Shown here: positions 1 through 64,000 of the stretch, in pieces
Numbering within the stretch: position 1 is the stretch's first letter
Layout of the letters: each line of letters starts with the position of its first letter
Origin: Cellulomonas flavigena DSM 20109
Lineage (GTDB): Bacteria; Actinomycetota; Actinomycetes; Actinomycetales; Cellulomonadaceae
Direction of reading: 5' to 3'
DNA: 64,000 nucleotides
Assembly: GCF_000092865.1 (NCBI RefSeq)
Contig: NC_014151.1
Coordinates: forward strand, 4,030,001-4,094,000
The notes under the pieces: model-generated
Told to the model about the DNA's origin: nothing
Databases searched by the model: none
Seen by the model: the letters and a program-made list of their open reading frames with translations, nothing else
Made by a program: the position numbers and the translations under genes

Positions 1-249
1 GGACGCGTGTGGTCATGCTTCAGCATCCTCCTCCTGGGATGGAAGTGATGACGAGCGTGTTGTTGCGCGAAATGACGACGCGCGGCTTGAACGTCTCCAG
101 CAGGGTGCCGTTGGAGCGATAGAGCTGCACCGGCGTCGTGTCTCGAACCGCGCAGCACTCACTCCTCGGCGGTCAGGCGGCGGTCAGCATAGTCGCCAAG
201 GGATGAAATCCGCTCAGAGCCCCCGGGCATGGACCGTTAGCGTCGCGGC
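1..249. other. Left-edge segment with a possible gene remnant
   Basis: The minus strand has an open stretch from about 160 down to a stop at 20-22. It reads as a plausible protein C-terminus (…LYRSNGTLLETFKPRVV…) but has no convincing start. Four bases after that stop, an ATG at 16-14 begins a second minus-strand frame that leaves the window; it is preceded by a purine-rich GGAGGAGG stretch. I do not recognise either. The rest holds nothing I can name. Confidence 0.25.
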
Positions 250-1038
250 ATGCAGACCGACATCACCGACGCCGAGGTGGCGCTCCGCGCGGCCATAGCG
301 GGATCGCTGGTCGTGGAGCGGGCTTTCGGTCGTGACGCACGGCGCGTCCCGAAGCACGGGGACGACTTCGCGACCGAGGTCGATCTCCGCGCGGAGGAAG
401 CCATCCGCGAGGTGCTCCGCGAGCACCGCCCCGGGGACGGGGTGCTCGGCGAGGAGCTCGAGCCACACGATGGGGACGGCTGGAGGACGTGGCTCGTCGA
501 CCCGCTCTGCGGGACACGCAACTTCGCCTCCATGACAGGCCCGTTCAGCGTCAACGTCGCCCTGCGGGAGGGTGAGGACGTCCGCGTCGCCGCCCTGGCG
601 GAGCCGCTCGCGCGGCGCGTCCTCTGGACCGACGGGGCCGACGCCTACGAGCGGCGTGAGGGCCGCACCGTCCACGTGCGACCGTCCGCGGCGTCCAGGA
701 TCGTCGAGGTGAACGCGGACGGCGCGGCGGACGACATCGGACCTCGCTTGGTCTCCGACGTGCGCGTCCGGTCGTGGATGAGTCCCCGGGTGAGCGCGTC
801 GACGTTGGTCCTCGGCTGGGTCGCCGCCGGTCAGCGGGCCGCCTACGTCTCGGACGGGGACCTCCGGCACTCCGTCCACTTCGCGGCGGGGATCGCACTG
901 TGCCGAGCTGCCGGCTGCGTGATCGGCGACCTGTCTGGCGGCGACGTGCACACGGGCGACGGGCTCCTGATCGCGGCCGACCACGAGACCTGGCGCCAGC
1001 TGTCCAACCACGTGGCGCGGCACCGCGTCCCGATCTGA
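250..1038 (+). CDS. Inositol-monophosphatase-family protein, probably catalytically impaired
   Basis: 262 aa, the normal length for the IMPase/CysQ superfamily of Mg-dependent phosphomonoesterases. The GEELE motif (about residues 73-77) gives the first metal-binding Glu. The signature WxVDPxDGTxNF appears as WLVDPLCGTRNF (about 95-106), so the second metal Asp is Cys. The C-terminal WDxAAG motif appears as VHFAAG, so both its Trp and its metal-binding Asp are lost. By family knowledge these residues bind the catalytic metals, so hydrolysis is doubtful; a binding or regulatory role, or decay, is possible. The ATG at 250 has no strong ribosome-binding site. The gene stands alone upstream of an aldo/keto reductase. 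Confidence 0.75.
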   Translation: MQTDITDAEVALRAAIAGSLVVERAFGRDARRVPKHGDDFATEVDLRAEEAIREVLREHRPGDGVLGEELEPHDGDGWRTWLVDPLCGTRNFASMTGPFSVNVALREGEDVRVAALAEPLARRVLWTDGADAYERREGRTVHVRPSAASRIVEVNADGAADDIGPRLVSDVRVRSWMSPRVSASTLVLGWVAAGQRAAYVSDGDLRHSVHFAAGIALCRAAGCVIGDLSGGDVHTGDGLLIAADHETWRQLSNHVARHRVPI

Positions 1039-1128
1039 CGCAGCCGTCCGCGATCGACTGCTGGGCTGTGCCGTCGCGACCGCCGGGTCGCGCCGTGAAT
1101 CCATCATCCGAACGGGGTAGTCGCTGAT

Positions 1129-2076
1129 ATGACGCATCTGGAGCTTGGGCCGGTGGTCCTGGGCGGGAACGTCTTCGGCTGGACCGCCGACCAGGCGACG
1201 AGCTTCGCCGTCCTCGACGCCTTCGTCGAGTCCGGGGGGCGGTCGATCGACACCGCTGACTCGTACTCGGTGTGGGTTGCCGGTCACCGCGGAGGCGAGT
1301 CCGAGTCGATCATCGGCGAGTGGCTGGTAGCTCGAGCGAATCGCGATGATATCGAGCTGCACACGAAGGTCTGCAACCATCCCGGGCGGCGCGGGCTCCG
1401 CGCGGGCAACATCGCGGCCGCGGTTGACGACTCGCTGCGGCGCCTCCGCACCGACCGGATCGATCTCTACTACGCGCACGACGACGATCCCAGCGTGCCG
1501 CAAGAGGAGTACGTGGCGGCGCTCGACGCCCTCGTCCGGGCGGGCAAGGTCCGCGAGGTCGGCGCCTCCAACTTCTCGGCCGAGCGGTTCGCCGGGGCCG
1601 TCGAGCTGGCGCGCCGGGAGGGCCTGACGCCGTTCACGGTCTCCCAGGACCACTGGAACCTTGTCGAGCGGGACATCGAGAGCACCCTGCTGCCGACCCT
1701 CGTGGAACGCGGCGTCGTCGAGCTTCCGTACGCTGGGCTCGCCGGTGGGTTCCTCACCGGTAAGCACCGGCCTGGCACGGCCGATCCCTCACCGCGGGCG
1801 GACGCCGCGAGGGTGTACCTCGACAGACCCGGCTCGACCGCTCTCCTGTCGACGCTCGATGAGCTCGCGCTCGCCCACGGCGTGTCCCCGGCGGTCGTCG
1901 CGCTCGCGTGGCTACGGACACGTCCGGCCGTGGGTGCGCCCATTGCGAGTGCGCGCCTCCCCGAGCAGGTGCCGCCCCTGGTCGCGTCTGCGACGCTCGA
2001 GCTCGACACGGACGTTCTCGAGCGCCTCGATGCCGTGTCGGCGGCGACGTCAAAGGACCCGCAGCCGCAGCTTTGA
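1129..2076 (+). CDS. Aldo/keto reductase
   Basis: 315 aa, full length for an NADPH-dependent aldo/keto reductase with a TIM barrel. The catalytic tetrad can be read as Asp in IDTADSY (about 40-46), Tyr in the same segment, Lys in ELHTKV and His in YYAHDDD. GASNFS (about 145-150) and the later SARLPEQ region fit the substrate loop and cofactor site. The closest subgroup is the oxidoreductase type that includes YajO/Tas-like proteins. The natural substrate cannot be inferred. It starts at ATG 1129, 90 bp after the IMPase-like gene, so the two could be co-transcribed. Confidence 0.85.
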   Translation: MTHLELGPVVLGGNVFGWTADQATSFAVLDAFVESGGRSIDTADSYSVWVAGHRGGESESIIGEWLVARANRDDIELHTKVCNHPGRRGLRAGNIAAAVDDSLRRLRTDRIDLYYAHDDDPSVPQEEYVAALDALVRAGKVREVGASNFSAERFAGAVELARREGLTPFTVSQDHWNLVERDIESTLLPTLVERGVVELPYAGLAGGFLTGKHRPGTADPSPRADAARVYLDRPGSTALLSTLDELALAHGVSPAVVALAWLRTRPAVGAPIASARLPEQVPPLVASATLELDTDVLERLDAVSAATSKDPQPQL

Positions 2077-2375
2077 CTGCCTCCTCTGCATCGGCTTCAC
2101 ATCTCGCGCGGAGCGACGTGTGGGTTACCACCCGATGGCGCTTGGTGCGGGCGCGACGCGGTATCTCGACAACCGTCACCAGGCGGCTGGTGCGAGTCAT
2201 CACGTGCGGTCAACCATCGGTCTGCCAGACGCTCGGTGGGAGTACGTGTGCGCGTCGCCGCACGAGGCCGCCTTCGGCACGTCCCCTGCCGCCGTGAGTC
2301 CCAGGCTGCGCCTCTGCTGTCGAGACGCACGACAGAGTGACGTCCGTCGCGCGGCACTGGCAAGCTACCCGGGGC
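2077..2375. other. Gene-free segment before the IS3 element
   Basis: About 300 bp with no credible gene. The reading frame that would join the interrupted gene right of the IS has a stop at 2338-2340 and no start codon between it and the IS edge. The missing 5' end of that gene is therefore not simply waiting here. Confidence 0.5.
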
Positions 2376-2402
2376 TGGTGCACGAGTTGGTGACAGCTGG
2401 TC

Positions 2403-3263
2403 TCAGGCGGCGAGTGCGACCTGAGTGGTCATGATGGTCTCGAACTCGATCGGTGTCAGCCGTCCGAGTCGGTGCTGGCGTCGGCGGCGGTGGTAGGTCC
2501 TTTCGATCCAGGTGATGATCGCCAGGCGGAGCTCGTCGCGGGTGGTCCAGCGGCGGCGGTTGAGGACGTTGTTCTGGAGCAGGGAGAAGAAGCTCTCCAT
2601 GGCGGCGTTGTCGCCGGCGGAGGCGACCTGGCCCATCGACCCGACCAGGCCGTGACGAGCCAGGACGCGGGCCACCTTCCGGCTTCGAAACTGGCTGCCC
2701 CTGTCCGAATGCACCACGCACCCGGCGACGTCCTGGCGTCTCTGCGCAGCGCTGACCAGCGCGTTCACGGCGATCTGGGACGTCATCCGGTCGTTGATCG
2801 AGTACCCGACGATCCGGTTGGAGAACACGTCCTTGATCGCGCAGAGGTAGACCCTGCCCTCGGCCGTGGGGTGCTCGGTGATGTCCCACAACCACAACCG
2901 GTTCGGCGCATCGGCGCGGAACCGGCGCAGGACGAGGTCGTCGTGGGCCGGCGGCCCGGCCTTCTTGCCGCCCTTCGTGCGCTTCTTGCCGAACGCCGAC
3001 CACCAGCCGTTGCCCGAGCAGATCCGCCACACCCGCCGGTCACACGCCCGATGCCCGGCGCGAGCGGCCTCGTCGGCCAGCAGCCGGTAACCGAACTCCG
3101 GATCGTCCCGGTGGGCGTCGAACAGGACGTTCGCCAGGTGCGCCTCGTCGAGCTCGCGCTGCGTGACGGGCGTGGCGAGCCACCGGTAGTAGGGCTGTCT
3201 GGCGAGCTTGAGGACCCGGCACGTCACCGCGACGGGCACCCCGTCGGCGGCGAGCTCGCTCAC
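2403..3263 (-). CDS. IS3-family transposase OrfB (DDE integrase domain)
   Basis: 286 aa read from GTG 3263, which overlaps the orfA stop (GTGA). The rve core is complete: the first Asp is in LWLWDITEHP, the second in VVHSDRGSQF, and the Glu in NAAMESFFSLL, followed by the usual YHRRRRQ…LTPIEF tail. Upstream of the GTG the same frame reads KRLYPLV. This is the normal start of OrfB in OrfAB fusions, so the active enzyme is probably the frameshift product. Confidence 0.92.
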   Translation of the reverse strand: MSELAADGVPVAVTCRVLKLARQPYYRWLATPVTQRELDEAHLANVLFDAHRDDPEFGYRLLADEAARAGHRACDRRVWRICSGNGWWSAFGKKRTKGGKKAGPPAHDDLVLRRFRADAPNRLWLWDITEHPTAEGRVYLCAIKDVFSNRIVGYSINDRMTSQIAVNALVSAAQRRQDVAGCVVHSDRGSQFRSRKVARVLARHGLVGSMGQVASAGDNAAMESFFSLLQNNVLNRRRWTTRDELRLAIITWIERTYHRRRRQHRLGRLTPIEFETIMTTQVALAA

Positions 3264-3571
3264 GAGCGGGTAGAGCCTTTTCCCGGCAGATGCGCCTGCG
3301 ACAAGTACGCCGCCGCTCGACGCAGCACCTCGTTCTCCTGCTCCAGCAGCCGGATTCGCCGGTGCGCCTCACGCAGCTCGGCCGACTCGGTCCGGCTCAC
3401 GCCGGGCCGGTTGCCGTCTTCGACGTCGGCGTCACGCAGCCAGTTGCGCAGGCATGACTCGGCGATCCCGAAGTCGGCTGCGACCTGCTTGATCGGAGCA
3501 TCCCCGCGGCGAGCCACGGCCACGACGTCGTCGCGGAACTCCTTCGGATAGGGCCTGGGCACGGTGCACAT
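3260..3571 (-). CDS. IS3-family transposase OrfA (helix-turn-helix)
   Basis: 103 aa from ATG 3571; a GTG at 3562 better spaced from GGAAGG is an alternative start. The N-terminal HTH_Tnp_1 region (PYPKEFRDDVVAVARRG…) binds the IS ends and is followed by a leucine-rich coiled coil (RRIRLLEQENEVLRR). An A4G run at 3281-3277, just before the orfA stop, is placed for a -1 ribosomal frameshift that would fuse OrfA to OrfB, as known for this family. Confidence 0.88.
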   Translation of the reverse strand: MCTVPRPYPKEFRDDVVAVARRGDAPIKQVAADFGIAESCLRNWLRDADVEDGNRPGVSRTESAELREAHRRIRLLEQENEVLRRAAAYLSQAHLPGKGSTRS

Positions 3572-3616
3572 CCTTCCAGCGGCGCCTGCGGCGCCACAGG
3601 TGGGTGTCACCTACTC

Positions 3617-4666
3617 GTGCAGCAGGCCCTGGACCTGCGCGCCCGGCTGCGGTCCGCAGACGACCATCAGTTCCAGAGCGCGTTCCTCGAGCTCTACGTG
3701 CATGAGAGCCTCGACGCCGCGGGCTACGCGGTGAGCATCCACCCCGAGGTACCCGGCGGTACCCGGCGACCCGACTTCGTTGCTCGCCGGGACGGCGCCG
3801 CCGTGTACATCGAGGCGATCGCTCCAGGCCCGTCGGACGCCAACCGACGAGCCAGCGCGCGACGCAACGACTTCCTCGACACCGTGAACAAAGTCGGCGA
3901 CCCGAACTTCATGCTCGACCTCGACGAGTTGACGGTGGGAGCAGCGCCACCGCCCGGAGCACGACTCCGTACTGAACTTCGCGCGTGGTTGCGCTCGCTC
4001 GATCCCGAAGCGAGCTACGACTTCGCCAACGCGCCAGCCTTCCACTGGACGCACGAGGACTGGACGGCCGCCTTCCGTGCCATCCCCAAAGCACCGCATG
4101 CTCGTGGAACGACGCCGGGTGATCGAGCGATCGGCGTCTACAGCCACATGCCCGCTGCGTTCGTCGACGACGCGCCTGCCATCCGGGCGGCGATCGCGAA
4201 GAAGCACCGCGCGTACGGGGAGCTGGAGGCGCCGTTCGTCGTGGTGGTCGGGCTCTACATCTTCGACACGGACCTCGACCAGACCACCGCGGCGCTCTAT
4301 GGCGACGTCGTGTACGAGTGGGGACGCACCGCCGACGGCGAGATCGTCTCGCGGGCCGCACGCCGGCCGAACGGCTACTTCGGCGCACCACCGGGCTGGG
4401 ACAACCGGCACGTCTCCGCAGTACTCACTGTCAGCCAGCTCCAACCGTGGTCAGTACCTCGAGCCGAGACCACGCTGTGGCGCCACCCCAACCCGGCACA
4501 CCCGCTACCGATCGGGATGGCCTTCCCGGGCGACACCATGGACCTCAGCACCAACAGGCTCGTCCGGGGCGCGGGCCTGTCACCAGCCGACCTCTTCGCG
4601 CTGCCCGACCCCTGGCCCAGGGGTACAGCGTTTCCGCCACGACGGAAGGTCGACCCCGAGGCGTAG
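3617..4666 (+). CDS. PD-(D/E)XK-like hypothetical protein, 5' end altered by the IS3 element
   Basis: 349 aa from GTG 3617. The start codon and the next two codons lie inside the right inverted repeat of the IS, so the native N-terminus has been replaced or lost. RRPDF (about 50-54) followed after about 10 residues by VYIEA has the layout of a PD…(D/E)xK nuclease core, although the final Lys is Ile. I recognise no other domain. The AlbA_2 gene follows 192 bp downstream. Expression would depend on IS-supplied signals. The nuclease fold is an inference from one motif. Confidence 0.55.
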   Translation: MQQALDLRARLRSADDHQFQSAFLELYVHESLDAAGYAVSIHPEVPGGTRRPDFVARRDGAAVYIEAIAPGPSDANRRASARRNDFLDTVNKVGDPNFMLDLDELTVGAAPPPGARLRTELRAWLRSLDPEASYDFANAPAFHWTHEDWTAAFRAIPKAPHARGTTPGDRAIGVYSHMPAAFVDDAPAIRAAIAKKHRAYGELEAPFVVVVGLYIFDTDLDQTTAALYGDVVYEWGRTADGEIVSRAARRPNGYFGAPPGWDNRHVSAVLTVSQLQPWSVPRAETTLWRHPNPAHPLPIGMAFPGDTMDLSTNRLVRGAGLSPADLFALPDPWPRGTAFPPRRKVDPEA

Positions 4667-4858
4667 CCGCCATTCGCCATCCTGTCCGTCGTCGAGCGAC
4701 GTACTCTGACCGGCGCCTCGTCCGCGTCGACCGTGCGACGCACACGACCGCGGCAAGATCGTCGGGTGACCTCCAACGGCGTGCCCCTCCTGGCGTCACC
4801 TTCCCCCGGTGGGCGCAGCACGCCGCGTCTCGGTAGGTCGTAGTGGCAGACTCCCTTC
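4667..4858 (+). other. Spacer before the AlbA_2 gene
   Basis: I see no gene and no clear promoter or hairpin. The bases just before ATG 4859 (GGCAGACTCCCTTC) lack a good Shine-Dalgarno sequence. Confidence 0.4.
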
Positions 4859-6442
4859 ATGCCGCCGTTCGCGGTCGACGGAGCGGTCGACGAGGAGAAG
4901 CTGCACGAGCTGTTGGCCGTGGCCACCGAGCTCGACGAGCTGGACTACAAGGCGACACTTGACCTGTCCAAGGGTGCGGACCGCAAGCACCGCGTCGAGT
5001 TCGTCAAGGACGTCGCGGCGCTGTCGTCGCTGCCTCACGGCGGGTACCTCGTGGTCGGCGTGAACGGCAAAGGGCAGCCGGCGCACGATCAGCCGGCTAT
5101 CGAACCGGCGCACTTCGACACCGCGACCTTGACGGACATCGTGACCAGCGAGGTAGACGGTCGCGTGACGATCCGGGCGGCAGTGCACCGCATCGACGAC
5201 CGTGACGTCGCACTCGTGTACGTCGGGTCGACCCAAGATGGGTACCCGGTGGTGTGCAAGAAGACCGGCGAGTACTCACTTCCGAGCGGGAAGCAGTGCG
5301 TCGTCTACCGGCGCGGCGACACATTCACTCGGGGTGGCACGCAGAGCCGCCGGATCGAGCACCGCGACTGGCCGGCTGTCCTGTTGAACCTTCGAGCTCG
5401 AGCGCGCGCTGAGGCTGCGACCGAGACGCAGGAAGTCATCGCACGGTTGGCGGAGCAGTTCCGTCGGGAGCCGGGGGAGCAGCCGGTCGTGATCGATGTG
5501 GCGATGAGCCCTGAAGACTTCGAGGCGGCCGTGGTCGATGCGCTCGAGCGCAAGCAGACCGCTGCGGTGCGAAGGGCGGTGGACAGCGCTCGGGTGTTGG
5601 TCGCGAGCGCTTGGACCGACGTGGATCGTGCCCGTGACGTCCAGCGAGGGCTGGATCGGCTGTGCTCCGTGGCTGGAGTCGCGCTCGGGAACGATGATCT
5701 CCAGCTGTTCGAGGTTGTGATCAAGGCCTTGTATCGGGTCTACAAGGGGGCGCTGATGATGGCCCACGAGACGTACCCGAGCCAGGCGCACCCGAAGGAG
5801 GCTGCCCTGCTCTGGCGGGAGATCGCTGCGCGACTTCTGACCATTCTGGGTGCTGCCGTTCGCGCGGAGCGATGGGCGTTCGTGCGCCCGCTCGTCCTCA
5901 AGAGCATCGGCACGACGTACTCGTACGCGACATGGCTTCGGCACGCCGTCACCGAGGCGTCGAGGGCGAACCTCCTCGTCAGTCAGACGGGTGAGCCGGC
6001 GAGGGGTGCGCTCGTGCGGTTCGCACGCGAAGCGGTGCAGGGCATTCCAGCCCTGTGCAACGACGTCGATGCGGTCCCGTTCGACTTCGACGAGCCCCCG
6101 GCCAGTCACGACGAACTGCTCGACAGCATCTGCCAGGGGGACTTCCTGTGGTGTGTGATCGTCCACGCAGCAACGACGGCGGCGGACTCCACGGACGGCC
6201 GACAGCACTTCTACCCGAGCTGCTCTGGGCTCTACGCCCACCGAACCGCGCCGATCGCCGAGGTTCTGGCCACCGATGAGGTTGCTCGCCGCGACGGGGT
6301 CGGCCAGCCAGACCCGATCGTCGCGCGGGCGATCCGGACCGTCGACGAGGCCGCCCGAGTCGCGGAGCAGAGCTGGGACTGGACGATCAGGACGGACGTC
6401 GTGAAGCGCTTCCTGGCGGCGAACCCCGGACCGTCGACGTAG
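4859..6442 (+). CDS. AlbA_2 / Schlafen-type domain protein
   Basis: 527 aa. Residues about 25-150 match the AlbA_2 (Schlafen core-like) domain: LDYKATLDLS in the position of the usual E-F-K segment, then GGYLVVGVNGKG in place of the GGxLxIGVxDxG loop, and the FTRGG region near 158. The rest (about 190-527) is mainly helical, has no recognised domain and no membrane segment. AlbA_2 proteins bind nucleic acid, and several are linked to anti-phage or transcriptional roles. The specific role here is unknown. The neighbouring nuclease-like gene suggests a two-gene unit disrupted by the upstream IS. Confidence 0.7.
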   Translation: MPPFAVDGAVDEEKLHELLAVATELDELDYKATLDLSKGADRKHRVEFVKDVAALSSLPHGGYLVVGVNGKGQPAHDQPAIEPAHFDTATLTDIVTSEVDGRVTIRAAVHRIDDRDVALVYVGSTQDGYPVVCKKTGEYSLPSGKQCVVYRRGDTFTRGGTQSRRIEHRDWPAVLLNLRARARAEAATETQEVIARLAEQFRREPGEQPVVIDVAMSPEDFEAAVVDALERKQTAAVRRAVDSARVLVASAWTDVDRARDVQRGLDRLCSVAGVALGNDDLQLFEVVIKALYRVYKGALMMAHETYPSQAHPKEAALLWREIAARLLTILGAAVRAERWAFVRPLVLKSIGTTYSYATWLRHAVTEASRANLLVSQTGEPARGALVRFAREAVQGIPALCNDVDAVPFDFDEPPASHDELLDSICQGDFLWCVIVHAATTAADSTDGRQHFYPSCSGLYAHRTAPIAEVLATDEVARRDGVGQPDPIVARAIRTVDEAARVAEQSWDWTIRTDVVKRFLAANPGPST

Positions 6443-6529
6443 CGAGCGGTTTCCGCGATCCCGCGGCGTAGTCGTCACCGCCAACTTGGACAACCGTATA
6501 GTCAGACTATCGATGCCGTTCAGTCAAAG

Positions 6530-6574
6530 TATCTTGCATCTCGACACTTGCATCTCGACAACTGTCGAGATGCA
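6530..6574. promoter_or_regulatory. ArsR-operator-like repeat and 26-bp palindrome at left edge of ars cluster
   Basis: TATCTTGCATCTCGACA (6530-6546) is followed at once by CTTGCATCTCGACAACT (6547-6563). The second copy is half of a perfect palindrome at 6549-6574: 12-bp arms around AC. The same 17-mers recur at 15604-15623, at the other edge of the ars genes. A related sequence overlaps the arsR start at about 13085-13105. No gene start lies directly next to the palindrome, so it may be the remains of a promoter. Confidence 0.6.
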
Positions 6575-6692
6575 CGACAGATTGACTGCCGCTGAGCGTC
6601 GTACCTTGCCTGCTGAGGGCTGGCCGCCTCCGCCCGGTCAAGGTACGACCGGCTCCTGCCGTTCGTGCGAATGTCGGTATTGCTCCGGCACC

Positions 6693-7115
6693 TCAGGGAA
6701 CGATCTCTGTCAGCAGGTCCTCGATCCTGTGGTCGAGGTGATTGCGCAGCGAGCGGATGCCCTCGAGGTCCCAACCCTCGGGGTCGGGTAACGGCCAGGT
6801 CTCGACGTGGGGATGCGCAGGCAGGGCCAGGTTCGGCTTGAGAGCGATCACGACGTCGGCCTGGGCGATGAGCTCAGGTGTGACGGGCTGCGGGACCTGG
6901 TCGCTGCGGTCGATCCCGAGCTCGGCTAGCGACGCGAGGACCGTTGCGTCGACCCTCTCGCCCGGATTCGTGCCCGCCGACAGCACCCGGACCGTGTCGC
7001 CCGCCCGGGCGGCGGCGAGGCCCGCGGCGAGCTGCGAGCGACCGGCGTTGTGCGCACAGACGAACAGCACCGTTCGCCGGACGTTCGCCTCTGCGTGGTT
7101 CCGTGTTGTGTTCAC
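6693..7115 (-). CDS. arsC: Arsenate reductase, LMW-PTP type
   Basis: 140 aa from GTG 7115. It reduces arsenate to arsenite for export. The catalytic loop CAHNAGRS (C-X5-R) lies near the N-terminus and the general-acid Asp is in LPDPEGW. This is the thioredoxin- or mycothiol-linked LMW-phosphatase class rather than the glutaredoxin ArsC class. It is divergent from trxB with only 18 bp between start codons, so the two must share control sequence. The longer upstream frame on this strand is antisense to trxB and is not coding. Confidence 0.88.
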
Positions 7116-7118
7116 ATC

Positions 7119-7143
7119 TGTCAATATCGAGACATGTCGATGC
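7119..7143. promoter_or_regulatory. Shared arsC/trxB control region
   Basis: The 18-bp gap and the first trxB codons contain ATATCGAGACATGTCGATGC. This is an imperfect inverted repeat centred on GACATGTC and resembles the palindrome at 6549-6574. The gap is too short for two full promoters, so at least one transcript is probably leaderless or starts inside the opposite gene. Binding by an ArsR protein is inferred. Confidence 0.4.
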
Positions 7144-8123
7144 AACGCGAAGTCGTGATCATCGGATCGGGCCCCGCCGGGTACACCGCGGGGATCTACG
7201 CCGCCCGGGCGGGCCTGTCGCCGCTGATCGTCGCGGGGTCGGTGACCGCCGGCGGTGCGCTGGTGAACACCACCGAGGTGGAGAACTTCCCCGGCTTCCC
7301 CGACGGCATCCAGGGCCCGGAGCTGATGGACAAGTTGCGCGCGCAGGCCGAGAAGTTCGGGGCGCAGGTGCTCCTGGACGACGTGACCGCCCTGGACCTG
7401 ACCGGACCGGTGAAGAGCGTGACCACCGGCAGCGGTGAGGTGTTCACCGCGCGGGCGGTCGTGCTGGCCACCGGCTCGGCGTACCGCGAGCTCGGGCTGG
7501 CCGACGAGAAGCGCCTGTCGGGACGGGGGGTGTCCTGGTGCGCCACCTGCGACGGGTTCTTCTTCCGCGGCCAGGAGGTCGTGGTCGTCGGCGGCGGGGA
7601 CTCCGCGGTCGAGGAGGCCACGTTCCTGACCCGGTTCGCCTCCAAGGTGACCCTCGTGCACCGCCGCGACACGCTGCGGGCCTCGAAGATCATGGCCGAC
7701 CGCGCCGCGGCGAACCCGAAGATCGCGTTCGCGTGGAACAGCGAGGTCGTCGAGATCCACGGCGAGGACAAGGTCACCGCTCTGACGCTGCGCGACACCG
7801 TCACCGGCGCCACCCGCGAGCACCCCGCCACCGGGCTGTTCGTCGCGATCGGGCACGTGCCACGCAGCGAGCTGCTGACCGGGCAGGTCGACCTCGACGA
7901 GAACGGGTACGTGCGCGTACAGGGCCGCACCACCCTGACCAACCTGCCCGGGGTGTTCGCCTGCGGCGACGTCGTCGACCACACCTACCGCCAGGCCATC
8001 ACCGCCGCCGGGTCCGGCGCGGCCGCGGCCCTGGACGCCCAGCACTACCTGACCGGGCTCGGCGACGTCGGCACCGCCGGCCCCGTCGCCCCCGGCGTCG
8101 CCCACCAGCTGCAGGAGGTCTGA
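7134..8123 (+). CDS. trxB: Thioredoxin reductase
   Basis: 329 aa from ATG 7134 (ATG 7140 also possible). It transfers NADPH electrons through FAD to thioredoxin. The FAD-binding [17 protein letters not shown] lies at the N-terminus, the redox-active CATC follows [13 protein letters not shown] (about 138-141), the NADPH-binding [10 protein letters not shown] is near 160, and the [11 protein letters not shown] motif is near 285. It overlaps trxA (TGATG), which has a strong AGGAGG. Its place beside arsC implies that this TrxB/TrxA pair recycles the cluster's reductases. Confidence 0.93.
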
Positions 8124-8446
8124 TGCCCACCACCACCGTCACCGACGCCACCTTCGAGGCCGAGGTCCTGCGCTCCGAGGTCCCCGTGATCGTCGACTTC
8201 TGGGCCACCTGGTGCGGCCCGTGCCGCCAAGTCGCCCCGGTGCTCGAGCAGCTGTCCGAGGACTACGCGGGGCGCGTAAAGATCGTCAAGCTCGACGCCG
8301 ACGCCAACCCGCAGACCGTCACCGCCGCCGGCGTGGTGTCCATCCCGACGCTGAGCTTCTACGTCGACGGGGCACCGGTGAAGTCGCTGATCGGCGCCAA
8401 GCCGCGCCAGGTCATCGCCGCCGAGATCGACGACCTGCTCACCTGA
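8123..8446 (+). CDS. trxA: Thioredoxin
   Basis: 107 aa, the standard size. The active site is WCGPC (about residues 31-35), preceded by VIVDFWATWC, and the cis-Pro is in SIPTL. The ATG overlaps the trxB stop and is preceded by AGGAGG (8113-8118). It is the likely electron donor for the LMW-PTP arsenate reductases around it. Confidence 0.94.
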   Translation: MPTTTVTDATFEAEVLRSEVPVIVDFWATWCGPCRQVAPVLEQLSEDYAGRVKIVKLDADANPQTVTAAGVVSIPTLSFYVDGAPVKSLIGAKPRQVIAAEIDDLLT

Positions 8447-8477
8447 GCACACCCCTCCCAGACGAAGGACCTCGCCC

Positions 8478-9584
8478 GTGGCTCAGACCTTGCCCGCACC
8501 CCAGCAGCTCGCCACCCGGCGCCTGTCCACCCTGGACCGGTGGCTGCCGGCCTGGATCGGGGCGGCGATGCTCGCCGGCCTCGCACTCGGCCGGTTCGTG
8601 CCGTCCCTGGCCGACGCGCTCGCGCACCTGGAGGTCGGCGGGATCTCGCTGCCGATCGGGCTCGGGCTGCTGGTGATGATGTACCCGGTGCTGGCCAAGG
8701 TCCGCTACGACCGCGTCAGCGCGGTCACCGGCGACAAGCGGCTGCTCGTCAGCTCCCTGGTCCTGAACTGGATCCTCGGGCCGGCGCTGATGTTCGCCCT
8801 GGCGTGGGTCTTCCTGCCCGACCTGCCCGAGTACCGCACCGGCCTGATCATCGTGGGCCTGGCCCGGTGCATCGCGATGGTCGTGATCTGGAACGACCTG
8901 GCCTGCGGGGACCGGGAGGCCGCGGCCGTCCTGGTCGCGATCAACTCCGTCTTCCAGGTCGTCGCGTTCTCCGTGCTCGGCTGGTTCTACCTCAGCGTCC
9001 TGCCGGGCTGGCTCGGCCTGGACACCCAGGGCCTGGACGTCTCGGTCGGGCAGATCGCGCTCAACGTGCTGGTCTTCCTCGGCGTCCCGCTGGCCGCCGG
9101 GTTCGCCTCGCGCGCGATCGGCGAGCGCACCCGGGGCCGGGACTGGTACGAGTCGCGGTTCGTGCCGCGGATCGGGCCGTGGGCGCTGTACGGGCTGCTG
9201 TTCACGATCGTGCTGCTGTTCGCCCTGCAGGGCGCCGCCGTGACCCGCAACCCCCTCGACGTCGCCCGCATCGCCCTGCCGCTGCTGGTCTACTTCGCCG
9301 TGATGTGGGGCGTCGGCTTGGCCACCGGCAAGGTGCTGCGCCTGGGGTACGCCCGCTCCACCACGCTCGCGTTCACCGCCGCCGGCAACAACTTCGAGCT
9401 CGCCATCGCGGTCGCGATCGGCACCTTCGGCGCCACCTCCGGGCAGGCGCTGGCCGGTGTCGTCGGACCGCTCATCGAGGTCCCCGTCCTCGTCGGCCTC
9501 GTCTACGTCTCCCTGTGGGCGGCACGCCGGTGGTTCGCGACCGACCCCTACGCCACCCCGGCACCGCAGGAGGTCCGCCCGTGA
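8478..9584 (+). CDS. acr3: Arsenite efflux permease, ACR3 family
   Basis: 368 aa from GTG 8478, with GAAGGA upstream. It exports As(III), and often Sb(III), using the proton gradient. About ten hydrophobic segments are visible. The family signature around the essential Cys in TM4 reads GLARCIAMVVIWNDLACGD, and the TM9 segment reads FTAAGNNFELAIAVAIG. It is an ACR3 protein, not the unrelated ArsB. Its stop overlaps the GTG of the arsR-arsC fusion. Confidence 0.94.
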   Translation: MAQTLPAPQQLATRRLSTLDRWLPAWIGAAMLAGLALGRFVPSLADALAHLEVGGISLPIGLGLLVMMYPVLAKVRYDRVSAVTGDKRLLVSSLVLNWILGPALMFALAWVFLPDLPEYRTGLIIVGLARCIAMVVIWNDLACGDREAAAVLVAINSVFQVVAFSVLGWFYLSVLPGWLGLDTQGLDVSVGQIALNVLVFLGVPLAAGFASRAIGERTRGRDWYESRFVPRIGPWALYGLLFTIVLLFALQGAAVTRNPLDVARIALPLLVYFAVMWGVGLATGKVLRLGYARSTTLAFTAAGNNFELAIAVAIGTFGATSGQALAGVVGPLIEVPVLVGLVYVSLWAARRWFATDPYATPAPQEVRP

Positions 9585-10624
9585 GCACCCTGTCCCCCGA
9601 ACGCCCGCCCGCACCCGCCGGCTCCGACTGCGCCCCCACCCCGGAGGCGCACGCCATGGGCGCGCAGGCCGCCGCCCAGGTCGCGACCATGCTCAAGGCG
9701 CTGGCCGACCCGCTGCGGCTGCGGATGCTGTCGTTCATCACCACCAGCTCCACCGGTGAGGCGTGCGTGTGTGACATCGCCACCGTCGCCGACGTCTCCC
9801 AGCCGACCGTCTCCCACCACCTCAAGGTCCTCAAGGACGTCGGCGTGCTGACCTCCGAGCGGCGCGGCACCTGGGTCTGGTACCGAGTCGCCCCCGACGT
9901 GCGCGGCGCGGTCACCGCCCTGCTGGACTCCTTCGCCCCCGCGGCGCTGGACGCCGCCCACCACCGCGCCCGCCCGCTGACCGGCCTCGGCGACGTCGAC
10001 GCCACCCTGACCCGGGTCGCGGACGACCTCGCGCCCAGGTTCCCCGACCTGGACGCGGACCTGGTGCTGCGCACCGTGCGCGAGTCCTACGCCGCGCTGG
10101 CCCGCGGCGCGGGGACCACCGCACACCTGGTACCCACGGCGCAGCGGTTCGCCGCCCAGCGCCTGGCCGACATCACCCGCGCCGCCACCCCGGCCGGGCA
10201 CGTGCCGCAGGTGCTGTTCGTCTGCGTCGCCAACGCCGGCCGCTCCCAGCTCGCCGCGGCCCTGCTGCACCACTACGCCGGCGACACCGTCATCGCCCGC
10301 TCCGCCGGCTCCGCCCCGGCCGCCGCGGTGCATGCCACCGTCCGCCCCCTGCTCGCCGAGCTGGGCACCGACGCCGAGGCGGTGTTCCCCAAGCCGCTGA
10401 CTGACGACGCCGTCCGCGCCGCGGACGTCGTGATCACCATGGGCTGCGGCGACACCTGCCCGATCCTGCCCGGCAAGCGCTACGAGGACTGGGTCGTCGG
10501 CGACCCCGCCCTCGCCTCCCCCGAGGGCGTCGCGGCCATCCGCGACGACATCGACGCGCGCGTGCGCGCCCTGCTCGCCGACCTGCTGCCGTCCACCACC
10601 GACCGACCCGAGGAGCACCCCTGA
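9581..10624 (+). CDS. ArsR repressor fused to LMW-PTP arsenate reductase
   Basis: 347 aa from GTG 9581, preceded by AGGAGG (9568-9573). Residues about 25-115 are an ArsR winged helix with the As(III) Cys pair CVC (62-64) and the recognition helix SQPTVSHHLKVLKD. Residues about 135-200 are the three-helix N-terminal domain found in actinobacterial mycothiol-dependent arsenate reductases. Residues about 208-340 are the LMW-PTP reductase, with C215-X5-R221 and a DTCPILPGKRYEDW segment. One chain thus senses arsenite and makes it. A separate arsC starts on its stop codon. ArsR-ArsC fusions are known but uncommon. Confidence 0.9.
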   Translation: MSTLSPERPPAPAGSDCAPTPEAHAMGAQAAAQVATMLKALADPLRLRMLSFITTSSTGEACVCDIATVADVSQPTVSHHLKVLKDVGVLTSERRGTWVWYRVAPDVRGAVTALLDSFAPAALDAAHHRARPLTGLGDVDATLTRVADDLAPRFPDLDADLVLRTVRESYAALARGAGTTAHLVPTAQRFAAQRLADITRAATPAGHVPQVLFVCVANAGRSQLAAALLHHYAGDTVIARSAGSAPAAAVHATVRPLLAELGTDAEAVFPKPLTDDAVRAADVVITMGCGDTCPILPGKRYEDWVVGDPALASPEGVAAIRDDIDARVRALLADLLPSTTDRPEEHP

Positions 10625-11076
10625 TGACCGACACCGCCACCGACACCACGACCGACGGCGCGACCACCAAGCCCAGCGTGCTGTTCGTCTGCGTGCACAA
10701 CGCCGGCCGCTCGCAGATGGCCACCGGGTGGCTGCGGCACCTGTCCGGCGGCGCCGTGGAGGTCCGCTCGGCCGGGTCGATGCCCGCCGACCAGATCAAC
10801 CCCGCCGCCGTGGAGGCGATGCTCGAGGAGGGCATCGACATCCGCGCCGAGAAGCCGAAGGTCCTGACCACCGAGGCAGTGCAGGCGTCCGACGTCGTGG
10901 TCACCATGGGCTGCGGCGACGCGTGCCCGTTCTACCCCGGCAAGCGGTACGAGGACTGGAAGCTCGAGGACCCCGCCGGTCAGGGCGTCGAGGCCGTCCG
11001 CCCAATCCGCGACGAGATCCGCACCCGCATCCTCACCCTGCTCACCGAACTCGGCGTCCAGCCGGTCAACGCCTGA
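10624..11076 (+). CDS. arsC: Arsenate reductase, LMW-PTP type (second stand-alone copy)
   Basis: 150 aa, ATGA-coupled to the fusion gene. The catalytic loop is CVHNAGRS (C23, R29), and GCGDACPFYPGKRYEDW carries the extra Cys seen in actinobacterial mycothiol/mycoredoxin-dependent enzymes. The N-terminus is a Thr/Asp-rich tail without the three-helix domain. It differs clearly from the copy at 6.7-7.1 kb. Confidence 0.92.
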   Translation: MTDTATDTTTDGATTKPSVLFVCVHNAGRSQMATGWLRHLSGGAVEVRSAGSMPADQINPAAVEAMLEEGIDIRAEKPKVLTTEAVQASDVVVTMGCGDACPFYPGKRYEDWKLEDPAGQGVEAVRPIRDEIRTRILTLLTELGVQPVNA

Positions 11077-11087
11077 CCGCGCCTGCG

Positions 11088-11123
11088 ACGACGGCCCGGA
11101 CCCTGCGGCGTCCGGGCCGTCGT
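11088..11123. terminator. Bidirectional terminator hairpin
   Basis: A perfect 13-bp stem (ACGACGGCCCGGA with TCCGGGCCGTCGT) encloses a 10-nt loop. It lies between the converging arsC and arsN1-like genes and can stop transcription from both sides. Confidence 0.75.
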
Positions 11124-11128
11124 GGCGT

Positions 11129-11635
11129 TCACCCGCCGGCCAGGGTCTTCTGCAGCAGCGTCGTGCCCAGCCACCGGTCGAACTTGCGACCCACCCGCTC
11201 CAAGCGCCCCGCCGGGTCAAACCCGGCGCGCCGGTGCAGCGCCAGCGAGGCCGCGGTGTCCCCGTCCGCGACCACCGCGATCACCTCCCGGGCGCCGGCC
11301 GCCGCAGCCTGCTCCAGGACCGAGGCGAGCAGGCGGGTGCCGATACCGCGCCCGGTCGCCGCCGGATCGAGGTAGATCGTGTCCTCGACCGTGTGCGCGT
11401 ACGCCGGCCGCGGCCGCCACGGACCGACGTACGCGAACCCCGCCACCTGCCCGTCCAGCAGCGCGACCTCGAACGGCCACCCCGCCGCGACCACGGCGTC
11501 GAGCTTGTCCACCCACACCGCCTCACCGGGCGGGTCGAGCTCGAACGTCGCGGTCGACGTGGCCACGTAGTGGTCGTAGATCCGCGCGAGCCCTGCGACG
11601 TCGCCACTGGTCGCGGCGCGCACCTGCACGTTCAC
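11129..11635 (-). CDS. arsN1: ArsN1-like GNAT N-acetyltransferase
   Basis: 168 aa from GTG 11635. The sequence follows the phosphinothricin-acetyltransferase branch of GNAT: IYDHYVATSTATFEL near residues 17-31, FAYVGPWRPRPAYAHTVEDTIYL in two adjoining segments, and the acetyl-CoA loop GRGIGTRLL (about 103-111). ArsN1 proteins in ars operons acetylate the arsenical antibiotic arsinothricin. The same fold also acetylates phosphinothricin, so substrate needs testing. It overlaps the stop of the upstream flavoprotein gene (GTGA), so the two are translationally coupled. Confidence 0.75.
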   Translation of the reverse strand: MNVQVRAATSGDVAGLARIYDHYVATSTATFELDPPGEAVWVDKLDAVVAAGWPFEVALLDGQVAGFAYVGPWRPRPAYAHTVEDTIYLDPAATGRGIGTRLLASVLEQAAAAGAREVIAVVADGDTAASLALHRRAGFDPAGRLERVGRKFDRWLGTTLLQKTLAGG

Positions 11636-13038
11636 GCGGTGCCGTTCGCCGGCTGGTCGCCCGAGCGGCCGTGCACGACGCCGGTGGCGAACCCGATGCT
11701 CGCCGGCGCCCCGACCCCCAGGGTGACCAGCTGCGGCTCGGGTGCGCTGCCGCAGCACGAGCTGCCGTCGGCGTCGAGGTCGGTGGAGCACACCCCGGTC
11801 TCGGGCAGCTCGAGCTCGACCGCGTCCGCGCCGGCGCGGTCGCCGGCCAGGGCCGCGGCGATCGAGCGGACCTGCTCGTACCCGGTGGCCAGCAGGAACG
11901 TCGGGGCCCGCCCGTAGGACTTCATCCCGACCAGGTAGAACCCGTCGTCCGGGTGGGACAGCAGCGCCTCCCCGTGCGGGGGCACAGTTCCGCAGGAGTG
12001 GAAGTTCGGGTCGATCAGCTCGGCCAGCCGGGCCGGGGACTCCACCACCGGGTCCAGGTCCAGGCGCACCTCGCGCAGCATGTTCAGGTCGGGACGGAAG
12101 CCGGTCGCGTTCACGATCGCGTGCACCTGCAGGTCCAGCGCCTCCTCGCGCGCGTGGCCCAGCACCCGCACGCCGTCCCCGGTCGGCACGAGCTGCTCGA
12201 TCGACACCCGGGTCACCAGCGTCAGCCGGCCGGCGTCCACGGCGTCCTTCAGCCGAGTACCGAGCAGCCCGCGCGCGGGCAGCTCGTCGGCCGCGCCCCC
12301 GCCGAACAGCCGCCGCGCCGAGCCTGCGCGGATCGCCCACGTGATCGTCGTATCCGGCGCGGACTCGGCCAGTTCCACCAGGCTCAGCAGGGTGTTCGCC
12401 GCCGAGTGCCCCATGCCCACCACGAGGGTGTGCCGCCCGGCGAACCGGTCGCGCTGCGTACCGAGCACGTCCGGCAGCGGCCCGGTCACGAAGGCCGCTG
12501 CCTGGCGCTCCCCGACCGCCGGCAGGCCGCTGGCACCCAGCGGGTTCGACGTCGCGTACGTGCCGGACGCGTCGATCACCGCGCGCGCCAGCACGTCCTG
12601 CACCTGCCCGTCCGGGGTCAGGGTCCGCACCCGGTACCCGCGACGCTCCCGGCCCAGGGTGCGGGTCTTGTCCGCACCGTCACGCGCCACCGCCAGCACC
12701 CGGGTACCCGTGCGCAGCCGCCCCGCGATCGCAGGCGTAGCCGCCAGCGGAGCCAGGTAGTCGCGCACCAGGTCCGCACCCGTCGGCAGCGCGTCCGTGT
12801 CCGGCGCGACCCACCCCGTCGGCTCCAGCAGCCGACGCGCGGCCGCGTCGATGTCATAGCGCCACGGCGAGAACAACCGCACGTGCCCCCACGACGCCAC
12901 GGCCGCCCCCGCACGCTCGCCGGCCTCGAGCACCAGTGGCTCCAGCCCCCGCTCCAGCAGGTGCGCCGCCGCCGCCAACCCCACCGGCCCGGCACCGATC
13001 ACGACGACCGGCAGCTCCTCACGCACGACCTCGGCCAT
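11632..13038 (-). CDS. arsO: FAD-dependent oxidoreductase, ArsO-like
   Basis: 468 aa from ATG 13038, preceded by GAGGAG. The N-terminal FAD fold has GAGPVGLAAAAHLLERG (about 16-32). The second dinucleotide fold has VVGMGHSAANTLLSL, and the monooxygenase-type NATGFRPD lies near 360. The sequence resembles the flavin monooxygenases called ArsO in ars clusters. A Cys-rich stretch near the C-terminus (VCSTD…SSCCGSAP) may bind As(III). Its biochemical role is not settled in the family. It is divergent from arsR at 13101. Confidence 0.7.
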   Translation of the reverse strand: MAEVVREELPVVVIGAGPVGLAAAAHLLERGLEPLVLEAGERAGAAVASWGHVRLFSPWRYDIDAAARRLLEPTGWVAPDTDALPTGADLVRDYLAPLAATPAIAGRLRTGTRVLAVARDGADKTRTLGRERRGYRVRTLTPDGQVQDVLARAVIDASGTYATSNPLGASGLPAVGERQAAAFVTGPLPDVLGTQRDRFAGRHTLVVGMGHSAANTLLSLVELAESAPDTTITWAIRAGSARRLFGGGAADELPARGLLGTRLKDAVDAGRLTLVTRVSIEQLVPTGDGVRVLGHAREEALDLQVHAIVNATGFRPDLNMLREVRLDLDPVVESPARLAELIDPNFHSCGTVPPHGEALLSHPDDGFYLVGMKSYGRAPTFLLATGYEQVRSIAAALAGDRAGADAVELELPETGVCSTDLDADGSSCCGSAPEPQLVTLGVGAPASIGFATGVVHGRSGDQPANGTA

Positions 13039-13051
13039 GACCACTCCTCGC

Positions 13052-13105
13052 ATTGAAGTACGTCGATAGGTGACGCCGAGCAACGTATCTACAACCGTCG
13101 ATGCG
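13052..13105. promoter_or_regulatory. Divergent arsO/arsR operator region
   Basis: Two candidate ArsR sites lie here. ATTGAAGTACGTCGAT (13052-13067) is an inverted repeat on GTAC with two mismatched pairs. GTATCTACAACCGTCGATGCG (13085-13105) resembles the palindrome at 6549-6574 and overlaps the arsR start codon. Sites in these places could repress both directions. Sites were matched by eye. Confidence 0.5.
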
Positions 13106-13484
13106 TGGCAAGATGGCTGCCATGACCGCCACACCGCTGCCGCTCGCCACGCCGCCGTCGACCGGCACGTGCTGCGCACCGCTGACCCGGGCAGCGGCCG
13201 AGCCCGAGACGGCACGCGAGCTCGCGCGGGTGTTCAAGGCGCTCAGCGACCCCACCCGCGTCCAGCTGCTCTCGATCGTCGCGGCCCACCAGGACCGCGA
13301 GGCGTGCGTGTGCGACCTGACCGAGCCCGTCGGCCTCGCTCAGCCGACCGTCAGCCACCACCTCAAGATCCTCGTCGACGCCGGCCTGCTCACCCGCGAG
13401 CAGCGCGGACGATGGGCGTACTACTCCCTCGTGCCCGGAGCCCTCGACGACGTCGCCGCGAGCCTCCTCGACGCCGCCCGCTGA
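13101..13484 (+). CDS. arsR: ArsR-family arsenic repressor
   Basis: 127 aa from ATG 13101; ATGs at 13113 and 13122 are equally possible because no Shine-Dalgarno sequence is clear. The winged helix spans about 35-115, with ACVCDL carrying the metal Cys pair and AQPTVSHHLKILVDAG the recognition helix. An additional Cys pair (TGTCCAP, about 23-27) sits in the N-terminal arm. It probably controls itself and the divergent arsO-arsN1 unit. Confidence 0.9.
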   Translation: MRGKMAAMTATPLPLATPPSTGTCCAPLTRAAAEPETARELARVFKALSDPTRVQLLSIVAAHQDREACVCDLTEPVGLAQPTVSHHLKILVDAGLLTREQRGRWAYYSLVPGALDDVAASLLDAAR

Positions 13485-13626
13485 ACCTCCTCGCGACTAG
13501 GTCCTGGGAACCGCTCCTCAACGGCAGCGGAGCGCAGATGCAGGGATCGGCTACAGGCCGGGCTGCGATGAGACGAGCGGACCAAGATCCCGCATCGACG
13601 GACCAGGAGAGACCTACGGTTCAAAC

Positions 13627-13944
13627 ATGGCTGAATCAATCCTGATCGAGATGACGACGCCTTCCGGTACCGCCGGCGAGGTCGCGTTGCTGCAGGCCGT
13701 CGCGGACCCCATCCGATGGGCCGTCCTGGACATCCTGGCAATCGGGGAGCACTGCGTCTGCGACCTGCAGAAGCGCGTGCCCATACCGGCGAACCTGCTC
13801 AGCTACCACCTGAAGGTGCTGCGTGACGCGGGCCTGGTGGTCACGTCACGGCGGGGTCGGTGGGTCGACTACCGGCTCGCGGACGACGCCGTGGAGCGCA
13901 TGACGGCGGCCCTGCCGTCCGGGCACGCCGCGGTACGGCCGTGA
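13627..13944 (+). CDS. arsR: ArsR-family regulator (second)
   Basis: 105 aa. The winged helix has HCVCDLQKRVPIPANLLSYHLKVLRDAG, read in two overlapping parts, with a Cys pair in the alpha-3 position as in ArsR. It ends on the GTG of the permease gene (GTGA overlap), so it is the local regulator of that operon. TTCAAACATGGCTGAA (13620-13635), an inverted TTCA/TGAA repeat over the start codon, is a possible autoregulatory site. Confidence 0.88.
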   Translation: MAESILIEMTTPSGTAGEVALLQAVADPIRWAVLDILAIGEHCVCDLQKRVPIPANLLSYHLKVLRDAGLVVTSRRGRWVDYRLADDAVERMTAALPSGHAAVRP

Positions 13945-14990
13945 CCGCGCCGAGCAGGTCGGTGGTCGGCGGCTCGACGGGCCGCCTCGTCGCGGCGCTG
14001 CTCACCGCCGCGACCGTGTGGGTCGGGCTGTACGCCCTGAACGAGGTCGCGTGGGACACCGTCATGGGCGACTGGCTCGGCCTGGACCTGTCGCACCGGG
14101 TCGTCGACGCGGTGCACTTCTTCCTCTACGACGTCACCAAGATCCTGCTGCTGCTCGTCGGGATGATCTTCGTCATCGGGCTGCTGCGGACCACGCTGCG
14201 TCCCGAGCGCGTGCGGGCGTTCCTCGAGGGCAAGCCGCTGTGGCTGTCCCTGGGCATGGCGGCCGTGCTGGGCGCCGTGACGCCGTTCTGCTCGTGCTCG
14301 TCGATCCCGCTGTTCATCGGGTTCGTGGCCGCCGGGGTGCCCCTGGGCGTGACGTTCGCGTTCCTCATCGCCTCCCCGCTGGTCAACGAGGTGGCCGTGG
14401 TGATGCTGGCGGACCTGTTCGGCTGGCAGCTCACCGGCGCGTACGTCGGCGCCGGCCTGGGGATCGCGGTCGTGGTGGGCTGGATCTTCTCCCGGCTGCA
14501 CCTGGAGCGGTGGGTCGAGGACTTCGTGTTCGCCGCCCCCGTCGCCAAGCTCGGCGCCGACGGGCACCGGCCGACCCTCGGCGAGCGGGTCGAGGCCGCC
14601 CTCGAGGAGACCCGCGACATCGTCGGGCGGGTCTGGAAGTGGGTCATCGTCGGGGTCGCCGTCGGCGCGGGCGTCCATGGCTGGGTACCGACCGAGTTCT
14701 TCGCCACCTACGCCGGGCCGGACAACCCGTTCGCGGTCGTCGTGGCGACCGTCGTCGGCGTCCCGCTGTACTCCAACGCGGCCGGGGTGATCCCGATCGC
14801 CGAGGCCCTGTGGGCCAAGGGCATGGCCACCGGGACGGTGATGGCTTTCATGATGGGCACCGTCGCACTGTCGATCCCGGAGGCCGTCCTGCTGCGGCGC
14901 GTGCTCAAGCCCCCGCTGCTCGCCCTGTTCTTCGGCACCGTCACCGTGGCGATCATCGCCGTCGGTCTGGTCTTCAACATCGTCTTCTAG
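13941..14990 (+). CDS. arsP: ArsP-like permease (DUF318 family)
   Basis: 349 aa from GTG 13941, with eight or more hydrophobic segments. The family hallmark TPFCSCSSIPLF (about 113-124) is present, and ASPLVNEVAVVML and GVPLYSNAAGVIPI follow. Some members (ArsP) export methylarsenite and other trivalent organoarsenicals; the wider family also includes other metal permeases. The coupled ArsR gene and the downstream small thioredoxin-fold protein are the usual neighbours of this family. Confidence 0.8.
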   Translation: MTAPSRSVVGGSTGRLVAALLTAATVWVGLYALNEVAWDTVMGDWLGLDLSHRVVDAVHFFLYDVTKILLLLVGMIFVIGLLRTTLRPERVRAFLEGKPLWLSLGMAAVLGAVTPFCSCSSIPLFIGFVAAGVPLGVTFAFLIASPLVNEVAVVMLADLFGWQLTGAYVGAGLGIAVVVGWIFSRLHLERWVEDFVFAAPVAKLGADGHRPTLGERVEAALEETRDIVGRVWKWVIVGVAVGAGVHGWVPTEFFATYAGPDNPFAVVVATVVGVPLYSNAAGVIPIAEALWAKGMATGTVMAFMMGTVALSIPEAVLLRRVLKPPLLALFFGTVTVAIIAVGLVFNIVF

Positions 14991-15044
14991 CGGTCCGGGC
15001 CCCACCCGATCCGTCGTTCGTCCCACCCCTACCTGGAGGTCGTC

Positions 15045-15290
15045 ATGAACATCAAGGTCCTCGGCCCTGGCTGCCGCAACTGCGTCACCCTCGAGCGCGT
15101 GACCCGCGAGGCCGTCGAGGCCCTCGGCATCGAGGTCGAGATCGAGAAGGTCACCGACTACGCGGCGATCGCCGGCTACGGCGTGATGAGCACGCCGGGC
15201 CTGGTCGTCGACGGCGAGGTCGTCCTGTACGGGCGGGTGCCGACCGCCGCCCAGGTGCGCGAGATCCTCGAGCCGCTCGTCACCCGCTGA
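15045..15290 (+). CDS. Small thioredoxin-fold protein (MTH895/TM0996 type)
   Basis: 81 aa with GGAGG before ATG 15045. It has the active-site segment GPGCRNCVTLE (CRNC, about 10-13) and the cis-Pro loop MSTPGLVVDGEVV. These glutaredoxin-size proteins commonly accompany DUF318/ArsP permeases and may deliver electrons or metal to the CSC motif of the permease. Confidence 0.88.
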   Translation: MNIKVLGPGCRNCVTLERVTREAVEALGIEVEIEKVTDYAAIAGYGVMSTPGLVVDGEVVLYGRVPTAAQVREILEPLVTR

Positions 15291-15737
15291 GCCCTGCTGG
15301 GACCCGCGGCACGGGAAGAGACATCATGAACGAGCACCCGCCTTCGCGGGGCGGTTCGCCGGGCGCCGGTTCGCTCGCCGGACGCGGCCCCGGGCCGGCT
15401 CGGTTCCAGGCGCATCTGAGCCCTGATCCACCGGTCCACTTCGGGTGGGTGTGGTCCGTGGCTGTGCGGGTGGGGGCTGGGTGCAGGGCGTGGCGGGCCC
15501 GCCGGCCTGTGCCGGCTCTTCCACTAACGCCGTCGGGGCTGCAGTGGCAGGTAGCGAACTTGACGCCGAACGTACTTAAAGTATCCGCGCCTCAATCTCA
15601 AACTATCTTGCATCTCGACAACTCGACAGACCTGGTGTCGACGGTGACCGAATTCTGCACGACTGCCCGCCTGGAAGACTGCACACGCCCGGGCGTGTCT
15701 GCGCAGATGCGCAGCGTCCGCCAGCGAGGGTCGGGAG
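15291..15737. other. Gene-free right edge of ars cluster with repeat
   Basis: No credible gene. A plus-strand frame from ATG 15326 has composition unlike its neighbours and no homology I recognise. TATCTTGCATCTCGACA (15604-15620) and the overlapping CTTGCATCTCGACAACT (15607-15623) repeat exactly the sequences at 6530-6546 and 6547-6563, so the ars cluster is bracketed by the same motif. Confidence 0.55.
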
Positions 15738-17107
15738 TGTCAGATGAACGGTGGGCGGGGCCCGGCGTTCTTCAGAGGTTCGAGGGGTTGATGCGCCCGT
15801 CGAAGGTGATGGCGAACGCGTTGAGGGCGGCCTTCCATCGGATGACCCATCGTGCCCGGCCCCGTCCGGTGGGGTCCAGCGCTCGGGTCACCAGGTAGAG
15901 GCACTTCAGGGCCGCGGCGTCGTTCGGGAAGTGCCCCCGGGCCCGGACTGCTCGCCGGTAGCGCGCGTTCAGACTCTCGATCGCGTTGGTCGTGCAGATG
16001 ATCTTGCGGATCTCCACGTCGTAGTCCAGGAACGGGACGAACTCGGGCCAGGCGGTGCGCCACCAGCTTGACCGCCGCCGGGTACTTGCCGGCCCACTTG
16101 TCGGCGAAGTCGTCCATCCGCGCGCTCGCCTGCTCGGCGTTGACCGCGGTGTAGATCGGCTTGAGGTCGCGGGCCACGGCGTCCCAGTCCTGGCGGGCGG
16201 CGTAGCGGAACGTGTTGCGGATCAGGTGGATCACGCAGGTCTGCACCTGGGTCAGCTCCCAGACCGTGGTGATCGCCTCCGGCAGCCCCTTGAGGCCGTC
16301 GCAGACCGCTATGCACACGTCCGTGACGCCGCGATTCTTGATCTCGGTGAGCACGTTCAACCAGTACTTCGCTCCCTCCCCGCCGTCCCCGGCCCAGATC
16401 CCCAGGATGTCGCGCTCCCCGCGGGTGGTCACGCCGATCACGACGTAGAACGGCTTGTTCGTCACCGCGCCGTCGCGGACCTTGACCACGATCGCGTCGA
16501 TGAAGATCACCGGATAGACCACGTCCAGGGGGCGGGTCTGCCACTCGGCCATCTCCGCGGTGACCTTCTCGGTGATCCGGCTGATCGTGTCCTTGGAGAC
16601 CTGGGTGCCGTAGACCTCGGCGAAGTGCGCCGAGATCTCCCCGGTCGTCAGCCCCCGCGCCGTCAGTGAGAGCACGAGCTCGTCGACGCCCTCCAACCGG
16701 CGTTGGCGCTTCTTGACGATCGCCGGCTCGAAGGTGCCCTCACGGTCACGCGGCACGTCGATCTGCACCGGGCCGATCTCGGTGATCACGGTCTTCGAGC
16801 GGCTCCCGTTGCGCTCGTTCGAACCTGACTTGCCCTCCCGCTCACCCGGTCGATACCCGAGGTGGTCGGTCAGCTCTTCCTCGAGGGCCAGCTCGAGGAC
16901 CTGCTTGGTCAAACCCGCGAGCAGCCCGTCCGGGCCGACCAGGTCCAGCCCGGACGCCCGCGCCTGGGCGACCATCGTCCGGGCGATCTGCGTGTTCTCA
17001 TCCTCATCGAGCTTCACGGGCTCGATCGTGTCGTTCATGCCGCCTGCTTCCCCGCCAAGCCATAGCCCGGCGTGTCAGGCCGACCCCCGCCCACCGTTCA
17101 TCTGACA
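15738..17107 (-). mobile_element. IS256-family insertion sequence
   Basis: About 1370 bp. Inverted ends TGTCAGATGAACGGTGGGCG and three more matching bases occur at 15738-15760 and, as complement, at 17085-17107. No 8-9 bp duplication is visible in the flanks, which suggests rearrangement after insertion. The single transposase gene is frameshifted. Confidence 0.88.
15772..17038 (-). pseudogene. IS256-family (Mutator) transposase, frameshifted
   Basis: The frame from ATG 17038 carries the normal N-terminal part, with catalytic Asp in FIDAIVVKVRDG and VCDGLKGLPEAI. After …YPAAVKL (around 16064) it goes out of frame. The correct continuation (WRTAWPEFVPFLDYDVEIRK, then TTNAIESLNARYRR with the catalytic Glu, ending at 15772) is in another frame. 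One extra G at 16063/16064 (CTGGTGG for CTGTGG) explains it. The element is probably not autonomous. Confidence 0.88.
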
Positions 17108-17251
17108 GACCCGGGGGCGAAGCCTGCTTGTGTGAGGCTGTGCAGGAAACGAGCAGCGAGGTCCGAGGCGTGTCGCAACCGGCTCCAACGTGTGGTTGTT
17201 GTGGGCGTCAGCGGAGCCGGTTGGCGGAGCTGGGGTCGACACCGGGGGTCT

Positions 17252-17707
17252 TCATCTGCCGGCCGTGCGCACTGTGGGCGTGGCGGCGGGCGTCGCGCCG
17301 CTGACGGGTGCGCCGGTCGGTAGGACCTGGCAGACGCCGTCCTCGCCGCAGGCTGCCGGGTCCAGGGTGGCGGCGCGGTCCCGCAGCCGCCGAACCTCCG
17401 TGCGGGTCGCCTCGAGCTCGGCGATGCGCACGTCGAGCGCGGCAGCATGCCGGTCAAGCAGGGCGGTGACGTGCTCGCACGGTGGGCCCTCGCTCTCTCG
17501 GACCTCGATGATCGTGCGGATCTCAGCAAGGGTGAGCCCGGCAGCCTGAGCGGCGCGAACGAACCCCAGCCGCGTGAGCACGCCCTGGTCGTAGTCCCGG
17601 TATCCGGAGGCCGCCCGGGCGGGCACAGGCAGGACCCCGGCCTGCTCGTAGAACCGCAGCGCCTTCGTGGTCAGGCCGGCGCGCTCGGCCACCTCCCCGA
17701 TCCTCAC
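17252..17707 (-). CDS. merR: MerR-family metal-responsive regulator
   Basis: 151 aa. The N-terminal MerR helix-turn-helix (MRIGEVAERAGLTTKALRFY) and wing (RAASGYRDYD) are followed by a long dimerisation helix. Cysteines C77, C120 and C126 match the three-Cys mercury site of MerR (C82, C117 and C126 in Tn501) better than the two-Cys copper site. It is divergent from merA with 56 bp between starts, the classic mer arrangement. Confidence 0.88.
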   Translation of the reverse strand: MRIGEVAERAGLTTKALRFYEQAGVLPVPARAASGYRDYDQGVLTRLGFVRAAQAAGLTLAEIRTIIEVRESEGPPCEHVTALLDRHAAALDVRIAELEATRTEVRRLRDRAATLDPAACGEDGVCQVLPTGAPVSGATPAATPTVRTAGR

Positions 17708-17724
17708 CTCACCGACCCTACGCC

Positions 17725-17756
17725 TTGACCTTCCCCCGCACTGGAACCTCTACCGT
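17725..17756 (+). promoter_or_regulatory. MerR-type merA promoter with long spacer
   Basis: TTGACC (17725-17730) and TACCGT (17751-17756) are separated by 20 bp (19 if the -10 is read one base earlier). This is the overlong spacer that MerR proteins untwist. The dyad ACCTTCC…GGAACCT lies between the two boxes. The merA ATG is 8 bases after the -10, so the mRNA is probably leaderless or nearly so. Confidence 0.75.
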
Positions 17757-17763
17757 CCCCGGC

Positions 17764-19140
17764 ATGGACGAGAACACCTGGGACCTGGTCGTGGTCGGCA
17801 CCGGGGCAGCGGCGATGGCCGCCGGTATCGAAGCCCGCTCGCGCGGCAAGCGCGTCCTGCTCGTCGAGCACGGCCCGCTCGGCGGGACGTGCCTGAACAT
17901 CGGGTGCATCCCGAGCAAGAACCTGCTCGCCGCCGCCGGGCAGCGCCACCGCGCCCTGGCCAACCCCTTCCCGATGGTCCCCACCACCGCCGGCGAGGTC
18001 GACGTGCCCGCGCTGATGGGGCGCAAGCAGGACCTGATCGACGGGCTGCGGCAAGCCAAGTACGAGGACGTCGCCGCCGCGCACGGCTTCCCGATCCGGC
18101 ACGGGCACGCACGGTTCGTCGACGAGGCGACGCTGCACGTCGAGGACGAGCCGGTCCGGGCGGCGGCCTACGTCATCGCCACGGGCGCCGCGCCGCACCT
18201 GCCGGACCTGCCCGGACTGCACGACGTCGCCTACCTCACCTCGACCACCGCGATGGAGCAGCAGCAGCTGCCCGCGTCGATGGTCGTCATCGGCGGCGGC
18301 TACGTCGGGCTCGAGCAGGCGCAGCTGTGGTCCCACCTCGGAGTGCACGTGACCCTGATCGGCCGAGTCGCACCGCACACCGAACCCGAGGTCGCCGACG
18401 TGCTGCGCGCCGCGTTCCTCACCGACGGCATCCAGCTCCTCGAGGAGCACGCCGTCGCCGTCGAGCGCGGGGCCGACGACACAGTCCTCGTGCACACCGC
18501 CAGCGGCCGAACGGCGAACGGCGAACGGCTGCTGGTCGCGACCGGCCGGGCGGCCGACACCACCGGCCTCGGCCTCGACGACGCCGGCGTCGCGACGGAC
18601 GCCCGCGGCTTCATCGTCGTCGACACCCACCAGCGCACCACCAACCCGCGCATCTACGCCGCCGGCGACGTCACCGGAGCACCTCAGTACGTCTACGTCG
18701 CCGCGCGGACCGGACACGCGGCGGCCGCTGGCGCCCTCGGCGACCCCACCGCGGTCGACTACCGCGGCCTTCCCGGCGTCGTCTTCACCACCCCGCAGCT
18801 CGCCTCGGCCGGACTCACTGAACAGCGCGCCCTCGAACTCGGGCACACCTGCGACTGCCGGGTCCTCACAGCTCAGGACATCCCCCGCGCCCTGGTCAAC
18901 CAAGACCCACGAGGCGTCCTGAAGCTCGTCACCGACGCCCACACCCGCCAGATCCTCGGCGTCCACGCCGCACTCGACGGCGCCGGGGAACTCATGCTCG
19001 CCGCCACCTACGCCATCAAGTTCGGCCTCACCATCGACGACATCGCCGACACCTGGGCGCCCTACCTCACGATGAGCGAAGCGCTGCGCCTTGCCGCCGG
19101 ACTCTTCCGCACCAACATCCCAACCAGCTGCTGCGCCTAA
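17764..19140 (+). CDS. merA: Mercuric reductase
   Basis: 458 aa from ATG 17764. It reduces Hg(II) to volatile Hg(0) with NADPH. The FAD fold (VVVGTGAAAMAAGIEARSRG), the redox disulphide GGTCLNIGCIPSKNLL (about 41-56), the NADPH fold (VVIGGGYVGLEQAQLW) and the interface segment TWAPYLTMSEALRLAAGLF are all present. The chain ends in the diagnostic C-terminal Cys pair TSCCA, which separates MerA from lipoamide dehydrogenase. There is no N-terminal HMA domain. No merT, merP or merB accompanies it. Confidence 0.93.
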   Translation: MDENTWDLVVVGTGAAAMAAGIEARSRGKRVLLVEHGPLGGTCLNIGCIPSKNLLAAAGQRHRALANPFPMVPTTAGEVDVPALMGRKQDLIDGLRQAKYEDVAAAHGFPIRHGHARFVDEATLHVEDEPVRAAAYVIATGAAPHLPDLPGLHDVAYLTSTTAMEQQQLPASMVVIGGGYVGLEQAQLWSHLGVHVTLIGRVAPHTEPEVADVLRAAFLTDGIQLLEEHAVAVERGADDTVLVHTASGRTANGERLLVATGRAADTTGLGLDDAGVATDARGFIVVDTHQRTTNPRIYAAGDVTGAPQYVYVAARTGHAAAAGALGDPTAVDYRGLPGVVFTTPQLASAGLTEQRALELGHTCDCRVLTAQDIPRALVNQDPRGVLKLVTDAHTRQILGVHAALDGAGELMLAATYAIKFGLTIDDIADTWAPYLTMSEALRLAAGLFRTNIPTSCCA

Positions 19141-19191
19141 CGACCCACCAGCGCGACCACCGACTCCTCACTCACGTCTCGCACACCCCCC

Positions 19192-19212
19192 CACGGTGGG
19201 GCCAGCACCGTG
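19192..19212 (+). terminator. Hairpin after merA
   Basis: A perfect 7-bp stem CACGGTG/CACCGTG with a 7-nt loop lies 52 bp after the merA stop. There is no T-run, so termination is uncertain. Confidence 0.4.
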
Positions 19213-19258
19213 ACGACGGCGGGGGCCACTTCACTTGACGACACTCATTCCGGGCGCG

Positions 19259-19529
19259 TCAGGCGGCGAGGGTGCGGATCTGGGCGTCGGTCAACGCCTT
19301 GCGGGCGTCGATGCCGAGCCCGTCCACTCGCACCAGTGCGGTCAAGGCGTTGCGGTCCGCCGTCCGTCGCCGGTCCAGCGTCCTGCCCGCGGCCAGCAGC
19401 ACCTGCAGCGTGGAGCGCTGGCCATCGGCGCTGGGGCTGAGCAGGAGACCACTGTCCGTTGCCAGAGCAGTGCGCGCGGCGGCGACTGCGTCCATCGGGT
19501 CGTACTTGCCTGCTCGTGCTCGCTGCTGA
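19259..19529 (-). pseudogene. IS110-family transposase fragment
   Basis: The minus strand reads GKYDPMDAVAAARTALA followed by a STLQVLLAAGRTLDRRRTA segment, the conserved N-terminal DEDD-region sequence of IS110 transposases. It then stops at 19259. Both the 5' start and the C-terminal domain are missing. It abuts an IS256 fragment at about 19530-19540. Confidence 0.7.
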
Positions 19530-19540
19530 CACCGGGGAGG

Positions 19541-19954
19541 CTGCTCCACTCGGTCTATGACCAGCCCGACGCCGCCTCGGTGCACGCCCAGTTCGACGAG
19601 CTCCTGGACCAGGTCACCGGGCCGTTGCCGGCCGTCGCCGAGCGCCTCGACGCGGCCCGAGACGACCTGCTCGCGTTCACGACCTTCCCCAAGGAGATCT
19701 GGCGGCAGATCTGGTCGAACAACCCCCAGGAACGCCTGAACGGGGAGATCCGCCGACGCACCGGCGTCGTCCGCATCTTCCCCGACCGCGACGCAGTGAC
19801 CCGCCTGGTCGGCGCGGTCCTGGCCGAACAGCACGACGAATGGACCGAAGGAAGGCGCTACCTCGCCCTGGACGTCCTGCACCGCGCACGACTGAACCTC
19901 ATCACCACCACCGACGCCGACCCTCAGGAACAGTCCTTGGCCCTGTCCGCCTGA
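19541..19954 (+). pseudogene. IS256-family transposase, C-terminal fragment
   Basis: From LLHSVYDQPDAASVHAQFD the frame carries the C-terminal third, including FPKEIWRQIWSNNPQERLN and a normal tail ending at 19954. The first two thirds are gone. The bases GGGACTTGACC near 20000 look like the terminal repeat of such an element. This is a different IS256 lineage from the one at 15.7-17.1 kb. Confidence 0.75.
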
Positions 19955-20136
19955 ACAGGAACAGGATCACGCCGAACGGCTACACCGCGCCCAGGGACTT
20001 GACCTCGCCCCGAGGGTGACCGTGGCGACCGTGCAGTCGCAGATCGGTACCAGCGAGAACGGCGATCTGGGTCCAGGCAACCCCGCACCTTGACCGGATC
20101 TTCATCGGCGGGCTCGCTGCGAGGGAGTACGTTCTA

Positions 20137-20155
20137 GATACCCCCCTGGGGTATC
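20137..20155 (+). promoter_or_regulatory. CsoR operator of the copper module
   Basis: GATACCCCCCTGGGGTATC is a perfect inverted repeat with 8-bp arms and a 3-bp centre. It matches the known CsoR pseudo-palindrome type TACCCC…GGGGTA. It lies 125 bp before the first copper ATPase gene, next to a TTCTAGATAC stretch that could be the -10 box. CsoR without Cu(I) would cover it and repress the operon. Confidence 0.8.
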
Positions 20156-20280
20156 CCGGATGGGGCGGGAGCGGCTAGACACGAGGAACGGCTCCGCGAG
20201 CGTCGGTCCGTACCGACCACAGAACGAGAACGACGAGGCGGCTCGGTGCCGCCGCACGCGACGTGTGAAGGAGGTTCGAC

Positions 20281-22818
20281 ATGGCAAGTCAGAGCACGGT
20301 GCTCGACGTTCGAGGCCTGCACTGGGCGACGTCCGAGGCGGTGGTGGAGAAAGCGCTCGCTCACCGTCCGGGGGTCGTGGAGGTCAACGCGAACGCGGTG
20401 TCGCAGACGGCGAGCGTGACGTACGACCCTGCACTCACGTCGGTGGCTCAGCTCACCGGCTGGGTCCGCGACTGCGGGTACCACTGCGCCGGCCAGTCCG
20501 TGCCAGACCACGTCTGCGATCCCATGTCGGAGCCGGTGACCGTCGACCGGCACGGTGCCTCGACTGTCGACGGCCGCGGCGCCCCGACCACGCGAGCACT
20601 GCACGACCCGCACGCGGGTCACGCGGGACAAGCTCCCCACGGCCCGGACGACGCGCACGACCCCGGCCATCCGGAGCACCCGAGCGGTGGGCACGGCAAA
20701 TCCGCGCACGACCGTCCCTCCAGCGGGGTGTCGCCGCACGACGCGATGGGCCACGGCGGTCACCACGGCGGTGGGTCGATGGAGGACATGGCCCGCGACA
20801 TGCGCAACCGGTTCCTGCTCGCGCTGCTCCTGTCGATCCCGATCACCCTGTGGTCACCGATCGGCCGCGAGGTGCTGGGCTTCACGGCGCCCACCCCGTT
20901 CGGGCTCCGGGACGACGTCCTGGCGCTCGCACTGTCGCTGCCGGTGATCTTCTACTCCGCCTGGATCTTCTTCGACGGTGCCGCCCGCGCACTGCGCGCC
21001 AGGACCCTCGACATGATGGTCCTTGTCGCTGTCGGGGTCGGCACGGGGTGGGTCTACAGCGTCGCCGTGACGCTCAGCGGTGGCGGCGACGTGTTCTACG
21101 AGGCCGCGACGGTGCTGACCACCTTCGTCCTGCTCGGGCACTGGGTCGAGATGCGCGCCCGCGGCGGCGCCAACGACGCGGTCCGCACCCTCCTCGAGCT
21201 TGCGCCCGCCAAGGCGGTCGTACTGCGTGACGGGGTGGAGACCGAGGTCCCGACGTCGCAGGTCGTCGTCGGCGACCTCCTGCTGGTCCGACCAGGAGCC
21301 AAGATCCCTGTGGACGCCATCGTGGAGGACGGCGAGTCCGAGGTGGACGAGTCGATGGTGACAGGCGAGAGCATGCCGGTCGCGAAGTCGCCGGGCTCCG
21401 AGGTCATCGGCGCCTCGATCAACACGACGGGGACGCTGCGAGTTCGGGCGGCGAGGGTCGGGGCCGACACCGCCCTGGCCCAGATCGTCAAGATGGTCCA
21501 GGACGCGCAGAACTCGAAGGCACCGGGTCAGAGGCTCGCCGACCGCGCGGCGTTCTGGCTGGTTCTCGTGGCGCTCGTCGGGGGGACCGGCACGTTCCTC
21601 GTCTGGCTCGCTGCCGGCGCGAGCGTGCCCACCGCGATGCTGTTCGCGATCACCGTGGTCGTGATCACGTGCCCCGACGCCCTGGGGCTCGCGACGCCGA
21701 CGGCGATCATGGTGGGCACTGGTCTGGGCGCGAAGAGGGGCGTCCTGTTCAAGAACGCGTCGGCGCTCGAGGCGTCCGCCCGGATCGACACGGTGGTGAT
21801 GGACAAGACGGGCACGCTGACCAAGGGCGAGCCCGCCGTCACCGACGTGATCGTCGACGGGATCGACGACGTCGATCTGCTCGCCCTGGTCAGTGCGGTG
21901 GAGCGCGAGTCAGAGCACCCGCTGGCGCGCGCGATCGTGAGCCACGCGACGTCGGCCGGCGCGCCCGTGCTGACGGCGACCGGTTTCCGTAACGTGCCCG
22001 GACGCGGCGCGACGGCGACGGTCGACGGCCGGCGGGTCCTGGTCGGGAACCGCCGACTGATGGCCGACGAGGGCGTCGAGCTGGGCAACCTGGCGGCCCG
22101 ACGGGACGAGCTGGCGGCTTCCGGGCGTACGGCGGTCGTCGTGGCGGTCGACGGCCGTGCGGCGGGTGTCGTCGCCCTGGCCGACGCGGCACGTGACACC
22201 TCGTCCGCGGCTGTGGCGGCGATGCGCGGCTCCGGCATCCAGGTGGTCATGCTGACCGGGGACAACGAGGCGACGGCGCGGCGCATCGCCGACCAGCTCG
22301 GCATCGACACGGTGATCGCCGAGGTGCTGCCTGGAGACAAGGCCGCGAGGGTCGCCGAGCTCCAGGCGTCGGGCAGGCGCGTGGCGATGGTGGGCGACGG
22401 CGTCAACGACGCGCCGGCTCTGGCGCGAGCGGACATCGGGATCGCGATCGGGGCGGGGACGGACGTCGCCATCGAGACAGCAGACATCGTCCTGATGCGA
22501 TCGGATCCCCTCGACGTCCCGGTCGCGCTCCGCATCGGCAAGGGGACGCTGCGCAAGATGCGGCAGAACCTCGGCTGGGCGATCGGGTACAACGCGCTGG
22601 CTCTCCCGGTCGCCGCCGGGGTGTTCTACCCGCAGTTCGGGGTGAGCCTGAGCCCGGAGCTGGCGGCGCTCTCCATGTCCGGTTCATCGGTCATCGTGGC
22701 CGCCAACGCGCTCCTGCTCAAGCGGCTCAAGCTGCCATCGCCCCAGGTGGCAGGCGGTGCTCGCCACGATCCCCTCCGGGATGGCTCGGGAGTCGCCGTG
22801 CGGGCCGAGCCGCACTGA
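20281..22818 (+). CDS. P1B-type copper ATPase with CPD motif and His-rich N-terminus
   Basis: 845 aa, preceded by AAGGAGG (20268-20274). Residues about 5-68 have the length and pattern of an HMA domain, but GMTCxxC is replaced by GLHWATSE. A His-rich tract follows (about 110-165, e.g. GHGGHHGGG). The core is complete: TGES actuator loop, phosphorylated D508 in DKTGT, HPLA, GDGVNDAPAL and the TM8 segment MSGSSVIVAANALLLKR. The membrane metal site reads C464-P465-D466 rather than CPC or CPH. His-rich N-terminus and overall form resemble CopB (P1B-3). Metal and valence are uncertain. Confidence 0.85.
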   Translation: MASQSTVLDVRGLHWATSEAVVEKALAHRPGVVEVNANAVSQTASVTYDPALTSVAQLTGWVRDCGYHCAGQSVPDHVCDPMSEPVTVDRHGASTVDGRGAPTTRALHDPHAGHAGQAPHGPDDAHDPGHPEHPSGGHGKSAHDRPSSGVSPHDAMGHGGHHGGGSMEDMARDMRNRFLLALLLSIPITLWSPIGREVLGFTAPTPFGLRDDVLALALSLPVIFYSAWIFFDGAARALRARTLDMMVLVAVGVGTGWVYSVAVTLSGGGDVFYEAATVLTTFVLLGHWVEMRARGGANDAVRTLLELAPAKAVVLRDGVETEVPTSQVVVGDLLLVRPGAKIPVDAIVEDGESEVDESMVTGESMPVAKSPGSEVIGASINTTGTLRVRAARVGADTALAQIVKMVQDAQNSKAPGQRLADRAAFWLVLVALVGGTGTFLVWLAAGASVPTAMLFAITVVVITCPDALGLATPTAIMVGTGLGAKRGVLFKNASALEASARIDTVVMDKTGTLTKGEPAVTDVIVDGIDDVDLLALVSAVERESEHPLARAIVSHATSAGAPVLTATGFRNVPGRGATATVDGRRVLVGNRRLMADEGVELGNLAARRDELAASGRTAVVVAVDGRAAGVVALADAARDTSSAAVAAMRGSGIQVVMLTGDNEATARRIADQLGIDTVIAEVLPGDKAARVAELQASGRRVAMVGDGVNDAPALARADIGIAIGAGTDVAIETADIVLMRSDPLDVPVALRIGKGTLRKMRQNLGWAIGYNALALPVAAGVFYPQFGVSLSPELAALSMSGSSVIVAANALLLKRLKLPSPQVAGGARHDPLRDGSGVAVRAEPH

Positions 22819-23031
22819 GGCGCCCGGTTGGCGTTCCGATGACCTCGCTGGTCGGCGCCTCGGCTTGCCGAGATGAGGTCTGCTGATTCTTCAGCGGTTC
22901 TTGACTCGGTCTGAGCCGAACCTGGGCACCTCACCGAGCACGCTGGGCGCAGGCGGAGCCGCAGCCATCTGGTCGTGGCGCCGGTGGGGAGCAGACAGCT
23001 CACGTACGACGGAAGCGAAGGAGTGGAGACC
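22819..23031 (+). other. Spacer between copper genes
   Basis: 213 bp without a gene. TTGACTCGG at about 22908 could be a -35 box for the DUF2933 gene; no CsoR-like palindrome is present. Confidence 0.3.
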
Positions 23032-23283
23032 ATGAACCACAGCGGTTTCGGGCATCTGAAGTGGATGGCGCTGACGGCTGCAGCACTGTTCGGCGTCCTG
23101 CTGCTCCTCGGGAACTCGGTCGGCGACGCTCTGCGCTACGCAGTGCTGCTCGCCTGCCCGCTCATGATGGTCGCGATGATGTTCGGCCCGCACTCCGGGC
23201 GCGGCGGTCATGGTGGCAGCGAGACGGGCATGCGCCCACGCGAGGACACGGACGGGCGCGTGGACCACCACCACAGCGCGTAG
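23032..23283 (+). CDS. DUF2933-like small membrane protein
   Basis: 83 aa from ATG 23032 with AAGGAG upstream. Two hydrophobic segments (about 11-26 and 33-50) include the LLACPLMMVAMMF pattern typical of DUF2933. The C-terminal tail is rich in Gly and His and ends in DHHHSA. Such proteins occur in copper and heavy-metal loci; the function is not known. Confidence 0.7.
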   Translation: MNHSGFGHLKWMALTAAALFGVLLLLGNSVGDALRYAVLLACPLMMVAMMFGPHSGRGGHGGSETGMRPREDTDGRVDHHHSA

Positions 23284-23413
23284 GGCCGCGCTCGGCGCGT
23301 AGACCGGCGCCGGGCTCCTCCGGACCCAGGGTCGTCGACCCGGCCCGACCGAGCCCCGCCGGGGTACGACGAAATCCATCAGCACACAGCACACGAGCGA
23401 AGGAGCACGACAC

Positions 23414-23638
23414 ATGAGCACCACCACGTACGAGGTCATCGGGATGACCTGCGGCCACTGCGTCTCGTCCGTCACCGCGGAGGTCAGCAAGCTGGCTGGC
23501 GTGGACGACGTCGACGTCGCCCTGGTGCAGGGCGGCGCGTCCCGAGTGACGGTCAGCAGCAGCGCACCGCTGCCGCTGGACGACGTCCGCGCGGCCGTCG
23601 ACGAGGCGGGGTACGACCTGGTGGGCGAGTCGGCATGA
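23414..23638 (+). CDS. copZ: Copper chaperone CopZ (HMA domain)
   Basis: 74 aa, a single ferredoxin-like HMA domain with the Cu(I) site GMTCGHC (residues 10-16). It would shuttle Cu(I) to the neighbouring ATPases and to CsoR. ATGA overlap couples it to the 51-aa gene that follows. A partial CsoR-like sequence, CCCCGCCGGGGTAC, lies about 55 bp upstream. Confidence 0.92.
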   Translation: MSTTTYEVIGMTCGHCVSSVTAEVSKLAGVDDVDVALVQGGASRVTVSSSAPLPLDDVRAAVDEAGYDLVGESA

Positions 23639-23790
23639 ACGATGCCGGACGGCTCGCGGGCTTCGGCCTCGCGCTCGCCGCGGCCCTCGGCGCCGGCTTC
23701 GGCGTCGGGGCCGCCGTGGGGCCGATCGGCATCGACGAACCGTCGTCCACCGTGAACCAGACCGGCGACATGCCGGCCGACCACGAGTGA
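23635..23790 (+). CDS. 51-aa single-span membrane protein between copZ and copA
   Basis: ATG 23635 overlaps the copZ stop and TGA is at 23788. Residues about 5-30 are an Ala/Gly/Leu-rich hydrophobic segment. The exported tail ends in a short acidic Met/His stretch (GDMPADHE). I recognise no family. Its exact fit between copZ and copA, with 22 bp to the copA GTG, supports it as a real gene. Confidence 0.6.
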
Positions 23791-23812
23791 CCCATCAGAA
23801 CGGAGACAGCCC

Positions 23813-26122
23813 GTGACCGAGGCCATCGAGCTGGAGATCGGCGGGATGACCTGCTCCTCCTGCGCCGCGCGGATCGAGAAGCGGCTCAACCGCATGCCCG
23901 GCGTCGAGGCAAGCGTCAACTACGCGACGGAGAAGGCGAAGGTCACGCTCCCCGAGGGCACGTCCCTCGCCGACGCCGTCGCTGTGGTGGAGGCGACCGG
24001 GTACACCGCTCGGCTGCGTCCGTCGGCACGCTCGCAGCCCGCTGCCGCTTCCGACGCCGCGGCGCCCTCCCGCGACGACGAGACCGCGGCGCTGCGACAC
24101 CGGCTCGTGCTGTCCGCGGTGCTCACCGCGCCCGTCTTGGCGCTGTCGATGGTCGAGCCGCTGCAGTTCGACAACTGGCAGTGGCTCTCCCTGACTCTCG
24201 CGGCACCCGTCGTGGCGTGGGGCGCGTGGCCGTTCCACCGCGCGGCGTGGGCGAACGCCCGTCACGCCGCCGCAACGATGGACACGCTCATCAGTGTCGG
24301 CGTCCTGGCGGCCTTCGGATGGTCGCTCTACGCCCTCTTCTTCGGGGCGGCGGGCCGTCCTGGCATGCGCATGGCGTTCGACATCGTCCCCGACCGCGGC
24401 GGCGGCGGTCACGAGATCTACCTCGAGGTGGCCGCGGCGGTCACGGTGTTCATCCTCCTCGGGCGCTACTTCGAGGCGCGCGCCCAGAAGCGCTCCGGTG
24501 CAGCGCTCCGGGCGCTGATGGAGCTCGGCGCCAAGGACGTCGCGGTGCTGCGCGACGGCACCGAGGTGCTGATCCCGGTGCAGGACCTGAGTGTCGGTGA
24601 CGAGTTCCTCGTCCGCCCCGGGGAGAAGATCGCGACTGACGGCGTGGTCGTGGACGGTGCGTCGGCCGTCGACGCGTCGATGCTCACCGGTGAGCCGGTG
24701 CCCGTGGAGGTGGGCCCGGGTGACCCCGTGGTCGGGGCCACGGTGAACGCCGGCGGTCGGCTGCTCGTGCGTGCCACCCGCGTCGGTACCGACACCCAGC
24801 TCGCGCAGATGGCTCGCCTTGTCGAGGAGGCGCAGACCGGGAAGGCCCCCGTCCAGCGACTCGCGGACCGGATCTCGGCCGTCTTCGTGCCGATCGTCAT
24901 CGCTCTCGCGGTCGCCACGCTGGGGTTCTGGCTCGGGGCCGGGGCGGGCGCCGAGGCGGCGTTCACCGCTGCCGTTGCGGTCCTCATCATCGCGTGCCCG
25001 TGCGCGCTCGGTCTGGCGACGCCGACCGCCCTCATGGTGGGCACCGGCCGAGGGGCTCAGCTCGGCATTCTGATCAAGGGGCCCGAGGTGCTGGAGTCGA
25101 CTCGCCAGGTCGACACCGTCGTGCTGGACAAGACCGGGACCGTCACGAGCGGGCAGATGCAGCTCGTCGAGGTCCTGCCCGCCGCCGGTCACGCGCGGGA
25201 AGAGGTGCTGCGCCTCGCCGGAGCGCTGGAGGACGCCTCCGAGCACCCCATCGCGCGCGCCATCACGGCCGGAGCGCGGCACGAGCTGGACGTCGCCCTG
25301 CCAGCCGTCCAGCAGTTCTCCAACAGCCAGGGGCTCGGGGTCTCCGGCATCGTCGACGGGCACACGGTCGCGGCCGGACGAGTGTCGTGGATGGCCGACG
25401 AGTGGGCTCAGCACCTCGACGCCGACCTGCGGGCCGGACTCGAGGTGGCGGAGTCGGCCGGGCGCACGGTCGTGGCCGTCGGCTGGGACGGCGCACTGCG
25501 CGGGCTGCTGGTCGTCGCGGACACCGTGAAGCCAACATCGCGGCAGGCGGTCGCCGAGCTGCGGGCGTTGGGCCTGCGACCGGTGCTGCTGACGGGCGAC
25601 AACGCGCGGGCGGCACGCGCGATCGGCGCCGAGGTCGGGATCGACGACGTCGTCGCCGAGGTCATGCCGGCGGACAAGGTCCGGGTCGTGCGCGAGCTGC
25701 AGGACGCCGGCCGGGTCGTGGCGATGGTCGGCGACGGTGTCAACGACGCCGCCGCCCTCGCCCAGTCGGATCTGGGCATCGCGATGGGGACCGGCACCGA
25801 CGTCGCGATCGAGGCGAGCGACCTGACCCTGGTCCGCGGCGACCTGCGAGCGGCCGTCGACGCCGTCCGCCTGTCCCGGCGGACGCTGTCCACGATCAAG
25901 GGCAACCTCTTCTGGGCCTTCGCGTACAACGTCGCGGCGATCCCCCTCGCGGTCTCTGGCTTGCTCAACCCGCTGATCGCGGGCGCCGCGATGGCGTTCT
26001 CGTCGGTCTTCGTGGTGACGAACAGCCTGCGCCTGCGCAGCTTCCGCGCCGTCTCGCTCGACGGGGCGGCGCGGACGACAGGCGTTGACCGGCGTCCGGT
26101 CGACGCGGTCGCGTCGGTCTGA
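23813..26122 (+). CDS. copA: Copper-exporting P1B-1 ATPase
   Basis: 769 aa from GTG 23813. It has one N-terminal HMA domain with GMTCSSC (about 10-16), eight membrane segments, the TM6 metal site C395-P396-C397, D439 in DKTGT, TGEP actuator loop, EHPIARAI and [10 protein letters not shown]. This is the canonical Cu(I) exporter. The pairing with the CPD ATPase and copZ gives two exporters and one chaperone under the same CsoR-type control. Confidence 0.94.
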
Positions 26123-26229
26123 AGCCACCTCACCCGACTCCGGACCGTCTCGGGCGCGACTCACGTCCACGTCCGTGCCCGATCGGGAAGCGGGGTTGGA
26201 AGCACACGGGAGATCGAGGGGGGCGAACG

Positions 26230-26511
26230 ATGACACGGCACGGCACTTCGAAAGACCAGCAGCTCGCACGCCTGCGCCGGGTGGAAGGTCAGGTCCGGGG
26301 CATCGCGCGAATGGTCGAGGAGGACACGTACTGCATCGACGTCCTGACCCAGGTCTCGGCGGCCAGTCGGGCGCTGCAGGCGGTGGCGCTCGGGCTGCTC
26401 GACGACCACCTGGCGCACTGCGTCGTGGAAGCCGCCCGGGCGGGAGGTCCGGAGCAGCTGGCGAAGCTGCGTGAGGCCAACGAGGCCATCGCGCGCCTTG
26501 TCCGCAGCTGA
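26230..26511 (+). CDS. csoR: Copper-sensing repressor CsoR
   Basis: 93 aa all-helical CsoR/RcnR protein. The Cu(I) ligands are C35 (TYCIDVL), H60 and C64 (DDHLAHCV), the C-H-C set that defines CsoR rather than RcnR or FrmR. The C-terminal part also has the expected Glu/Arg-rich helix. The matching operator is at 20137-20155, before the first gene of the module. Confidence 0.92.
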   Translation: MTRHGTSKDQQLARLRRVEGQVRGIARMVEEDTYCIDVLTQVSAASRALQAVALGLLDDHLAHCVVEAARAGGPEQLAKLREANEAIARLVRS

Positions 26512-26712
26512 ATACGATCGGCTCTGAGCACGGATCGGTCCCGGCACGGATCGGTCAATCCCTCCGGTGCTCTCGGGTGGCTCGTCCGTCCGCGTGGCAT
26601 GCCGGCGACCAGGGGTCATTGTTCATGCCCGGGTGTGGCGCACCGGTGCAACGTGCGCCCCGAGTCCCAGCGACGTCAGCAGAAGAGGCTGGGACGAGGC
26701 CGGACACACGAC

Positions 26713-26767
26713 GGACGCATCCCTCGGACTCGCCCCGTCAGTGACGGGCGGTCCGAGGGATGCGTCC
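26713..26767. terminator. Bidirectional terminator between csoR and the DUF305 operon
   Basis: A perfect 17-bp stem (26713-26729 with 26751-26767) encloses a smaller CGTCA/TGACG stem. It lies between two converging genes and ends 9 bp from the DUF305 stop. The preceding 200 bp (26512-26712) hold nothing else that I recognise. Confidence 0.8.
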
Positions 26768-26775
26768 GCTGCTCG

Positions 26776-27408
26776 TCAGAGCTGCGCCAGGAGGGTCTCC
26801 ATGGTGCTGATCTCGGCGGTCTGGTCGTCGACGATCTTCTGAGCGAGCTCCAGCGCGTCAGGGTTGTCCCCGTCCGCCTGCTCGGTCTCGGCCATCTCGA
26901 TGGCGCCCCGGTGGTGGTCGATCATGAGCTCGAGGAACCGCGTGTCGAACTCGGTGCCGGACAACGAGCTGAGCTCGGACATGACGTCTTCGTGGTTCAT
27001 GCCCTCCATGTCCATGCCGCCATGGTCCATCCCGTCCATGCCGTCCATCCCGTCGGCGACAGGCTCCTCGCCCCACGACTCGAGCCATCCGGCCATCAGC
27101 TCGATCTCCGGACCCTGCGCTGCCGCGATGCGCTCACCGAGATCCTGGACCTCCGGCGTCGCGGCCTTCCCCGCCGCGAGCTGCGCCATCTCGATCGCGC
27201 CGTCGTGGTGCACGATCATCATCTGCGCGAACGTCGTGTCGGAGTCGTTGTGCGTGGACTCGCCGGCCGACGCCTCGGCGTTGGCCACCGTCTTCTGACC
27301 TGTGGGGCTCGGGTCTGCACCGTTCCCGGTCGAGCAGGCCGCGATGCTGAGAGTCAGTGCGGCGGCCGCAACGGTGGCGACGATCTGGCGTCGTGCGCGG
27401 TTCTTCAT
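26776..27408 (-). CDS. DUF305 lipoprotein
   Basis: 210 aa. A signal peptide ends in the lipobox SIAAC, so it should be lipid-anchored outside the membrane. Two DUF305 repeats each contain the metal-type motif: MMIVHHDGAIEMAQ and LMIDHHRGAIEMAE. Between them is a Met/Asp/Gly/His-rich linker (DGMDGMDGMDHGGMDMEGM). DUF305 proteins often accompany copper genes; copper binding is inferred. It is the last gene of the five-gene minus-strand operon starting at 29531. Confidence 0.88.
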   Translation of the reverse strand: MKNRARRQIVATVAAAALTLSIAACSTGNGADPSPTGQKTVANAEASAGESTHNDSDTTFAQMMIVHHDGAIEMAQLAAGKAATPEVQDLGERIAAAQGPEIELMAGWLESWGEEPVADGMDGMDGMDHGGMDMEGMNHEDVMSELSSLSGTEFDTRFLELMIDHHRGAIEMAETEQADGDNPDALELAQKIVDDQTAEISTMETLLAQL

Positions 27409-27456
27409 GGGTCTCCTGGTGGATGGGTGGTGCGGTAGCCCGGTGTGGGGTGAGAC

Positions 27457-27603
27457 CTAGGCTGCGTGTGTGCTCGTGCAGCAGGCTCCCGGAGCTTCCT
27501 GCACGGCCTTCGACGCACCGCCGCAGCAGCCGTCGGTCGTGGTGTCAGCGGTAGGCGAGGTCGTCGTGACGTCGGCAGGTGTCGTGTCCTTGCAGCAGGT
27601 CAT
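27457..27603 (-). CDS. 48-aa Cys-pair peptide
   Basis: ATG 27603 is preceded by GGAG at a good distance; the stop is at 27457-27459. The peptide has three adjacent Cys pairs (MTCCKD, GCCGGA, ACCTST) separated by Thr/Ser/Asp-rich linkers. It has no signal peptide and no family that I recognise. Six Cys in 48 residues suggests soft-metal binding, like a metallothionein, or a thiol substrate of the adjoining TlpA/CcdA system. It sits inside the operon, 48 bp before DUF305. Confidence 0.65.
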   Translation of the reverse strand: MTCCKDTTPADVTTTSPTADTTTDGCCGGASKAVQEAPGACCTSTHAA

Positions 27604-27659
27604 GGTGAAGCTCCGTTTCCGGTAGGGGTGATGCGTGTCGGTGAAGGGGGTTCGCAGCG

Positions 27660-28286
27660 TCAGAGTCGGCTCGTGACCTCCTTCAGCAGGTCGGCGGGGT
27701 CGAGCCACATGGACGGGTAGTCCCCGAACCAGGTCTGTGTGCCATCGGGGTCGATGAGGACGAAGCCGTGGCCCGGCAAGCCCTCGTGCATCCCTGTCCC
27801 CAGGACGCCGTAGGCCTCGGAGACGGTTCCGTCGTCGAGGAGGAAGGGTGCCTCCACGCCGAGGCGCAGGCGGTCGGCGTTGATCTGCTCGGCGGTGTTC
27901 ATCACGATCGGCAGGACGGTGATGCCGGCCTCCGCGAACCCGGGGTGCTGCTCGATCTTCTGCATCTGGACGAGGCACGAGTCGCAGCCTGCGCCCTCGT
28001 TGAAGTAGAGCACCACGGGGGAACCCGCGAAGTCCGACAGGGAGACCGTGGTGCCGTCCGAGACCGGGAGCGTGAAGCCAGGGGCGGTGCGTTCCGTGCT
28101 CGACTCGACCGGCCGGGCGCTGAGGAGAGCCGCCACCACCACGCCGAGGATCGCGAGGAGCGAGATGCCCCAGATGGTCCAGCTGCGGACCTGACGTCGG
28201 CGTGCGCCGGCTTGCTGCTGCCGGATCTCCTGCAGCGCGAGCTGACGATCGTGCTGCAGGCGCCGTGTGGCGCTGGCGGAGGTCAT
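27660..28286 (-). CDS. Membrane-anchored TlpA/redoxin-type thiol protein
   Basis: 208 aa. A basic cytoplasmic segment (1-35), one membrane span (about 36-57), then a redoxin/AhpC-TSA fold with PGFTLPVSDG, the active site GCDSC (CxxC) and DPDGTQTWF. Such proteins reduce or form disulphides on the outer face of the membrane and are fed by CcdA. Its start overlaps the stop of the CcdA-like gene at 28286. Confidence 0.85.
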   Translation of the reverse strand: MTSASATRRLQHDRQLALQEIRQQQAGARRRQVRSWTIWGISLLAILGVVVAALLSARPVESSTERTAPGFTLPVSDGTTVSLSDFAGSPVVLYFNEGAGCDSCLVQMQKIEQHPGFAEAGITVLPIVMNTAEQINADRLRLGVEAPFLLDDGTVSEAYGVLGTGMHEGLPGHGFVLIDPDGTQTWFGDYPSMWLDPADLLKEVTSRL

Positions 28287-29236
28287 CAGTGGGTCCTCTC
28301 CTCAGTCGGTGCGGTGTGGCAGGTGGGTGCGTCCGGCAGCGTGTCCGCCGTCGCGAGCGGGTCCGGCGTCGCTGTGCGTCGGCGCTCGGAGAGCGTCGCC
28401 CAGACGAACACCGCGGCCACGGCGAGGAGCCCGAGCCCTAGGAGCGGTTCGGGGACTGGGGACAGCCACTGCTGGACGTTCCCGAAGACGTCGGTCAGGA
28501 CGCGGCTCGCGGAGTCCTGGACGGCGGAGCCACCGGTCATCTCGGTGCTTCCTGCCAGGCCGATGACGAAGCCACCCATCACGGCGAAGCCGACCGCCAC
28601 CGCAATGTTGACGGTGTTCGTGACGAGCGTTCGCCCGGCGACGCGGATGCGCACCAGCTTGGCGCGCAGGAGCTTCTTCTCCCGCAGGCGGGCCTTGTCC
28701 CAGACCAGTGCCATCACGAAGAGCGGGAAGACCATCCCGAAGACGTACGCGAGGCCCAGGAGCAGTCCACCGCCGGGTGATCCGGAAAGGACCGAGAGCG
28801 TCATCACCCCGGCGAGCACGGGTGCGCAACAGCTCGACGCGATGCCGGAGAACACCCCGAGCGCGAAGAAGCTCGCCGTGTCGCCGGCGGTGGTGTCCGG
28901 TGCGCGGAGGAACGACGGCAGCGACCACATCCGCCCGGACAGTGCGAGCCCGGCCAGTGCGAGCATCAGCACGCCGCCGGCGTAGTACAGCGGCGCGTGG
29001 TACTGAGCGATCGCGCCGGCGATCAGACCCATGCCGAGCGTGATGGGCACCAGGACCAGTGCCAGCCCGGCGGCGAACACGAACGTGAGCGGCAGCAGGC
29101 GCCAGCGGCTGTTCTTGATGGCCCCCGCCAGGTAGCTCGGTGCGAGGAACACGATGCAGCACGGGGCGAACAGGGCGACGCCTCCGGCGAGGAACGCCGC
29201 CAGGATGCTCCCGGTGGTCAGCAGCTCGGAACCCAT
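28286..29236 (-). CDS. CcdA/DsbD-type transmembrane electron carrier
   Basis: 316 aa from ATG 29236; a longer start at 29263 is possible. It has six or more hydrophobic segments and the two redox Cys sites of the family, FAPCC (near residue 23) and SSCCAPV (near 135). It moves electrons from cytoplasmic thioredoxin or glutaredoxin to extracytoplasmic thiol proteins such as the TlpA-like partner. The Arg-rich region and C-terminal tail are cytoplasmic. Confidence 0.85.
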   Translation of the reverse strand: MGSELLTTGSILAAFLAGGVALFAPCCIVFLAPSYLAGAIKNSRWRLLPLTFVFAAGLALVLVPITLGMGLIAGAIAQYHAPLYYAGGVLMLALAGLALSGRMWSLPSFLRAPDTTAGDTASFFALGVFSGIASSCCAPVLAGVMTLSVLSGSPGGGLLLGLAYVFGMVFPLFVMALVWDKARLREKKLLRAKLVRIRVAGRTLVTNTVNIAVAVGFAVMGGFVIGLAGSTEMTGGSAVQDSASRVLTDVFGNVQQWLSPVPEPLLGLGLLAVAAVFVWATLSERRRTATPDPLATADTLPDAPTCHTAPTEERTH

Positions 29237-29237
29237 C

Positions 29238-29531
29238 TCACACCGCCCCAGTAGTCGTCGCACCGGTGCGGGCCTGCAACGCCCGGGCGAGCTTCTTGCG
29301 CGGCAGCCGGCCGGAGCTGAAGAACGCGCCGTCCAGCAGGACGAGCGGGCTCATCGCCGGGCGGTGCAGCGCCACGAGCGTCCTTCCCTCCGCCGAGTCG
29401 ATGTCCACGGGGCGCACCTCGATGCGGTGCTCGACGGCGAGCTCGCCAAGGGCCTCCTCAGCGTCGAGGCAGAAGTGGCAGGCAGGGGCGTGCACGACGG
29501 TGACGACTGGCGGGACGATCTCGGGACGCAC
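29238..29531 (-). CDS. Glutaredoxin-like protein
   Basis: 97 aa from GTG 29531. A small thioredoxin fold with the active site ACHFC (CHFC, about 18-21), then EVRPVDIDS and SPLVLLDG in place of the cis-Pro loop. It is the first gene of the operon and lies 1 bp from the ccdA start, so it may be the cytoplasmic electron donor. Confidence 0.8.
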   Translation of the reverse strand: MRPEIVPPVVTVVHAPACHFCLDAEEALGELAVEHRIEVRPVDIDSAEGRTLVALHRPAMSPLVLLDGAFFSSGRLPRKKLARALQARTGATTTGAV

Positions 29532-29601
29532 GGTGATCTCCTGACGTGTCCTGAACTGGCACCCTGAGCCTCGCTGTGCATTCCTGCAGGGTCGGTCGCT
29601 T

Positions 29602-29623
29602 TTCCGTCAACGTTCCATGAATG
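29602..29623. promoter_or_regulatory. 11-bp tandem repeat upstream of glutaredoxin operon and regulator gene
   Basis: TTCCGTCAACG and TTCCATGAATG lie in tandem, 71 bp before the glutaredoxin-like start and 38 bp before the response-regulator start. The 11-bp period fits an OmpR/PhoB-type dimer. It is one of seven similar sites in the module, all found by eye. Confidence 0.5.
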
Positions 29624-29660
29624 TCCTGGCGGTGTGCTGTGACGACACCACAATGGGTGC

Positions 29661-30392
29661 GTGAGCACCCTGTCGAGGCCCAGCGCCTCCACGCGACGTG
29701 CCGTCGTCGTCGACGATGAGCAAGCCCTCGCACTCCTCGTCGCCGGGTACCTCGAGCGAGACGGGTTCGAGGTGCAGTTGTGCTTCGACGGTGCACAGGC
29801 GGTGGAGCTGATCCGCCAGGTGGATCCGGACGTCGTCGTGCTGGACCTGGGGCTCCCCGGGCTCGACGGCATCGAGGTTTGCCGCGGGCTGCGCACGTTC
29901 TCCGACTGCTACGTGCTCATGCTGACCGCCAGGGCCGAGGGGGTCGACACGCTCATCGGCCTCTCCGTGGGGGCAGATGACTACATGACCAAGCCGCTCA
30001 GCCCGCGTGAGCTCATGGCCCGGATCGAGGTGCTGCTCCGGCGGCCACGGCGAGCCGAGGTCACCACCCGACCCTCGGCCCCAGAGACGGTCATCAGCAT
30101 CGGCGAGCTGACCCTCGATCCGGTCGGACGAGAGGTCACGGTCGACGGTCAGCTGGCCCCGCTCACCCGGACCGAGTTCGACGTGCTGTCCGCGCTGGCA
30201 TCCCGCCCCGAGATGGTCTTCACCCGTCGGGCACTGATCGACATCGTGTGGGGTCCTGCATGGGTCGGCGACGAGCACCTCGTGGACGTGCACGTCCTGC
30301 ACGTCCGCCAGAAGCTCGGTGACAACGCTGAGCGGCAACGCTTCGTCCGCACCGTGCGCGGCGTCGGGTATCGCCTGGGTGCGGGCGAGTGA
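29661..30392 (+). CDS. OmpR/PhoB-family response regulator (orphan)
   Basis: 243 aa from GTG 29661. The receiver domain has acidic pair DDE (near 20), phosphoacceptor Asp in VVVLDLGLPG, Thr in MLTAR and Lys in MTKPLSP. The C-terminal winged helix ends in the usual VRTVRGVGYRLG. No histidine kinase gene is present nearby, so the partner is elsewhere or lost. Direct repeats upstream of its own gene and of neighbouring operons make it the best candidate for the regulator of the module. Confidence 0.9.
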   Translation: MSTLSRPSASTRRAVVVDDEQALALLVAGYLERDGFEVQLCFDGAQAVELIRQVDPDVVVLDLGLPGLDGIEVCRGLRTFSDCYVLMLTARAEGVDTLIGLSVGADDYMTKPLSPRELMARIEVLLRRPRRAEVTTRPSAPETVISIGELTLDPVGREVTVDGQLAPLTRTEFDVLSALASRPEMVFTRRALIDIVWGPAWVGDEHLVDVHVLHVRQKLGDNAERQRFVRTVRGVGYRLGAGE

Positions 30393-30460
30393 ACGCCACG
30401 GGCGCTTCTCCTGCCCTCCTGCCTATGACGTGATCTCGTCGGTGCCGAGGCCCGCGCGTC

Positions 30461-30690
30461 CTAGGGCGCCCGCGACCCGCGGGAACCCTCACCGAGGTTG
30501 CTGATCAGACGTCTATCGGTGTCCGCGTCGAGGTCGCCGGCGAGGAACCGTGCGTCGAGGCGGCCCTGTCGTCCTGAGCGACTCCGGGAAAGAGTCGAGT
30601 CACCGCCCACACGGACACGCCGAGAACGGCGACAACGCACGCGATCATGACCCAACCTGCGACTCCGCCGCTGGCGTATCACGCGCCCAT
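30461..30690 (-). pseudogene. Decayed SHOCT-type small membrane protein
   Basis: The minus strand from ATG 30690 reads MGA, a TGA where Trp is expected, then YASGGVAGWVMIACVVAVLG and a WAVTRLF end to one membrane span. After a +1/-1 shift near the AQDD codons, another frame reads LDARFLAGDLDADTDRRLIS, the SHOCT helix pair. A nonsense change and a frameshift thus separate two recognisable halves. SHOCT proteins are common next to DUF305 and copper genes. Confidence 0.6.
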
Positions 30691-30765
30691 GTCTGCTCCC
30701 AAGCCCGGGCACCAGGTGGTGCCGTGACCAGCATGGCCGCGCAGCATCAACTCCCGATCGACTCG

Positions 30766-30787
30766 GCATGAAGCCTCGATGAAGCGC
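30766..30787. promoter_or_regulatory. 11-bp tandem repeat (ATGAAGC pair)
   Basis: GCATGAAGCCT is followed directly by CGATGAAGCGC, so ATGAAGC recurs exactly 11 bp apart. It lies 76 bp before the start of the decayed SHOCT gene, the same distance as other sites of the set. Confidence 0.5.
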
Positions 30788-30883
30788 ACAGACAAGGCAG
30801 AAAGCCGGCCGGTCGCCAGGGGAGATGGCGACCGGCCGACGGCTGGTGGGGTCGAGCAGGCACGTCAGGGCCCGTACCGGGCG

Positions 30884-31669
30884 TCACGGCTCCCGTGGGA
30901 CAAGACCCGCTCCGACAGGATCCGGCGTGGGCGTGATCGGCGCCAGGGTGGTTCGGGAGCGGACGACCAGGACGATCCCGACCGCGACACTCAGCAAGGA
31001 CCACAGCTGAGGTTGCGTGAGACCGGCGACGACGGCGTCGTTGGTGCGCAGCTCCTCCACGAGCAGACGGGCCACACCGGACAGCGCCAGGTAGGCACCG
31101 AAGACCGTCTGTCCTGTCGCGTGTCTACCCAGTGCCCACAGTCCCCACGCGATGAGCACGGCAGCGATCGCCTCGTAGGCCGGTGTGGGGTGGACGGGGA
31201 CGTCAGTGGGTACCGCCCCGTCCGGGAACGTCATCGCCCACGGCAGGCTCGAGGGCTCCCCGTACGTGCCGTCACCCGAGAGCAGGCACCCGAGGCGCCC
31301 CACGCCGTACGCGAGCGTCAAGGGAACTGCCGTCGCGCCGGCGACGACTTCGAGCGGGAGACGGTGGCGCCGGATCACGACGAGCGCCGCTGCGACACCT
31401 CCGAGCAACCCGCCGTACCACGTGAACCCCATCCCACCGAAGTCGTGCAGGCTCACCGTCGGAAGCTGCTCGAACAGGTAGTACACCTTCGCGCCGATGA
31501 ACCCCCAGAACGTGGCGGACATCACGAGATCGTAAGCCGATTCGCGTTTCAGGCCCCGAGCTGTGAATGCACGTCCAAGCAGGTACGCGGCGAGCAGCGC
31601 AGCCAGCACCTTGCTCACGCCATAGGTCTGGACTTCCACGCCGAGCACGGTGAAGAGGACGGGCTGCAT
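30884..31669 (-). CDS. lgt: Prolipoprotein diacylglyceryl transferase homologue
   Basis: 261 aa with seven predicted membrane spans. Lgt adds diacylglycerol to the lipobox Cys of prolipoproteins. The chain has GFIGAKVYYL, FTWYGGLLGG and HPTPAYEA. The signature GRxGNFxNxE…G appears as GRLGCLLSGDGTYG, a variant seen in the divergent branch of the family. Because the module itself encodes lipoproteins (DUF305 and the propeller), this copy may serve them. A housekeeping lgt elsewhere is assumed. Confidence 0.85.
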   Translation of the reverse strand: MQPVLFTVLGVEVQTYGVSKVLAALLAAYLLGRAFTARGLKRESAYDLVMSATFWGFIGAKVYYLFEQLPTVSLHDFGGMGFTWYGGLLGGVAAALVVIRRHRLPLEVVAGATAVPLTLAYGVGRLGCLLSGDGTYGEPSSLPWAMTFPDGAVPTDVPVHPTPAYEAIAAVLIAWGLWALGRHATGQTVFGAYLALSGVARLLVEELRTNDAVVAGLTQPQLWSLLSVAVGIVLVVRSRTTLAPITPTPDPVGAGLVPREP

Positions 31670-31754
31670 TGCGAGACTGCTCCTCGAGTGATCCGGAAGG
31701 AGAGTGCACTCCTCCGCCCGTGTCCGGGCAGGTACACAGCATCTCGTCCGGCCG

Positions 31755-31776
31755 TCAAGGTCTCCCGGATCTTCCC
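31755..31776. promoter_or_regulatory. Candidate 11-bp tandem repeat upstream of lgt
   Basis: TCAAGGTCTCC and CGGATCTTCCC lie 86 bp before the lgt start. The match to the other sites is weaker, with a third related unit (GGAAGGTTCGA) after it. Confidence 0.3.
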
Positions 31777-31884
31777 GGAAGGTTCGATCAAGAGACGACC
31801 AGGGCGGCAGGTGTCGTGTTTCAGCGCCGAACAGTCAGCGTGCACGAGGCACCTGGGACAGCGCGGATTCCGCAGGAGTCCTGC

Positions 31885-32298
31885 TCAGCCCAGCGCCGTT
31901 TCGTGGTGGTTCGCGTGCTCCGTCGGGGAGACGTCCGGCGCCGGCGTGTCAGTTCCGGACAGGCGAGGACCGATGACGAAGGTCGACAGCGCGAACATCC
32001 CGGTGAACACGAGCAGCGCGACCGCTGGCGCCCACCAACTCGAGAAGTGCCTGCGCAACCGGATCAGGAAGGGAACTGACAACGCCAGGCCGAGTGCTCC
32101 GAACAGGATCGTCCCACCCGCTCCCGCAACCAGTGCCGTGCCCACCAGCGGCCCCACGTGGTGCAGGACGTGCGGCGCCGCACCAAAGACCGCGCCGAGG
32201 GCGCCGTTCAGAGCCGTCCACAGGGTGCGTGCGCCGGACCGGCGCCCCGTTGCGACGGGTTCGGGTGCGATGACCAGCTCTTTCGTGGCGGAATCCAT
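31885..32298 (-). CDS. Hypothetical three-span membrane protein with His-rich tail
   Basis: 137 aa from ATG 32298; ATG 32334 is an alternative. It has hydrophobic segments near 40-50, 55-80 and 92-115, with HVLHHVGPLVGTALVAGAGG at the second. The C-terminus carries EHANHHETALG. I have seen this pattern in uncharacterised proteins of actinobacterial metal-resistance loci, but no function is known. It probably forms a transcription unit with or near lgt. Confidence 0.6.
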   Translation of the reverse strand: MDSATKELVIAPEPVATGRRSGARTLWTALNGALGAVFGAAPHVLHHVGPLVGTALVAGAGGTILFGALGLALSVPFLIRLRRHFSSWWAPAVALLVFTGMFALSTFVIGPRLSGTDTPAPDVSPTEHANHHETALG

Positions 32299-32334
32299 GC
32301 GCCCAGGATCCGCGGGGCGAGCAGCAATCCCCAT

Positions 32335-32726
32335 GGAGGAACGGTCAACGCTCGATGAAGTTCCCGGTCGGGTCCACTAGAAGCACGTGCGGTACGTGCC
32401 GCCGGGACCATCGGGACCATCGCGCCTCAGAGCGACGATCCCACGCGTGGCATCCGCGTCGAGTGCGGGCATCACACCGGTGGACGCAACGGTGAGCCTC
32501 ACCGTCGGAGCATGGCTGTGCCCGTGAGCCTGCGCATAGGACCTTCGGCGCAGCGTGCGACGCGTCAAGGAATGCCCTGATGAAGGTTTCCTGAAGTTGC
32601 CGTCAAGAATGAGCCCACAGGCCTCTGACGGTCCGGGGTGGGCTTACTTTCATCTCGCTCGAGCATGCGCCCGAGAAGCGAGCTCTACTCGCCTGGCGCG
32701 GCTCCCTCCGACATGAGGAGTCGATG
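32335..32726 (+). other. Upstream region of etfBA
   Basis: About 390 bp without a gene. It holds the tandem repeat at 32579-32600. GCACGTGCGGTACGTGC (32383-32399) is a short palindrome of unknown role. Confidence 0.35.
32579..32600 (+). promoter_or_regulatory. 11-bp tandem repeat upstream of etfBA
   Basis: GATGAAGGTTT is followed directly by CCTGAAGTTGC, giving TGAAGnTT twice at an 11-bp period, with a third weaker unit (CGTCAAGAATG) after it. It lies 127 bp before the etfB start. The two units fit an OmpR-type binding site. Confidence 0.5.
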
Positions 32727-33515
32727 ATGAGGATCGTGGTGTGCGTCAAGCACGTACCTGACGTCCAGGCAGACCGGCAGTTCGGTGCGGACGGCCACGT
32801 CGACCGGACGCAGGACGACGGCACGCTCAACGAGCTCGACGAGTACGCCCTCGAGGCGGCGCTGGTGGTCGCCGAGGAGGTTGGCGGACAGGTCGTCGTC
32901 CTGACGATGGGCCCGCCCGCGGCGGAGGGCGCGGTACGGCGGGGGCTGCAGATCGGCGCCACCCAGGGTGTGCACGTGGTCGACGACGCGCTTGCCGGCT
33001 CCGACGCGTTCGCGACCGCGCACGTGCTGGCCGCAGCGATCCGCAAGATCGGTCAGGACGCTCCGGTAGACCTGGTCGTCACCGGGATGGCGTCCCTCGA
33101 CAGCCTGACGTCCGTTGTGCCGACTCTGCTGGCCGCCGAGCTCCACATCGCCGAGCTCACGCTGGCTGCCAAGGTCACGGTCGCACACGGCCTGGTGCGC
33201 ATCGAACGGGAGCTGGACGATGCGCGTGAGGTGCTCGAGGCACCGCTGCCCGCCGTCGTCAGCGTCACCGATCGCGCGAACGAACCGCGTTACCCGAGCT
33301 TCAAGGGCATCGCAGCAGCTCGAAGGACGCCAGTGACCCACTGGACGATCGCAGATCTGGCCATCGAGCCCAGTCGGGTCGGTTCGGCTGCGGCCAGGAC
33401 CCGCGTGGTCGACGCGGTCGCACGCCCGAAGCGGGAGAACCGGGTACTCATCACGGACTCCGGGGACGCCGGGATACGCCTGGCCGCCTACCTCGTCGAC
33501 AACAACCTCGCCTGA
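32727..33515 (+). CDS. etfB: Electron transfer flavoprotein, beta subunit
   Basis: 262 aa from ATG 32727, with GAGGAG at 32715-32720. EtfB begins with the typical RIVVCVKHVPD and has NELDEYALEAAL (AMP-binding region) and the later SVTDRANEPRYPSFKGIAAA, which covers the ETF-beta signature. With EtfA it carries electrons between flavoenzymes. No acyl-CoA dehydrogenase or FixCX partner lies nearby. Confidence 0.9.
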   Translation: MRIVVCVKHVPDVQADRQFGADGHVDRTQDDGTLNELDEYALEAALVVAEEVGGQVVVLTMGPPAAEGAVRRGLQIGATQGVHVVDDALAGSDAFATAHVLAAAIRKIGQDAPVDLVVTGMASLDSLTSVVPTLLAAELHIAELTLAAKVTVAHGLVRIERELDDAREVLEAPLPAVVSVTDRANEPRYPSFKGIAAARRTPVTHWTIADLAIEPSRVGSAAARTRVVDAVARPKRENRVLITDSGDAGIRLAAYLVDNNLA

Positions 33516-33527
33516 AGGAGCACCGGT

Positions 33528-34520
33528 ATGGCACTGAACGATCGGACCCACGCAGGTCCTGTCCTGGTCCTCGTCGACCACCGGGACGGGGTCGTCGCCG
33601 GCCCCACCCTCGAGCTTCTCACCGTCGCGCGATCCCTCGGGCGTGTGCACGCCCTGTGGCGCGGCGCTGCTCCAGACGGGCGCGCGATCCGCTCGCTCGG
33701 GGAGTACGGCGCCGAGGTCGTCCACCACATCGCGGCCGTGGACCCCGACGCGGAACTGTCGGCGGTCCTCGCCCACGACCTGGTGGACGTCGCGGAGAGC
33801 GGCGCGGTGAGCACGGTCCTGCTGTCCTCGACGGCCCAGCACAAGGAGGCCGCGGCGCGAGCGGCATTCGTCCTGGGAAGCGGCCTCGTCGTCGATGCGG
33901 TCGGCGTGCGACACGAACAGGACGCAAGGGTCGAGGCCACGGTGCACGCGTTTGCTGCGACGTGGGCCGTGCGTATCGACGTGGGTCACCCACGAGCCGT
34001 GATCACGCTCCGGCCCGGTGCCGTCGCCCCCGACGCCGTCCAGGAGGCTCTCTTCCCCGAGGTTCGCCCGCGCCGGCCCGAGAACTCCGTCGACCTGCGC
34101 GGGGTGCGCGTCCTCGAACGCATCGCGCACCCCTCCTCGTACGGTCCCGACCTGGCGAGCGCGCGCGTTGTCGTGGCTGGAGGACGCGGGACCGATGGTG
34201 ACTTCAGCGCGCTGCGTGAGCTCGCCGTGGCTCTCGGCGGTGCGGTCGGCTCGACGCGTGTCGCAACGGACGAGGGGTGGATCGGGACCGAGACGCAGAT
34301 CGGCCAGACCGGGGTGGCGGTAGCACCCGCCCTCTACATCGGGGCCGGAATCTCCGGAGCGGTCCACCACCGCAGCGGCATGCAGTCGGCTGGCACCATC
34401 GTCGCGATCAACACCGATCCGGAGGCACCGATCTTCGAGCTCGCCGACTTCGGGGTAGTGGGGGATCTCTTCACGGTGCTGCCCCAGCTCACCGCCGAGC
34501 TGCGACGGCTGCGGACGTGA
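33528..34520 (+). CDS. etfA: Electron transfer flavoprotein, alpha subunit
   Basis: 330 aa, 12 bp after etfB. The C-terminal FAD domain is well preserved: ALYIGAGISGAVHHRSGM, then TIVAINTDPEAPIFELADFG and VVGDLFTVLPQL. The N-terminal half has the Rossmann-like EtfA fold. The substrate-specific partner is unknown; the FprA-like reductase and polyferredoxin downstream are candidates to share electrons with it. Confidence 0.9.
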   Translation: MALNDRTHAGPVLVLVDHRDGVVAGPTLELLTVARSLGRVHALWRGAAPDGRAIRSLGEYGAEVVHHIAAVDPDAELSAVLAHDLVDVAESGAVSTVLLSSTAQHKEAAARAAFVLGSGLVVDAVGVRHEQDARVEATVHAFAATWAVRIDVGHPRAVITLRPGAVAPDAVQEALFPEVRPRRPENSVDLRGVRVLERIAHPSSYGPDLASARVVVAGGRGTDGDFSALRELAVALGGAVGSTRVATDEGWIGTETQIGQTGVAVAPALYIGAGISGAVHHRSGMQSAGTIVAINTDPEAPIFELADFGVVGDLFTVLPQLTAELRRLRT

Positions 34521-34522
34521 TC

Positions 34523-34537
34523 GGTGGCGGCGCCACC
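34523..34537 (+). terminator. Small hairpin after etfA
   Basis: GGTGGC/GCCACC, a 6-bp stem with a 3-nt loop, directly after the etfA stop and with no T-run. Confidence 0.35.
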
Positions 34538-34559
34538 CGTCATCGGTCCCGCGCTCTTC

Positions 34560-34581
34560 ATCGGACCTTGACGCGAAGTTG
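34560..34581 (+). promoter_or_regulatory. 11-bp tandem repeat upstream of the DUF3105 gene
   Basis: ATCGGACCTTG is followed directly by ACGCGAAGTTG, and the second unit matches the etfBA site (GAAGTTG). It lies 176 bp before the DUF3105 start. Confidence 0.4.
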
Positions 34582-34756
34582 ATCGTTCTTCGAGATGCGC
34601 CGGGCAGTCTCGGATCGCGTACTGATTCCCACGCGCGCACGCCACGGCAGCCTCGTCTCCGGCAGCGGGACGTTCGTGGGCGTGAGCGCTGATCCGCGTG
34701 CTGCCCCCCGACGGCGCCGCGCCCGTGGACGTCGTCGTCGGACGAAGGAGGAAGCA

Positions 34757-35431
34757 GTGAGCGCAGCAAGCAAGCGCACGAGCACGCGCGAGGACCGGGC
34801 GGCTCGTCTCGCCCTCATCCAGGCCGAGCAACGTGCCGCGGAGCGACGTCGGACGCGTCGCTGGGTCGTCGTCAGCTCCATCGTGGTCCTGGCTGTCGCG
34901 GCGCCGACGACGTTCGTCATCGCCGGTGAGGCACGTCGTGATGCCGAGGTCGCGGACGTGGCCGCCCGCCCCATCGCGGGCGAGCAGCAGGTAGACGTGG
35001 CGGAATCGGGACACGTGCCCGGCGAGGTCGACTACCAGAGCGAGACGCCGGCGGACGATGACCGCGGCGTCCTCCCGCCGATCGGCGGCGACCACGACCA
35101 GATCCCGCAGAACTGCGGGTACTACACCGAGCCGGTGCGCGACGAGAACGCGGTGCACTCCCTCGAGCACGGAGCCGTATGGGTCACCTACCGCGACGAC
35201 GTCAGCGCCACCGACAGGGATCGCCTGCGGGACCTGGCGGAGAAGAACCCGTACCTTCTCGTCACGCCGTACACCGATCTCGCGGCTCCGGTCGTTGCCA
35301 CCGCCTGGGGGGTGCAGCTCGAGGTCGACTCCGCGCTGGACGACCGGCTCGAGCCGTTCCTGGTGCGCTACCTGGAGAGCGAGGATGCGCCGGAGCCTGG
35401 AGCGCCTTGCTCGGGGGGCGTCGGCGTCTGA
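34757..35431 (+). CDS. DUF3105 membrane-anchored protein
   Basis: 224 aa from GTG 34757, preceded by AAGGAGG. A basic coiled N-terminus (1-35) and one membrane span (about 36-56) precede an exported domain. That domain has the DUF3105 core: GHVPGEVDYQ, PQNCGYYTEP and ENAVHSLEHGAVWVTY. The conserved His residues suggest metal binding, but no function is established. Confidence 0.85.
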   Translation: MSAASKRTSTREDRAARLALIQAEQRAAERRRTRRWVVVSSIVVLAVAAPTTFVIAGEARRDAEVADVAARPIAGEQQVDVAESGHVPGEVDYQSETPADDDRGVLPPIGGDHDQIPQNCGYYTEPVRDENAVHSLEHGAVWVTYRDDVSATDRDRLRDLAEKNPYLLVTPYTDLAAPVVATAWGVQLEVDSALDDRLEPFLVRYLESEDAPEPGAPCSGGVGV

Positions 35432-35452
35432 CCGACCTGCACGGTGGGAGTC

Positions 35453-35476
35453 GCGCGTGCCACCGTCGGCACGCGC
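35453..35476. terminator. Terminator hairpin between DUF3105 and the FprA-like gene
   Basis: A perfect 9-bp stem GCGCGTGCC/GGCACGCGC with a 6-nt loop, 21 bp after the DUF3105 stop. The two genes converge. The rest of 35432-35640 holds nothing else recognisable. Confidence 0.6.
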
Positions 35477-35640
35477 GGCTCTGGCCGCCGCGGTCCTGAG
35501 AAGGGCTCGGGACGAACTCCTGGTCCTGGTCCTCCTGCCCAGCTGATCACCCGAGCGCTGGAGGCGCACTGCGTCTCGCTCGGGATGCTCGGAGCGGTGT
35601 CGGCCCGAGCCCGTGCGCTTCCCTCATACCGAGCAAACGC

Positions 35641-37035
35641 TCACGCCTGCCCTCGGCTCGCGGCGATCATCTCCTCCCGGGAGACGACCTTGATGCGCTC
35701 CCGGCCCTGAGTCGCCCCGAGCGACTGCTCGTAGGCGTCGAGGAGCCGCCAGCCGGACCACTCCACGTAGCCGATGCCGCGCGCGACGAGCAGCTCCGTG
35801 ACGGCCCGCGGCTCGGGCTGTGCGGCTCGCTGCAAGCGGTCGACGTCCGAGACGAGGTGCTTGATCGTCTCGGACGCGTCCGACTTGGTGTGGCCGATGA
35901 GCCCGACAGGTCCACGTTTGATCCACCCGGTGGCGTAGACGCCGGGGACGAGCTCGCCGTCGCCGTCGACCACGCGGCCCTCGCGGTTGGGGATGACACC
36001 CGCGACATCATCGAACGGGATGTCGATGAGCGGGGACCCGAAGTATCCGATCGCGCGGTACACGCCCTGGACGGGCCAGTCGTGCATCTGCCCGGTACCG
36101 GTGACGTTGCCGTCGCCTGTGAGCGCGGTGCGCTCGGTGCGCAGCCCCACGGCCTTGCCGTCCTGACCGAGCACCTCGACGGGCTTGTGCAAGAAGTGCA
36201 GGTGGAGCCGGCGGCTCGCGGTCAGCTCGTCGGGGTCCTTGAGCGTCCAGTCCGTGAGGGTCTTGACGACCTGCTTCGTCTGGTTCGACGAGTGGATCGC
36301 CGCATAGGAAGCGTCATCGAACTCGAAGTCCTCGGGGTAGACGATGACGTCGACGTCCGGGACGTGGCCGAGCTCGCGCAGCTCGAGCGGGGAGAACTTG
36401 ACCTGCGCGGGGCCGCGCCGGGCGAAGACGTGCACGTCAGTGACGGGTGATGCCTTGAGCTGGTCGTAGACGTTCGCTGGGATCTCAGTCGGCAGCAGGT
36501 CGTCCGCGTGCTTGGCCAGGATGCGCGCGACGTCGAGCGCCACATTCCCGGCACCGAGCACCGCGACGTGCTGGGCTTCGAGCGGCCACGTGCGCGGCAC
36601 GTCGGGGTGCCCGTCGTACCAGGACACGAAGTCGGCGGCACCGTAGGACCCGTCGAGGTCGATGCCCGGGATCGGCAGCGCGGCGTCACGGATCGAGCCG
36701 GTCGAGAAGATCACGGCGTCGTAGAACGTCCGCAGGTCCTCGAGCTTGAGGTCGGTGCCGTAGTCGACGTTCGCGAGCAGGCGGATGTCGCCGCGCTCGA
36801 GGATCTTGTGCAGCGCGACGATGATCTGCTTGATGCGCGGGTGGTCGGGCGCCACGCCATATCGCACGAGACCGAACGGCGCGGGCAGTCGCTCGAACAG
36901 GTCGATGGACACCTCGATACCGGCCTTCGACAGGATGTCGGCTGCGTAGATGCCGGCCGGTCCGGCTCCGACGATGGCGACGCGGAGTGCTGTCGTCGGG
37001 TGTGGTCGTGCGGTCTGCTCGGGTGTGGCGGGCAT
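35641..37035 (-). CDS. fprA: FprA-type ferredoxin-NADP reductase
   Basis: 464 aa of the adrenodoxin-reductase family. The FAD fold is AIVGAGPAGIYAADIL (about 19-34), then PFGLVRYGVAPDHPRIKQI. The NADPH fold is VAVLGAGNVALDVARIL, and the C-terminal FAD segment is VYATGWIKRGPVGLIGHTK. It passes NADPH electrons to ferredoxins or the reverse. Last gene of a three-gene minus-strand operon, 57 bp after the polyferredoxin, its likely partner. Confidence 0.9.
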   Translation of the reverse strand: MPATPEQTARPHPTTALRVAIVGAGPAGIYAADILSKAGIEVSIDLFERLPAPFGLVRYGVAPDHPRIKQIIVALHKILERGDIRLLANVDYGTDLKLEDLRTFYDAVIFSTGSIRDAALPIPGIDLDGSYGAADFVSWYDGHPDVPRTWPLEAQHVAVLGAGNVALDVARILAKHADDLLPTEIPANVYDQLKASPVTDVHVFARRGPAQVKFSPLELRELGHVPDVDVIVYPEDFEFDDASYAAIHSSNQTKQVVKTLTDWTLKDPDELTASRRLHLHFLHKPVEVLGQDGKAVGLRTERTALTGDGNVTGTGQMHDWPVQGVYRAIGYFGSPLIDIPFDDVAGVIPNREGRVVDGDGELVPGVYATGWIKRGPVGLIGHTKSDASETIKHLVSDVDRLQRAAQPEPRAVTELLVARGIGYVEWSGWRLLDAYEQSLGATQGRERIKVVSREEMIAASRGQA

Positions 37036-37092
37036 GGGTCTGTCTCCAGGGGAACGTGGTGAAGTGGCGGATCGGGTAGCGGTACCGACCGC

Positions 37093-38523
37093 TCACATGC
37101 GGTGGGCCATGGGCAGCAGGAACATCCACACGTTGATCGCGCCGAGGAGCGCGATGATCGCGACGTACGGGGTGAGGGTCGCGCGCCGGCGCTCGGCGGT
37201 GCGGTAGCGGCGGTGGGCGATGCGCTTGGCGGTGTAGATCGACCCGGCGATGCCCAGGGCGAGCAGCGCGAACTGCAGCACCTGGATCGTCCCGGTGCCG
37301 ACCAGGGCGGGGTCGCCGCTGACGCCCGCACCGAAGACGTTCGCCACGGTGTAGTAGACCGAGCCGCCCTCGGCGAGCAGGTGGAACAGGTTGTGCGCCA
37401 GGTGCCCGGCGACGTCGAGCGGGATGAGCGCGTACCCGAACCGCGTGAAGTTGAGCTTGGTGTCCTCGAGGTTGCGTCCGGCGGCGACGCGGGAGGCGAC
37501 GGCCAGCAGCGCGACGGGCACCGACACGGCGACGACGAACGCGACCGTGAAGATCACCGGGTAGCTGGTGATGCCGGTGGTGGCCTCGATCCAGGCGAGG
37601 ACGTCGGTCCAGACCTCGAGCATGGTGATGTTCTGGATCAGGACGATGCCCATGATCGCCATGGCGAGCATCGACTGCTCGATCTTGGGCTTGGTGATGA
37701 ACCACAGCTCGGAGGTGGGCTTGCGCAGGCGGATCTGGATCGCGTCGTTGGGGCAGGACTTGACGCAGTTGGCGCACAGGTTGCAGTTGGCGCTGTCCTC
37801 CATCGTCCGGGGGAACGTGAAGAGCGGGCAACCGGCGACCTTGTCGTTGCCGTTGTAGCAGACGGCCTTGGACTTGCAGGTCTTGCAGATGGCGCTGTCG
37901 GCGCGCAGCTCGACCATCCCGACCCGGGCGTAGTTGCCGGCGAGCCCGCCGAGGAAGCACAGGTAGCGGCAGAACGTGCGCCGCTGGAACAGCGCCCCCG
38001 ACGCGATGACCGCGGTCGTGAGCAGGAGCAGGAGGATCCCGGAGCCCCACGGGGACTCCACGACGCCCCACACGTGGTCCGCCCACGTGATGAGGAGGAA
38101 CGACGCGTCGATGATCCAGATGCCGTAGTTCTTCAGGAAGTTCGGCACCGGGCGGTTGACCCCGACGAGCTTCTGCACCGCGTCGGACAACGCCCCGAAC
38201 GGGCAGACCGCGCACCAGAACCTGCCGAGCAGCACGAAGACGATGGGGATGACCGGCCACCACAGCACCCACATCAGCGCGGTGCCGGCGTTGTCGTGGG
38301 CGCGGTCCGGCCCGGCGAGCAGCTGGTACGCCACGAGCCCGAAGACCGCCGCGATCGGGATCTGGAAGATCTTCGGGTACCAGCCGGAGCGCAGCGACCG
38401 GGCGACCCACGGGATCGTCATGAGGTTGCGGCCCACCGGCGGTGGGGTCAGGTCCGGGCCCGGGTTGACGTCGGGATCCACCGGTTCGGCGGCAGGCGGC
38501 GGGGTGAGCGTCGGGGTTGTCAT
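37093..38523 (-). CDS. NapH/NosR-type membrane polyferredoxin
   Basis: 476 aa. Several membrane spans are interrupted by FWCAVCPFG and FCRYLCFLGG, the CxxCP-type motifs of NapH, NosR and RdxA-like proteins. Two further Cys clusters follow: ICKTCKSKAVC and CNLCANCVKSCPNDAIQI, the second a [4Fe-4S] ferredoxin motif. Later spans contain His residues (LDVAGHLAHNLFHLL) that may ligate heme. It probably moves electrons across the membrane. No nitrate or nitrous oxide reductase is present, so the acceptor is unknown. Confidence 0.8.
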   Translation of the reverse strand: MTTPTLTPPPAAEPVDPDVNPGPDLTPPPVGRNLMTIPWVARSLRSGWYPKIFQIPIAAVFGLVAYQLLAGPDRAHDNAGTALMWVLWWPVIPIVFVLLGRFWCAVCPFGALSDAVQKLVGVNRPVPNFLKNYGIWIIDASFLLITWADHVWGVVESPWGSGILLLLLTTAVIASGALFQRRTFCRYLCFLGGLAGNYARVGMVELRADSAICKTCKSKAVCYNGNDKVAGCPLFTFPRTMEDSANCNLCANCVKSCPNDAIQIRLRKPTSELWFITKPKIEQSMLAMAIMGIVLIQNITMLEVWTDVLAWIEATTGITSYPVIFTVAFVVAVSVPVALLAVASRVAAGRNLEDTKLNFTRFGYALIPLDVAGHLAHNLFHLLAEGGSVYYTVANVFGAGVSGDPALVGTGTIQVLQFALLALGIAGSIYTAKRIAHRRYRTAERRRATLTPYVAIIALLGAINVWMFLLPMAHRM

Positions 38524-38549
38524 GGCGGGTTCCTGGGGTTCGGGGGCGG

Positions 38550-39113
38550 TCAGGCCGGGAAGGGGGTGGCGCCCGCGCGGGGCCGGTGACGAGGACGTGC
38601 ACGGTCGCGGCGGCGCAGGACGGCCGCGGCGACGAGCACCGCGCTGTTGACACCCGCGAACGTGGACAGGGCCGCGGCCAGCGGGCGGGGAGCGGAAGCC
38701 GTGCCCTCGTCGGCGTGGCCCCCGTCGCCGTGCTCCCCAGTTGTCGAGTCGTGCTCTGCTCCCACGCCGCCGGTGTCCCGGGGCGCCGTGTCTTCGGAGC
38801 CGGTGCCGGCGTCGTGCCCCTCGTCGTGCGTCGAGTCCTCGCCGGCGCCGGAGTGATCCATGCCTTCCATCGGAGCCATGCCCTCCATGTCCTGGATCGG
38901 TGCCGTCTGTTCCAGCGCAGGCCCGTCGCCTTGCTGGTCCGTGTCCGTGCCGGCGTCCGCCGGGGCAGGGTCGTGCTCTGTGGTGTCGTGGTCGGTCGTG
39001 TCCTGTTGTACGACGGCGGCAGACTCAGGCGCTGCCATGGCGGAAGTCGTCACGCCGAGCAGCGGAACGGCGAGAGCGACGGCCACCGGCAGCCGAACGA
39101 GAGCGGGATGCAT
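38550..39113 (-). CDS. Exported Met/His/Asp-rich protein
   Basis: 187 aa. The signal peptide ends at about TSAMAAPE. The exported part is of low complexity, with DHDTTEHD, MEGMAPMEGMDHSG and repeated His/Asp/Gly. The C-terminal hydrophobic stretch (about 150-166) and the Arg-rich tail anchor it in the membrane. It resembles the linker of the DUF305 lipoprotein, so copper or other metal storage is inferred. First gene of the operon with the polyferredoxin and FprA. Confidence 0.65.
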   Translation of the reverse strand: MHPALVRLPVAVALAVPLLGVTTSAMAAPESAAVVQQDTTDHDTTEHDPAPADAGTDTDQQGDGPALEQTAPIQDMEGMAPMEGMDHSGAGEDSTHDEGHDAGTGSEDTAPRDTGGVGAEHDSTTGEHGDGGHADEGTASAPRPLAAALSTFAGVNSAVLVAAAVLRRRDRARPRHRPRAGATPFPA

Positions 39114-39193
39114 GAGAGCTCCTCACGAAGGTTTCTGCCTGGACTGTCGTCTCGTACCGGCGCCCGCACATGGGACCTGTAGGTCCCCGAAAG

Positions 39194-39215
39194 CAACGTC
39201 CATCAAAACTTCATC
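39194..39215. promoter_or_regulatory. 11-bp tandem repeat upstream of the Met/His-rich operon
   Basis: CAACGTCCATC is followed directly by AAAACTTCATC, 81 bp before the start codon at 39113. On the gene strand it reads GATGAAGTTTT-GATGGACGTTG, close to the etfBA site. Confidence 0.5.
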
Positions 39216-39328
39216 GAGGCTGCGACCGACCGAGTGCTGAGCCCGCGGACGCGGGTCGAGGCATGTGGCACTGACGACGCCCCCCGACAGGAAGGGGTCC
39301 GTCGAGCGACCAGTGCGCTGGCATGTGC

Positions 39329-40483
39329 TCAGCCGTGGTCGTCGTCGCCGTGTGCGTCGGAGTGGCCGCTGCCCTCCGACCCGGTGGAGTAGTCCGGGAT
39401 CGTGAGGGCGGGGGCGGCCTTCGGGCGCGCGCCCGTGCGTGGCGTGAAGGAGATCCCGTTGGGGAGGTCACCGACCGGGATCGTGGCTGCGACTGTGTTC
39501 GTGGCGAGGTCCAGCACAGAGACGGTGCCGTCGTAGAGGTTGGTCACCCACGCGACCTCCCCGGAGGGGTCGACGACCACGCCGTGCGGGCCCGATCCGG
39601 TCGTGATGGTCGCCCGGACATCCATCGTGGCGACGTCGATGATCGTCACGGTGTCACCGGGTGCATCTGCGGTGCCCTGGTCGGCGGACAGCAGGCTGGT
39701 CCCGTCCGGGGTCAGGTACAGCTGCACCGGCGGGGACGGCACCTCCACCGTCGCGACGACCGCCTGCGCTGTCAGGTCGACCTTCGCGACTGTGCTGGTC
39801 CCGGCCAGGCTCACGTACGCGGTGCGGGCGTCGTCCGACACGGCGACCTGGACCGGCGACTCACCGACCGGAATGGTCGCGATGCGCGTGAGGGTTGCGG
39901 GGTCGACCACGTCGATGGTGCCGGCACTCGTGCCGGCGACCACCAGGACAGCGCCGTCGCCGCTGGGACGCTGGCCGTGCGGACCTGCACTGAGGTCGAG
40001 GGTGCCGGTCGGGGCGAGGGTGGCGGCGTCGTAGCGGTCGAGGGAGTCCTCACCGGAGTTCGTCACGAATACCGCCGACCCGTCGGGCGTCAGCACCACG
40101 TGTGCGGGGCTGCTGCCGGTGGCCGCGGTCCCGCGCAGCTCGTACGTCTCCGCGTCGAGAGCGACGAGGGCCTGGTTGAGGCCACTGACCGCCCAGACGG
40201 TGCCCCCGTCCGGACTGGTCTGCACGTTGTGCGGACTGGGAATCCCCGTCACCTCGGTCAGCACCTGGCCGCTGGCAGCGTCGATCGCGATCAACGTCCC
40301 ATCGCCCTCATTGGCCACCCACACCGTGCCAGTCACCCCAGTGGTCGCCGGCGTCTTGGTTGCAGACGTGGTGGCGACGGTGTCCGCGGCTGGGGGCTCT
40401 GCGTCGGAGCCGCATGCGGCGAGAAGCAGGGTGCTCGCGGCGGCGATGGTGAAGAGGATCGGGCGACGGGTCGGGGTCCACAT
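39329..40483 (-). CDS. YncE-like beta-propeller lipoprotein
   Basis: 384 aa. A signal peptide with lipobox LLAAC is followed by seven blades of the YVTN/YncE type, with repeated units such as VWVANEGDGTLIAID, AVFVTNSGEDSLDRYD and AWVTNLYDGTVSVLD. The C-terminal tail SGHSDAHGDDDHG is His/Asp-rich. Such propellers often bind partners or metal ions; the ligand is unknown. Its lipobox makes it a possible client of the module's Lgt. Confidence 0.82.
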   Translation of the reverse strand: MWTPTRRPILFTIAAASTLLLAACGSDAEPPAADTVATTSATKTPATTGVTGTVWVANEGDGTLIAIDAASGQVLTEVTGIPSPHNVQTSPDGGTVWAVSGLNQALVALDAETYELRGTAATGSSPAHVVLTPDGSAVFVTNSGEDSLDRYDAATLAPTGTLDLSAGPHGQRPSGDGAVLVVAGTSAGTIDVVDPATLTRIATIPVGESPVQVAVSDDARTAYVSLAGTSTVAKVDLTAQAVVATVEVPSPPVQLYLTPDGTSLLSADQGTADAPGDTVTIIDVATMDVRATITTGSGPHGVVVDPSGEVAWVTNLYDGTVSVLDLATNTVAATIPVGDLPNGISFTPRTGARPKAAPALTIPDYSTGSEGSGHSDAHGDDDHG

Positions 40484-40560
40484 GGGCAGGCTCCTGGGCG
40501 CTCAGGGGGAGGTCTCGCCCCTAACAGTGCGGCGCGAGCCCCGCACCTCGGCTGGCCATC

Positions 40561-40582
40561 CCATGAAGATCCTGTTGACCTT
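40561..40582. promoter_or_regulatory. 11-bp tandem repeat upstream of the propeller lipoprotein
   Basis: CCATGAAGATC is followed directly by CTGTTGACCTT, 78 bp before the start codon at 40483. This is the rightmost site of the set, at the end of the module. Confidence 0.4.
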
Positions 40583-40591
40583 CTATCCGAC

Positions 40592-40723
40592 TCACCGAGA
40601 TGCGCAGGTCCAGCTCAGGCGTGTCCCCCGTATCCGTGACCGAGTGATGCGCGCGGCCAGGACGACCGCTGCGCAGTAGGTGATGGCGCGCTTGTCGTAG
40701 CGGGTCGCGATAACGCGCCACTT
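40592..40723 (-). pseudogene. IS5-family transposase, C-terminal scrap
   Basis: The minus strand reads KWRVIATRYDKRAITYCAAV, the C-terminal signature of IS5-type transposases, then runs to a stop at 40592. Everything upstream is lost. Confidence 0.6.
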
Positions 40724-41102
40724 CATCACAAATGCATGTCGCATACTGACCGGGATAGATGGCCGGGTCGCTGGTGGCGATAAGCCGCCTGAGCCGAATC
40801 CGATCGGTGACTACAATGCCCCGAAACCCGTGCGAATTGCGCTCGAAGTCACTGAGGCGACGATCACCCTCCGCGGCCGCAGGTCCCGTGAGAGCCGAGT
40901 GCTCACGTTGATCGGCCATCGCAAGCAGCCGTTCGCCCCGTAGCAGCGCCTCTTCGGCCTCGACCTCTGCTCGGAAGCCAGACTCCGAGGTGCCGGCGTA
41001 CCCCTCGAATATCGCGACAGCGGGATGCCGATACCCGATTGCACCTGCAATCGCGCCCCCCGGTCGCGCACGCGCCATCGCCCGGTTGTGACCACGGCCC
41101 AC
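40724..41102 (-). pseudogene. Tyrosine-recombinase (integrase) C-terminal fragment
   Basis: The frame reads YRHPAVAIFEGYAGTSESGF, followed by a RAEVEAEEALLRGERLLAMAD stretch in overlapping form. This is the C-terminal end of actinobacterial phage-type integrases, where the catalytic Tyr lies in the EGYAGTS segment. The N-terminal and catalytic Arg parts are absent. It is cut by IS481 on its 5' side and by the IS5 scrap on its 3' side. It is probably the integrase of a former mobile island. Confidence 0.6.
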
Positions 41103-41105
41103 GAC

Positions 41106-42113
41106 CTAGATGTTCTGGCTCATGACGTTGGTGACGCCCGCGCGCAGGCGTGAGGCCGGGGGTCGGTCGCCGACGGCGGTGTGAGCGCGATGGTAGTTGT
41201 AGTGGACGTTCCAGATCTTGATCGCAGCGGCGCGTTCAGCCTCGCAGGTCCAGATCCGGGCGTAGAGCAGCTCCTCGGCCAGGATCCGGTTGTAGCGCTC
41301 GACCTTGCCGTTGTGCCGCGGCGTGTGCGGGCGGATGCGCTGGTGCCGGGAGGCGACCGCGACCACGGTGCGGGTGAACGCGGTCGCCTTGTAGTTCGCG
41401 CCGTTGTCCGTCACGACGCGGACGATCCGACCGATGCCGTGGGCGGCGAAGAACGCCCTGGCGCGGTGGAAGAACCCGATCGTGGTGGCGGCCTTCTCGT
41501 CGGGCAGGTGCTCGGTGTAGGCCAGCCGGGAGTACCCGTCGATCGCGGAGTGCAGGTAGACGTAGCCCGCCCGAGCGCCGGAGGTCTTGGCGCGCTGCGC
41601 GGCCTTGTCCTGCGTGGATCCGCGCCCGTGGGCGCGCCACCCGCCGCCGTCGGGGATCCGGCCGACCTTCTTCACGTCCAGGTGGACCATGTGCCCGGGG
41701 TAGCGGGCGATGATCCGCCCGGTGCTGCGGTTGGTGGACCCGTCGGGGTCGATGTCCCGGCGCCGGTTGATCCCGAGCCGGACCAGCCACCGCGAGATCG
41801 TCGCAAGCGAGACGCGGTGGCCGGTGCGGGTCAGCTCGAGGTGGATCTGACGGGCGGTCCACTTGTGCTCCCGCCGCAGACGTTCGATCTGCTCGACCAC
41901 GTCCGCCGGCAGCTGCGTGGGGCTGGCGTGCGGGGCGCTGGAACGGTCCAGCAGCCCGACCTCGCCGAGCTGCTCGTAGCGGGCCTTCCACTTGCTCAGG
42001 CACTGCCTGGAGATCCCGGCCTCGGCTGCGACGTGCGCGATCGGACGGGACTGACAGCGCTGGACCAGGCGAAGACGGCCAGCAGGGGTCAACGGGGCGT
42101 TAGCGTGGGGCAT
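41106..42113 (-). CDS. IS481-family transposase
   Basis: 335 aa from ATG 42113. The N-terminal HTH (LVQRCQSRPIAHVAAEAGIS) is followed by a DDE core with Asp in MVHLDVKKVGRI, Asp in VVTDNGANYKA and Glu in HNGKVERYNRIL. It looks intact. Its stop codon lies in the flanking CTAG rather than in the element itself. Confidence 0.92.
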   Translation of the reverse strand: MPHANAPLTPAGRLRLVQRCQSRPIAHVAAEAGISRQCLSKWKARYEQLGEVGLLDRSSAPHASPTQLPADVVEQIERLRREHKWTARQIHLELTRTGHRVSLATISRWLVRLGINRRRDIDPDGSTNRSTGRIIARYPGHMVHLDVKKVGRIPDGGGWRAHGRGSTQDKAAQRAKTSGARAGYVYLHSAIDGYSRLAYTEHLPDEKAATTIGFFHRARAFFAAHGIGRIVRVVTDNGANYKATAFTRTVVAVASRHQRIRPHTPRHNGKVERYNRILAEELLYARIWTCEAERAAAIKIWNVHYNYHRAHTAVGDRPPASRLRAGVTNVMSQNI

Positions 42114-42234
42114 CGAGGGGTAGGTCTCTCTCGGCGCGGATGTGTTGGTCGCACTTCCCATCCTGCCGCCGGCGGGCCTACCCCTCGCTCACACCCCGCG
42201 CGGTGTCACCAACCTCATGAGACGCAACATCTAG
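41106..42234 (-). mobile_element. IS481 insertion sequence flanked by CTAG
   Basis: The ends ATGTTCTGGCTCATGACGTT (from 41110) and, as complement, ATGTTGCGTCTCATGAGGTT (from 42230) are imperfect inverted repeats. Each is bordered outside by CTAG (41106-41109 and 42231-42234), the target core that IS481 elements prefer and duplicate. It marks the last mobile element before core dnaB. Confidence 0.85.
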
Positions 42235-42392
42235 CAGTGGGATCGCGGATTCACCTCTCGCAACTCGATGGCTCAGAGCAGGTCACCCGCGCTAGTTGCC
42301 GTCCTCGATATCAGCGGCGCGCTCATACCACAGACTCTGTGCAGTCTCGCGAGCCGTCTGTGCAGCTTGTCGGCTCGGTCGACAGACCTGGC
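42235..42392. other. Segment between IS481 and dnaB
   Basis: No gene or strong hairpin recognised; it follows the dnaB stop on the minus strand. Confidence 0.35.
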
Positions 42393-45300
42393 CTACATCT
42401 GCATGTCGACAAATCGTGAGTAGTGCCCCTGGAACGCCACGGTGATCGTGTCGGTGGGACCGTTACGGTGCTTCGCCACGATCAGGTCGGCCTCACCGGC
42501 TCGCGGCGACTCCTTCTCGTACGCGTCCTCACGGTGCAGCAGGATCACCATGTCGGCGTCCTGCTCGATGCTGTTGTGGACGGCGATGCCGTTGGCGATG
42601 AAGTTGTGGGTGCCGACCACGGTCGCGTCGTACACCGCCTGCTCACCCAGTGGCTCGATCGCCACGACCTCGTCCCACAGCAGGTCGTTGACCGCGTCCA
42701 CGTCGAGATCTGCGCGGTCGAGTACGTCGACCACCTGCGCCAGAGGGGTCCGGCCGTCACCGAGGGTTCGGGTGGCCGCGGCCGTCAACACCGTGCGTAC
42801 GTCGTCCCACAGGCGGACGGGCTCTGCGGCGGTCTCGAGGTCCCGCGTCCGGACCCGCGCCAGCAGCTCGTCGGCCGCGTGCGCGTGCCGTCCGTCGATG
42901 CCGATCTCCTGCAGGAGGCGCCGGAGGTCGTCCTTCTCCACGACGTCGAGCCGCGGACCCTGAGCAGAGATGCGCAGCCGCGTCGAGATGCCGAACCGCA
43001 GCAGCAGCCGGCTCACCCCCTCGAGGACGCGGCGGTCGTCGGCGTGCAGGCTCACGCGGCCGGTGGTACCGCCGAGGACCACGGCCCCGTTGGCGGTCAG
43101 CAGTGTCCTCAAGAACAGGGCGATCTGCGGCTTGGGCAGGTGGAACACCGACGCCGGCAGCCGCTCCCCCAGCTCGCCCCACACCTCGTCGTCCCACGCG
43201 GCTGCGCCAGGCGCGGTCCGGCCCGCGATCATGCGCGCGAGCATCGTGACGTCGCGGTCGGACCAGTCGGCCGTCATCTCCGGCCCAGGCACGTGCCGCG
43301 GCACCCCGACGCGCGACCCGACCTCCAGCTCCCCCAACGGCGTCCACCCCTCGTACCTCAGGAACGGGTGGTTGGCGGTCGCTGTCACCTCCTTGCCCGA
43401 CGCGAGCCGCAACCGGTACACCGGCTTCACGCCCGTCGGGAAGACGTGCGTCAGGTGCCGCCGCACGTACTGCAGGCGGTCGTCGAGCGCCCAGATCGGC
43501 ACGTCCTTGTGGCCGAGCGCGTACATCTCCCCCAGCGTCGTCTCAGCCCCGGTGTCAGCGCGGAGCACGCGGGTGTCCTCAGTCAGGCAGCCCGACTCAC
43601 GCAGGTCGCTCATCGCCGGCCGCTTGTCCGTGCGCTGCTCCGGCCCACGGTTCAGCTGCGAGATCGCGATGACCGGCACCTCGAGCTCCTTGGCGAGCAG
43701 CTTGAGCGCACGCGAGAACTCCGAGACCTCCTGCTGGCGGGACTCGACCCGCTTGCCCGACGTCATGAGCTGGAGGTAGTCGATGACGACGAGCTTGAGG
43801 TCGTGCCTCTGCTTGAGGCGCCGGCACTTGGCACGGATCTCCATGAGCGACATGTTCGGCGAGTCGTCGATGAACAGCGGCGCCTCGCTGATGCGGCCCA
43901 TCGTGGCGGCGACCTTGGCCCAGTCGTCCTCGCCCATCGCACCGGTGCGCAGCTTCTGCAGGTGCACGCGCGCCTCGGCGGAGAGCAGGCGCATGACGAT
44001 CTCGTTGCGGCTCATCTCGAGGGAGAACACCACGGCCGCCATGTTGTGCTTGATGGCGGAGGACCTGACGATGTCGATGCCGACAGTGGAGTTGTGCGTC
44101 GGGATCATCGCCTCGCCGGCAAGGTACAGGTGCGACTGGTGCGAGATCTCCACGCACCGGACCGGCACCGACTCGATCGGCTCGACCGACACCACATAGC
44201 GCTGGTGCAGCCGCGGCGTCGAGCGACGGCGGCGCTCCTTGTGGACGAGCTTCTTGCGCTCGAGCGCGAACACGTCGTCGTCCGTCGTGAACGTGATCGT
44301 GAAGCAGGTCGGCGACGCGGCGGAACGGCCGCGGGCGTTCCTCTCCGACCAACCGGTGCGGTAACCCAGCGAGTGCACGAGCTCCCGCACGTCCCGCGCC
44401 AGACGCTCGTGCGTCACGGCGAACTGCACCGACCCCGTGGGGTTCACCGTCCCGTCCGTGTCGAGCAGACCGGCGAGCAGCTCGCGCCGCTGCGCCTCAC
44501 CGGCACGCAGGTAGTCCGCGGGGATGTGCAGTTCGGCACCGAGACCGAGCGTCGCGAGCGACGACGTCAGCACATCCGCGTCGTACCCCCGCCCCTCGAT
44601 CCGCATCGCGATCTCGGGGTCGGCGCTCGTGAAGCGCGCCGCGGCGGACTGCCCGTCGCCCAGCCACACACCTAGCAGGTACGGGTCCACCAGCAGCTCG
44701 CGCTCCGGCAGGGACAGCGGCGCGGTGGTCGCGACCGAGTGGTTGACGCGCGCGTCGGCCGTCGCGCACCGCACCGTCGCGGCGAGCTCCTCCGTGGTGC
44801 GCACCGACGCGTCGGCGCCGACCCGCCGCTCGGCACGCGTGCGCGTGGCCCACTGGTGCTGCGCGTCGGCGACGATCGTGGACCCGTCGTCGAACGTCAC
44901 GCGGTAGCAGGGCCGGTCCGTCATGACGTCGGTCGCGGCGACGACGCGGGTAATCGTCCCGTCGTCGGCGATCAGCTGGTCGCCGACCTGGACCTCGCCC
45001 ATCGTCGTCCAGCCGGTGGGCGTGGGCAGCGGCGTGTCGAGCGCGAGGGCCTTCCCGATGGCCGGCCGCGCGGCGATGACGATCATCTGCCCCGGGTGCA
45101 GCCCGTTGGTGAGCCGGTCGAGGTCCGAGAACCCCGTGGGCACACCGATCATGCCCTCGCCGCGGTGGCCGGCGGCCTCGATCTCGTCGACCGTCCCGCC
45201 GATGACCTCGGACAGCGGCAGGTAGTCCTCGGACGCGCGGCGCTCGGTGACGGCGTAGACCTCGGCCTGCGCGTTGTTGACGAGCTCGTCGACGTCGCCG

Positions 45301-45749
45301 CCGTCGGTGGCGTAGCCGAGCTGGACGATGCGCGTGCCGGCCTCGACGAGCTTGCGCAGGATGGAGCGCTCGCGCACGATCCGCGCGTAGAACCCGGCGT
45401 TCGCGGCGGTGGGGACGGACGCGATGAGGGTGTGCAGGTAGGCGGCGCCACCGACGCGGCCCATCTCGCCGCGCTTGGTGAGCTCGTCGGCGACGGTGAT
45501 CGCGTCGGCGGGCTCGCCGCGGCCGTACAGGTCGAGGATCGCGTCGTAGATCGCCTCGTGCGCAGGGCGGTAGAAGTCGGTGCCCTTGATCTGCTCGATG
45601 ACGTCGGCGATGGCGTCCTTGCTGATCATCATGCCGCCGAGCACCGAGCGCTCGGCGTCGAGGTCCTGCGGCGGGGTGCGGTCGAACCCGCCGCCGCTGC
45701 TGTGCCCGCTGTCCGGCGGCGCGCCGTACTCGAGGTCCTCGATGGTCAC
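42393..45749 (-). CDS. dnaB: Replicative DNA helicase with two inteins
   Basis: 1118 aa from GTG 45749. DnaB unwinds DNA at the replication fork. The exteins (residues 1-233, 554-720 and 1060-1118) add up to 459 aa, the normal DnaB length. The N-terminal DnaB domain, Walker A (ARPAIGK|ST, split by intein 1), Walker B (LVVIDYLQLM) and SQLNRGPEQR are present. Intein 2 interrupts RESG|SIEQDAD. Both interrupted sites are active-site regions, so splicing is needed for function. The promoter lies in 45750-46050, beside a group of DnaA-box-like sequences. Confidence 0.95.
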   Translation of the reverse strand: MTIEDLEYGAPPDSGHSSGGGFDRTPPQDLDAERSVLGGMMISKDAIADVIEQIKGTDFYRPAHEAIYDAILDLYGRGEPADAITVADELTKRGEMGRVGGAAYLHTLIASVPTAANAGFYARIVRERSILRKLVEAGTRIVQLGYATDGGDVDELVNNAQAEVYAVTERRASEDYLPLSEVIGGTVDEIEAAGHRGEGMIGVPTGFSDLDRLTNGLHPGQMIVIAARPAIGKALALDTPLPTPTGWTTMGEVQVGDQLIADDGTITRVVAATDVMTDRPCYRVTFDDGSTIVADAQHQWATRTRAERRVGADASVRTTEELAATVRCATADARVNHSVATTAPLSLPERELLVDPYLLGVWLGDGQSAAARFTSADPEIAMRIEGRGYDADVLTSSLATLGLGAELHIPADYLRAGEAQRRELLAGLLDTDGTVNPTGSVQFAVTHERLARDVRELVHSLGYRTGWSERNARGRSAASPTCFTITFTTDDDVFALERKKLVHKERRRRSTPRLHQRYVVSVEPIESVPVRCVEISHQSHLYLAGEAMIPTHNSTVGIDIVRSSAIKHNMAAVVFSLEMSRNEIVMRLLSAEARVHLQKLRTGAMGEDDWAKVAATMGRISEAPLFIDDSPNMSLMEIRAKCRRLKQRHDLKLVVIDYLQLMTSGKRVESRQQEVSEFSRALKLLAKELEVPVIAISQLNRGPEQRTDKRPAMSDLRESGCLTEDTRVLRADTGAETTLGEMYALGHKDVPIWALDDRLQYVRRHLTHVFPTGVKPVYRLRLASGKEVTATANHPFLRYEGWTPLGELEVGSRVGVPRHVPGPEMTADWSDRDVTMLARMIAGRTAPGAAAWDDEVWGELGERLPASVFHLPKPQIALFLRTLLTANGAVVLGGTTGRVSLHADDRRVLEGVSRLLLRFGISTRLRISAQGPRLDVVEKDDLRRLLQEIGIDGRHAHAADELLARVRTRDLETAAEPVRLWDDVRTVLTAAATRTLGDGRTPLAQVVDVLDRADLDVDAVNDLLWDEVVAIEPLGEQAVYDATVVGTHNFIANGIAVHNSIEQDADMVILLHREDAYEKESPRAGEADLIVAKHRNGPTDTITVAFQGHYSRFVDMQM
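42573..43589 (-). other. DnaB intein 2 (RESG/S site), degenerate endonuclease
   Basis: Residues 721-1059 (339 aa). It starts with Cys (CLTEDTRV), has block B TANHPFLRYEG, block F VYDATVVGTHNFIANG and ends in VHN before Ser. These fit a classical class 1 intein. The endonuclease blocks are worn: MLARMIAGR lacks the acidic residue of LAGLIDADG block C, and LLTANGAV lacks the Asp of block E. It probably splices but no longer cuts DNA. Confidence 0.85.
44091..45050 (-). other. DnaB intein 1 (P-loop site) with LAGLIDADG endonuclease
   Basis: Residues 234-553 (320 aa), inserted in Walker A. It starts with Ala (ALALDTPLPTPTGW), not Cys or Ser. It has Trp in block B (ADAQHQWATR), Cys in block F (VRCVEISHQS) and ends THN before Ser. 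This set fits a class 3 intein, as described for the mycobacteriophage Bethlehem DnaB intein. Both DOD endonuclease motifs are intact: YLLGVWLGDG and LLAGLLDTDG. Homing activity is plausible. Confidence 0.85.
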
Positions 45750-45904
45750 CTGTCACCCACTCCAGCTCGTCCCCCACCCGCAGAACACGTGTTCTACCGG
45801 GACCCTCCGACAGTCGACCTCGCACGCCTCGCCGTCGGGCGCTGACGCCCACGCCGAACCTGTCCTCGCGAGGCTAGGCGCCACCGCGCCCGGACCCAAA
45901 CGGG

Positions 45905-46050
45905 TGTGTGCACAGAGCGGTGGAGGACCTGTGGACAAGCCCTGTCCGCTTGTGTGCACAGGCTGGGGACGCACCTGTGGACGGAGCGGGTGAGAGCCCC
46001 CAGCACCCCGTCTCACCGGCGCATACGCTGTGCACGTGCTGTGGAACGAG
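45905..46050. promoter_or_regulatory. Cluster of DnaA-box-like sequences between dnaB and the MATE gene
   Basis: TGTGGACAA (45930-45938) is a perfect complement of the DnaA box TTGTCCACA. Around it are TGTGCACAG (twice), TGTGGACGG, TGTGCACGT and TGTGGAACG, six related 9-mers in about 145 bp. They lie in the divergent region upstream of dnaB. DnaA control of dnaB, or a titration site, is inferred. Confidence 0.45.
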
Positions 46051-46115
46051 AAACCTTCGGGAGACGTTCACCTGGTGGACGCCTGAACCGCCCGCCGGAC
46101 ACCCCCGAGACCCCT

Positions 46116-47528
46116 GTGCCGGGGAGGGACAGCACCCCTGGGCCGACCGGGGGACGCACGACCGACCGCACCCTCGACCCCGGTCCCGACTCCCCACCGC
46201 CCTCGGCACCCCGCGCCGCCGGCATCGACCGCCAGATCCTCACGCTCGCGGTCCCCGCGCTCGGGGCCCTCGTCGCCGAGCCGCTGCTCGTCCTCGTGGA
46301 CTCCGCGATGGTCGGCCACCTGGGCACCGACGCCCTCGCCGGGCTGGCCCTCGCCTCGACCGTCCTCGTCACCGTCGTCGGCCTGTGCGTCTTCCTCGCC
46401 TACGCCACCACTGCGGCCGTGGCGCGACGCATCGGTGCAGGTGACAGGGCCGGTGCGCTGCAGACGGGCGTCGACGGCATGTGGCTCGGCCTCGCCCTCG
46501 GCGTCGTCCTGGCGGCCGCCGCGTGGCTCGCCGCACCCTGGCTGATCAGCGCCCTGGGGGCCGACGGCACGGTCGCCTCGCAGGCCGTCACCTACCTGCG
46601 CTGGTCCACCCCCGGGCTGCCCGGGATGCTCCTCGTGCTCGCCGCGACGGGCGCCCTGCGCGGCCTCCTCGACACCCGCACGCCCCTCGTCGTCGCGGCC
46701 TCCGGCGCCGTTGCCAACGCCGTGCTCAACGCCGTCCTCATCTACGGCGCGGGCCTGGGGATCGCGGGCTCCGGTCTGGGGACGGCGCTCGCCCAGCTCG
46801 GCATGGCCGCGTGGCTCGTCGTCGTCGTGGCGCGCGGTGCCCGGGCCGCCGGGGCACGCCTCACGCCCGCCGCGGGGGGCATCCGGGCCAACGCCCGCGC
46901 CGGTCTGCCCCTGCTCGTCCGCACCGCCACGCTGCGCCTCGCGATCCTCCTCACGGTGTGGACAGCCACCGGCCTCGGCCCGTCCGCGCTCGCCGGGCAC
47001 CAGGTCGTCAACGCCGTCTGGGGTCTGACCGCCTTCGCGCTCGACGCCCTCGCGATCGCCGCGCAGGCGCTCGTCGGGCAGTCGCTCGGCGCGCGCGATG
47101 TCGCCCGCACGCGCGCCGTGCTGCGCCGCACGCTGCAGTGGGGCGTCGCCGCCGGGGTGGTCCTCGGTCTCGTCGTCGGGGGCCTCGCGCCGCTGTACGT
47201 GCGCGTGTTCTCCCCCGACGCCGACGTGCAGCGCGCCGCCGTGCTCGGTCTCGTCGTCGCCGCGGTGGCGCTGCCGCTGGCCGGCTGGGTGTTCGTCCTC
47301 GACGGTGTCCTCATCGGCGCCGGCGACGGGCCGTTCCTCGCGTGGGCAGGGGTCGCGACGCTCGTCGCCTACGTGCCCGCGGCCCTCGCCGTGCACACCT
47401 GGGCGCCGACGGGTCCGACCGGGCTCGTCTGGCTGTGGGTCGCGTTCGCGGTCGTGTTCATGACGGCCCGCGCGCTCACGACGGGCCTGCGTGCCCGCGG
47501 GACGCGGTGGATGGTCGTCGGAGGCTGA
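46116..47528 (+). CDS. MATE-family efflux transporter
   Basis: 470 aa from GTG 46116; GTG 46041 is another possibility, and no start has a good ribosome-binding site. A Pro-rich tail is followed by twelve membrane spans of the MATE/DinF type: IDRQILTLAVPALGALVAEP, LVDSAMVGHLG, ALVGQSLGARD in the second half, and GVLIGAGDG. It exports drugs or other compounds with Na+ or H+. It converges on the small membrane-protein gene at 47544. Confidence 0.88.
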   Translation: MPGRDSTPGPTGGRTTDRTLDPGPDSPPPSAPRAAGIDRQILTLAVPALGALVAEPLLVLVDSAMVGHLGTDALAGLALASTVLVTVVGLCVFLAYATTAAVARRIGAGDRAGALQTGVDGMWLGLALGVVLAAAAWLAAPWLISALGADGTVASQAVTYLRWSTPGLPGMLLVLAATGALRGLLDTRTPLVVAASGAVANAVLNAVLIYGAGLGIAGSGLGTALAQLGMAAWLVVVVARGARAAGARLTPAAGGIRANARAGLPLLVRTATLRLAILLTVWTATGLGPSALAGHQVVNAVWGLTAFALDALAIAAQALVGQSLGARDVARTRAVLRRTLQWGVAAGVVLGLVVGGLAPLYVRVFSPDADVQRAAVLGLVVAAVALPLAGWVFVLDGVLIGAGDGPFLAWAGVATLVAYVPAALAVHTWAPTGPTGLVWLWVAFAVVFMTARALTTGLRARGTRWMVVGG

Positions 47529-47543
47529 CGCCCCACGCGCGTG

Positions 47544-47810
47544 TCAGTCCCGGTCGACGGGCCCGCTCGTCCCGCCACCGTCCGACGGCGGCTCCGCGCC
47601 CTTCCGGGACGACGCGTTCGACGCTCCCGCCAGCGCGATGAACACGGCTCCCACGCCCATGAACGCGACCCCGCCACCGTCGTCGCCCGTCATCTGCGTG
47701 ATACCGAGGATGAGGAAGACGAAGCCGATCGCCAGGAACGCGCCCTGGGACGCCGTGGACGTCCTCCGCTCCTGCGACGCATCGTCGGTCCCGTTCTCGT
47801 CCGCGCTCAT
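47544..47810 (-). CDS. Small two-span membrane protein
   Basis: 88 aa from ATG 47810. A polar N-terminus is followed by hydrophobic segments at about 25-40 (AFLAIGFVFLILGI) and 50-64 (VAFMGVGAVFIALAG). The tail is polar and low complexity. No family recognised. It is the last of three small membrane-protein genes on the minus strand. Confidence 0.6.
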   Translation of the reverse strand: MSADENGTDDASQERRTSTASQGAFLAIGFVFLILGITQMTGDDGGGVAFMGVGAVFIALAGASNASSRKGAEPPSDGGGTSGPVDRD

Positions 47811-47847
47811 GTCGCTCCCGTGCTCGCCCCGGTGTCGTCTCCCGACC

Positions 47848-48147
47848 CTACGGTCGCAGGTCGCCGTTCCGACTGCTCGCCGCGCTCTCATGTGGCGCGC
47901 GCGTCCGTCGCCGCCAGCGCACGAGGCGCCATCCCACGACGACGAGCGATGCGCCCGCCAGCCCGAACGCTGCCGTGCCGCGGCTCGGTGCGTCCCACCA
48001 GAACAGCTGGGCGCAGGCCCACGCCGCCAGCGCCAGAGCTGCCAGCAGGGACCACCCCGCCTCGGTGAGCTCGTCCCGCGGGTCGGCGTCCTCGACAGGT
48101 GGGGCGTCGTCGACGCCTGACGTGTCGTCGACCGGGCTCTCAGTCAC
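47848..48147 (-). CDS. Small membrane protein
   Basis: 99 aa from GTG 48147, overlapping the end of the upstream gene by 8 bp, which suggests coupling. An acidic N-terminus (DDTSGVDDAPPVEDADPRDE) is followed by two hydrophobic segments (about 33-46 and 57-72) and an Arg-rich end. Unknown function. Confidence 0.55.
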   Translation of the reverse strand: MTESPVDDTSGVDDAPPVEDADPRDELTEAGWSLLAALALAAWACAQLFWWDAPSRGTAAFGLAGASLVVVGWRLVRWRRRTRAPHESAASSRNGDLRP

Positions 48148-48409
48148 GCGCGAGCCCCCCGGGTCCACCGTCCGCACCGCCGCCGCCGTCGTGCTGAGCG
48201 GGCGCCTCACGACGCGCGCTCCGGCGCGCGAGGAGCAGGAACACGACGGCGGGGGCGGCGATCCCCGACTGTTCGGGGTTCCCCGCCACCATGCCGACGA
48301 CCCCGCCGACGATCAGCAGCCCCGCCACGATCAGGAACAACGTGGCCCGGCCCCGCCGCTCGGGAGCCGGCGACCTCCCGGGCGTGCGCGGGTCGCGATC
48401 CGTGCTCAT
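48140..48409 (-). CDS. Small membrane protein
   Basis: 89 aa from ATG 48409. An Arg/Pro-rich start is followed by two hydrophobic segments (ATLFLIVAGLLIVGGVVGMV and IAAPAVVFLLLA) and a Gly-rich end. Unknown function; first of the three-gene string. The 48410-48635 stretch upstream has no gene that I can support. Confidence 0.55.
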   Translation of the reverse strand: MSTDRDPRTPGRSPAPERRGRATLFLIVAGLLIVGGVVGMVAGNPEQSGIAAPAVVFLLLARRSARREAPAQHDGGGGADGGPGGLARD

Positions 48410-48635
48410 CCGGTCACTCCCGACGTCGTCATGCGGGCGACGATAGCGACGTGCACGGCCTGAGCCGTCAGCCTCCCGGACGACCGGGGTCGTCCGTGCG
48501 ATGCAGCCGACGCCCCTCGGCCACGTCCTCCCGGGAGCACGCGGCACCGCGCGGGAGCCGTCGGCACGCCGGGTGTCCGGTCCGAGCACCACAGCGGGAG
48601 CATGCCCGACGAGCCGGGACGGTCGGCCGGGAGGG

Positions 48636-49184
48636 TCACCCTGCGCTCAGGTCGAGCTCGTCGAACGGCACGACCTCGGCGGGGTTGGCCCGCGCGACGA
48701 TCGCCCCGGAGCACTCCGCCCCCGAGGGTGCGCCGAGCTCGCCGCGCGCGGTGACCGACACCTGCCAGCAGGTCCCCACGATCACGCGCTCCTGCGTGAC
48801 GCCCGCCTCCGCGGACCCGCTGCCCTCGGTGTAGAGGCCGATCACCAGGTCCCCGCTGCTCGGGTCGGTGGTGAGCGCGACGGTGCCGGAGATCATGTCC
48901 AGGCGGTCGGCGGTGCGCACGGCGTCGTCGCCCTGGTCGAGCACGGTGGTGCCGACGCACTCGGTGAGCTCCGACCCCAACCGGCCCGCGTCCGACGCCG
49001 CGGACCACAGGGCCGGCGCTCGGGACGCGAGGCAGCCGACGGCCTCGGCCACGTTGCGCGGCAGGTCGGTCCGGGCGGCATCCTCCGCGCGCTGCTGGAC
49101 GTGCTGCGCCCCGCACCCCGTGATCGCGACCGCGAGCGTCACGACGAGGAGCGCACGGCGCCGGACGTCACGGGAGGTCCGCAA
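48636..49184 (-). CDS. Putative lipoprotein
   Basis: 182 aa. The signal peptide RRRALLVVTLAVAITGC ends in a lipobox. The mature part has no recognised domain but contains four more Cys (CLAS, ECVG, GTCWQ, ECSGA), which may form two disulphides. The start overlaps the end of the very large secreted-protein gene by 17 bp, so the two are likely co-translated. Confidence 0.65.
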   Translation of the reverse strand: MRTSRDVRRRALLVVTLAVAITGCGAQHVQQRAEDAARTDLPRNVAEAVGCLASRAPALWSAASDAGRLGSELTECVGTTVLDQGDDAVRTADRLDMISGTVALTTDPSSGDLVIGLYTEGSGSAEAGVTQERVIVGTCWQVSVTARGELGAPSGAECSGAIVARANPAEVVPFDELDLSAG

Positions 49185-52100
49185 GGGCGTCCTCCAGCGC
49201 CTGGGCGTAGAAGCCGGTCCCGTTCGTGTTCGGGTGCACCGACGTCTGCGACGCGACGTCGTTGTCCACCACGATGCGGGGCCAGGGCCGGGGGAACTGC
49301 GGGTCCTCGCCGGGGGTCACGCCGAACTGGAGGCCGGTGAGACCCGAGTCGGCGCCCGTGCACAGGTTCTTGCCCGTGAAGTACGCCTGGGTGTCGACGA
49401 AGAAGATCTCGGGCGACCCGGGCTCGTCGTAGGTCTCCAGGATGGCGGCGGTCTCGGCGATCTTGGCGTTCAGGCCGTCGGCGAGCTCGTTCAGCCAGAC
49501 CTGGTTGACCTCGTTGATCAGCACGCAGGACGTCGTGGTCTCGAACAGCTTGGGGTACCCGAAGATCGCGATGCGCGCGTTCGGCGCACGATCGCGCACG
49601 AGCTGCACGAGCGTGATCAGGCTGTCGGCGATCTTCGTGTCCACCCGCTCCTTGCTGGCGGCCTGTGCCGGCAGGGTGTCGTCCTCGAGGACGGTCCGGG
49701 AGCAGTCGGCCAACGAGCGGTCCTCGGGCGTGCCGGCGAAGTTGGCCTTGATGCACGCGGCCAGGATCGGACCGAACTGCATGTCGTTCCCACCGATCGA
49801 CAGGGTCACGAGGGTGGTGTTCGTGTCGAGGTAGCCGGCGTCGAGCTGCGACACGGTGCCGTACTGGCCGTACCTGCCGGTCTGCCTCTCCGCGTTCTCC
49901 GGCGCCTGCGGGGTGTCGATGTGGTAGTAGGGCAGCAGGTCCTCCGTCTGCGCACCTGAGCAGGCGAGGAGCTGGAGGTCCAGCCCGGTGTCGGCAGCGT
50001 CGGCGCGCGCGCCCAGCGGCTCCGCGTCGCCCGGCAGCGTGGTCCTGCGGATCCAGGCGTTCACCGACTGGTGGCAGGCGTTCCTCGCGCGCGGGTTGGT
50101 GCCGTTGTTGTCGCTCCACGGCACGTAGTCGCCGGCGCCCTCACCCGAGGCGTACGAGTCGCCGAGCGACACGACGAAGTCGTCGGGCTTGCCGGGCAGC
50201 ACCTGGAATCCGACCGCGTCCCAGGCGACGTTGTCGTACCCCTCGATGTCCTGGTGCGCGCCGTCGTACCAGACCCGGCCCGTCGTGCTCTCGTCGACGA
50301 GGACGTTCGACAGCGAGACCTTGGGCGAGCCCTTCATCTCGAAGACCCCGAGGCTGACCCACTCGTTCTTGTAGCGGCGCTGCGGCAGGTAGCGCTTCTG
50401 GGTCGTGCCGTTGCCCAGGTCGATCGTGTAGCCGGCCTGCTGGGTCCAGCCGGCGTAGTCGGGGAGGTGCACCCACACGCGCGTCCACTTCCCGTTCAGG
50501 TTGGCGCCGCGGTCCCAGGTCCCGGTGATGTGGCGCTGCGTCTTGACACGGTGCTGCATGTGCGCGAACCAGAAGTGGCCGTTGAACCCGCCGCCCTGCT
50601 GGTGGAAGTCGACCTTCGACGGGTACCGGCCGTCCGAGTCGGGGCTGCCGAACGACAGGCTGAACGAGCCGACGGTCGCTCTGCGTGTGCACTCGTTGCT
50701 GTTGCGGGCCGTCGGGTGCGTGGTGTTGTCGACCACGACGACGCCGGTCGGCGGGTAGCTGCAGTTGGGCAGGAAGCTCGATTCCAGCGTCTTGGCCGGC
50801 AGCGTGGACGCCATGGCGCTGGCCTCGGTGGCGTAGCTGGCGGGGAAGCGCTCGAAGCCCTGGCCGCAGTAGAGGTCGCAGCTCGACTTCCACCGGACGG
50901 GGCCGTGCCACCAGCACTTGTACGAGCCGAGCTTGCACGGCTGCGCCAGCGACGGGTCGCAGTCGTTCACGTCCGGCTTGCAGAAGGTGTCGACCTTCGG
51001 CTGGGCCATGTCACGGTACGTGGGGTCGTTCCACCAGGCCGTCGTGTAGGACGACACCAGGCGCTGCGGGTACTCGCGCTTGGCAGGGTCGGCCCACTGC
51101 GTCTCCACGAAGGACGTGCCGTACGCGGCCCACCCGATGACCTTCTCCGGGTAGGGCCACTGCTGCGGCTTGGCCGCGTCGCCCTGCGACCTGAGGAACG
51201 GTGTCCGTCGCGGGTCGTAGTTGGGGTTCACCGGGTTGTTGAACCAGCCGACACCCCAGGGTGTGCTGTCGTTCACGTAGGGGTAGAACCCGGTGTTGTA
51301 GGCCCACGTCGTGAGGAACCAGTTCTCGATGTACTTGGGGTCACCGCCGTTGACGAGCATCCCGGCGGCCGCCAGCTGGTTCCACTTCTGGCTGAGCATC
51401 TGCACGGACTTCGCGACGTTCGCGGTGTAGTCCAGCGCGATCGCGCGCTGCTGGGCGTACGGCAGGGCCGTCTCGATCTTGCGGCCGGAGTCGTCGGTGC
51501 GCTCGTGGCCGGCCAGCCGCATGCCGTCCGTGATCTGCCCGACCCCGTAACCGCAGTCGGCCTCGGTGTAGTCGATCTGCCAGATGGACCACGTGTCGTC
51601 GGTCCCGTAGTAGTCGCCGATCAGCGGGTTGCCCGTGTTGCCGGGGGCGGTGAAGCGCGACGCCTGCCACAGGTTCGACTCCTGCGCGAGGACGCCCAGC
51701 ACGATCTGGGGCGGGATCGTCCCGCCACCGGTGAGCTGCGGTGCCGGGAACATGCCCTGCGGGGAGTAGCTCGACATCCCGAGGTTGCGCCAGTTGGCGG
51801 GCCGCGTCTGGGTGAGCTGGCCCTTCACGGCCCGGTCGACGGCCCACTCGACCTGCCGGGGCTTGGGCTGGTACGCCTGGTTGGCCGGGTCGTTGCGCGG
51901 GACGGCGCAGTAGCGCTCGGCCTCGATCGGGCTGCTCGGGTCGCCCGCGCCGCCCGTCGAGGTCACCGAGGCCGATGCCGTCGCCTCCTGCCGGGCCGCG
52001 AAGCCGGACGGGCGGGCGGTGCCGGTGGCGCGCGCCTCGAGGGGCGCAGCCGGGGCCGGCTCGTCCATGGCGTACGTCAGCGTCGTCCCGGAGTCCACGA

Positions 52101-53241
52101 CGGTCGCGGCGATCTCGGCCTCCGCCACGGGGACCACGGCGGTCGCTGCCGGCTTCTTGATCTCCGGCACGTCGGCGAGGCCGGTCGAGGTGACCGCGTC
52201 GACGACGAGCTCACCGCTCGAGGAGATCACCGAGCCGGGGCTCGCCTCCGGCAGCAGCTCCACCCCGTCCAGGCCGGGGGTCGGCTCGACGTCCTTCCCG
52301 GTGAGGTAGAAGCCCTCCTCTCCCGCCGGCGCGACGCCCGTCTGCGTGACGGGCCCGGTGCCGATCGCCTGTGCGGGGGTGTCGTCGTCGAGGGTCGTGA
52401 CGTACGCGGTCGACGTGTCCGCGCCCTCGCCGTCCCGTGCGACGTACGCCAGACGCCCGGACCCGTCGAGCGTGAGGTCGTACGCGGCGCCCGTGTCCGC
52501 CACGACCACCTCGGGTGCGGTCGCACCGGGGGCCACGGCGACGAGGTCGGCACCGCGGGCCGCCAGCACCGTCCCGTCCTCCCGGGCGATGGCCGACGTG
52601 ACCTGGCCCTCCAGGTCGACCTTCGTCGTGATCTCCGCCGTCTGCGCGTCGACCACGGCCACCCGCGTGACGCCCTCGTCGGGTTCGAGCCGCGTGATCG
52701 TGACCGTGTCGTCCTCGCCGCAGCCCGGGTTGTAGTAGGCGATCGTGTACCCGCTGCCGAGCTCGGCGACCTCACCGGAGCGCAGGTCGACGATCGCGGC
52801 GCGCGCGCCGGCAGAGAAGGCCGACTCGTCGTTGGTGGCGGCACGGGGCGCGTACACCACGGCCATCCGGTCGCCGCTCGACGTCACGCAGCTGTTCGCC
52901 ACCCACAGGTCGGTGTCCGCCCACGGCACCGGCACGGTCGCCACGGTCTCCCACGCGTACCCGTCGGAGGCCCGGGCGCCGAGGACGGTGATGCCGTCCG
53001 CGTCGTTCAGCACGACGTGCGCCTCGTCGTCGACCTCGCGCCAGTCGTCGGGCAGGACCTCGTCACCCTGCTCCGGGGTCAGGCCGGACTCGTCCAGCTC
53101 GACCACTCCACCGGCCTCGGCCGAGGTGTCCCCGGTGGGCGCCGGCGCACCGGACGCCGACGAGGCGACGGGTACCAGCAGCATCCCGAGCAGGGCAAGG
53201 GCGACGGGACCGCTCACGGCGGCACGCGAGGACAGGCGCAT
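49168..53241 (-). CDS. Very large secreted multi-domain protein: transglycosylase-like, golvesin-like and SGNH hydrolase
   Basis: 1357 aa from ATG 53241. A signal peptide (ALALLGMLLVPVASSASGA) is followed by a repetitive, propeller-like region (about 50-380). A transglycosylase-like region follows: VLGVLAQESNLWQAS (with Glu), YGVGQITDGM and TWAYNTG. Next is a golvesin/xanthan-lyase-like beta domain (SFGSPDSDGRYPSKVDFHQQ, then WTRVWVHLPDYAGW). The last about 340 residues are an SGNH hydrolase: GDSYASGEG with the Ser, SIGGNDM and SVHPN with the His. It probably acts on cell-wall polymers. The combination in one chain is unusual. Confidence 0.78.
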   Translation of the reverse strand: MRLSSRAAVSGPVALALLGMLLVPVASSASGAPAPTGDTSAEAGGVVELDESGLTPEQGDEVLPDDWREVDDEAHVVLNDADGITVLGARASDGYAWETVATVPVPWADTDLWVANSCVTSSGDRMAVVYAPRAATNDESAFSAGARAAIVDLRSGEVAELGSGYTIAYYNPGCGEDDTVTITRLEPDEGVTRVAVVDAQTAEITTKVDLEGQVTSAIAREDGTVLAARGADLVAVAPGATAPEVVVADTGAAYDLTLDGSGRLAYVARDGEGADTSTAYVTTLDDDTPAQAIGTGPVTQTGVAPAGEEGFYLTGKDVEPTPGLDGVELLPEASPGSVISSSGELVVDAVTSTGLADVPEIKKPAATAVVPVAEAEIAATVVDSGTTLTYAMDEPAPAAPLEARATGTARPSGFAARQEATASASVTSTGGAGDPSSPIEAERYCAVPRNDPANQAYQPKPRQVEWAVDRAVKGQLTQTRPANWRNLGMSSYSPQGMFPAPQLTGGGTIPPQIVLGVLAQESNLWQASRFTAPGNTGNPLIGDYYGTDDTWSIWQIDYTEADCGYGVGQITDGMRLAGHERTDDSGRKIETALPYAQQRAIALDYTANVAKSVQMLSQKWNQLAAAGMLVNGGDPKYIENWFLTTWAYNTGFYPYVNDSTPWGVGWFNNPVNPNYDPRRTPFLRSQGDAAKPQQWPYPEKVIGWAAYGTSFVETQWADPAKREYPQRLVSSYTTAWWNDPTYRDMAQPKVDTFCKPDVNDCDPSLAQPCKLGSYKCWWHGPVRWKSSCDLYCGQGFERFPASYATEASAMASTLPAKTLESSFLPNCSYPPTGVVVVDNTTHPTARNSNECTRRATVGSFSLSFGSPDSDGRYPSKVDFHQQGGGFNGHFWFAHMQHRVKTQRHITGTWDRGANLNGKWTRVWVHLPDYAGWTQQAGYTIDLGNGTTQKRYLPQRRYKNEWVSLGVFEMKGSPKVSLSNVLVDESTTGRVWYDGAHQDIEGYDNVAWDAVGFQVLPGKPDDFVVSLGDSYASGEGAGDYVPWSDNNGTNPRARNACHQSVNAWIRRTTLPGDAEPLGARADAADTGLDLQLLACSGAQTEDLLPYYHIDTPQAPENAERQTGRYGQYGTVSQLDAGYLDTNTTLVTLSIGGNDMQFGPILAACIKANFAGTPEDRSLADCSRTVLEDDTLPAQAASKERVDTKIADSLITLVQLVRDRAPNARIAIFGYPKLFETTTSCVLINEVNQVWLNELADGLNAKIAETAAILETYDEPGSPEIFFVDTQAYFTGKNLCTGADSGLTGLQFGVTPGEDPQFPRPWPRIVVDNDVASQTSVHPNTNGTGFYAQALEDALADLP

Positions 53242-53286
53242 GTCAAACAACCCCCTGACTGAGTCGTCGGGCACCCCGACAACAGT

Positions 53287-53337
53287 CACATCGTGCCGGA
53301 GGACGCCCGGTGCCCTCAGGCGATCGAGTGTGACCTG
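53287..53337 (-). promoter_or_regulatory. Two-block conserved element upstream of the large secreted protein
   Basis: CACATCGTGCCGGAG and, after 15 variable bases, CAGGCGATCGAGTGTGACCTG. The same blocks with the same spacing recur at 54698-54748. It lies 46 bp before the start codon. An activator or alternative-sigma promoter is possible. Confidence 0.5.
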
Positions 53338-53371
53338 TGTCACTCCACGGACGCCTCGCCGGGCGGGCCAT

Positions 53372-53404
53372 CGGGGCCCCGGACCGCACCGGTCCGGGGC
53401 CCCG
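53372..53404. terminator. Strong hairpin terminator
   Basis: A perfect 14-bp stem (CGGGGCCCCGGACC with its complement) and a 5-nt loop, just after the peptidoglycan-binding-type gene on the minus strand. Confidence 0.75.
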
Positions 53405-53432
53405 CGTGCGGCGCGTCACGCGCCGCCGGGCG

Positions 53433-53906
53433 TCACCACTTGTCCCAGCACCGCAGGTACTTGCCCGTGGTCGCCGAGTACAGCGGCCACTTGATGCTGT
53501 TCCGGGTCACCTCGCCGGCGATGCCGTCCACCTCGATGCCCTCGCGGCGCTGCATCTGCCGGACCCGGTCCTCCGTGGTCGGGCCGAAGACCCCGTCCTC
53601 GGCGATCGCCGGCTCGTAGAGCGCCTTGTAGCAGGAGTTGTAGGCCTTCTGCAGCGCCTGGACGCCGGCCCCGGAGTCACCGCGCTTGAGCCAGCACGGC
53701 ACGTTGACCACACCGTTGGTCGCCCGGGGGATCAGCAGCCTGTACGTGTGGCTGAACTGCTCCTCCATGTAGTTGCAGTTGCCACCGACCCGGTCCCACG
53801 CCGCGGCCGGCGAGGCCGCCGCCCCGACCAGCAGCAGCGCCGTCGCGACCGCGGTGGCGACGAGCCGGTTCCGCGTCCTGGACCCGAAGGTTCGTGCGAG
53901 CTGCAT
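53433..53906 (-). CDS. Secreted peptidoglycan-binding-like protein
   Basis: 157 aa from ATG 53906, preceded by GGAGGAG. The signal peptide ends at about SPAAAWD. The mature part contains a PG_binding_1-like repeat (GVQALQKAYNSCYKALYE, then DGVFGPTTEDRVRQMQRREG and VDGIAGEVTRNSI). Four Cys probably form two disulphides. There is no catalytic domain; it may be a wall-binding effector or inhibitor. It lies 76 bp after a similar gene, probably the same operon. Confidence 0.75.
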   Translation of the reverse strand: MQLARTFGSRTRNRLVATAVATALLLVGAAASPAAAWDRVGGNCNYMEEQFSHTYRLLIPRATNGVVNVPCWLKRGDSGAGVQALQKAYNSCYKALYEPAIAEDGVFGPTTEDRVRQMQRREGIEVDGIAGEVTRNSIKWPLYSATTGKYLRCWDKW

Positions 53907-53982
53907 CAGAGCTCCTCCTGAGGTGATCCCGTGGAGCGTTCGCTCCGCACGTGCCGTCGACCCGGTCCCGGCGTCCACGGCG

Positions 53983-54480
53983 TCAGCCCGCCAGGCAGCG
54001 CGGACCGTTGTAGCCGCCCTCCCAGGGGCCAGGCCACTTCATGTAGTGGTTGGTCGTCGGCCCGTAGACGCCGTCGACGGTGATCCCGAGCGACCGCTGG
54101 ACGGCCTTGACCGCAGTGCGCGTCTTCGCACCGAAGTCACCGTCGACCGAGAGCAGGGCGAGACCCGCGGCGTTCAGCGTGGCCCTGTGGCACTCGTTGA
54201 TCGCCGCCTGGAGCGCCTTCACGCCGGGGCCGCGCGACCCGTACTGCAGGTTGCACCTGACGAAGTACACCGTCGTGTTCGTCATCGGCATGTAGGGCCG
54301 GTGCACGTTCCAGCCGTAGTCGGGTCGCTCCGACCACGCGTAGTCCGCCGTCTCGCACTGCGGCGTCGCAGCATGGGCCGCCGGCGCGACCGCGACGGGG
54401 ACCACGACGGACAGGGCGAAGACCGCACTCACGGCTGCGGCGGCACGACGGCTCCGCGTTCCCCACGTCATTCTGTTCAC
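53983..54480 (-). CDS. Secreted peptidoglycan-binding-like protein (paralogue)
   Basis: 165 aa from GTG 54480, chosen because AAGGAG is well spaced from it and too far from ATG 54471. The signal peptide ends at AHAATP. The mature part has the same plan as the next gene: GVKALQAAINECHRA, DGDFGAKTRTAVKAVQRSLG and VDGVYGPTTNHYMKWPG. Four Cys are conserved in position. The two genes look like a tandem duplication that has diverged. Confidence 0.75.
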   Translation of the reverse strand: MNRMTWGTRSRRAAAAVSAVFALSVVVPVAVAPAAHAATPQCETADYAWSERPDYGWNVHRPYMPMTNTTVYFVRCNLQYGSRGPGVKALQAAINECHRATLNAAGLALLSVDGDFGAKTRTAVKAVQRSLGITVDGVYGPTTNHYMKWPGPWEGGYNGPRCLAG

Positions 54481-54697
54481 TTCGACTCCTTCGGCTGGTG
54501 CCGCCCCCGGACGGGCACGGACGTCCTCGTCCGCCGTACCGCTCAGCAGCCACGCGGGAGACGCGTGCCGGACGGCCGGAACGCGCCGACCGTGCATGAC
54601 ACGACGGTGCCGCTACTCGTCGGGCAGCACTGCCCGCGCTCGCGCGACACCGTCACAAGCCCCCTGACTCGCCCGCCTAAGCGACCTGACGTGCGTC

Positions 54698-54748
54698 ACA
54701 TCGTGCCGGAGAAGGAGGTGCCGAACCAGGCGTTCCGGTGTGACCTGG
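54698..54748 (-). promoter_or_regulatory. Two-block conserved element, second copy
   Basis: CACATCGTGCCGGAG, 15 variable bases and CAGGCGTTCCGGTGTGACCTG, aligned without gaps to 53287-53337. It lies 218 bp before the start of the secreted peptidoglycan-binding-like gene. Confidence 0.5.
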
Positions 54749-54797
54749 ACCACGTCCGGCACCCCGCCGCAGCGACGGACGCACCGCTGCCACGACG

Positions 54798-54835
54798 ACG
54801 AGGCCCCGCACCGCCGGAGCGGTACGGGGCCTCGT
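54798..54835 (-). terminator. Terminator of the ribosomal protein operon
   Basis: An 11-bp outer stem ACGAGGCCCCG/CGGGGCCTCGT and a 5-bp inner stem ACCGC/GCGGT separated by one mismatch. It begins 19 bp past the rplI stop. Confidence 0.75.
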
Positions 54836-54853
54836 GAGCTCGCGGGGAGCGGG

Positions 54854-55303
54854 TCAGGCGGCGACGACCTTGACGGTCACCTTGGCCGAGACCTCGGGGT
54901 GCAGGCGGACCTGCACCGTGTACTCGCCGGTCGACTTGATCGCCTGGGCGACCTCGATCTTGCGCTTGTCGACGGCCGGCGCGCCGGCGGCCGTGATCGC
55001 GGAGGCGATCTCGGCCGTGGTGACGGCACCGAACAGGCGGCCGGACTCGCCGGCCTTGGCCGACACCGTCACGGGGTTCGCCTGCAGCGAGTCCCGGATG
55101 GCCTTGGCCTCGTCGAGCGTGGCGATCTCGCGGGCCTTGCGGGCACGACGGATCGCGGAGACGTTCTTCTCCGCACCCTTGGTCCACGGCGTGGCCAGGT
55201 TGCGCGGGACGAGGTAGTTACGGGCGTACCCGTCCTTCACCTCGACGACGTCGCCGGGGGCACCGAGACCGGTGACCTCGTGGGTCAGGATGATCTTCGC
55301 CAT
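54854..55303 (-). CDS. rplI: Ribosomal protein bL9
   Basis: 149 aa, the usual size. The N-terminal domain has [20 protein letters not shown] and the L9 signature [13 protein letters not shown]. The C-terminal domain ([17 protein letters not shown]) is present. It binds 23S rRNA at the base of the L1 stalk. Last gene of rpsF-ssb-rpsR-rplI. Confidence 0.97.
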
Positions 55304-55317
55304 GGGTCAGTCCTTCC

Positions 55318-55554
55318 TCAGCGCGCCGACGACGAGTACGGCAGGAGAGCCATCTCGCGCGCGTTCTTGACGGCACGGGCGATCTGGCGCTGCTCCTGCA
55401 CGGAGACGCCGGTGACGCGACGCGCGCGGATCTTCCCGCGGTCGGAGATGAACTTGCGGAGCAGAGCCGTGTCCTTGTAGTCGACCGTCTCGATCTTGGC
55501 GGCCTTCAGGGGGTTCTGCTTCTTCTTGGGCTTGCGGACGACGGGCTTGGCCAT
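55318..55554 (-). CDS. rpsR: Ribosomal protein bS18
   Basis: 78 aa. The core [20 protein letters not shown] and the end [15 protein letters not shown] are standard. It is the zinc-free form: the Cys motif of the C+ paralogue is absent. It pairs with bS6 on the 30S platform. Confidence 0.96.
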
Positions 55555-55629
55555 CGTGGTGCTCCTTGTCTGTGGAGCCCCGAGCGTTGCCGTGCTCGGG
55601 GATGAGAGTTCAGGTGTGCGAGGCGCCGA

Positions 55630-56157
55630 TCAGAACGGGGGCTCGTCGGAGTAGCCGCCACCACCGCCACCCGCGGGCGTCGCCCACGGGTCGTCGGTCT
55701 GGCCGCCGCCGGACGAGCCGCCGCCACTGAAGCCACCGCCGCCGCCACCGCCGAAGCTGCCACCGCCGCCACCGAAGCCCCCACCGCCGGAGCGCTGGGT
55801 GCGGGTGACCTTGGCGGTCGCGTACCGCAGCGACGGGCCGACCTCGTCGACCTGCAGCTCGTACACGGTGCGCTTCTCGCCCTCGCGGGTCTCGTAGGAC
55901 CGCTGCACGAGCCGGCCCTGCACGATGACGCGGGTGCCCTTGGTGAGGGACTCGGCGACGGACTCGGCCGCCTCACGCCAGATCGAGCAGCGCAGGAAGA
56001 GGGTGTCCCCGTCCTTCCACTCGTTGGACTGGCGGTCGAACGTGCGGGGCGTGGACGCGACGGTGAAGTTCGCGACCGCGGCGCCCGACGGGGTGAAGCG
56101 CAGCTCCGGGTCCCCGGTCAGGTTCCCGATCACCGTGATGGTGGTCTCGCCGGCCAT
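55630..56157 (-). CDS. ssb: Single-stranded DNA-binding protein
   Basis: 175 aa. The OB fold (about 1-110) begins [20 protein letters not shown] and includes VEL-type strands and [15 protein letters not shown] long Gly-rich linker (about 118-160) leads to the acidic tip SDEPPF, which recruits repair and replication proteins. Its place between rpsF and rpsR is conserved in bacteria. Confidence 0.96.
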
Positions 56158-56250
56158 GACGGCCTCCTCGCTCGTTCGGAAGGTTCGGCTGCGGCGTGGC
56201 GCCGCGGGTGCTGGGGCCCGACGCTAGCGACGGGCACCGACAGGAAGGAC

Positions 56251-56544
56251 TCAGACCTCGCGGCGGAGCACCTTCGTGCGCAGGACGACCTCGTTGAGGC
56301 CGAGCTGTCGGTCCAGCTCCTTGGCCGTGGCGGGCGACGCGGTGAAGTCGACGACGGCGTAGATGCCCTCGGCCTTCTTCTTGATGTCGTACGCGAGGCG
56401 ACGACGGCCCCACACGTCCACCTTGTCGACGGTGCCCCCGTCGGTCTTCACGACCGACAGGTACTTGTCGAGCGACGGGGCGACGGTGCGCTCCTCGATC
56501 TCGGGGTCGAGGATGATCATGATCTCGTACTGACGCAGGCTCAT
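56251..56544 (-). CDS. rpsF: Ribosomal protein bS6
   Basis: 97 aa from ATG 56544, chosen because AGGAGG is 5 bases upstream; GTG 56550 is a less likely start. Typical [17 protein letters not shown] and [19 protein letters not shown] are present. It heads the rpsF-ssb-rpsR-rplI operon. The 56551-56711 leader has no gene. Confidence 0.96.
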
Positions 56545-56711
56545 ACCCACCTCCTCTGGTCTCGGCGGTCACGGTCGTTCCGTGACAGGAGGGTTCTCGT
56601 GCGTCTCGACGCGCCCGCGCACCGACGTGGGTCGGGTGATGGGCACGACGAACCGTCCGCGAGGGACGGCGGTCGCCCAGCGTACCGGTTGCCGGGCAGT
56701 TCCCCGAATCG

Positions 56712-56745
56712 CCCCGGGGGACCACCTGACGGTGGTCCCCCGGGG
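56712..56745. terminator. Terminator after ponA
   Basis: A perfect 15-bp stem (CCCCGGGGGACCACC with its complement) and TGAC loop, 11 bp past the ponA stop on the minus strand. Confidence 0.8.
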
Positions 56746-56755
56746 TGGTCGGCTG

Positions 56756-59167
56756 CTACCCGTTGGGCGGCGGCTGCTGCCCGCCGCCGGCGTCGGGCGG
56801 CGGCGCGGACTGCGTCGGCTCGGGCGTCGGGGACGGGGCGGGCGGCGGCGTCGGCGAGGGCGTCGGCTGCGGCGCACCCGACGAGACGACCAGCGTGACC
56901 GTGGCGCCCGCGGCGAGCGTCGTGCCCTCACCGGGCTCGACGCGGATGACCCGGCCCGCCGGGACGGTGGCCGACCGCTCGTTGGCGATCCGGGCCACGA
57001 GACCGGCACCCTGGAGGGCGCCGGAGGCGTCCGCCTCGGTCCGGCCCGCGAGCCCGGACGGCACCTGGGTCTCCGCCGGTGCCTGCGTCTCCTCGGCCGT
57101 CGGCGCCACCTCGGTCGGCGTGGCGGACGCCGTCACGGTGGGCTTCTTGCCGACGTTCGCGCGCGGCGGGAACTGCTGGATCTCCTGGTAGCGCGGGTCG
57201 GCGAAGACCTTGCCCATGTAGTCGGCCCACAGCAGCGCGGGGAACGTCGAGCCGTTGACCGAGCTGAACTGCCCCCACCCGTCGATCGAGTCGAGCCCCT
57301 TGCCGTCCTCGGCCAGCTGGGACAGCGAGACCGCGGTGGACAGCTGCGGGACGTAGCCGACGAACCACGCGCCCTTGTTGAGCGTCTCCGAGCCCGTCTT
57401 GCCCGCGATCGGCCTGTCGAGCCTGCTGACCTGGGCCTTGCCGGAGCCCTGCTCCACCACCTGCGTCATCGCGTACGTCGCGTCCGCCATGACGTCGGCC
57501 GGGAACACGTTCTGGCCCGTGGTGTCCGGCTGCCACGCGACCGCGCCGCTGCTGTCGTTGACCTGCTGCACGATGTGCGGCGCTCGGCGGACCCCCTGTG
57601 CGGCGAACGTCGCGTACGCCCCGGCCATGTCGATGGGGTGGACGAAGTCGGTGCCGAGCACGTTCGAGATGTTGGTCTCGAGCGGTGTCGTGATGCCCGC
57701 CGTCTCGGCGACCTTCTTGGTGTTGTCCGCCCCCACCTGGATGTTCAGCTGCGCGTAGACCGTGTTCACGGAGTCCGCGGTGGCCCGGACCAGGTCGATC
57801 GGGCCGTAGTCCCGGTTCGGGTAGTTGGGCACCGGCTTGCCGTTCTCCCACTGCGGGAAGCTCTGCGGCGAGTCACCGTTGTACGTCGTCGCCAGGCTGG
57901 TGCCCTGCTGGAGCGCGGCGACCAGGGTGAAGGGCTTGAACGTGGAGGCCGCGGGCACCTTGTCGAACGTCGCGGTGTTTCTCGTGTCGGTGAGGTAGTC
58001 CGGCCCGCCGTACAGCGCGACGATGCCGCCCGTGGCCGGGTCGACCGTCGAGATCGAGACGCGCAGCCGCTCGTGCGGCACCGCCCCGTCCGACAGGGCA
58101 CCGGTCCGCAGGCCCTCGGCGGACTCGACGGCCATCTGCTGCAGGGCCGGGTCGATCGTCGTGAGCACCTTCAGGCCCGCGGTCTTCAGCTCGCCCTCGG
58201 TCCAGAACTTGGTCGCGACCAGTTCCTTCTCGACCATCTTCAGCAGGTACCCGTTGGGCCCGCGGTAGGTCTCGGACTCCTGGTACACCTCGAAGGGCGG
58301 GAACGTCTGGGCGGCGCGCTCCTCGGCCGTCAGCCACTCCATCTCCACCATGCGGTCGAGGATGATGTTCCAGCGCTGCTCCGCCTTCGGGCGGTCGTTG
58401 GCGGGGTCCCAGTTGTTCGGTGACGGGATGACGGCCGCGAGGAGCGCCGCCTGCGCCACCGTGAGGTCCTTGGCGTCGACCTTGAAGTACGACTGCGCGG
58501 CCGCCTGGATGCCGTAGGAGTCCCGGCCGAAGTAGATGGTGTTGAGGTAGCGCCCCATGATCATCTCTTTGGACTCGGTCCGCGCGATGCGGATCGCGAT
58601 GATCGCTTCCTTGGCCTTGCCCCAGTAGTCGGTCGTGGAGTCCTGGTAGTAGCGCTCGACGTACTGCTGGGTCAGCGTCGACCCGCCCTGCGTCGGCTTG
58701 CCCTGGATGTTGTTGATGAAGGCGCGCGCCATGCCGCTCAGCGAGATCCCGCTGTTGGTGAAGAACGTCTTGTCCTCGCCGGCCGCCACGGCCTGACCGA
58801 TGTGCTCCGGCAGCGTCCCGTAGTCGACGAGCTCGCGCCGCTGGTCGGCGAACGTCCCCATGACCTCGCCCGGCGTGCCCGGTTCCGGCCCGGCGAAGTA
58901 CACGGTCGTCGTCTGGTAGTTGACCTCCGCCAGCGGGCTGTCCTGCTTGATGAGCGCGAAGGCGGCGACCCCCGCGCCGAGGACGAGGAAGATCATCCCG
59001 ATGAACGTGCCCAGGACGACGCGCCACGACGGCAGCCACCGGTGCAGGCCCGTGTGCTCACGGCGGGGGTAGTTCCAGAAACCCTGGCGTTCGCGCGCGG
59101 ACGGGGCGGTTCGCCGGGTCGCGCGCCGGGCGCGCGACGGCGCTGCGCGGCGGTTGCTGGCTGCCAA
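56756..59167 (-). CDS. ponA: Class A penicillin-binding protein with C-terminal PASTA domain
   Basis: 803 aa from TTG 59167, chosen for AGAGG seven bases upstream; the start is uncertain. A basic cytoplasmic tail and one span (VVLGTFIGMIFLVLGAGVAA) precede the GT51 domain (GEDKTFF with the Glu, QGGSTLTQQYV, RTESKEMIMGRYLN). The transpeptidase follows with STFK (Ser), SVN and KTGSE. After it come one PASTA domain (PSGLAGRTEADASGALQ) and a Pro-rich tail. It polymerises and cross-links peptidoglycan. Confidence 0.92.
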   Translation of the reverse strand: MAASNRRAAPSRARRATRRTAPSARERQGFWNYPRREHTGLHRWLPSWRVVLGTFIGMIFLVLGAGVAAFALIKQDSPLAEVNYQTTTVYFAGPEPGTPGEVMGTFADQRRELVDYGTLPEHIGQAVAAGEDKTFFTNSGISLSGMARAFINNIQGKPTQGGSTLTQQYVERYYQDSTTDYWGKAKEAIIAIRIARTESKEMIMGRYLNTIYFGRDSYGIQAAAQSYFKVDAKDLTVAQAALLAAVIPSPNNWDPANDRPKAEQRWNIILDRMVEMEWLTAEERAAQTFPPFEVYQESETYRGPNGYLLKMVEKELVATKFWTEGELKTAGLKVLTTIDPALQQMAVESAEGLRTGALSDGAVPHERLRVSISTVDPATGGIVALYGGPDYLTDTRNTATFDKVPAASTFKPFTLVAALQQGTSLATTYNGDSPQSFPQWENGKPVPNYPNRDYGPIDLVRATADSVNTVYAQLNIQVGADNTKKVAETAGITTPLETNISNVLGTDFVHPIDMAGAYATFAAQGVRRAPHIVQQVNDSSGAVAWQPDTTGQNVFPADVMADATYAMTQVVEQGSGKAQVSRLDRPIAGKTGSETLNKGAWFVGYVPQLSTAVSLSQLAEDGKGLDSIDGWGQFSSVNGSTFPALLWADYMGKVFADPRYQEIQQFPPRANVGKKPTVTASATPTEVAPTAEETQAPAETQVPSGLAGRTEADASGALQGAGLVARIANERSATVPAGRVIRVEPGEGTTLAAGATVTLVVSSGAPQPTPSPTPPPAPSPTPEPTQSAPPPDAGGGQQPPPNG

Positions 59168-59445
59168 CAGGGAACCTCTCGTGCCGACGACTCGTGCTGC
59201 TGCGCCCGGCGTGACGGACGGGCTGGGTGCCGTCCGGGGGCGCTGCCGGGCCTCAGTATGGACGAACCACCTGGGCCCGCCAGCCCAGATCGTGCGCGTA
59301 CGTCCGGATGGGTCGGACCCTTCACATGATCCGCACGGGACGACGACGCCGCGGTGACGGCGGTCACCGCGGCGTGCGGCGCACGCCGCCCGGGCGGGCC
59401 CCGGCCCGCGTGTTGTGCGGGAGCCCGCACCCGACATACTCTGCG

Positions 59446-59466
59446 GATGTATCGAGCTGATACATC
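59446..59466 (+). promoter_or_regulatory. PadR-type operator
   Basis: GATGTATC-GAGCT-GATACATC, a perfect 8-bp inverted repeat with a 5-bp centre. It has the ATGTAT/ATACAT arms typical of PadR sites. It lies 33 bp before the padR ATG and just after CATACT (59435-59440), a possible -10 box, so binding would block transcription. Confidence 0.75.
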
Positions 59467-59498
59467 GGTGGGAACGGCGACACGGGCTGGAGGGTGCG

Positions 59499-60137
59499 AT
59501 GCGCGGACGCTCGGACGTGCTCGAGCCGGCGATCCTCGGCCTGCTCGCCGAGTCCCCCATGCACGGCTACGAGCTGCGCAAGCGTCTGAACCTGGTGCTC
59601 GGCTCGTTCCGCGCCCTGTCCTACGGCTCGCTGTACCCGTGCCTCAAGGGCCTGGTGGAGCGGGGCTGGATCGTCGGCGAGGACGCCCCGGACGACCGCA
59701 CCGTGGCGAGCCGCCGCGCGCGGATCGTCTACCAGCTCACCGCCGACGGCAAGGAGCACCTGCAGCAGGTGCTCGCCTCCTCGGGCCCGGCGGCCTGGGA
59801 GGACGAGAACTTCGACGTGCGCTTCGCGTTCTTCGCGCAGACGGACGCCGAGACCCGGATGCGGATCCTCGAGGGTCGCCGCATCCGGCTGACCGAGCGG
59901 CTGGAGACGTTCCGCCAGTCGTTCGCCCGGACCCGTGAGCGCATGGACGAGTACACGCTCGAGCTCCAGCGCCACGGTCTGGAGCAGGTGGAGCGCGAGG
60001 TCCGCTGGCTCGACGACCTCATCGACAACGAGCGGGGCGTGCGTCGCGCGCGCCCCGAGGGCGGTGGCCGCCCGGCCGCCGCCGCAGACGACGCCGAGGG
60101 AACATCCGAGGCGCGAAACGAGAAGGAGCGAGGATGA
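59499..60137 (+). CDS. PadR-family transcriptional regulator
   Basis: 212 aa from ATG 59499, with GGAGGG (59489-59494) upstream. The N-terminal winged helix has [20 protein letters not shown] and [18 protein letters not shown] long helical C-terminal part (about 100-180) fits the dimerising PadR/Vir_act_alpha_C domain. It overlaps ino1 (ATGA), so it is co-transcribed with it and probably controls both through the palindrome at 59446. Confidence 0.9.
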
Positions 60138-61228
60138 CCTCCATCCGCGTCGCCATCGTCGGCGTCGGCAACTGCGCCGCATCGCTGGTCCAGGGCGTGC
60201 ACTACTACCGGGACGCCGACCCGGCGGGCAAGGTCCCGGGACTCATGCACGTGCAGTTCGGTGACTACCACGTGCGGGACATCGAGTTCGTGGCCGCGTT
60301 CGACGTGGACGCCAAGAAGGTCGGGTTCGACCTGTCGGAGGCGATCTTCAACTCCGAGAACAACACCATCAAGATCTCCGACGTCCCGCCGCTGGGCGTC
60401 ACGGTGTCGCGCGGTCACACGCTCGACGGCATCGGCAAGTACTACGCGCAGACGATCGAGGAGTCGGACGCCGAGCCCGTCGACGTCGTCCAGACGCTGA
60501 AGGACACGCAGGCCGACGTCCTCGTCTGCTACCTGCCCGTCGGCTCCGAGGCCGCCGCGAAGTACTACGCGCAGTGCGCGATCGACGCGGGCGTCGCCTT
60601 CGTCAACGCCCTGCCGGTGTTCATCGCGTCCGACCCGGAGTGGGCCGCGAAGTTCGAGGCCGCGGGTGTGCCGATCGTCGGTGACGACATCAAGTCGCAG
60701 GTCGGCGCGACCATCACGCACCGCGTGCTCGCGCGCCTCTTCGAGGACCGCGGCGTCATCCTGGACCGCACGTACCAGCTGAACGTCGGCGGCAACATGG
60801 ACTTCAAGAACATGCTCGAGCGCGAGCGCCTGGAGTCCAAGAAGCTCTCGAAGACGCAGGCCGTCACGTCGAACCTCGAGGACGGTCCGCTGGCCGGCAA
60901 GAAGGAGGACCGCAACGTCCACATCGGCCCGTCGGACTACGTCGCGTGGCTCGACGACCGCAAGTGGGCGTACGTGCGCCTCGAGGGCCGCGCGTTCGGC
61001 GAGGTGCCCCTGAGCCTGGAGTACAAGCTCGAGGTCTGGGACTCCCCGAACTCCGCGGGCATCATCATCGACGCGCTGCGCGCCGCGAAGATCGCGAAGG
61101 ACCGCGGCATCGGCGGCCCGATCCTGTCGGCGTCGACGTACTTCATGAAGTCCCCGCCGGTGCAGATGGAGGACCAGAAGGGCCGCGCCCAGGTCGAGGC
61201 CTTCATCCGCGGCGAGCTCGAGCGCTGA
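60134..61228 (+). CDS. ino1: Inositol-3-phosphate synthase
   Basis: 364 aa, the actinobacterial size. It converts glucose-6-phosphate to 1L-myo-inositol-1-phosphate, the first step to phosphatidylinositol and mycothiol. The NAD fold is [16 protein letters not shown]; further core segments are [31 protein letters not shown] and [13 protein letters not shown]. The mycothiol link matters because the arsenate reductases in the island may draw on mycothiol. Confidence 0.95.
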
Positions 61229-61243
61229 CCCGAGCTCCCCGCT

Positions 61244-61290
61244 GAGCGTGAAGCGTTGTTGCCGGATCCCGGCAGCAACGCTTCACGCTC
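61244..61290. terminator. Long intrinsic-type terminator after ino1
   Basis: A 22-bp stem with a single G-U pair and an ATC loop (61266-61268), followed by TTCT. It lies between the converging ino1 and 61312 genes and can serve both. Confidence 0.85.
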
Positions 61291-61311
61291 TTCTGCGAGG
61301 CGGCTCCCCGG

Positions 61312-62664
61312 CTAGCCCGCGAGGATCGTGGAGGTGGTGGCCGAGATCCACTGCTCCCCGGCGGCGAGGCCGTCGGACGACGGGGGGCTCGCGATCTGCG
61401 TCGTGGTGCCCGTCGCCACGTCGTAGGTCAGGACCCGGAGCGGGCCGCCCCCGCCGGAGCACGCGTCGCCGACGGTGAGGAGGACGACGTCCCCGGCGAC
61501 CTGCTGTACCCGCACCGAGGCCTCACCGGCCGGGATGCCCTCGGCCGGGAACGGCAGGTCCTGCAGCGTGCCCGCCATCGGGTCGAGCAGACCCCACCCG
61601 CGGGTGCACTCGACGTCGAAGGTGTGCTGCACCACCAGGCGGCCGTCCCCGATCCGCCCGCCGCTGCTGTACGGGAGGGTGCTGGCGGGCAGGTCGAGCG
61701 GCACGCCGGCGGCACGCGGGTCGTCCGCGTCGAACCGGAGCACCTCGGAGACGGCCGGCGCGCTCTCCTCCCAGCCCAGGCACGTCACCAGGAGACCGGA
61801 TGCCTCCCACGCCAGCACGTGGCAGTCCTCGGACGGCGTGACCAGGTCGGTGACCTGGCCCGACGTCACGTCGACGGTGGCGAGCGACCCGTCGACCGTC
61901 CCGGCGACCCGCGTGCCGGCCGGGTCCAGGACGGGACCGCGGACGAACGGCAGCTCACGGACCACGGTCGTACCGTCGTACACGGCCAGCCCGGCCTCCA
62001 GCTCGCCGACCCACACGTCGAGCCCTGCCGACGTCGTCCCCACGCGCACCTCCATGCCCGCGAGCTCCGTGAGCGCTGTGATCTCGCCCGTGAGCAGGTC
62101 GAGGCGCGCGGCGGTCCGCTCGCCGTCCTCGTCCACGCTCACCGTGGCCTCGGTGGTGCCGGCCTCCCAGCCGACCAGGTCGACGGTCGGGCCCAGCGGC
62201 AGGTCGAGCACGCGGTACCGGGTGCCGTCGGGCGCCACTGCGTCCACGACGTTCGCGGACGCCTCCGGCATCCCGTCGCCGCTCTCGGAGAGGGCGACCG
62301 GCCGCTGCACCGTCAGCACCCACCCCGGGGTCGCCGTCTCGAGGGTCCCGGGCGGCATGACGAGGGCGGGCTCGAGACCCGGTGCGTCGGGCGCGGCGTC
62401 GGACGTCGGCCCCGCCGACGGCTCGGGCGTGGGCGACGTCGACTCCGCGGGCTGCGGGGTCCCGTCACGCGCCAGACCGAGCCACCCCCCGGCGCCGAGG
62501 ACGAGGACGAGCGCGCTCACGCCGAGCACCTCGGCCGCGTGGCGGCGACGGCGGCGGCGGCGGATACCTGTCAGCAGCGCGTCGTGCCGCGCGTCGTCGA
62601 GCGTGGTCCCGGCCTCGCCGAGGGCCCGGTGGGTGCGGGCGAGCAGGTCGTGCACGTCGGTCAT
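61312..62664 (-). CDS. Membrane-anchored propeller-like protein coupled to an ECF sigma factor
   Basis: 450 aa, start overlapping the sigma-factor stop (ATGA). A cytoplasmic part (1-40, helical, Arg-rich end) and one span (about 42-62) precede a Ser/Thr/Pro linker. The exported region of repeated beta strands (about 100-450) has blades such as DVWVGELEAGLAVYDG and ATVDVTSGQVTDLV. It could be an anti-sigma factor or a sigma-controlled sensor. No ZAS motif is visible. Confidence 0.6.
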   Translation of the reverse strand: MTDVHDLLARTHRALGEAGTTLDDARHDALLTGIRRRRRRRHAAEVLGVSALVLVLGAGGWLGLARDGTPQPAESTSPTPEPSAGPTSDAAPDAPGLEPALVMPPGTLETATPGWVLTVQRPVALSESGDGMPEASANVVDAVAPDGTRYRVLDLPLGPTVDLVGWEAGTTEATVSVDEDGERTAARLDLLTGEITALTELAGMEVRVGTTSAGLDVWVGELEAGLAVYDGTTVVRELPFVRGPVLDPAGTRVAGTVDGSLATVDVTSGQVTDLVTPSEDCHVLAWEASGLLVTCLGWEESAPAVSEVLRFDADDPRAAGVPLDLPASTLPYSSGGRIGDGRLVVQHTFDVECTRGWGLLDPMAGTLQDLPFPAEGIPAGEASVRVQQVAGDVVLLTVGDACSGGGGPLRVLTYDVATGTTTQIASPPSSDGLAAGEQWISATTSTILAG

Positions 62665-63221
62665 CGCTCCACCTCCGTCGTGGCGCCACCCCGGGGGTGG
62701 ACGGGCAGGGTCTCGTGGTCGGCGTCCGTGACGCCGCCGAGGAGGGCGTCGAGACGTGCGACGCCGTCGGCCGTGTAGCGCTTGACGGCGCCGTCGCTGA
62801 TGCCGAGGAGGCCCGCGGTCTCCCGCACGCTGAGGTCCTCGAGGTGCCGCAGCACCACGCACGCGCGCTCCCGCGCGGTCAGGCCCGCGAGCGCGCGCAG
62901 CACGTCGGTGGGCAGGTGGTGCCCCTCGACGCCCGGCACGGTCGACGGTGCGAACGACGCCACGCGCCCCACGGCGGTGCGCTCGCGCCCGCGCCGGCGG
63001 GCGACGTCGATGCTGCGGGTCGCGACCGCTCGGCGGACGTACTGCTCGGCCTCCGCCAGCGTCGAGAACCGCGCCCGGCTGGAGAACGTCGCCATGAGCG
63101 CGTCCTGCAGCAGGTCCTGCGCGTCCTCGCGCGACCCGCACACGAGGGCGGCCCAGCCGACGAGCGTGCTGTACCTCTCGTGCACGAGCTGCTCGAGCAG
63201 CCTCTCCCACGGTCTCGCCAC
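62661..63221 (-). CDS. RNA polymerase sigma factor, ECF type (SigE-like subgroup)
   Basis: 186 aa from GTG 63221 with GAGAGG upstream. Region 2 has ALVCGSREDAQDLLQDALM and AEQYVRRAVATRSIDVARR. Region 4 has LTARERACVVLRHLEDLSVR and ETAGLLGISDGAVKRYTADG. It directs RNA polymerase to a special set of promoters. The coupled membrane protein is probably its regulator. Confidence 0.88.
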   Translation of the reverse strand: MARPWERLLEQLVHERYSTLVGWAALVCGSREDAQDLLQDALMATFSSRARFSTLAEAEQYVRRAVATRSIDVARRRGRERTAVGRVASFAPSTVPGVEGHHLPTDVLRALAGLTARERACVVLRHLEDLSVRETAGLLGISDGAVKRYTADGVARLDALLGGVTDADHETLPVHPRGGATTEVER

Positions 63222-63355
63222 GTGCGTTCCTCTCGTCCGGCTGTCGAGGAGGAGAACGCACGGGGGTCCGGTTCGGTTGGGTTCGTCCCTCCCGGCCCCC
63301 GTGCGCCCGCCTCCGCCGCCGCCACGGGACGGTCGTGGGTCCGTCGCGGCCGGTG

Positions 63356-64000
63356 TCAGCCGCGTTCGACCACCCAGACGGGCGCCAGCCCGAGCTCGTC
63401 GCCGACCACGGGCCCCACGAGGCGGGCCGCGCCGGTCGCCTCGTCCACGAGCCACCACTGGTCGCCCACCCACTCGTAGCACTGCGCTCCCGTGCGCAGC
63501 AGCAGGCCTGTGCTCGCGGCGTGGACCTCGCACACGTCGCCGCCGAGGTCCTGCGCCGGTACCACCGGGCGCACGTCGCCCCCGTCCCAGAGGTAGGCAC
63601 CGCCGACGCAGACGTCGTAGCAGCTGTCGGGCGTGCTGGACAGCTGCGGGTACGCCGTCGTGACGAGGACACCGTCGCGGACGTGCGCGCCGGCCGCCGG
63701 GACCACGCCGTCGGCGCGCAGCGTGGTCAGCGTCTGCGCGGGACCACCCGTCGCGTCGAGGCGGACGACCTGGCCGTCGTGCTCGTCGTAGTTCCAGCGC
63801 TCCTCGAGCGGCTCGGGCGGTGTGTCGACGCACGCGGCCATGACCCCGGTCGCGTCGATCCAGTCGACGATGTCGCACGACTGGCCCGCGGGGGACGGCA
63901 CGGCGGTGTGCCGGCCCGTCGCGACGTCGAGGGCCTCGATCGGCTCCCCGGACGGGCGGCCCAGGATCGTGCGGCCGTCGGGCGAGACGACGGCGCGGTC
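63356..64000 (-). CDS. Secreted or membrane propeller-like protein, C-terminal part (runs off window)
   Basis: The frame is open from the window edge to the stop at 63356; the N-terminus lies beyond 64000. The last about 214 residues show beta-strand repeats with VSPDGRTILG at the top of a blade, ALDVATGRHTAV, VVRLDATGGPAQTL and paired Cys. It resembles the exported region of the 61312 gene. Partner or substrate unknown. Confidence 0.6.
   Translation of the reverse strand, partial: DRAVVSPDGRTILGRPSGEPIEALDVATGRHTAVPSPAGQSCDIVDWIDATGVMAACVDTPPEPLEERWNYDEHDGQVVRLDATGGPAQTLTTLRADGVVPAAGAHVRDGVLVTTAYPQLSSTPDSCYDVCVGGAYLWDGGDVRPVVPAQDLGGDVCEVHAASTGLLLRTGAQCYEWVGDQWWLVDEATGAARLVGPVVGDELGLAPVWVVERG

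Follow-up and report, generated by a model that had tools for sequence, protein, structure and literature searches.

An unnamed polyferredoxin recurrent beside an exported His/Met-rich partner may pass electrons to copper outside the membrane

Within a 64,000-nucleotide window of the soil bacterium Cellulomonas flavigena DSM 20109 (contig NC_014151.1), the genes of a 13.7-kb block form a modular metal-resistance island, not a single system. The conserved heart of this island is a two-gene cassette consisting of a polyferredoxin and a His/Met-rich anchored protein. Such polyferredoxins, still without a name of their own, may pass electrons to copper outside the membrane. We assign about an even chance (roughly 0.5) to the reading of this core as a redox cassette for copper handling, in which the polyferredoxin sends electrons across the membrane to copper on an anchored arm.

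The polyferredoxin (476 aa; 37093..38523, minus strand) was recognised by its Fer4_5 and Fer4 domains, its conserved Cys and His residues, and hhalign and model comparisons. Only 26 bp separate its gene from that of the 187-aa His/Met-rich exported protein (38550..39113, minus strand), which ends in a C-terminal membrane anchor and in which no Pfam domain was matched. In 58 of 73 related loci the gene immediately upstream of the polyferredoxin encodes an anchored partner, and a strict His/Met test is passed in 47 of the 73 as opposed to 1 of 346 control genes. The lineages concerned are Actinobacteria, Bacilli, Desulfosporosinus, a Clostridium and a chloroflexus. This conservation of the pair argues for the copper-cassette reading, and so do domain fusions. 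In the window, a YVTN/YncE-type propeller (39329..40483, minus strand; YNCE match) with a lipoprotein-like N-terminus and a His/Asp-rich tail is encoded as a separate protein. The source genome also holds a second locus with propeller, His/Met anchor and polyferredoxin, and there propeller and anchor are fused into one protein. Some partners in related loci are fused to a beta-propeller or a YtkA domain, and DUF305 is joined to a propeller in 9 of 120 homologues among the matches listed. As an identity for the propeller, the clade III lactonase-type nitrous-oxide reductase was rejected (83.1 bits against a curated cut-off of 700).

Relatives of the polyferredoxin are numerous (1570 at E 1e-20 among 7998 candidates scored), and many carry only the labels '4Fe-4S binding protein' or 'polyferredoxin'; the cassette reading would assign a function to many of these.

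The surroundings hint at copper. The island around the block contains Acr3, ArsP and MerA, together with two copper ATPases (CopA1, 20281-22818; CopA2, 23813-26122), CopZ (23414-23638) and a CsoR-type repressor (26230-26511), the last four all on the plus strand. The DUF305 protein (26776..27408, minus strand) reaches the NCBIfam CopM model NF049983 with 104.2 bits (cut-off 90) and also matches solved CopM; unlike the known CopM proteins, it sits with CopA and a redox cassette, and related propellers carry DUF305 within one protein. Of 18 family regions, 11 contain CopA and 10 contain DUF305, and none of 20 control regions has either, which further supports copper as the metal. Other observations weigh against it: at the threshold applied, 27 of the 42 actinobacterial loci and 25 of the 31 others gave no CopA match (some of these loci are short), and a pattern search for a CsoR-like operator found none. 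Genes for MCO enzymes, whose usual reaction is the oxidation of Cu(I), are present in the vicinity of 8 of the 42 actinobacterial and 4 of the 31 other loci.

A further point against copper comes from Desulfosporosinus, where genes for an FtrD-like protein (PF10080) and of ABC type come after the polyferredoxin. This raises the idea that the cassette is part of a system for the uptake or redox chemistry of iron, akin to Fet/Ftr clusters, and the Campylobacter Fet cluster, in which a DUF2318 protein is combined with an ABC transporter and thioredoxins in the excerpted text of PMC10783030, would be in keeping with it. We nevertheless judge this decidedly improbable, as CopA, CopM-type DUF305 and CsoR-type genes are present in actinobacterial loci and no FtrC/FetM permease or P19 was seen in the window; within the block, nothing was recognised as an iron permease, as P19 or as an FtrD-like gene. 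The original prediction had linked envelope metal handling to low-potential carriers, and this link is supported by the joint occurrence of polyferredoxin and His/Met partner across phyla, often near copper genes. Its suggestion of an extracytoplasmic metal as electron acceptor is plausible; as it had noted, no terminal reductase or oxidase is recognisable in the block.

The polyferredoxin combines a NapH/YccM-like Fe-S half with a C-terminal His-motif membrane half, an extra stretch of about 200 residues for which no solved structural relative was detected. Across 31 relatives, 12 Cys and 2 His are invariant. Using hhalign, the Fe-S half was matched to YccM with a probability of 98.1 (columns 55-270) and to NapH with 96.7 (columns 92-267), and on these profile comparisons it belongs, at the superfamily level, to the NapH/YccM-like Fe-S membrane fold. 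The match to YccM favours the copper cassette, since the excerpted part of a review (PMC7558416) describes YccM as a homologue of CcoG, the cupric reductase, that is smaller in size. Assignment to the CcoG/RdxA/FixG family itself was rejected: its model, TIGR02745, matched none of the 31 relatives at E 0.001, which counts against the copper-cassette reading.

How does the cassette compare with known systems? With ccoGHIS (CcoG/FixG, CcoH/FixH and CcoI) and YccM it shares a YccM-related membrane Fe-S protein and, among the gene neighbours, copper ATPases. The YtkA-domain partner of some loci presumably resembles FixH. It differs in the extra membrane half, in the conserved His/Met anchored partner, and in a polyferredoxin without an Ig-like domain match in Pfam; no cbb3 oxidase genes were seen among the window families. 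The NapH/MauN ferredoxin-type proteins (NapGH) resemble its Fe-S half; here, however, the C-terminal half is unmatched, no nap genes were recognised, and the window polyferredoxin scores far below the family cut-offs (TIGR02163, 31.2 bits against 213.05; PRK09477, 24.1 against 234).

The NapH likeness bears on the source of the electrons. Were the polyferredoxin to take them from menaquinol and hand them to the outer metal arm, the neighbouring FprA and EtfBA would be bystanders. Such quinol feeding would agree with the hhalign match, with the weak matches of NapH-family models to all 31 relatives (best E 4.8e-13) and with the absence of a donor gene beside most polyferredoxins (among actinobacterial loci, Fpr adjoins 4 of 42 and EtfB is near 1 of 42). 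We hold it to be unlikely, because two unrelated low-potential donor modules directly adjoin the polyferredoxin in some lineages.

One of these modules, seen in Cellulomonas/Actinotalea, is an FprA-type NADPH-ferredoxin reductase (35641..37035, minus strand), whose gene in the window starts 57 bp after the polyferredoxin. It aligns with solved FprA (1lqt) over residues 18-457 with 282 bits, and this full-length similarity to solved members places it with the FprA/adrenodoxin reductase type. The other is found in Clostridium aminobutyricum, where EtfB, EtfA, FixC-like and FixX-like genes come after the polyferredoxin in an arrangement akin to FixABCX, the FixC and FixX models matching below their cut-offs. 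Both modules are expected to supply low-potential electrons, and their position next to the polyferredoxin argues for the copper cassette. The block in the window, in contrast to FixABCX, has EtfBA only (EtfB, 32724..33515, a second copy in the genome; EtfA, 33528..34520; both plus strand), and no FixC/FixX was recognised beside it. In a comparison aimed at an electron-bifurcating type of Etf, the window EtfA scores 143 bits against 7koe and 129 against the human protein. That no ferredoxin gene lies in the block and that the FixC/X link comes from one genome count against the copper-cassette reading. A cassette that is widespread, largely Gram-positive, joined to a conserved metal-binding partner and sometimes accompanied by recognisable donor modules would open the donor question to direct tests.

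Our best reading likens the copper cassette to a CcoG-like cupric reductase. The His/Met-rich protein, tethered beside the polyferredoxin by its one helix, would hold copper outside the cytoplasmic membrane, alone or with the propeller. On the cytoplasmic side the polyferredoxin would accept low-potential electrons, which in this organism probably come from NADPH via FprA and a ferredoxin, with EtfBA as a possible second input. Passing through its Fe-S clusters and the conserved Cys/His in the membrane, the electrons might convert Cu(II) at the outer face to Cu(I), and the product would be retained by the Met-rich arm together with the propeller and the DUF305 protein of CopM type. CopA, CopZ and CsoR would clear the cytoplasm of copper, and a Grx-CcdA-TlpA relay may keep exported thiols reduced. 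The gene content, the conserved pair with its anchor, the fusions, the copper genes nearby and the conserved Cys and His are observations; which way the electrons flow, that copper is the substrate and what serves as donor are inferred. More tentatively, and with some doubt, one could see here a transmembrane metal reductase of a new class. In it, a polyferredoxin of the YccM/NapH type, whose His-motif membrane half is novel, might deliver low-potential electrons to the tethered Met/His arm and the copper or other metal that it carries. In some lineages these electrons would come from an EtfBA-FixCX-like complex that bifurcates electrons, and exchangeable outer domains (YVTN propeller, BNR propeller, YtkA) would tune the arm.

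The gene content first listed for the block was confirmed, but the proposal that all parts make up one system was not supported: within up to 10 kb on each side of the polyferredoxin in the 42 actinobacterial loci, EtfB and DUF3105 each occurred in one locus, Fpr and CcdA in four each and Lgt in five. In the proposed co-occurrence check the polyferredoxin and its partner held together across phyla. EtfBA, DUF3105, Lgt and the relay genes were rare near the polyferredoxin elsewhere, and most of the block recurred in a second genome from this genus (G102). EtfBA, the DUF3105 membrane protein (34595..35431, plus strand), the extra Lgt (30884..31669, minus strand; PF01790) and the thiol relay are more loosely attached to the cassette, and their roles are putative. 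An IS481-type transposase adjoins the block. Taken further, the whole block could be just a mobile island that gathers separate resistance modules, with these neighbours independent of the polyferredoxin. Their rarity elsewhere, the transposase and the patchy cassette (16 of 200 genomes in the family, 8 of 394 in the class) would suit this, but in 3 of 16 genomes no more than 15 kb separate EtfB from the polyferredoxin, compared with an expectation of 0.29 (P ~0.003; ~0.03 when the related islands of G000 and G102 are counted once), and the convergent EtfBA-Fpr-polyferredoxin order is kept in one Actinotalea locus (L009, identical with L106) with Etf proteins 53-59% identical. Full independence strikes us as quite improbable.

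The relay, present in 4 of 18 family regions, comprises on the minus strand a TlpA-like redoxin (27660..28286; AhpC-TSA/Redoxin match), a glutaredoxin-like protein (29238..29531; Glrx-like match) and a CcdA-like membrane protein (28286..29263), which had no Pfam match and was named from its Cys pairs and position. An OmpR-type response regulator (29661..30392, plus strand) lacks the sensor kinase that a relative has. A 48-aa peptide with three Cys-Cys pairs (27457..27603, minus strand) has its pattern repeated in one (L149) of nine other TlpA-bearing loci examined, which include two pairs that are one locus each.

All genes that the original prediction had joined into one system (26776..40483) were recovered at their places by window annotation and family searches, within a real, wider metal-resistance island that also includes Acr3, ArsP, MerA, two copper ATPases, CopZ and a CsoR-type repressor. 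The unit supported by comparison is a polyferredoxin (37093..38523) with a His/Met-rich anchored partner (38550..39113), extended by a propeller protein (39329..40483) and a CopM-type DUF305 protein (26776..27408) and, in Cellulomonas and Actinotalea, by the FprA-type reductase Fpr (35641..37035). The proposed link between metal handling and a supply of low-potential electrons is consistent with this core of the island; that electrons travel outward to copper is the reading we prefer, with roughly even odds.

Two short conserved peptides, which favour close relatives, were used to search a contig collection (described as covering 84,980 species). They matched 73 polyferredoxin loci, 42 actinobacterial and 31 other when sorted by record title; these loci are not independent, several being near-identical relatives. 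At 47 of them the protein directly upstream on the same strand passes a strict test, whose thresholds were chosen after the sequences had been seen: it must have a hydrophobic helix at the C-terminus and a positively charged tail, with His and Met together making up at least 9% of the stretch that precedes the helix. Eleven further loci carry the anchor with fewer His/Met or miss the test by frame choice, giving an anchored partner at 58 of 73 (38/42 actinobacterial, 20/31 other); a median of 30 bp (range -16 to 184) separates the partner's stop codon from the polyferredoxin match. The control set consists of 20 regions, each 20 kb long and placed at round-number positions in eight genomes of the family; there the strict test is passed by 1 of 346 called genes and by 7 of 2102 ORFs. 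Fifteen loci gave no anchored upstream partner call: the contig ends at the partner position (L052), the upstream gene is Lgt-like (L053, L058) or a Met-rich DUF305 lacking the anchor (L068, L069), the locus is ambiguous or broken (L066, L070, L071, L072), or a HEAT-repeat protein is found there (L076-L081, six distant deltaproteobacterial loci). These six share a different neighbourhood, conserved among all of them; in one Sanguibacter locus (L070/L117) the polyferredoxin gene is split across two frames.

The partner's membrane anchor is itself conserved. A MAFFT alignment of 54 sequences (53 of the 58 anchored partners and the window protein) gives the consensus RPxxxVLGxFxxxNxxVLxxAxxLRRR with Phe in at least 90%; in 58 rows registered on Phe, whose own value is then by construction, Pro reaches 78%, Gly 71% and Asn 62%. 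Recognised domains in the 54 partners are BNR-type repeats (5), YtkA (3) and a YncE-type propeller (1), and the other matches listed are a single weak one to CarboxypepD_reg and propeller models that overlap. DUF305 shares a protein with the propeller in 9 of 120 homologues among the matches listed (746 propeller homologues were found), and the order DUF305-propeller-His/Met-polyferredoxin is uninterrupted in two regions, L103 and L105.

The source genome, a single contig of 4.12 Mb, has a second locus with propeller, His/Met anchor and polyferredoxin, the latter 93% identical to that of the window. There propeller and anchor form a single open reading frame; in the window they are separate genes 215 bp apart. 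The adjoining regulator is 74% identical to the window regulator (29661..30392), and a probable kinase, so named only by resemblance, adjoins as well. An Fpr paralogue (81% identical) lies elsewhere, away from cassette-type neighbours. At 30405-30455 the window lacks about 1.1 kb of the related island L149 that contains a sensor kinase (HisKA, HATPase_c) beside the response regulator, which is thus left partnerless in the window.

The window polyferredoxin, nearest among named homologues to Cellulomonas proteins, meets Pfam Fer4_5 and Fer4 and reaches no NCBIfam family at its own cut-off. Twelve Cys, His373 and His380 (protein numbering minus one) are invariant across 31 relatives. Matches by hhalign span columns 55-270 for YccM and 92-267 for NapH, outside which lie some 200 C-terminal residues; the C-terminal half is modelled confidently (pLDDT 93), and a search of solved structures found no relative of it. 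Hydropathy and the cytoplasmic position of the NapH clusters, as stated in PMC5449189, would put the polyferredoxin's clusters on the inner side of the membrane and the arm of the partner on its outer side.

Gene counts were made over the 42 actinobacterial, 31 other, 18 Cellulomonadaceae (L006 and 17 more, some short) and 20 control regions; eight of the Cellulomonadaceae regions duplicate loci from the set of 73. In that order, a copper ATPase occurs in 15, 6, 11 and 0, DUF305 in 8, 0, 10 and 0, an OmpR-type regulator in 24, 12, 9 and 1, and a multicopper oxidase in 8, 4, 3 and 0; comparing the family regions with the controls gives P values of 2.6e-5 (CopA) and 9.3e-5 (DUF305). Copper genes near the polyferredoxin are therefore enriched, yet far from universal. 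In Desulfosporosinus (L065, 11419-13977) an FtrD-like protein and ABC-type genes come after the polyferredoxin, an order resembling part of the Fet iron clusters.

Of the possible electron donors, Fpr is found next to the polyferredoxin in 4/42 actinobacterial loci, all named Cellulomonas or Actinotalea. EtfB (32724..33515 in the window) is present in 197/200 family genomes. Among the matches listed, three of the 16 polyferredoxin-bearing genomes (the source genome, G102 and G157) have an EtfB no more than 15 kb away from that gene. G102 shares the CopA2-to-DUF3105 stretch in four aligned pieces (78-89% DNA identity), the CsoR stretch being missing from its counterpart, and about 9 kb beyond carries a DUF305-propeller-His/Met-polyferredoxin-Fpr operon oriented as in the window. 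In Clostridium aminobutyricum (L074, 11419-14888), from a class with the cassette in 1 of 291 genomes, EtfB, EtfA, FixC-like and FixX-like genes directly follow the polyferredoxin, and CopA, a short HMA-type protein, a regulator and a kinase lie divergently upstream. The EtfA of this locus reaches 291-327 bits with four Etf chains that we take to be bifurcating, versus 140 with the human one; the window EtfA (33528..34520) does not discriminate bifurcating-type from human Etf (143 vs 129 bits).

Other members of the block are looser neighbours: Lgt (30884..31669) and the 149-aa protein each occur in 5/42 actinobacterial loci, CcdA and TlpA each in 4/42 and Grx in 6/42, the last three each in 4/18 family regions, and DUF3105 (34595..35431) is found in 56/200 family genomes, many lacking the cassette. 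The 149-aa protein (31885-32334), a His-containing membrane protein that matches nothing in Pfam or NCBIfam, accompanies Lgt in several metal islands. The block has an IS481-type transposase at its right end; transposase-like ORFs, named by eye only, are present to the left. A DnaB helicase gene (42393-45749, 1118 aa) encodes two LAGLIDADG stretches along with a splicing domain of the intein type, and so holds one intein and probably two.
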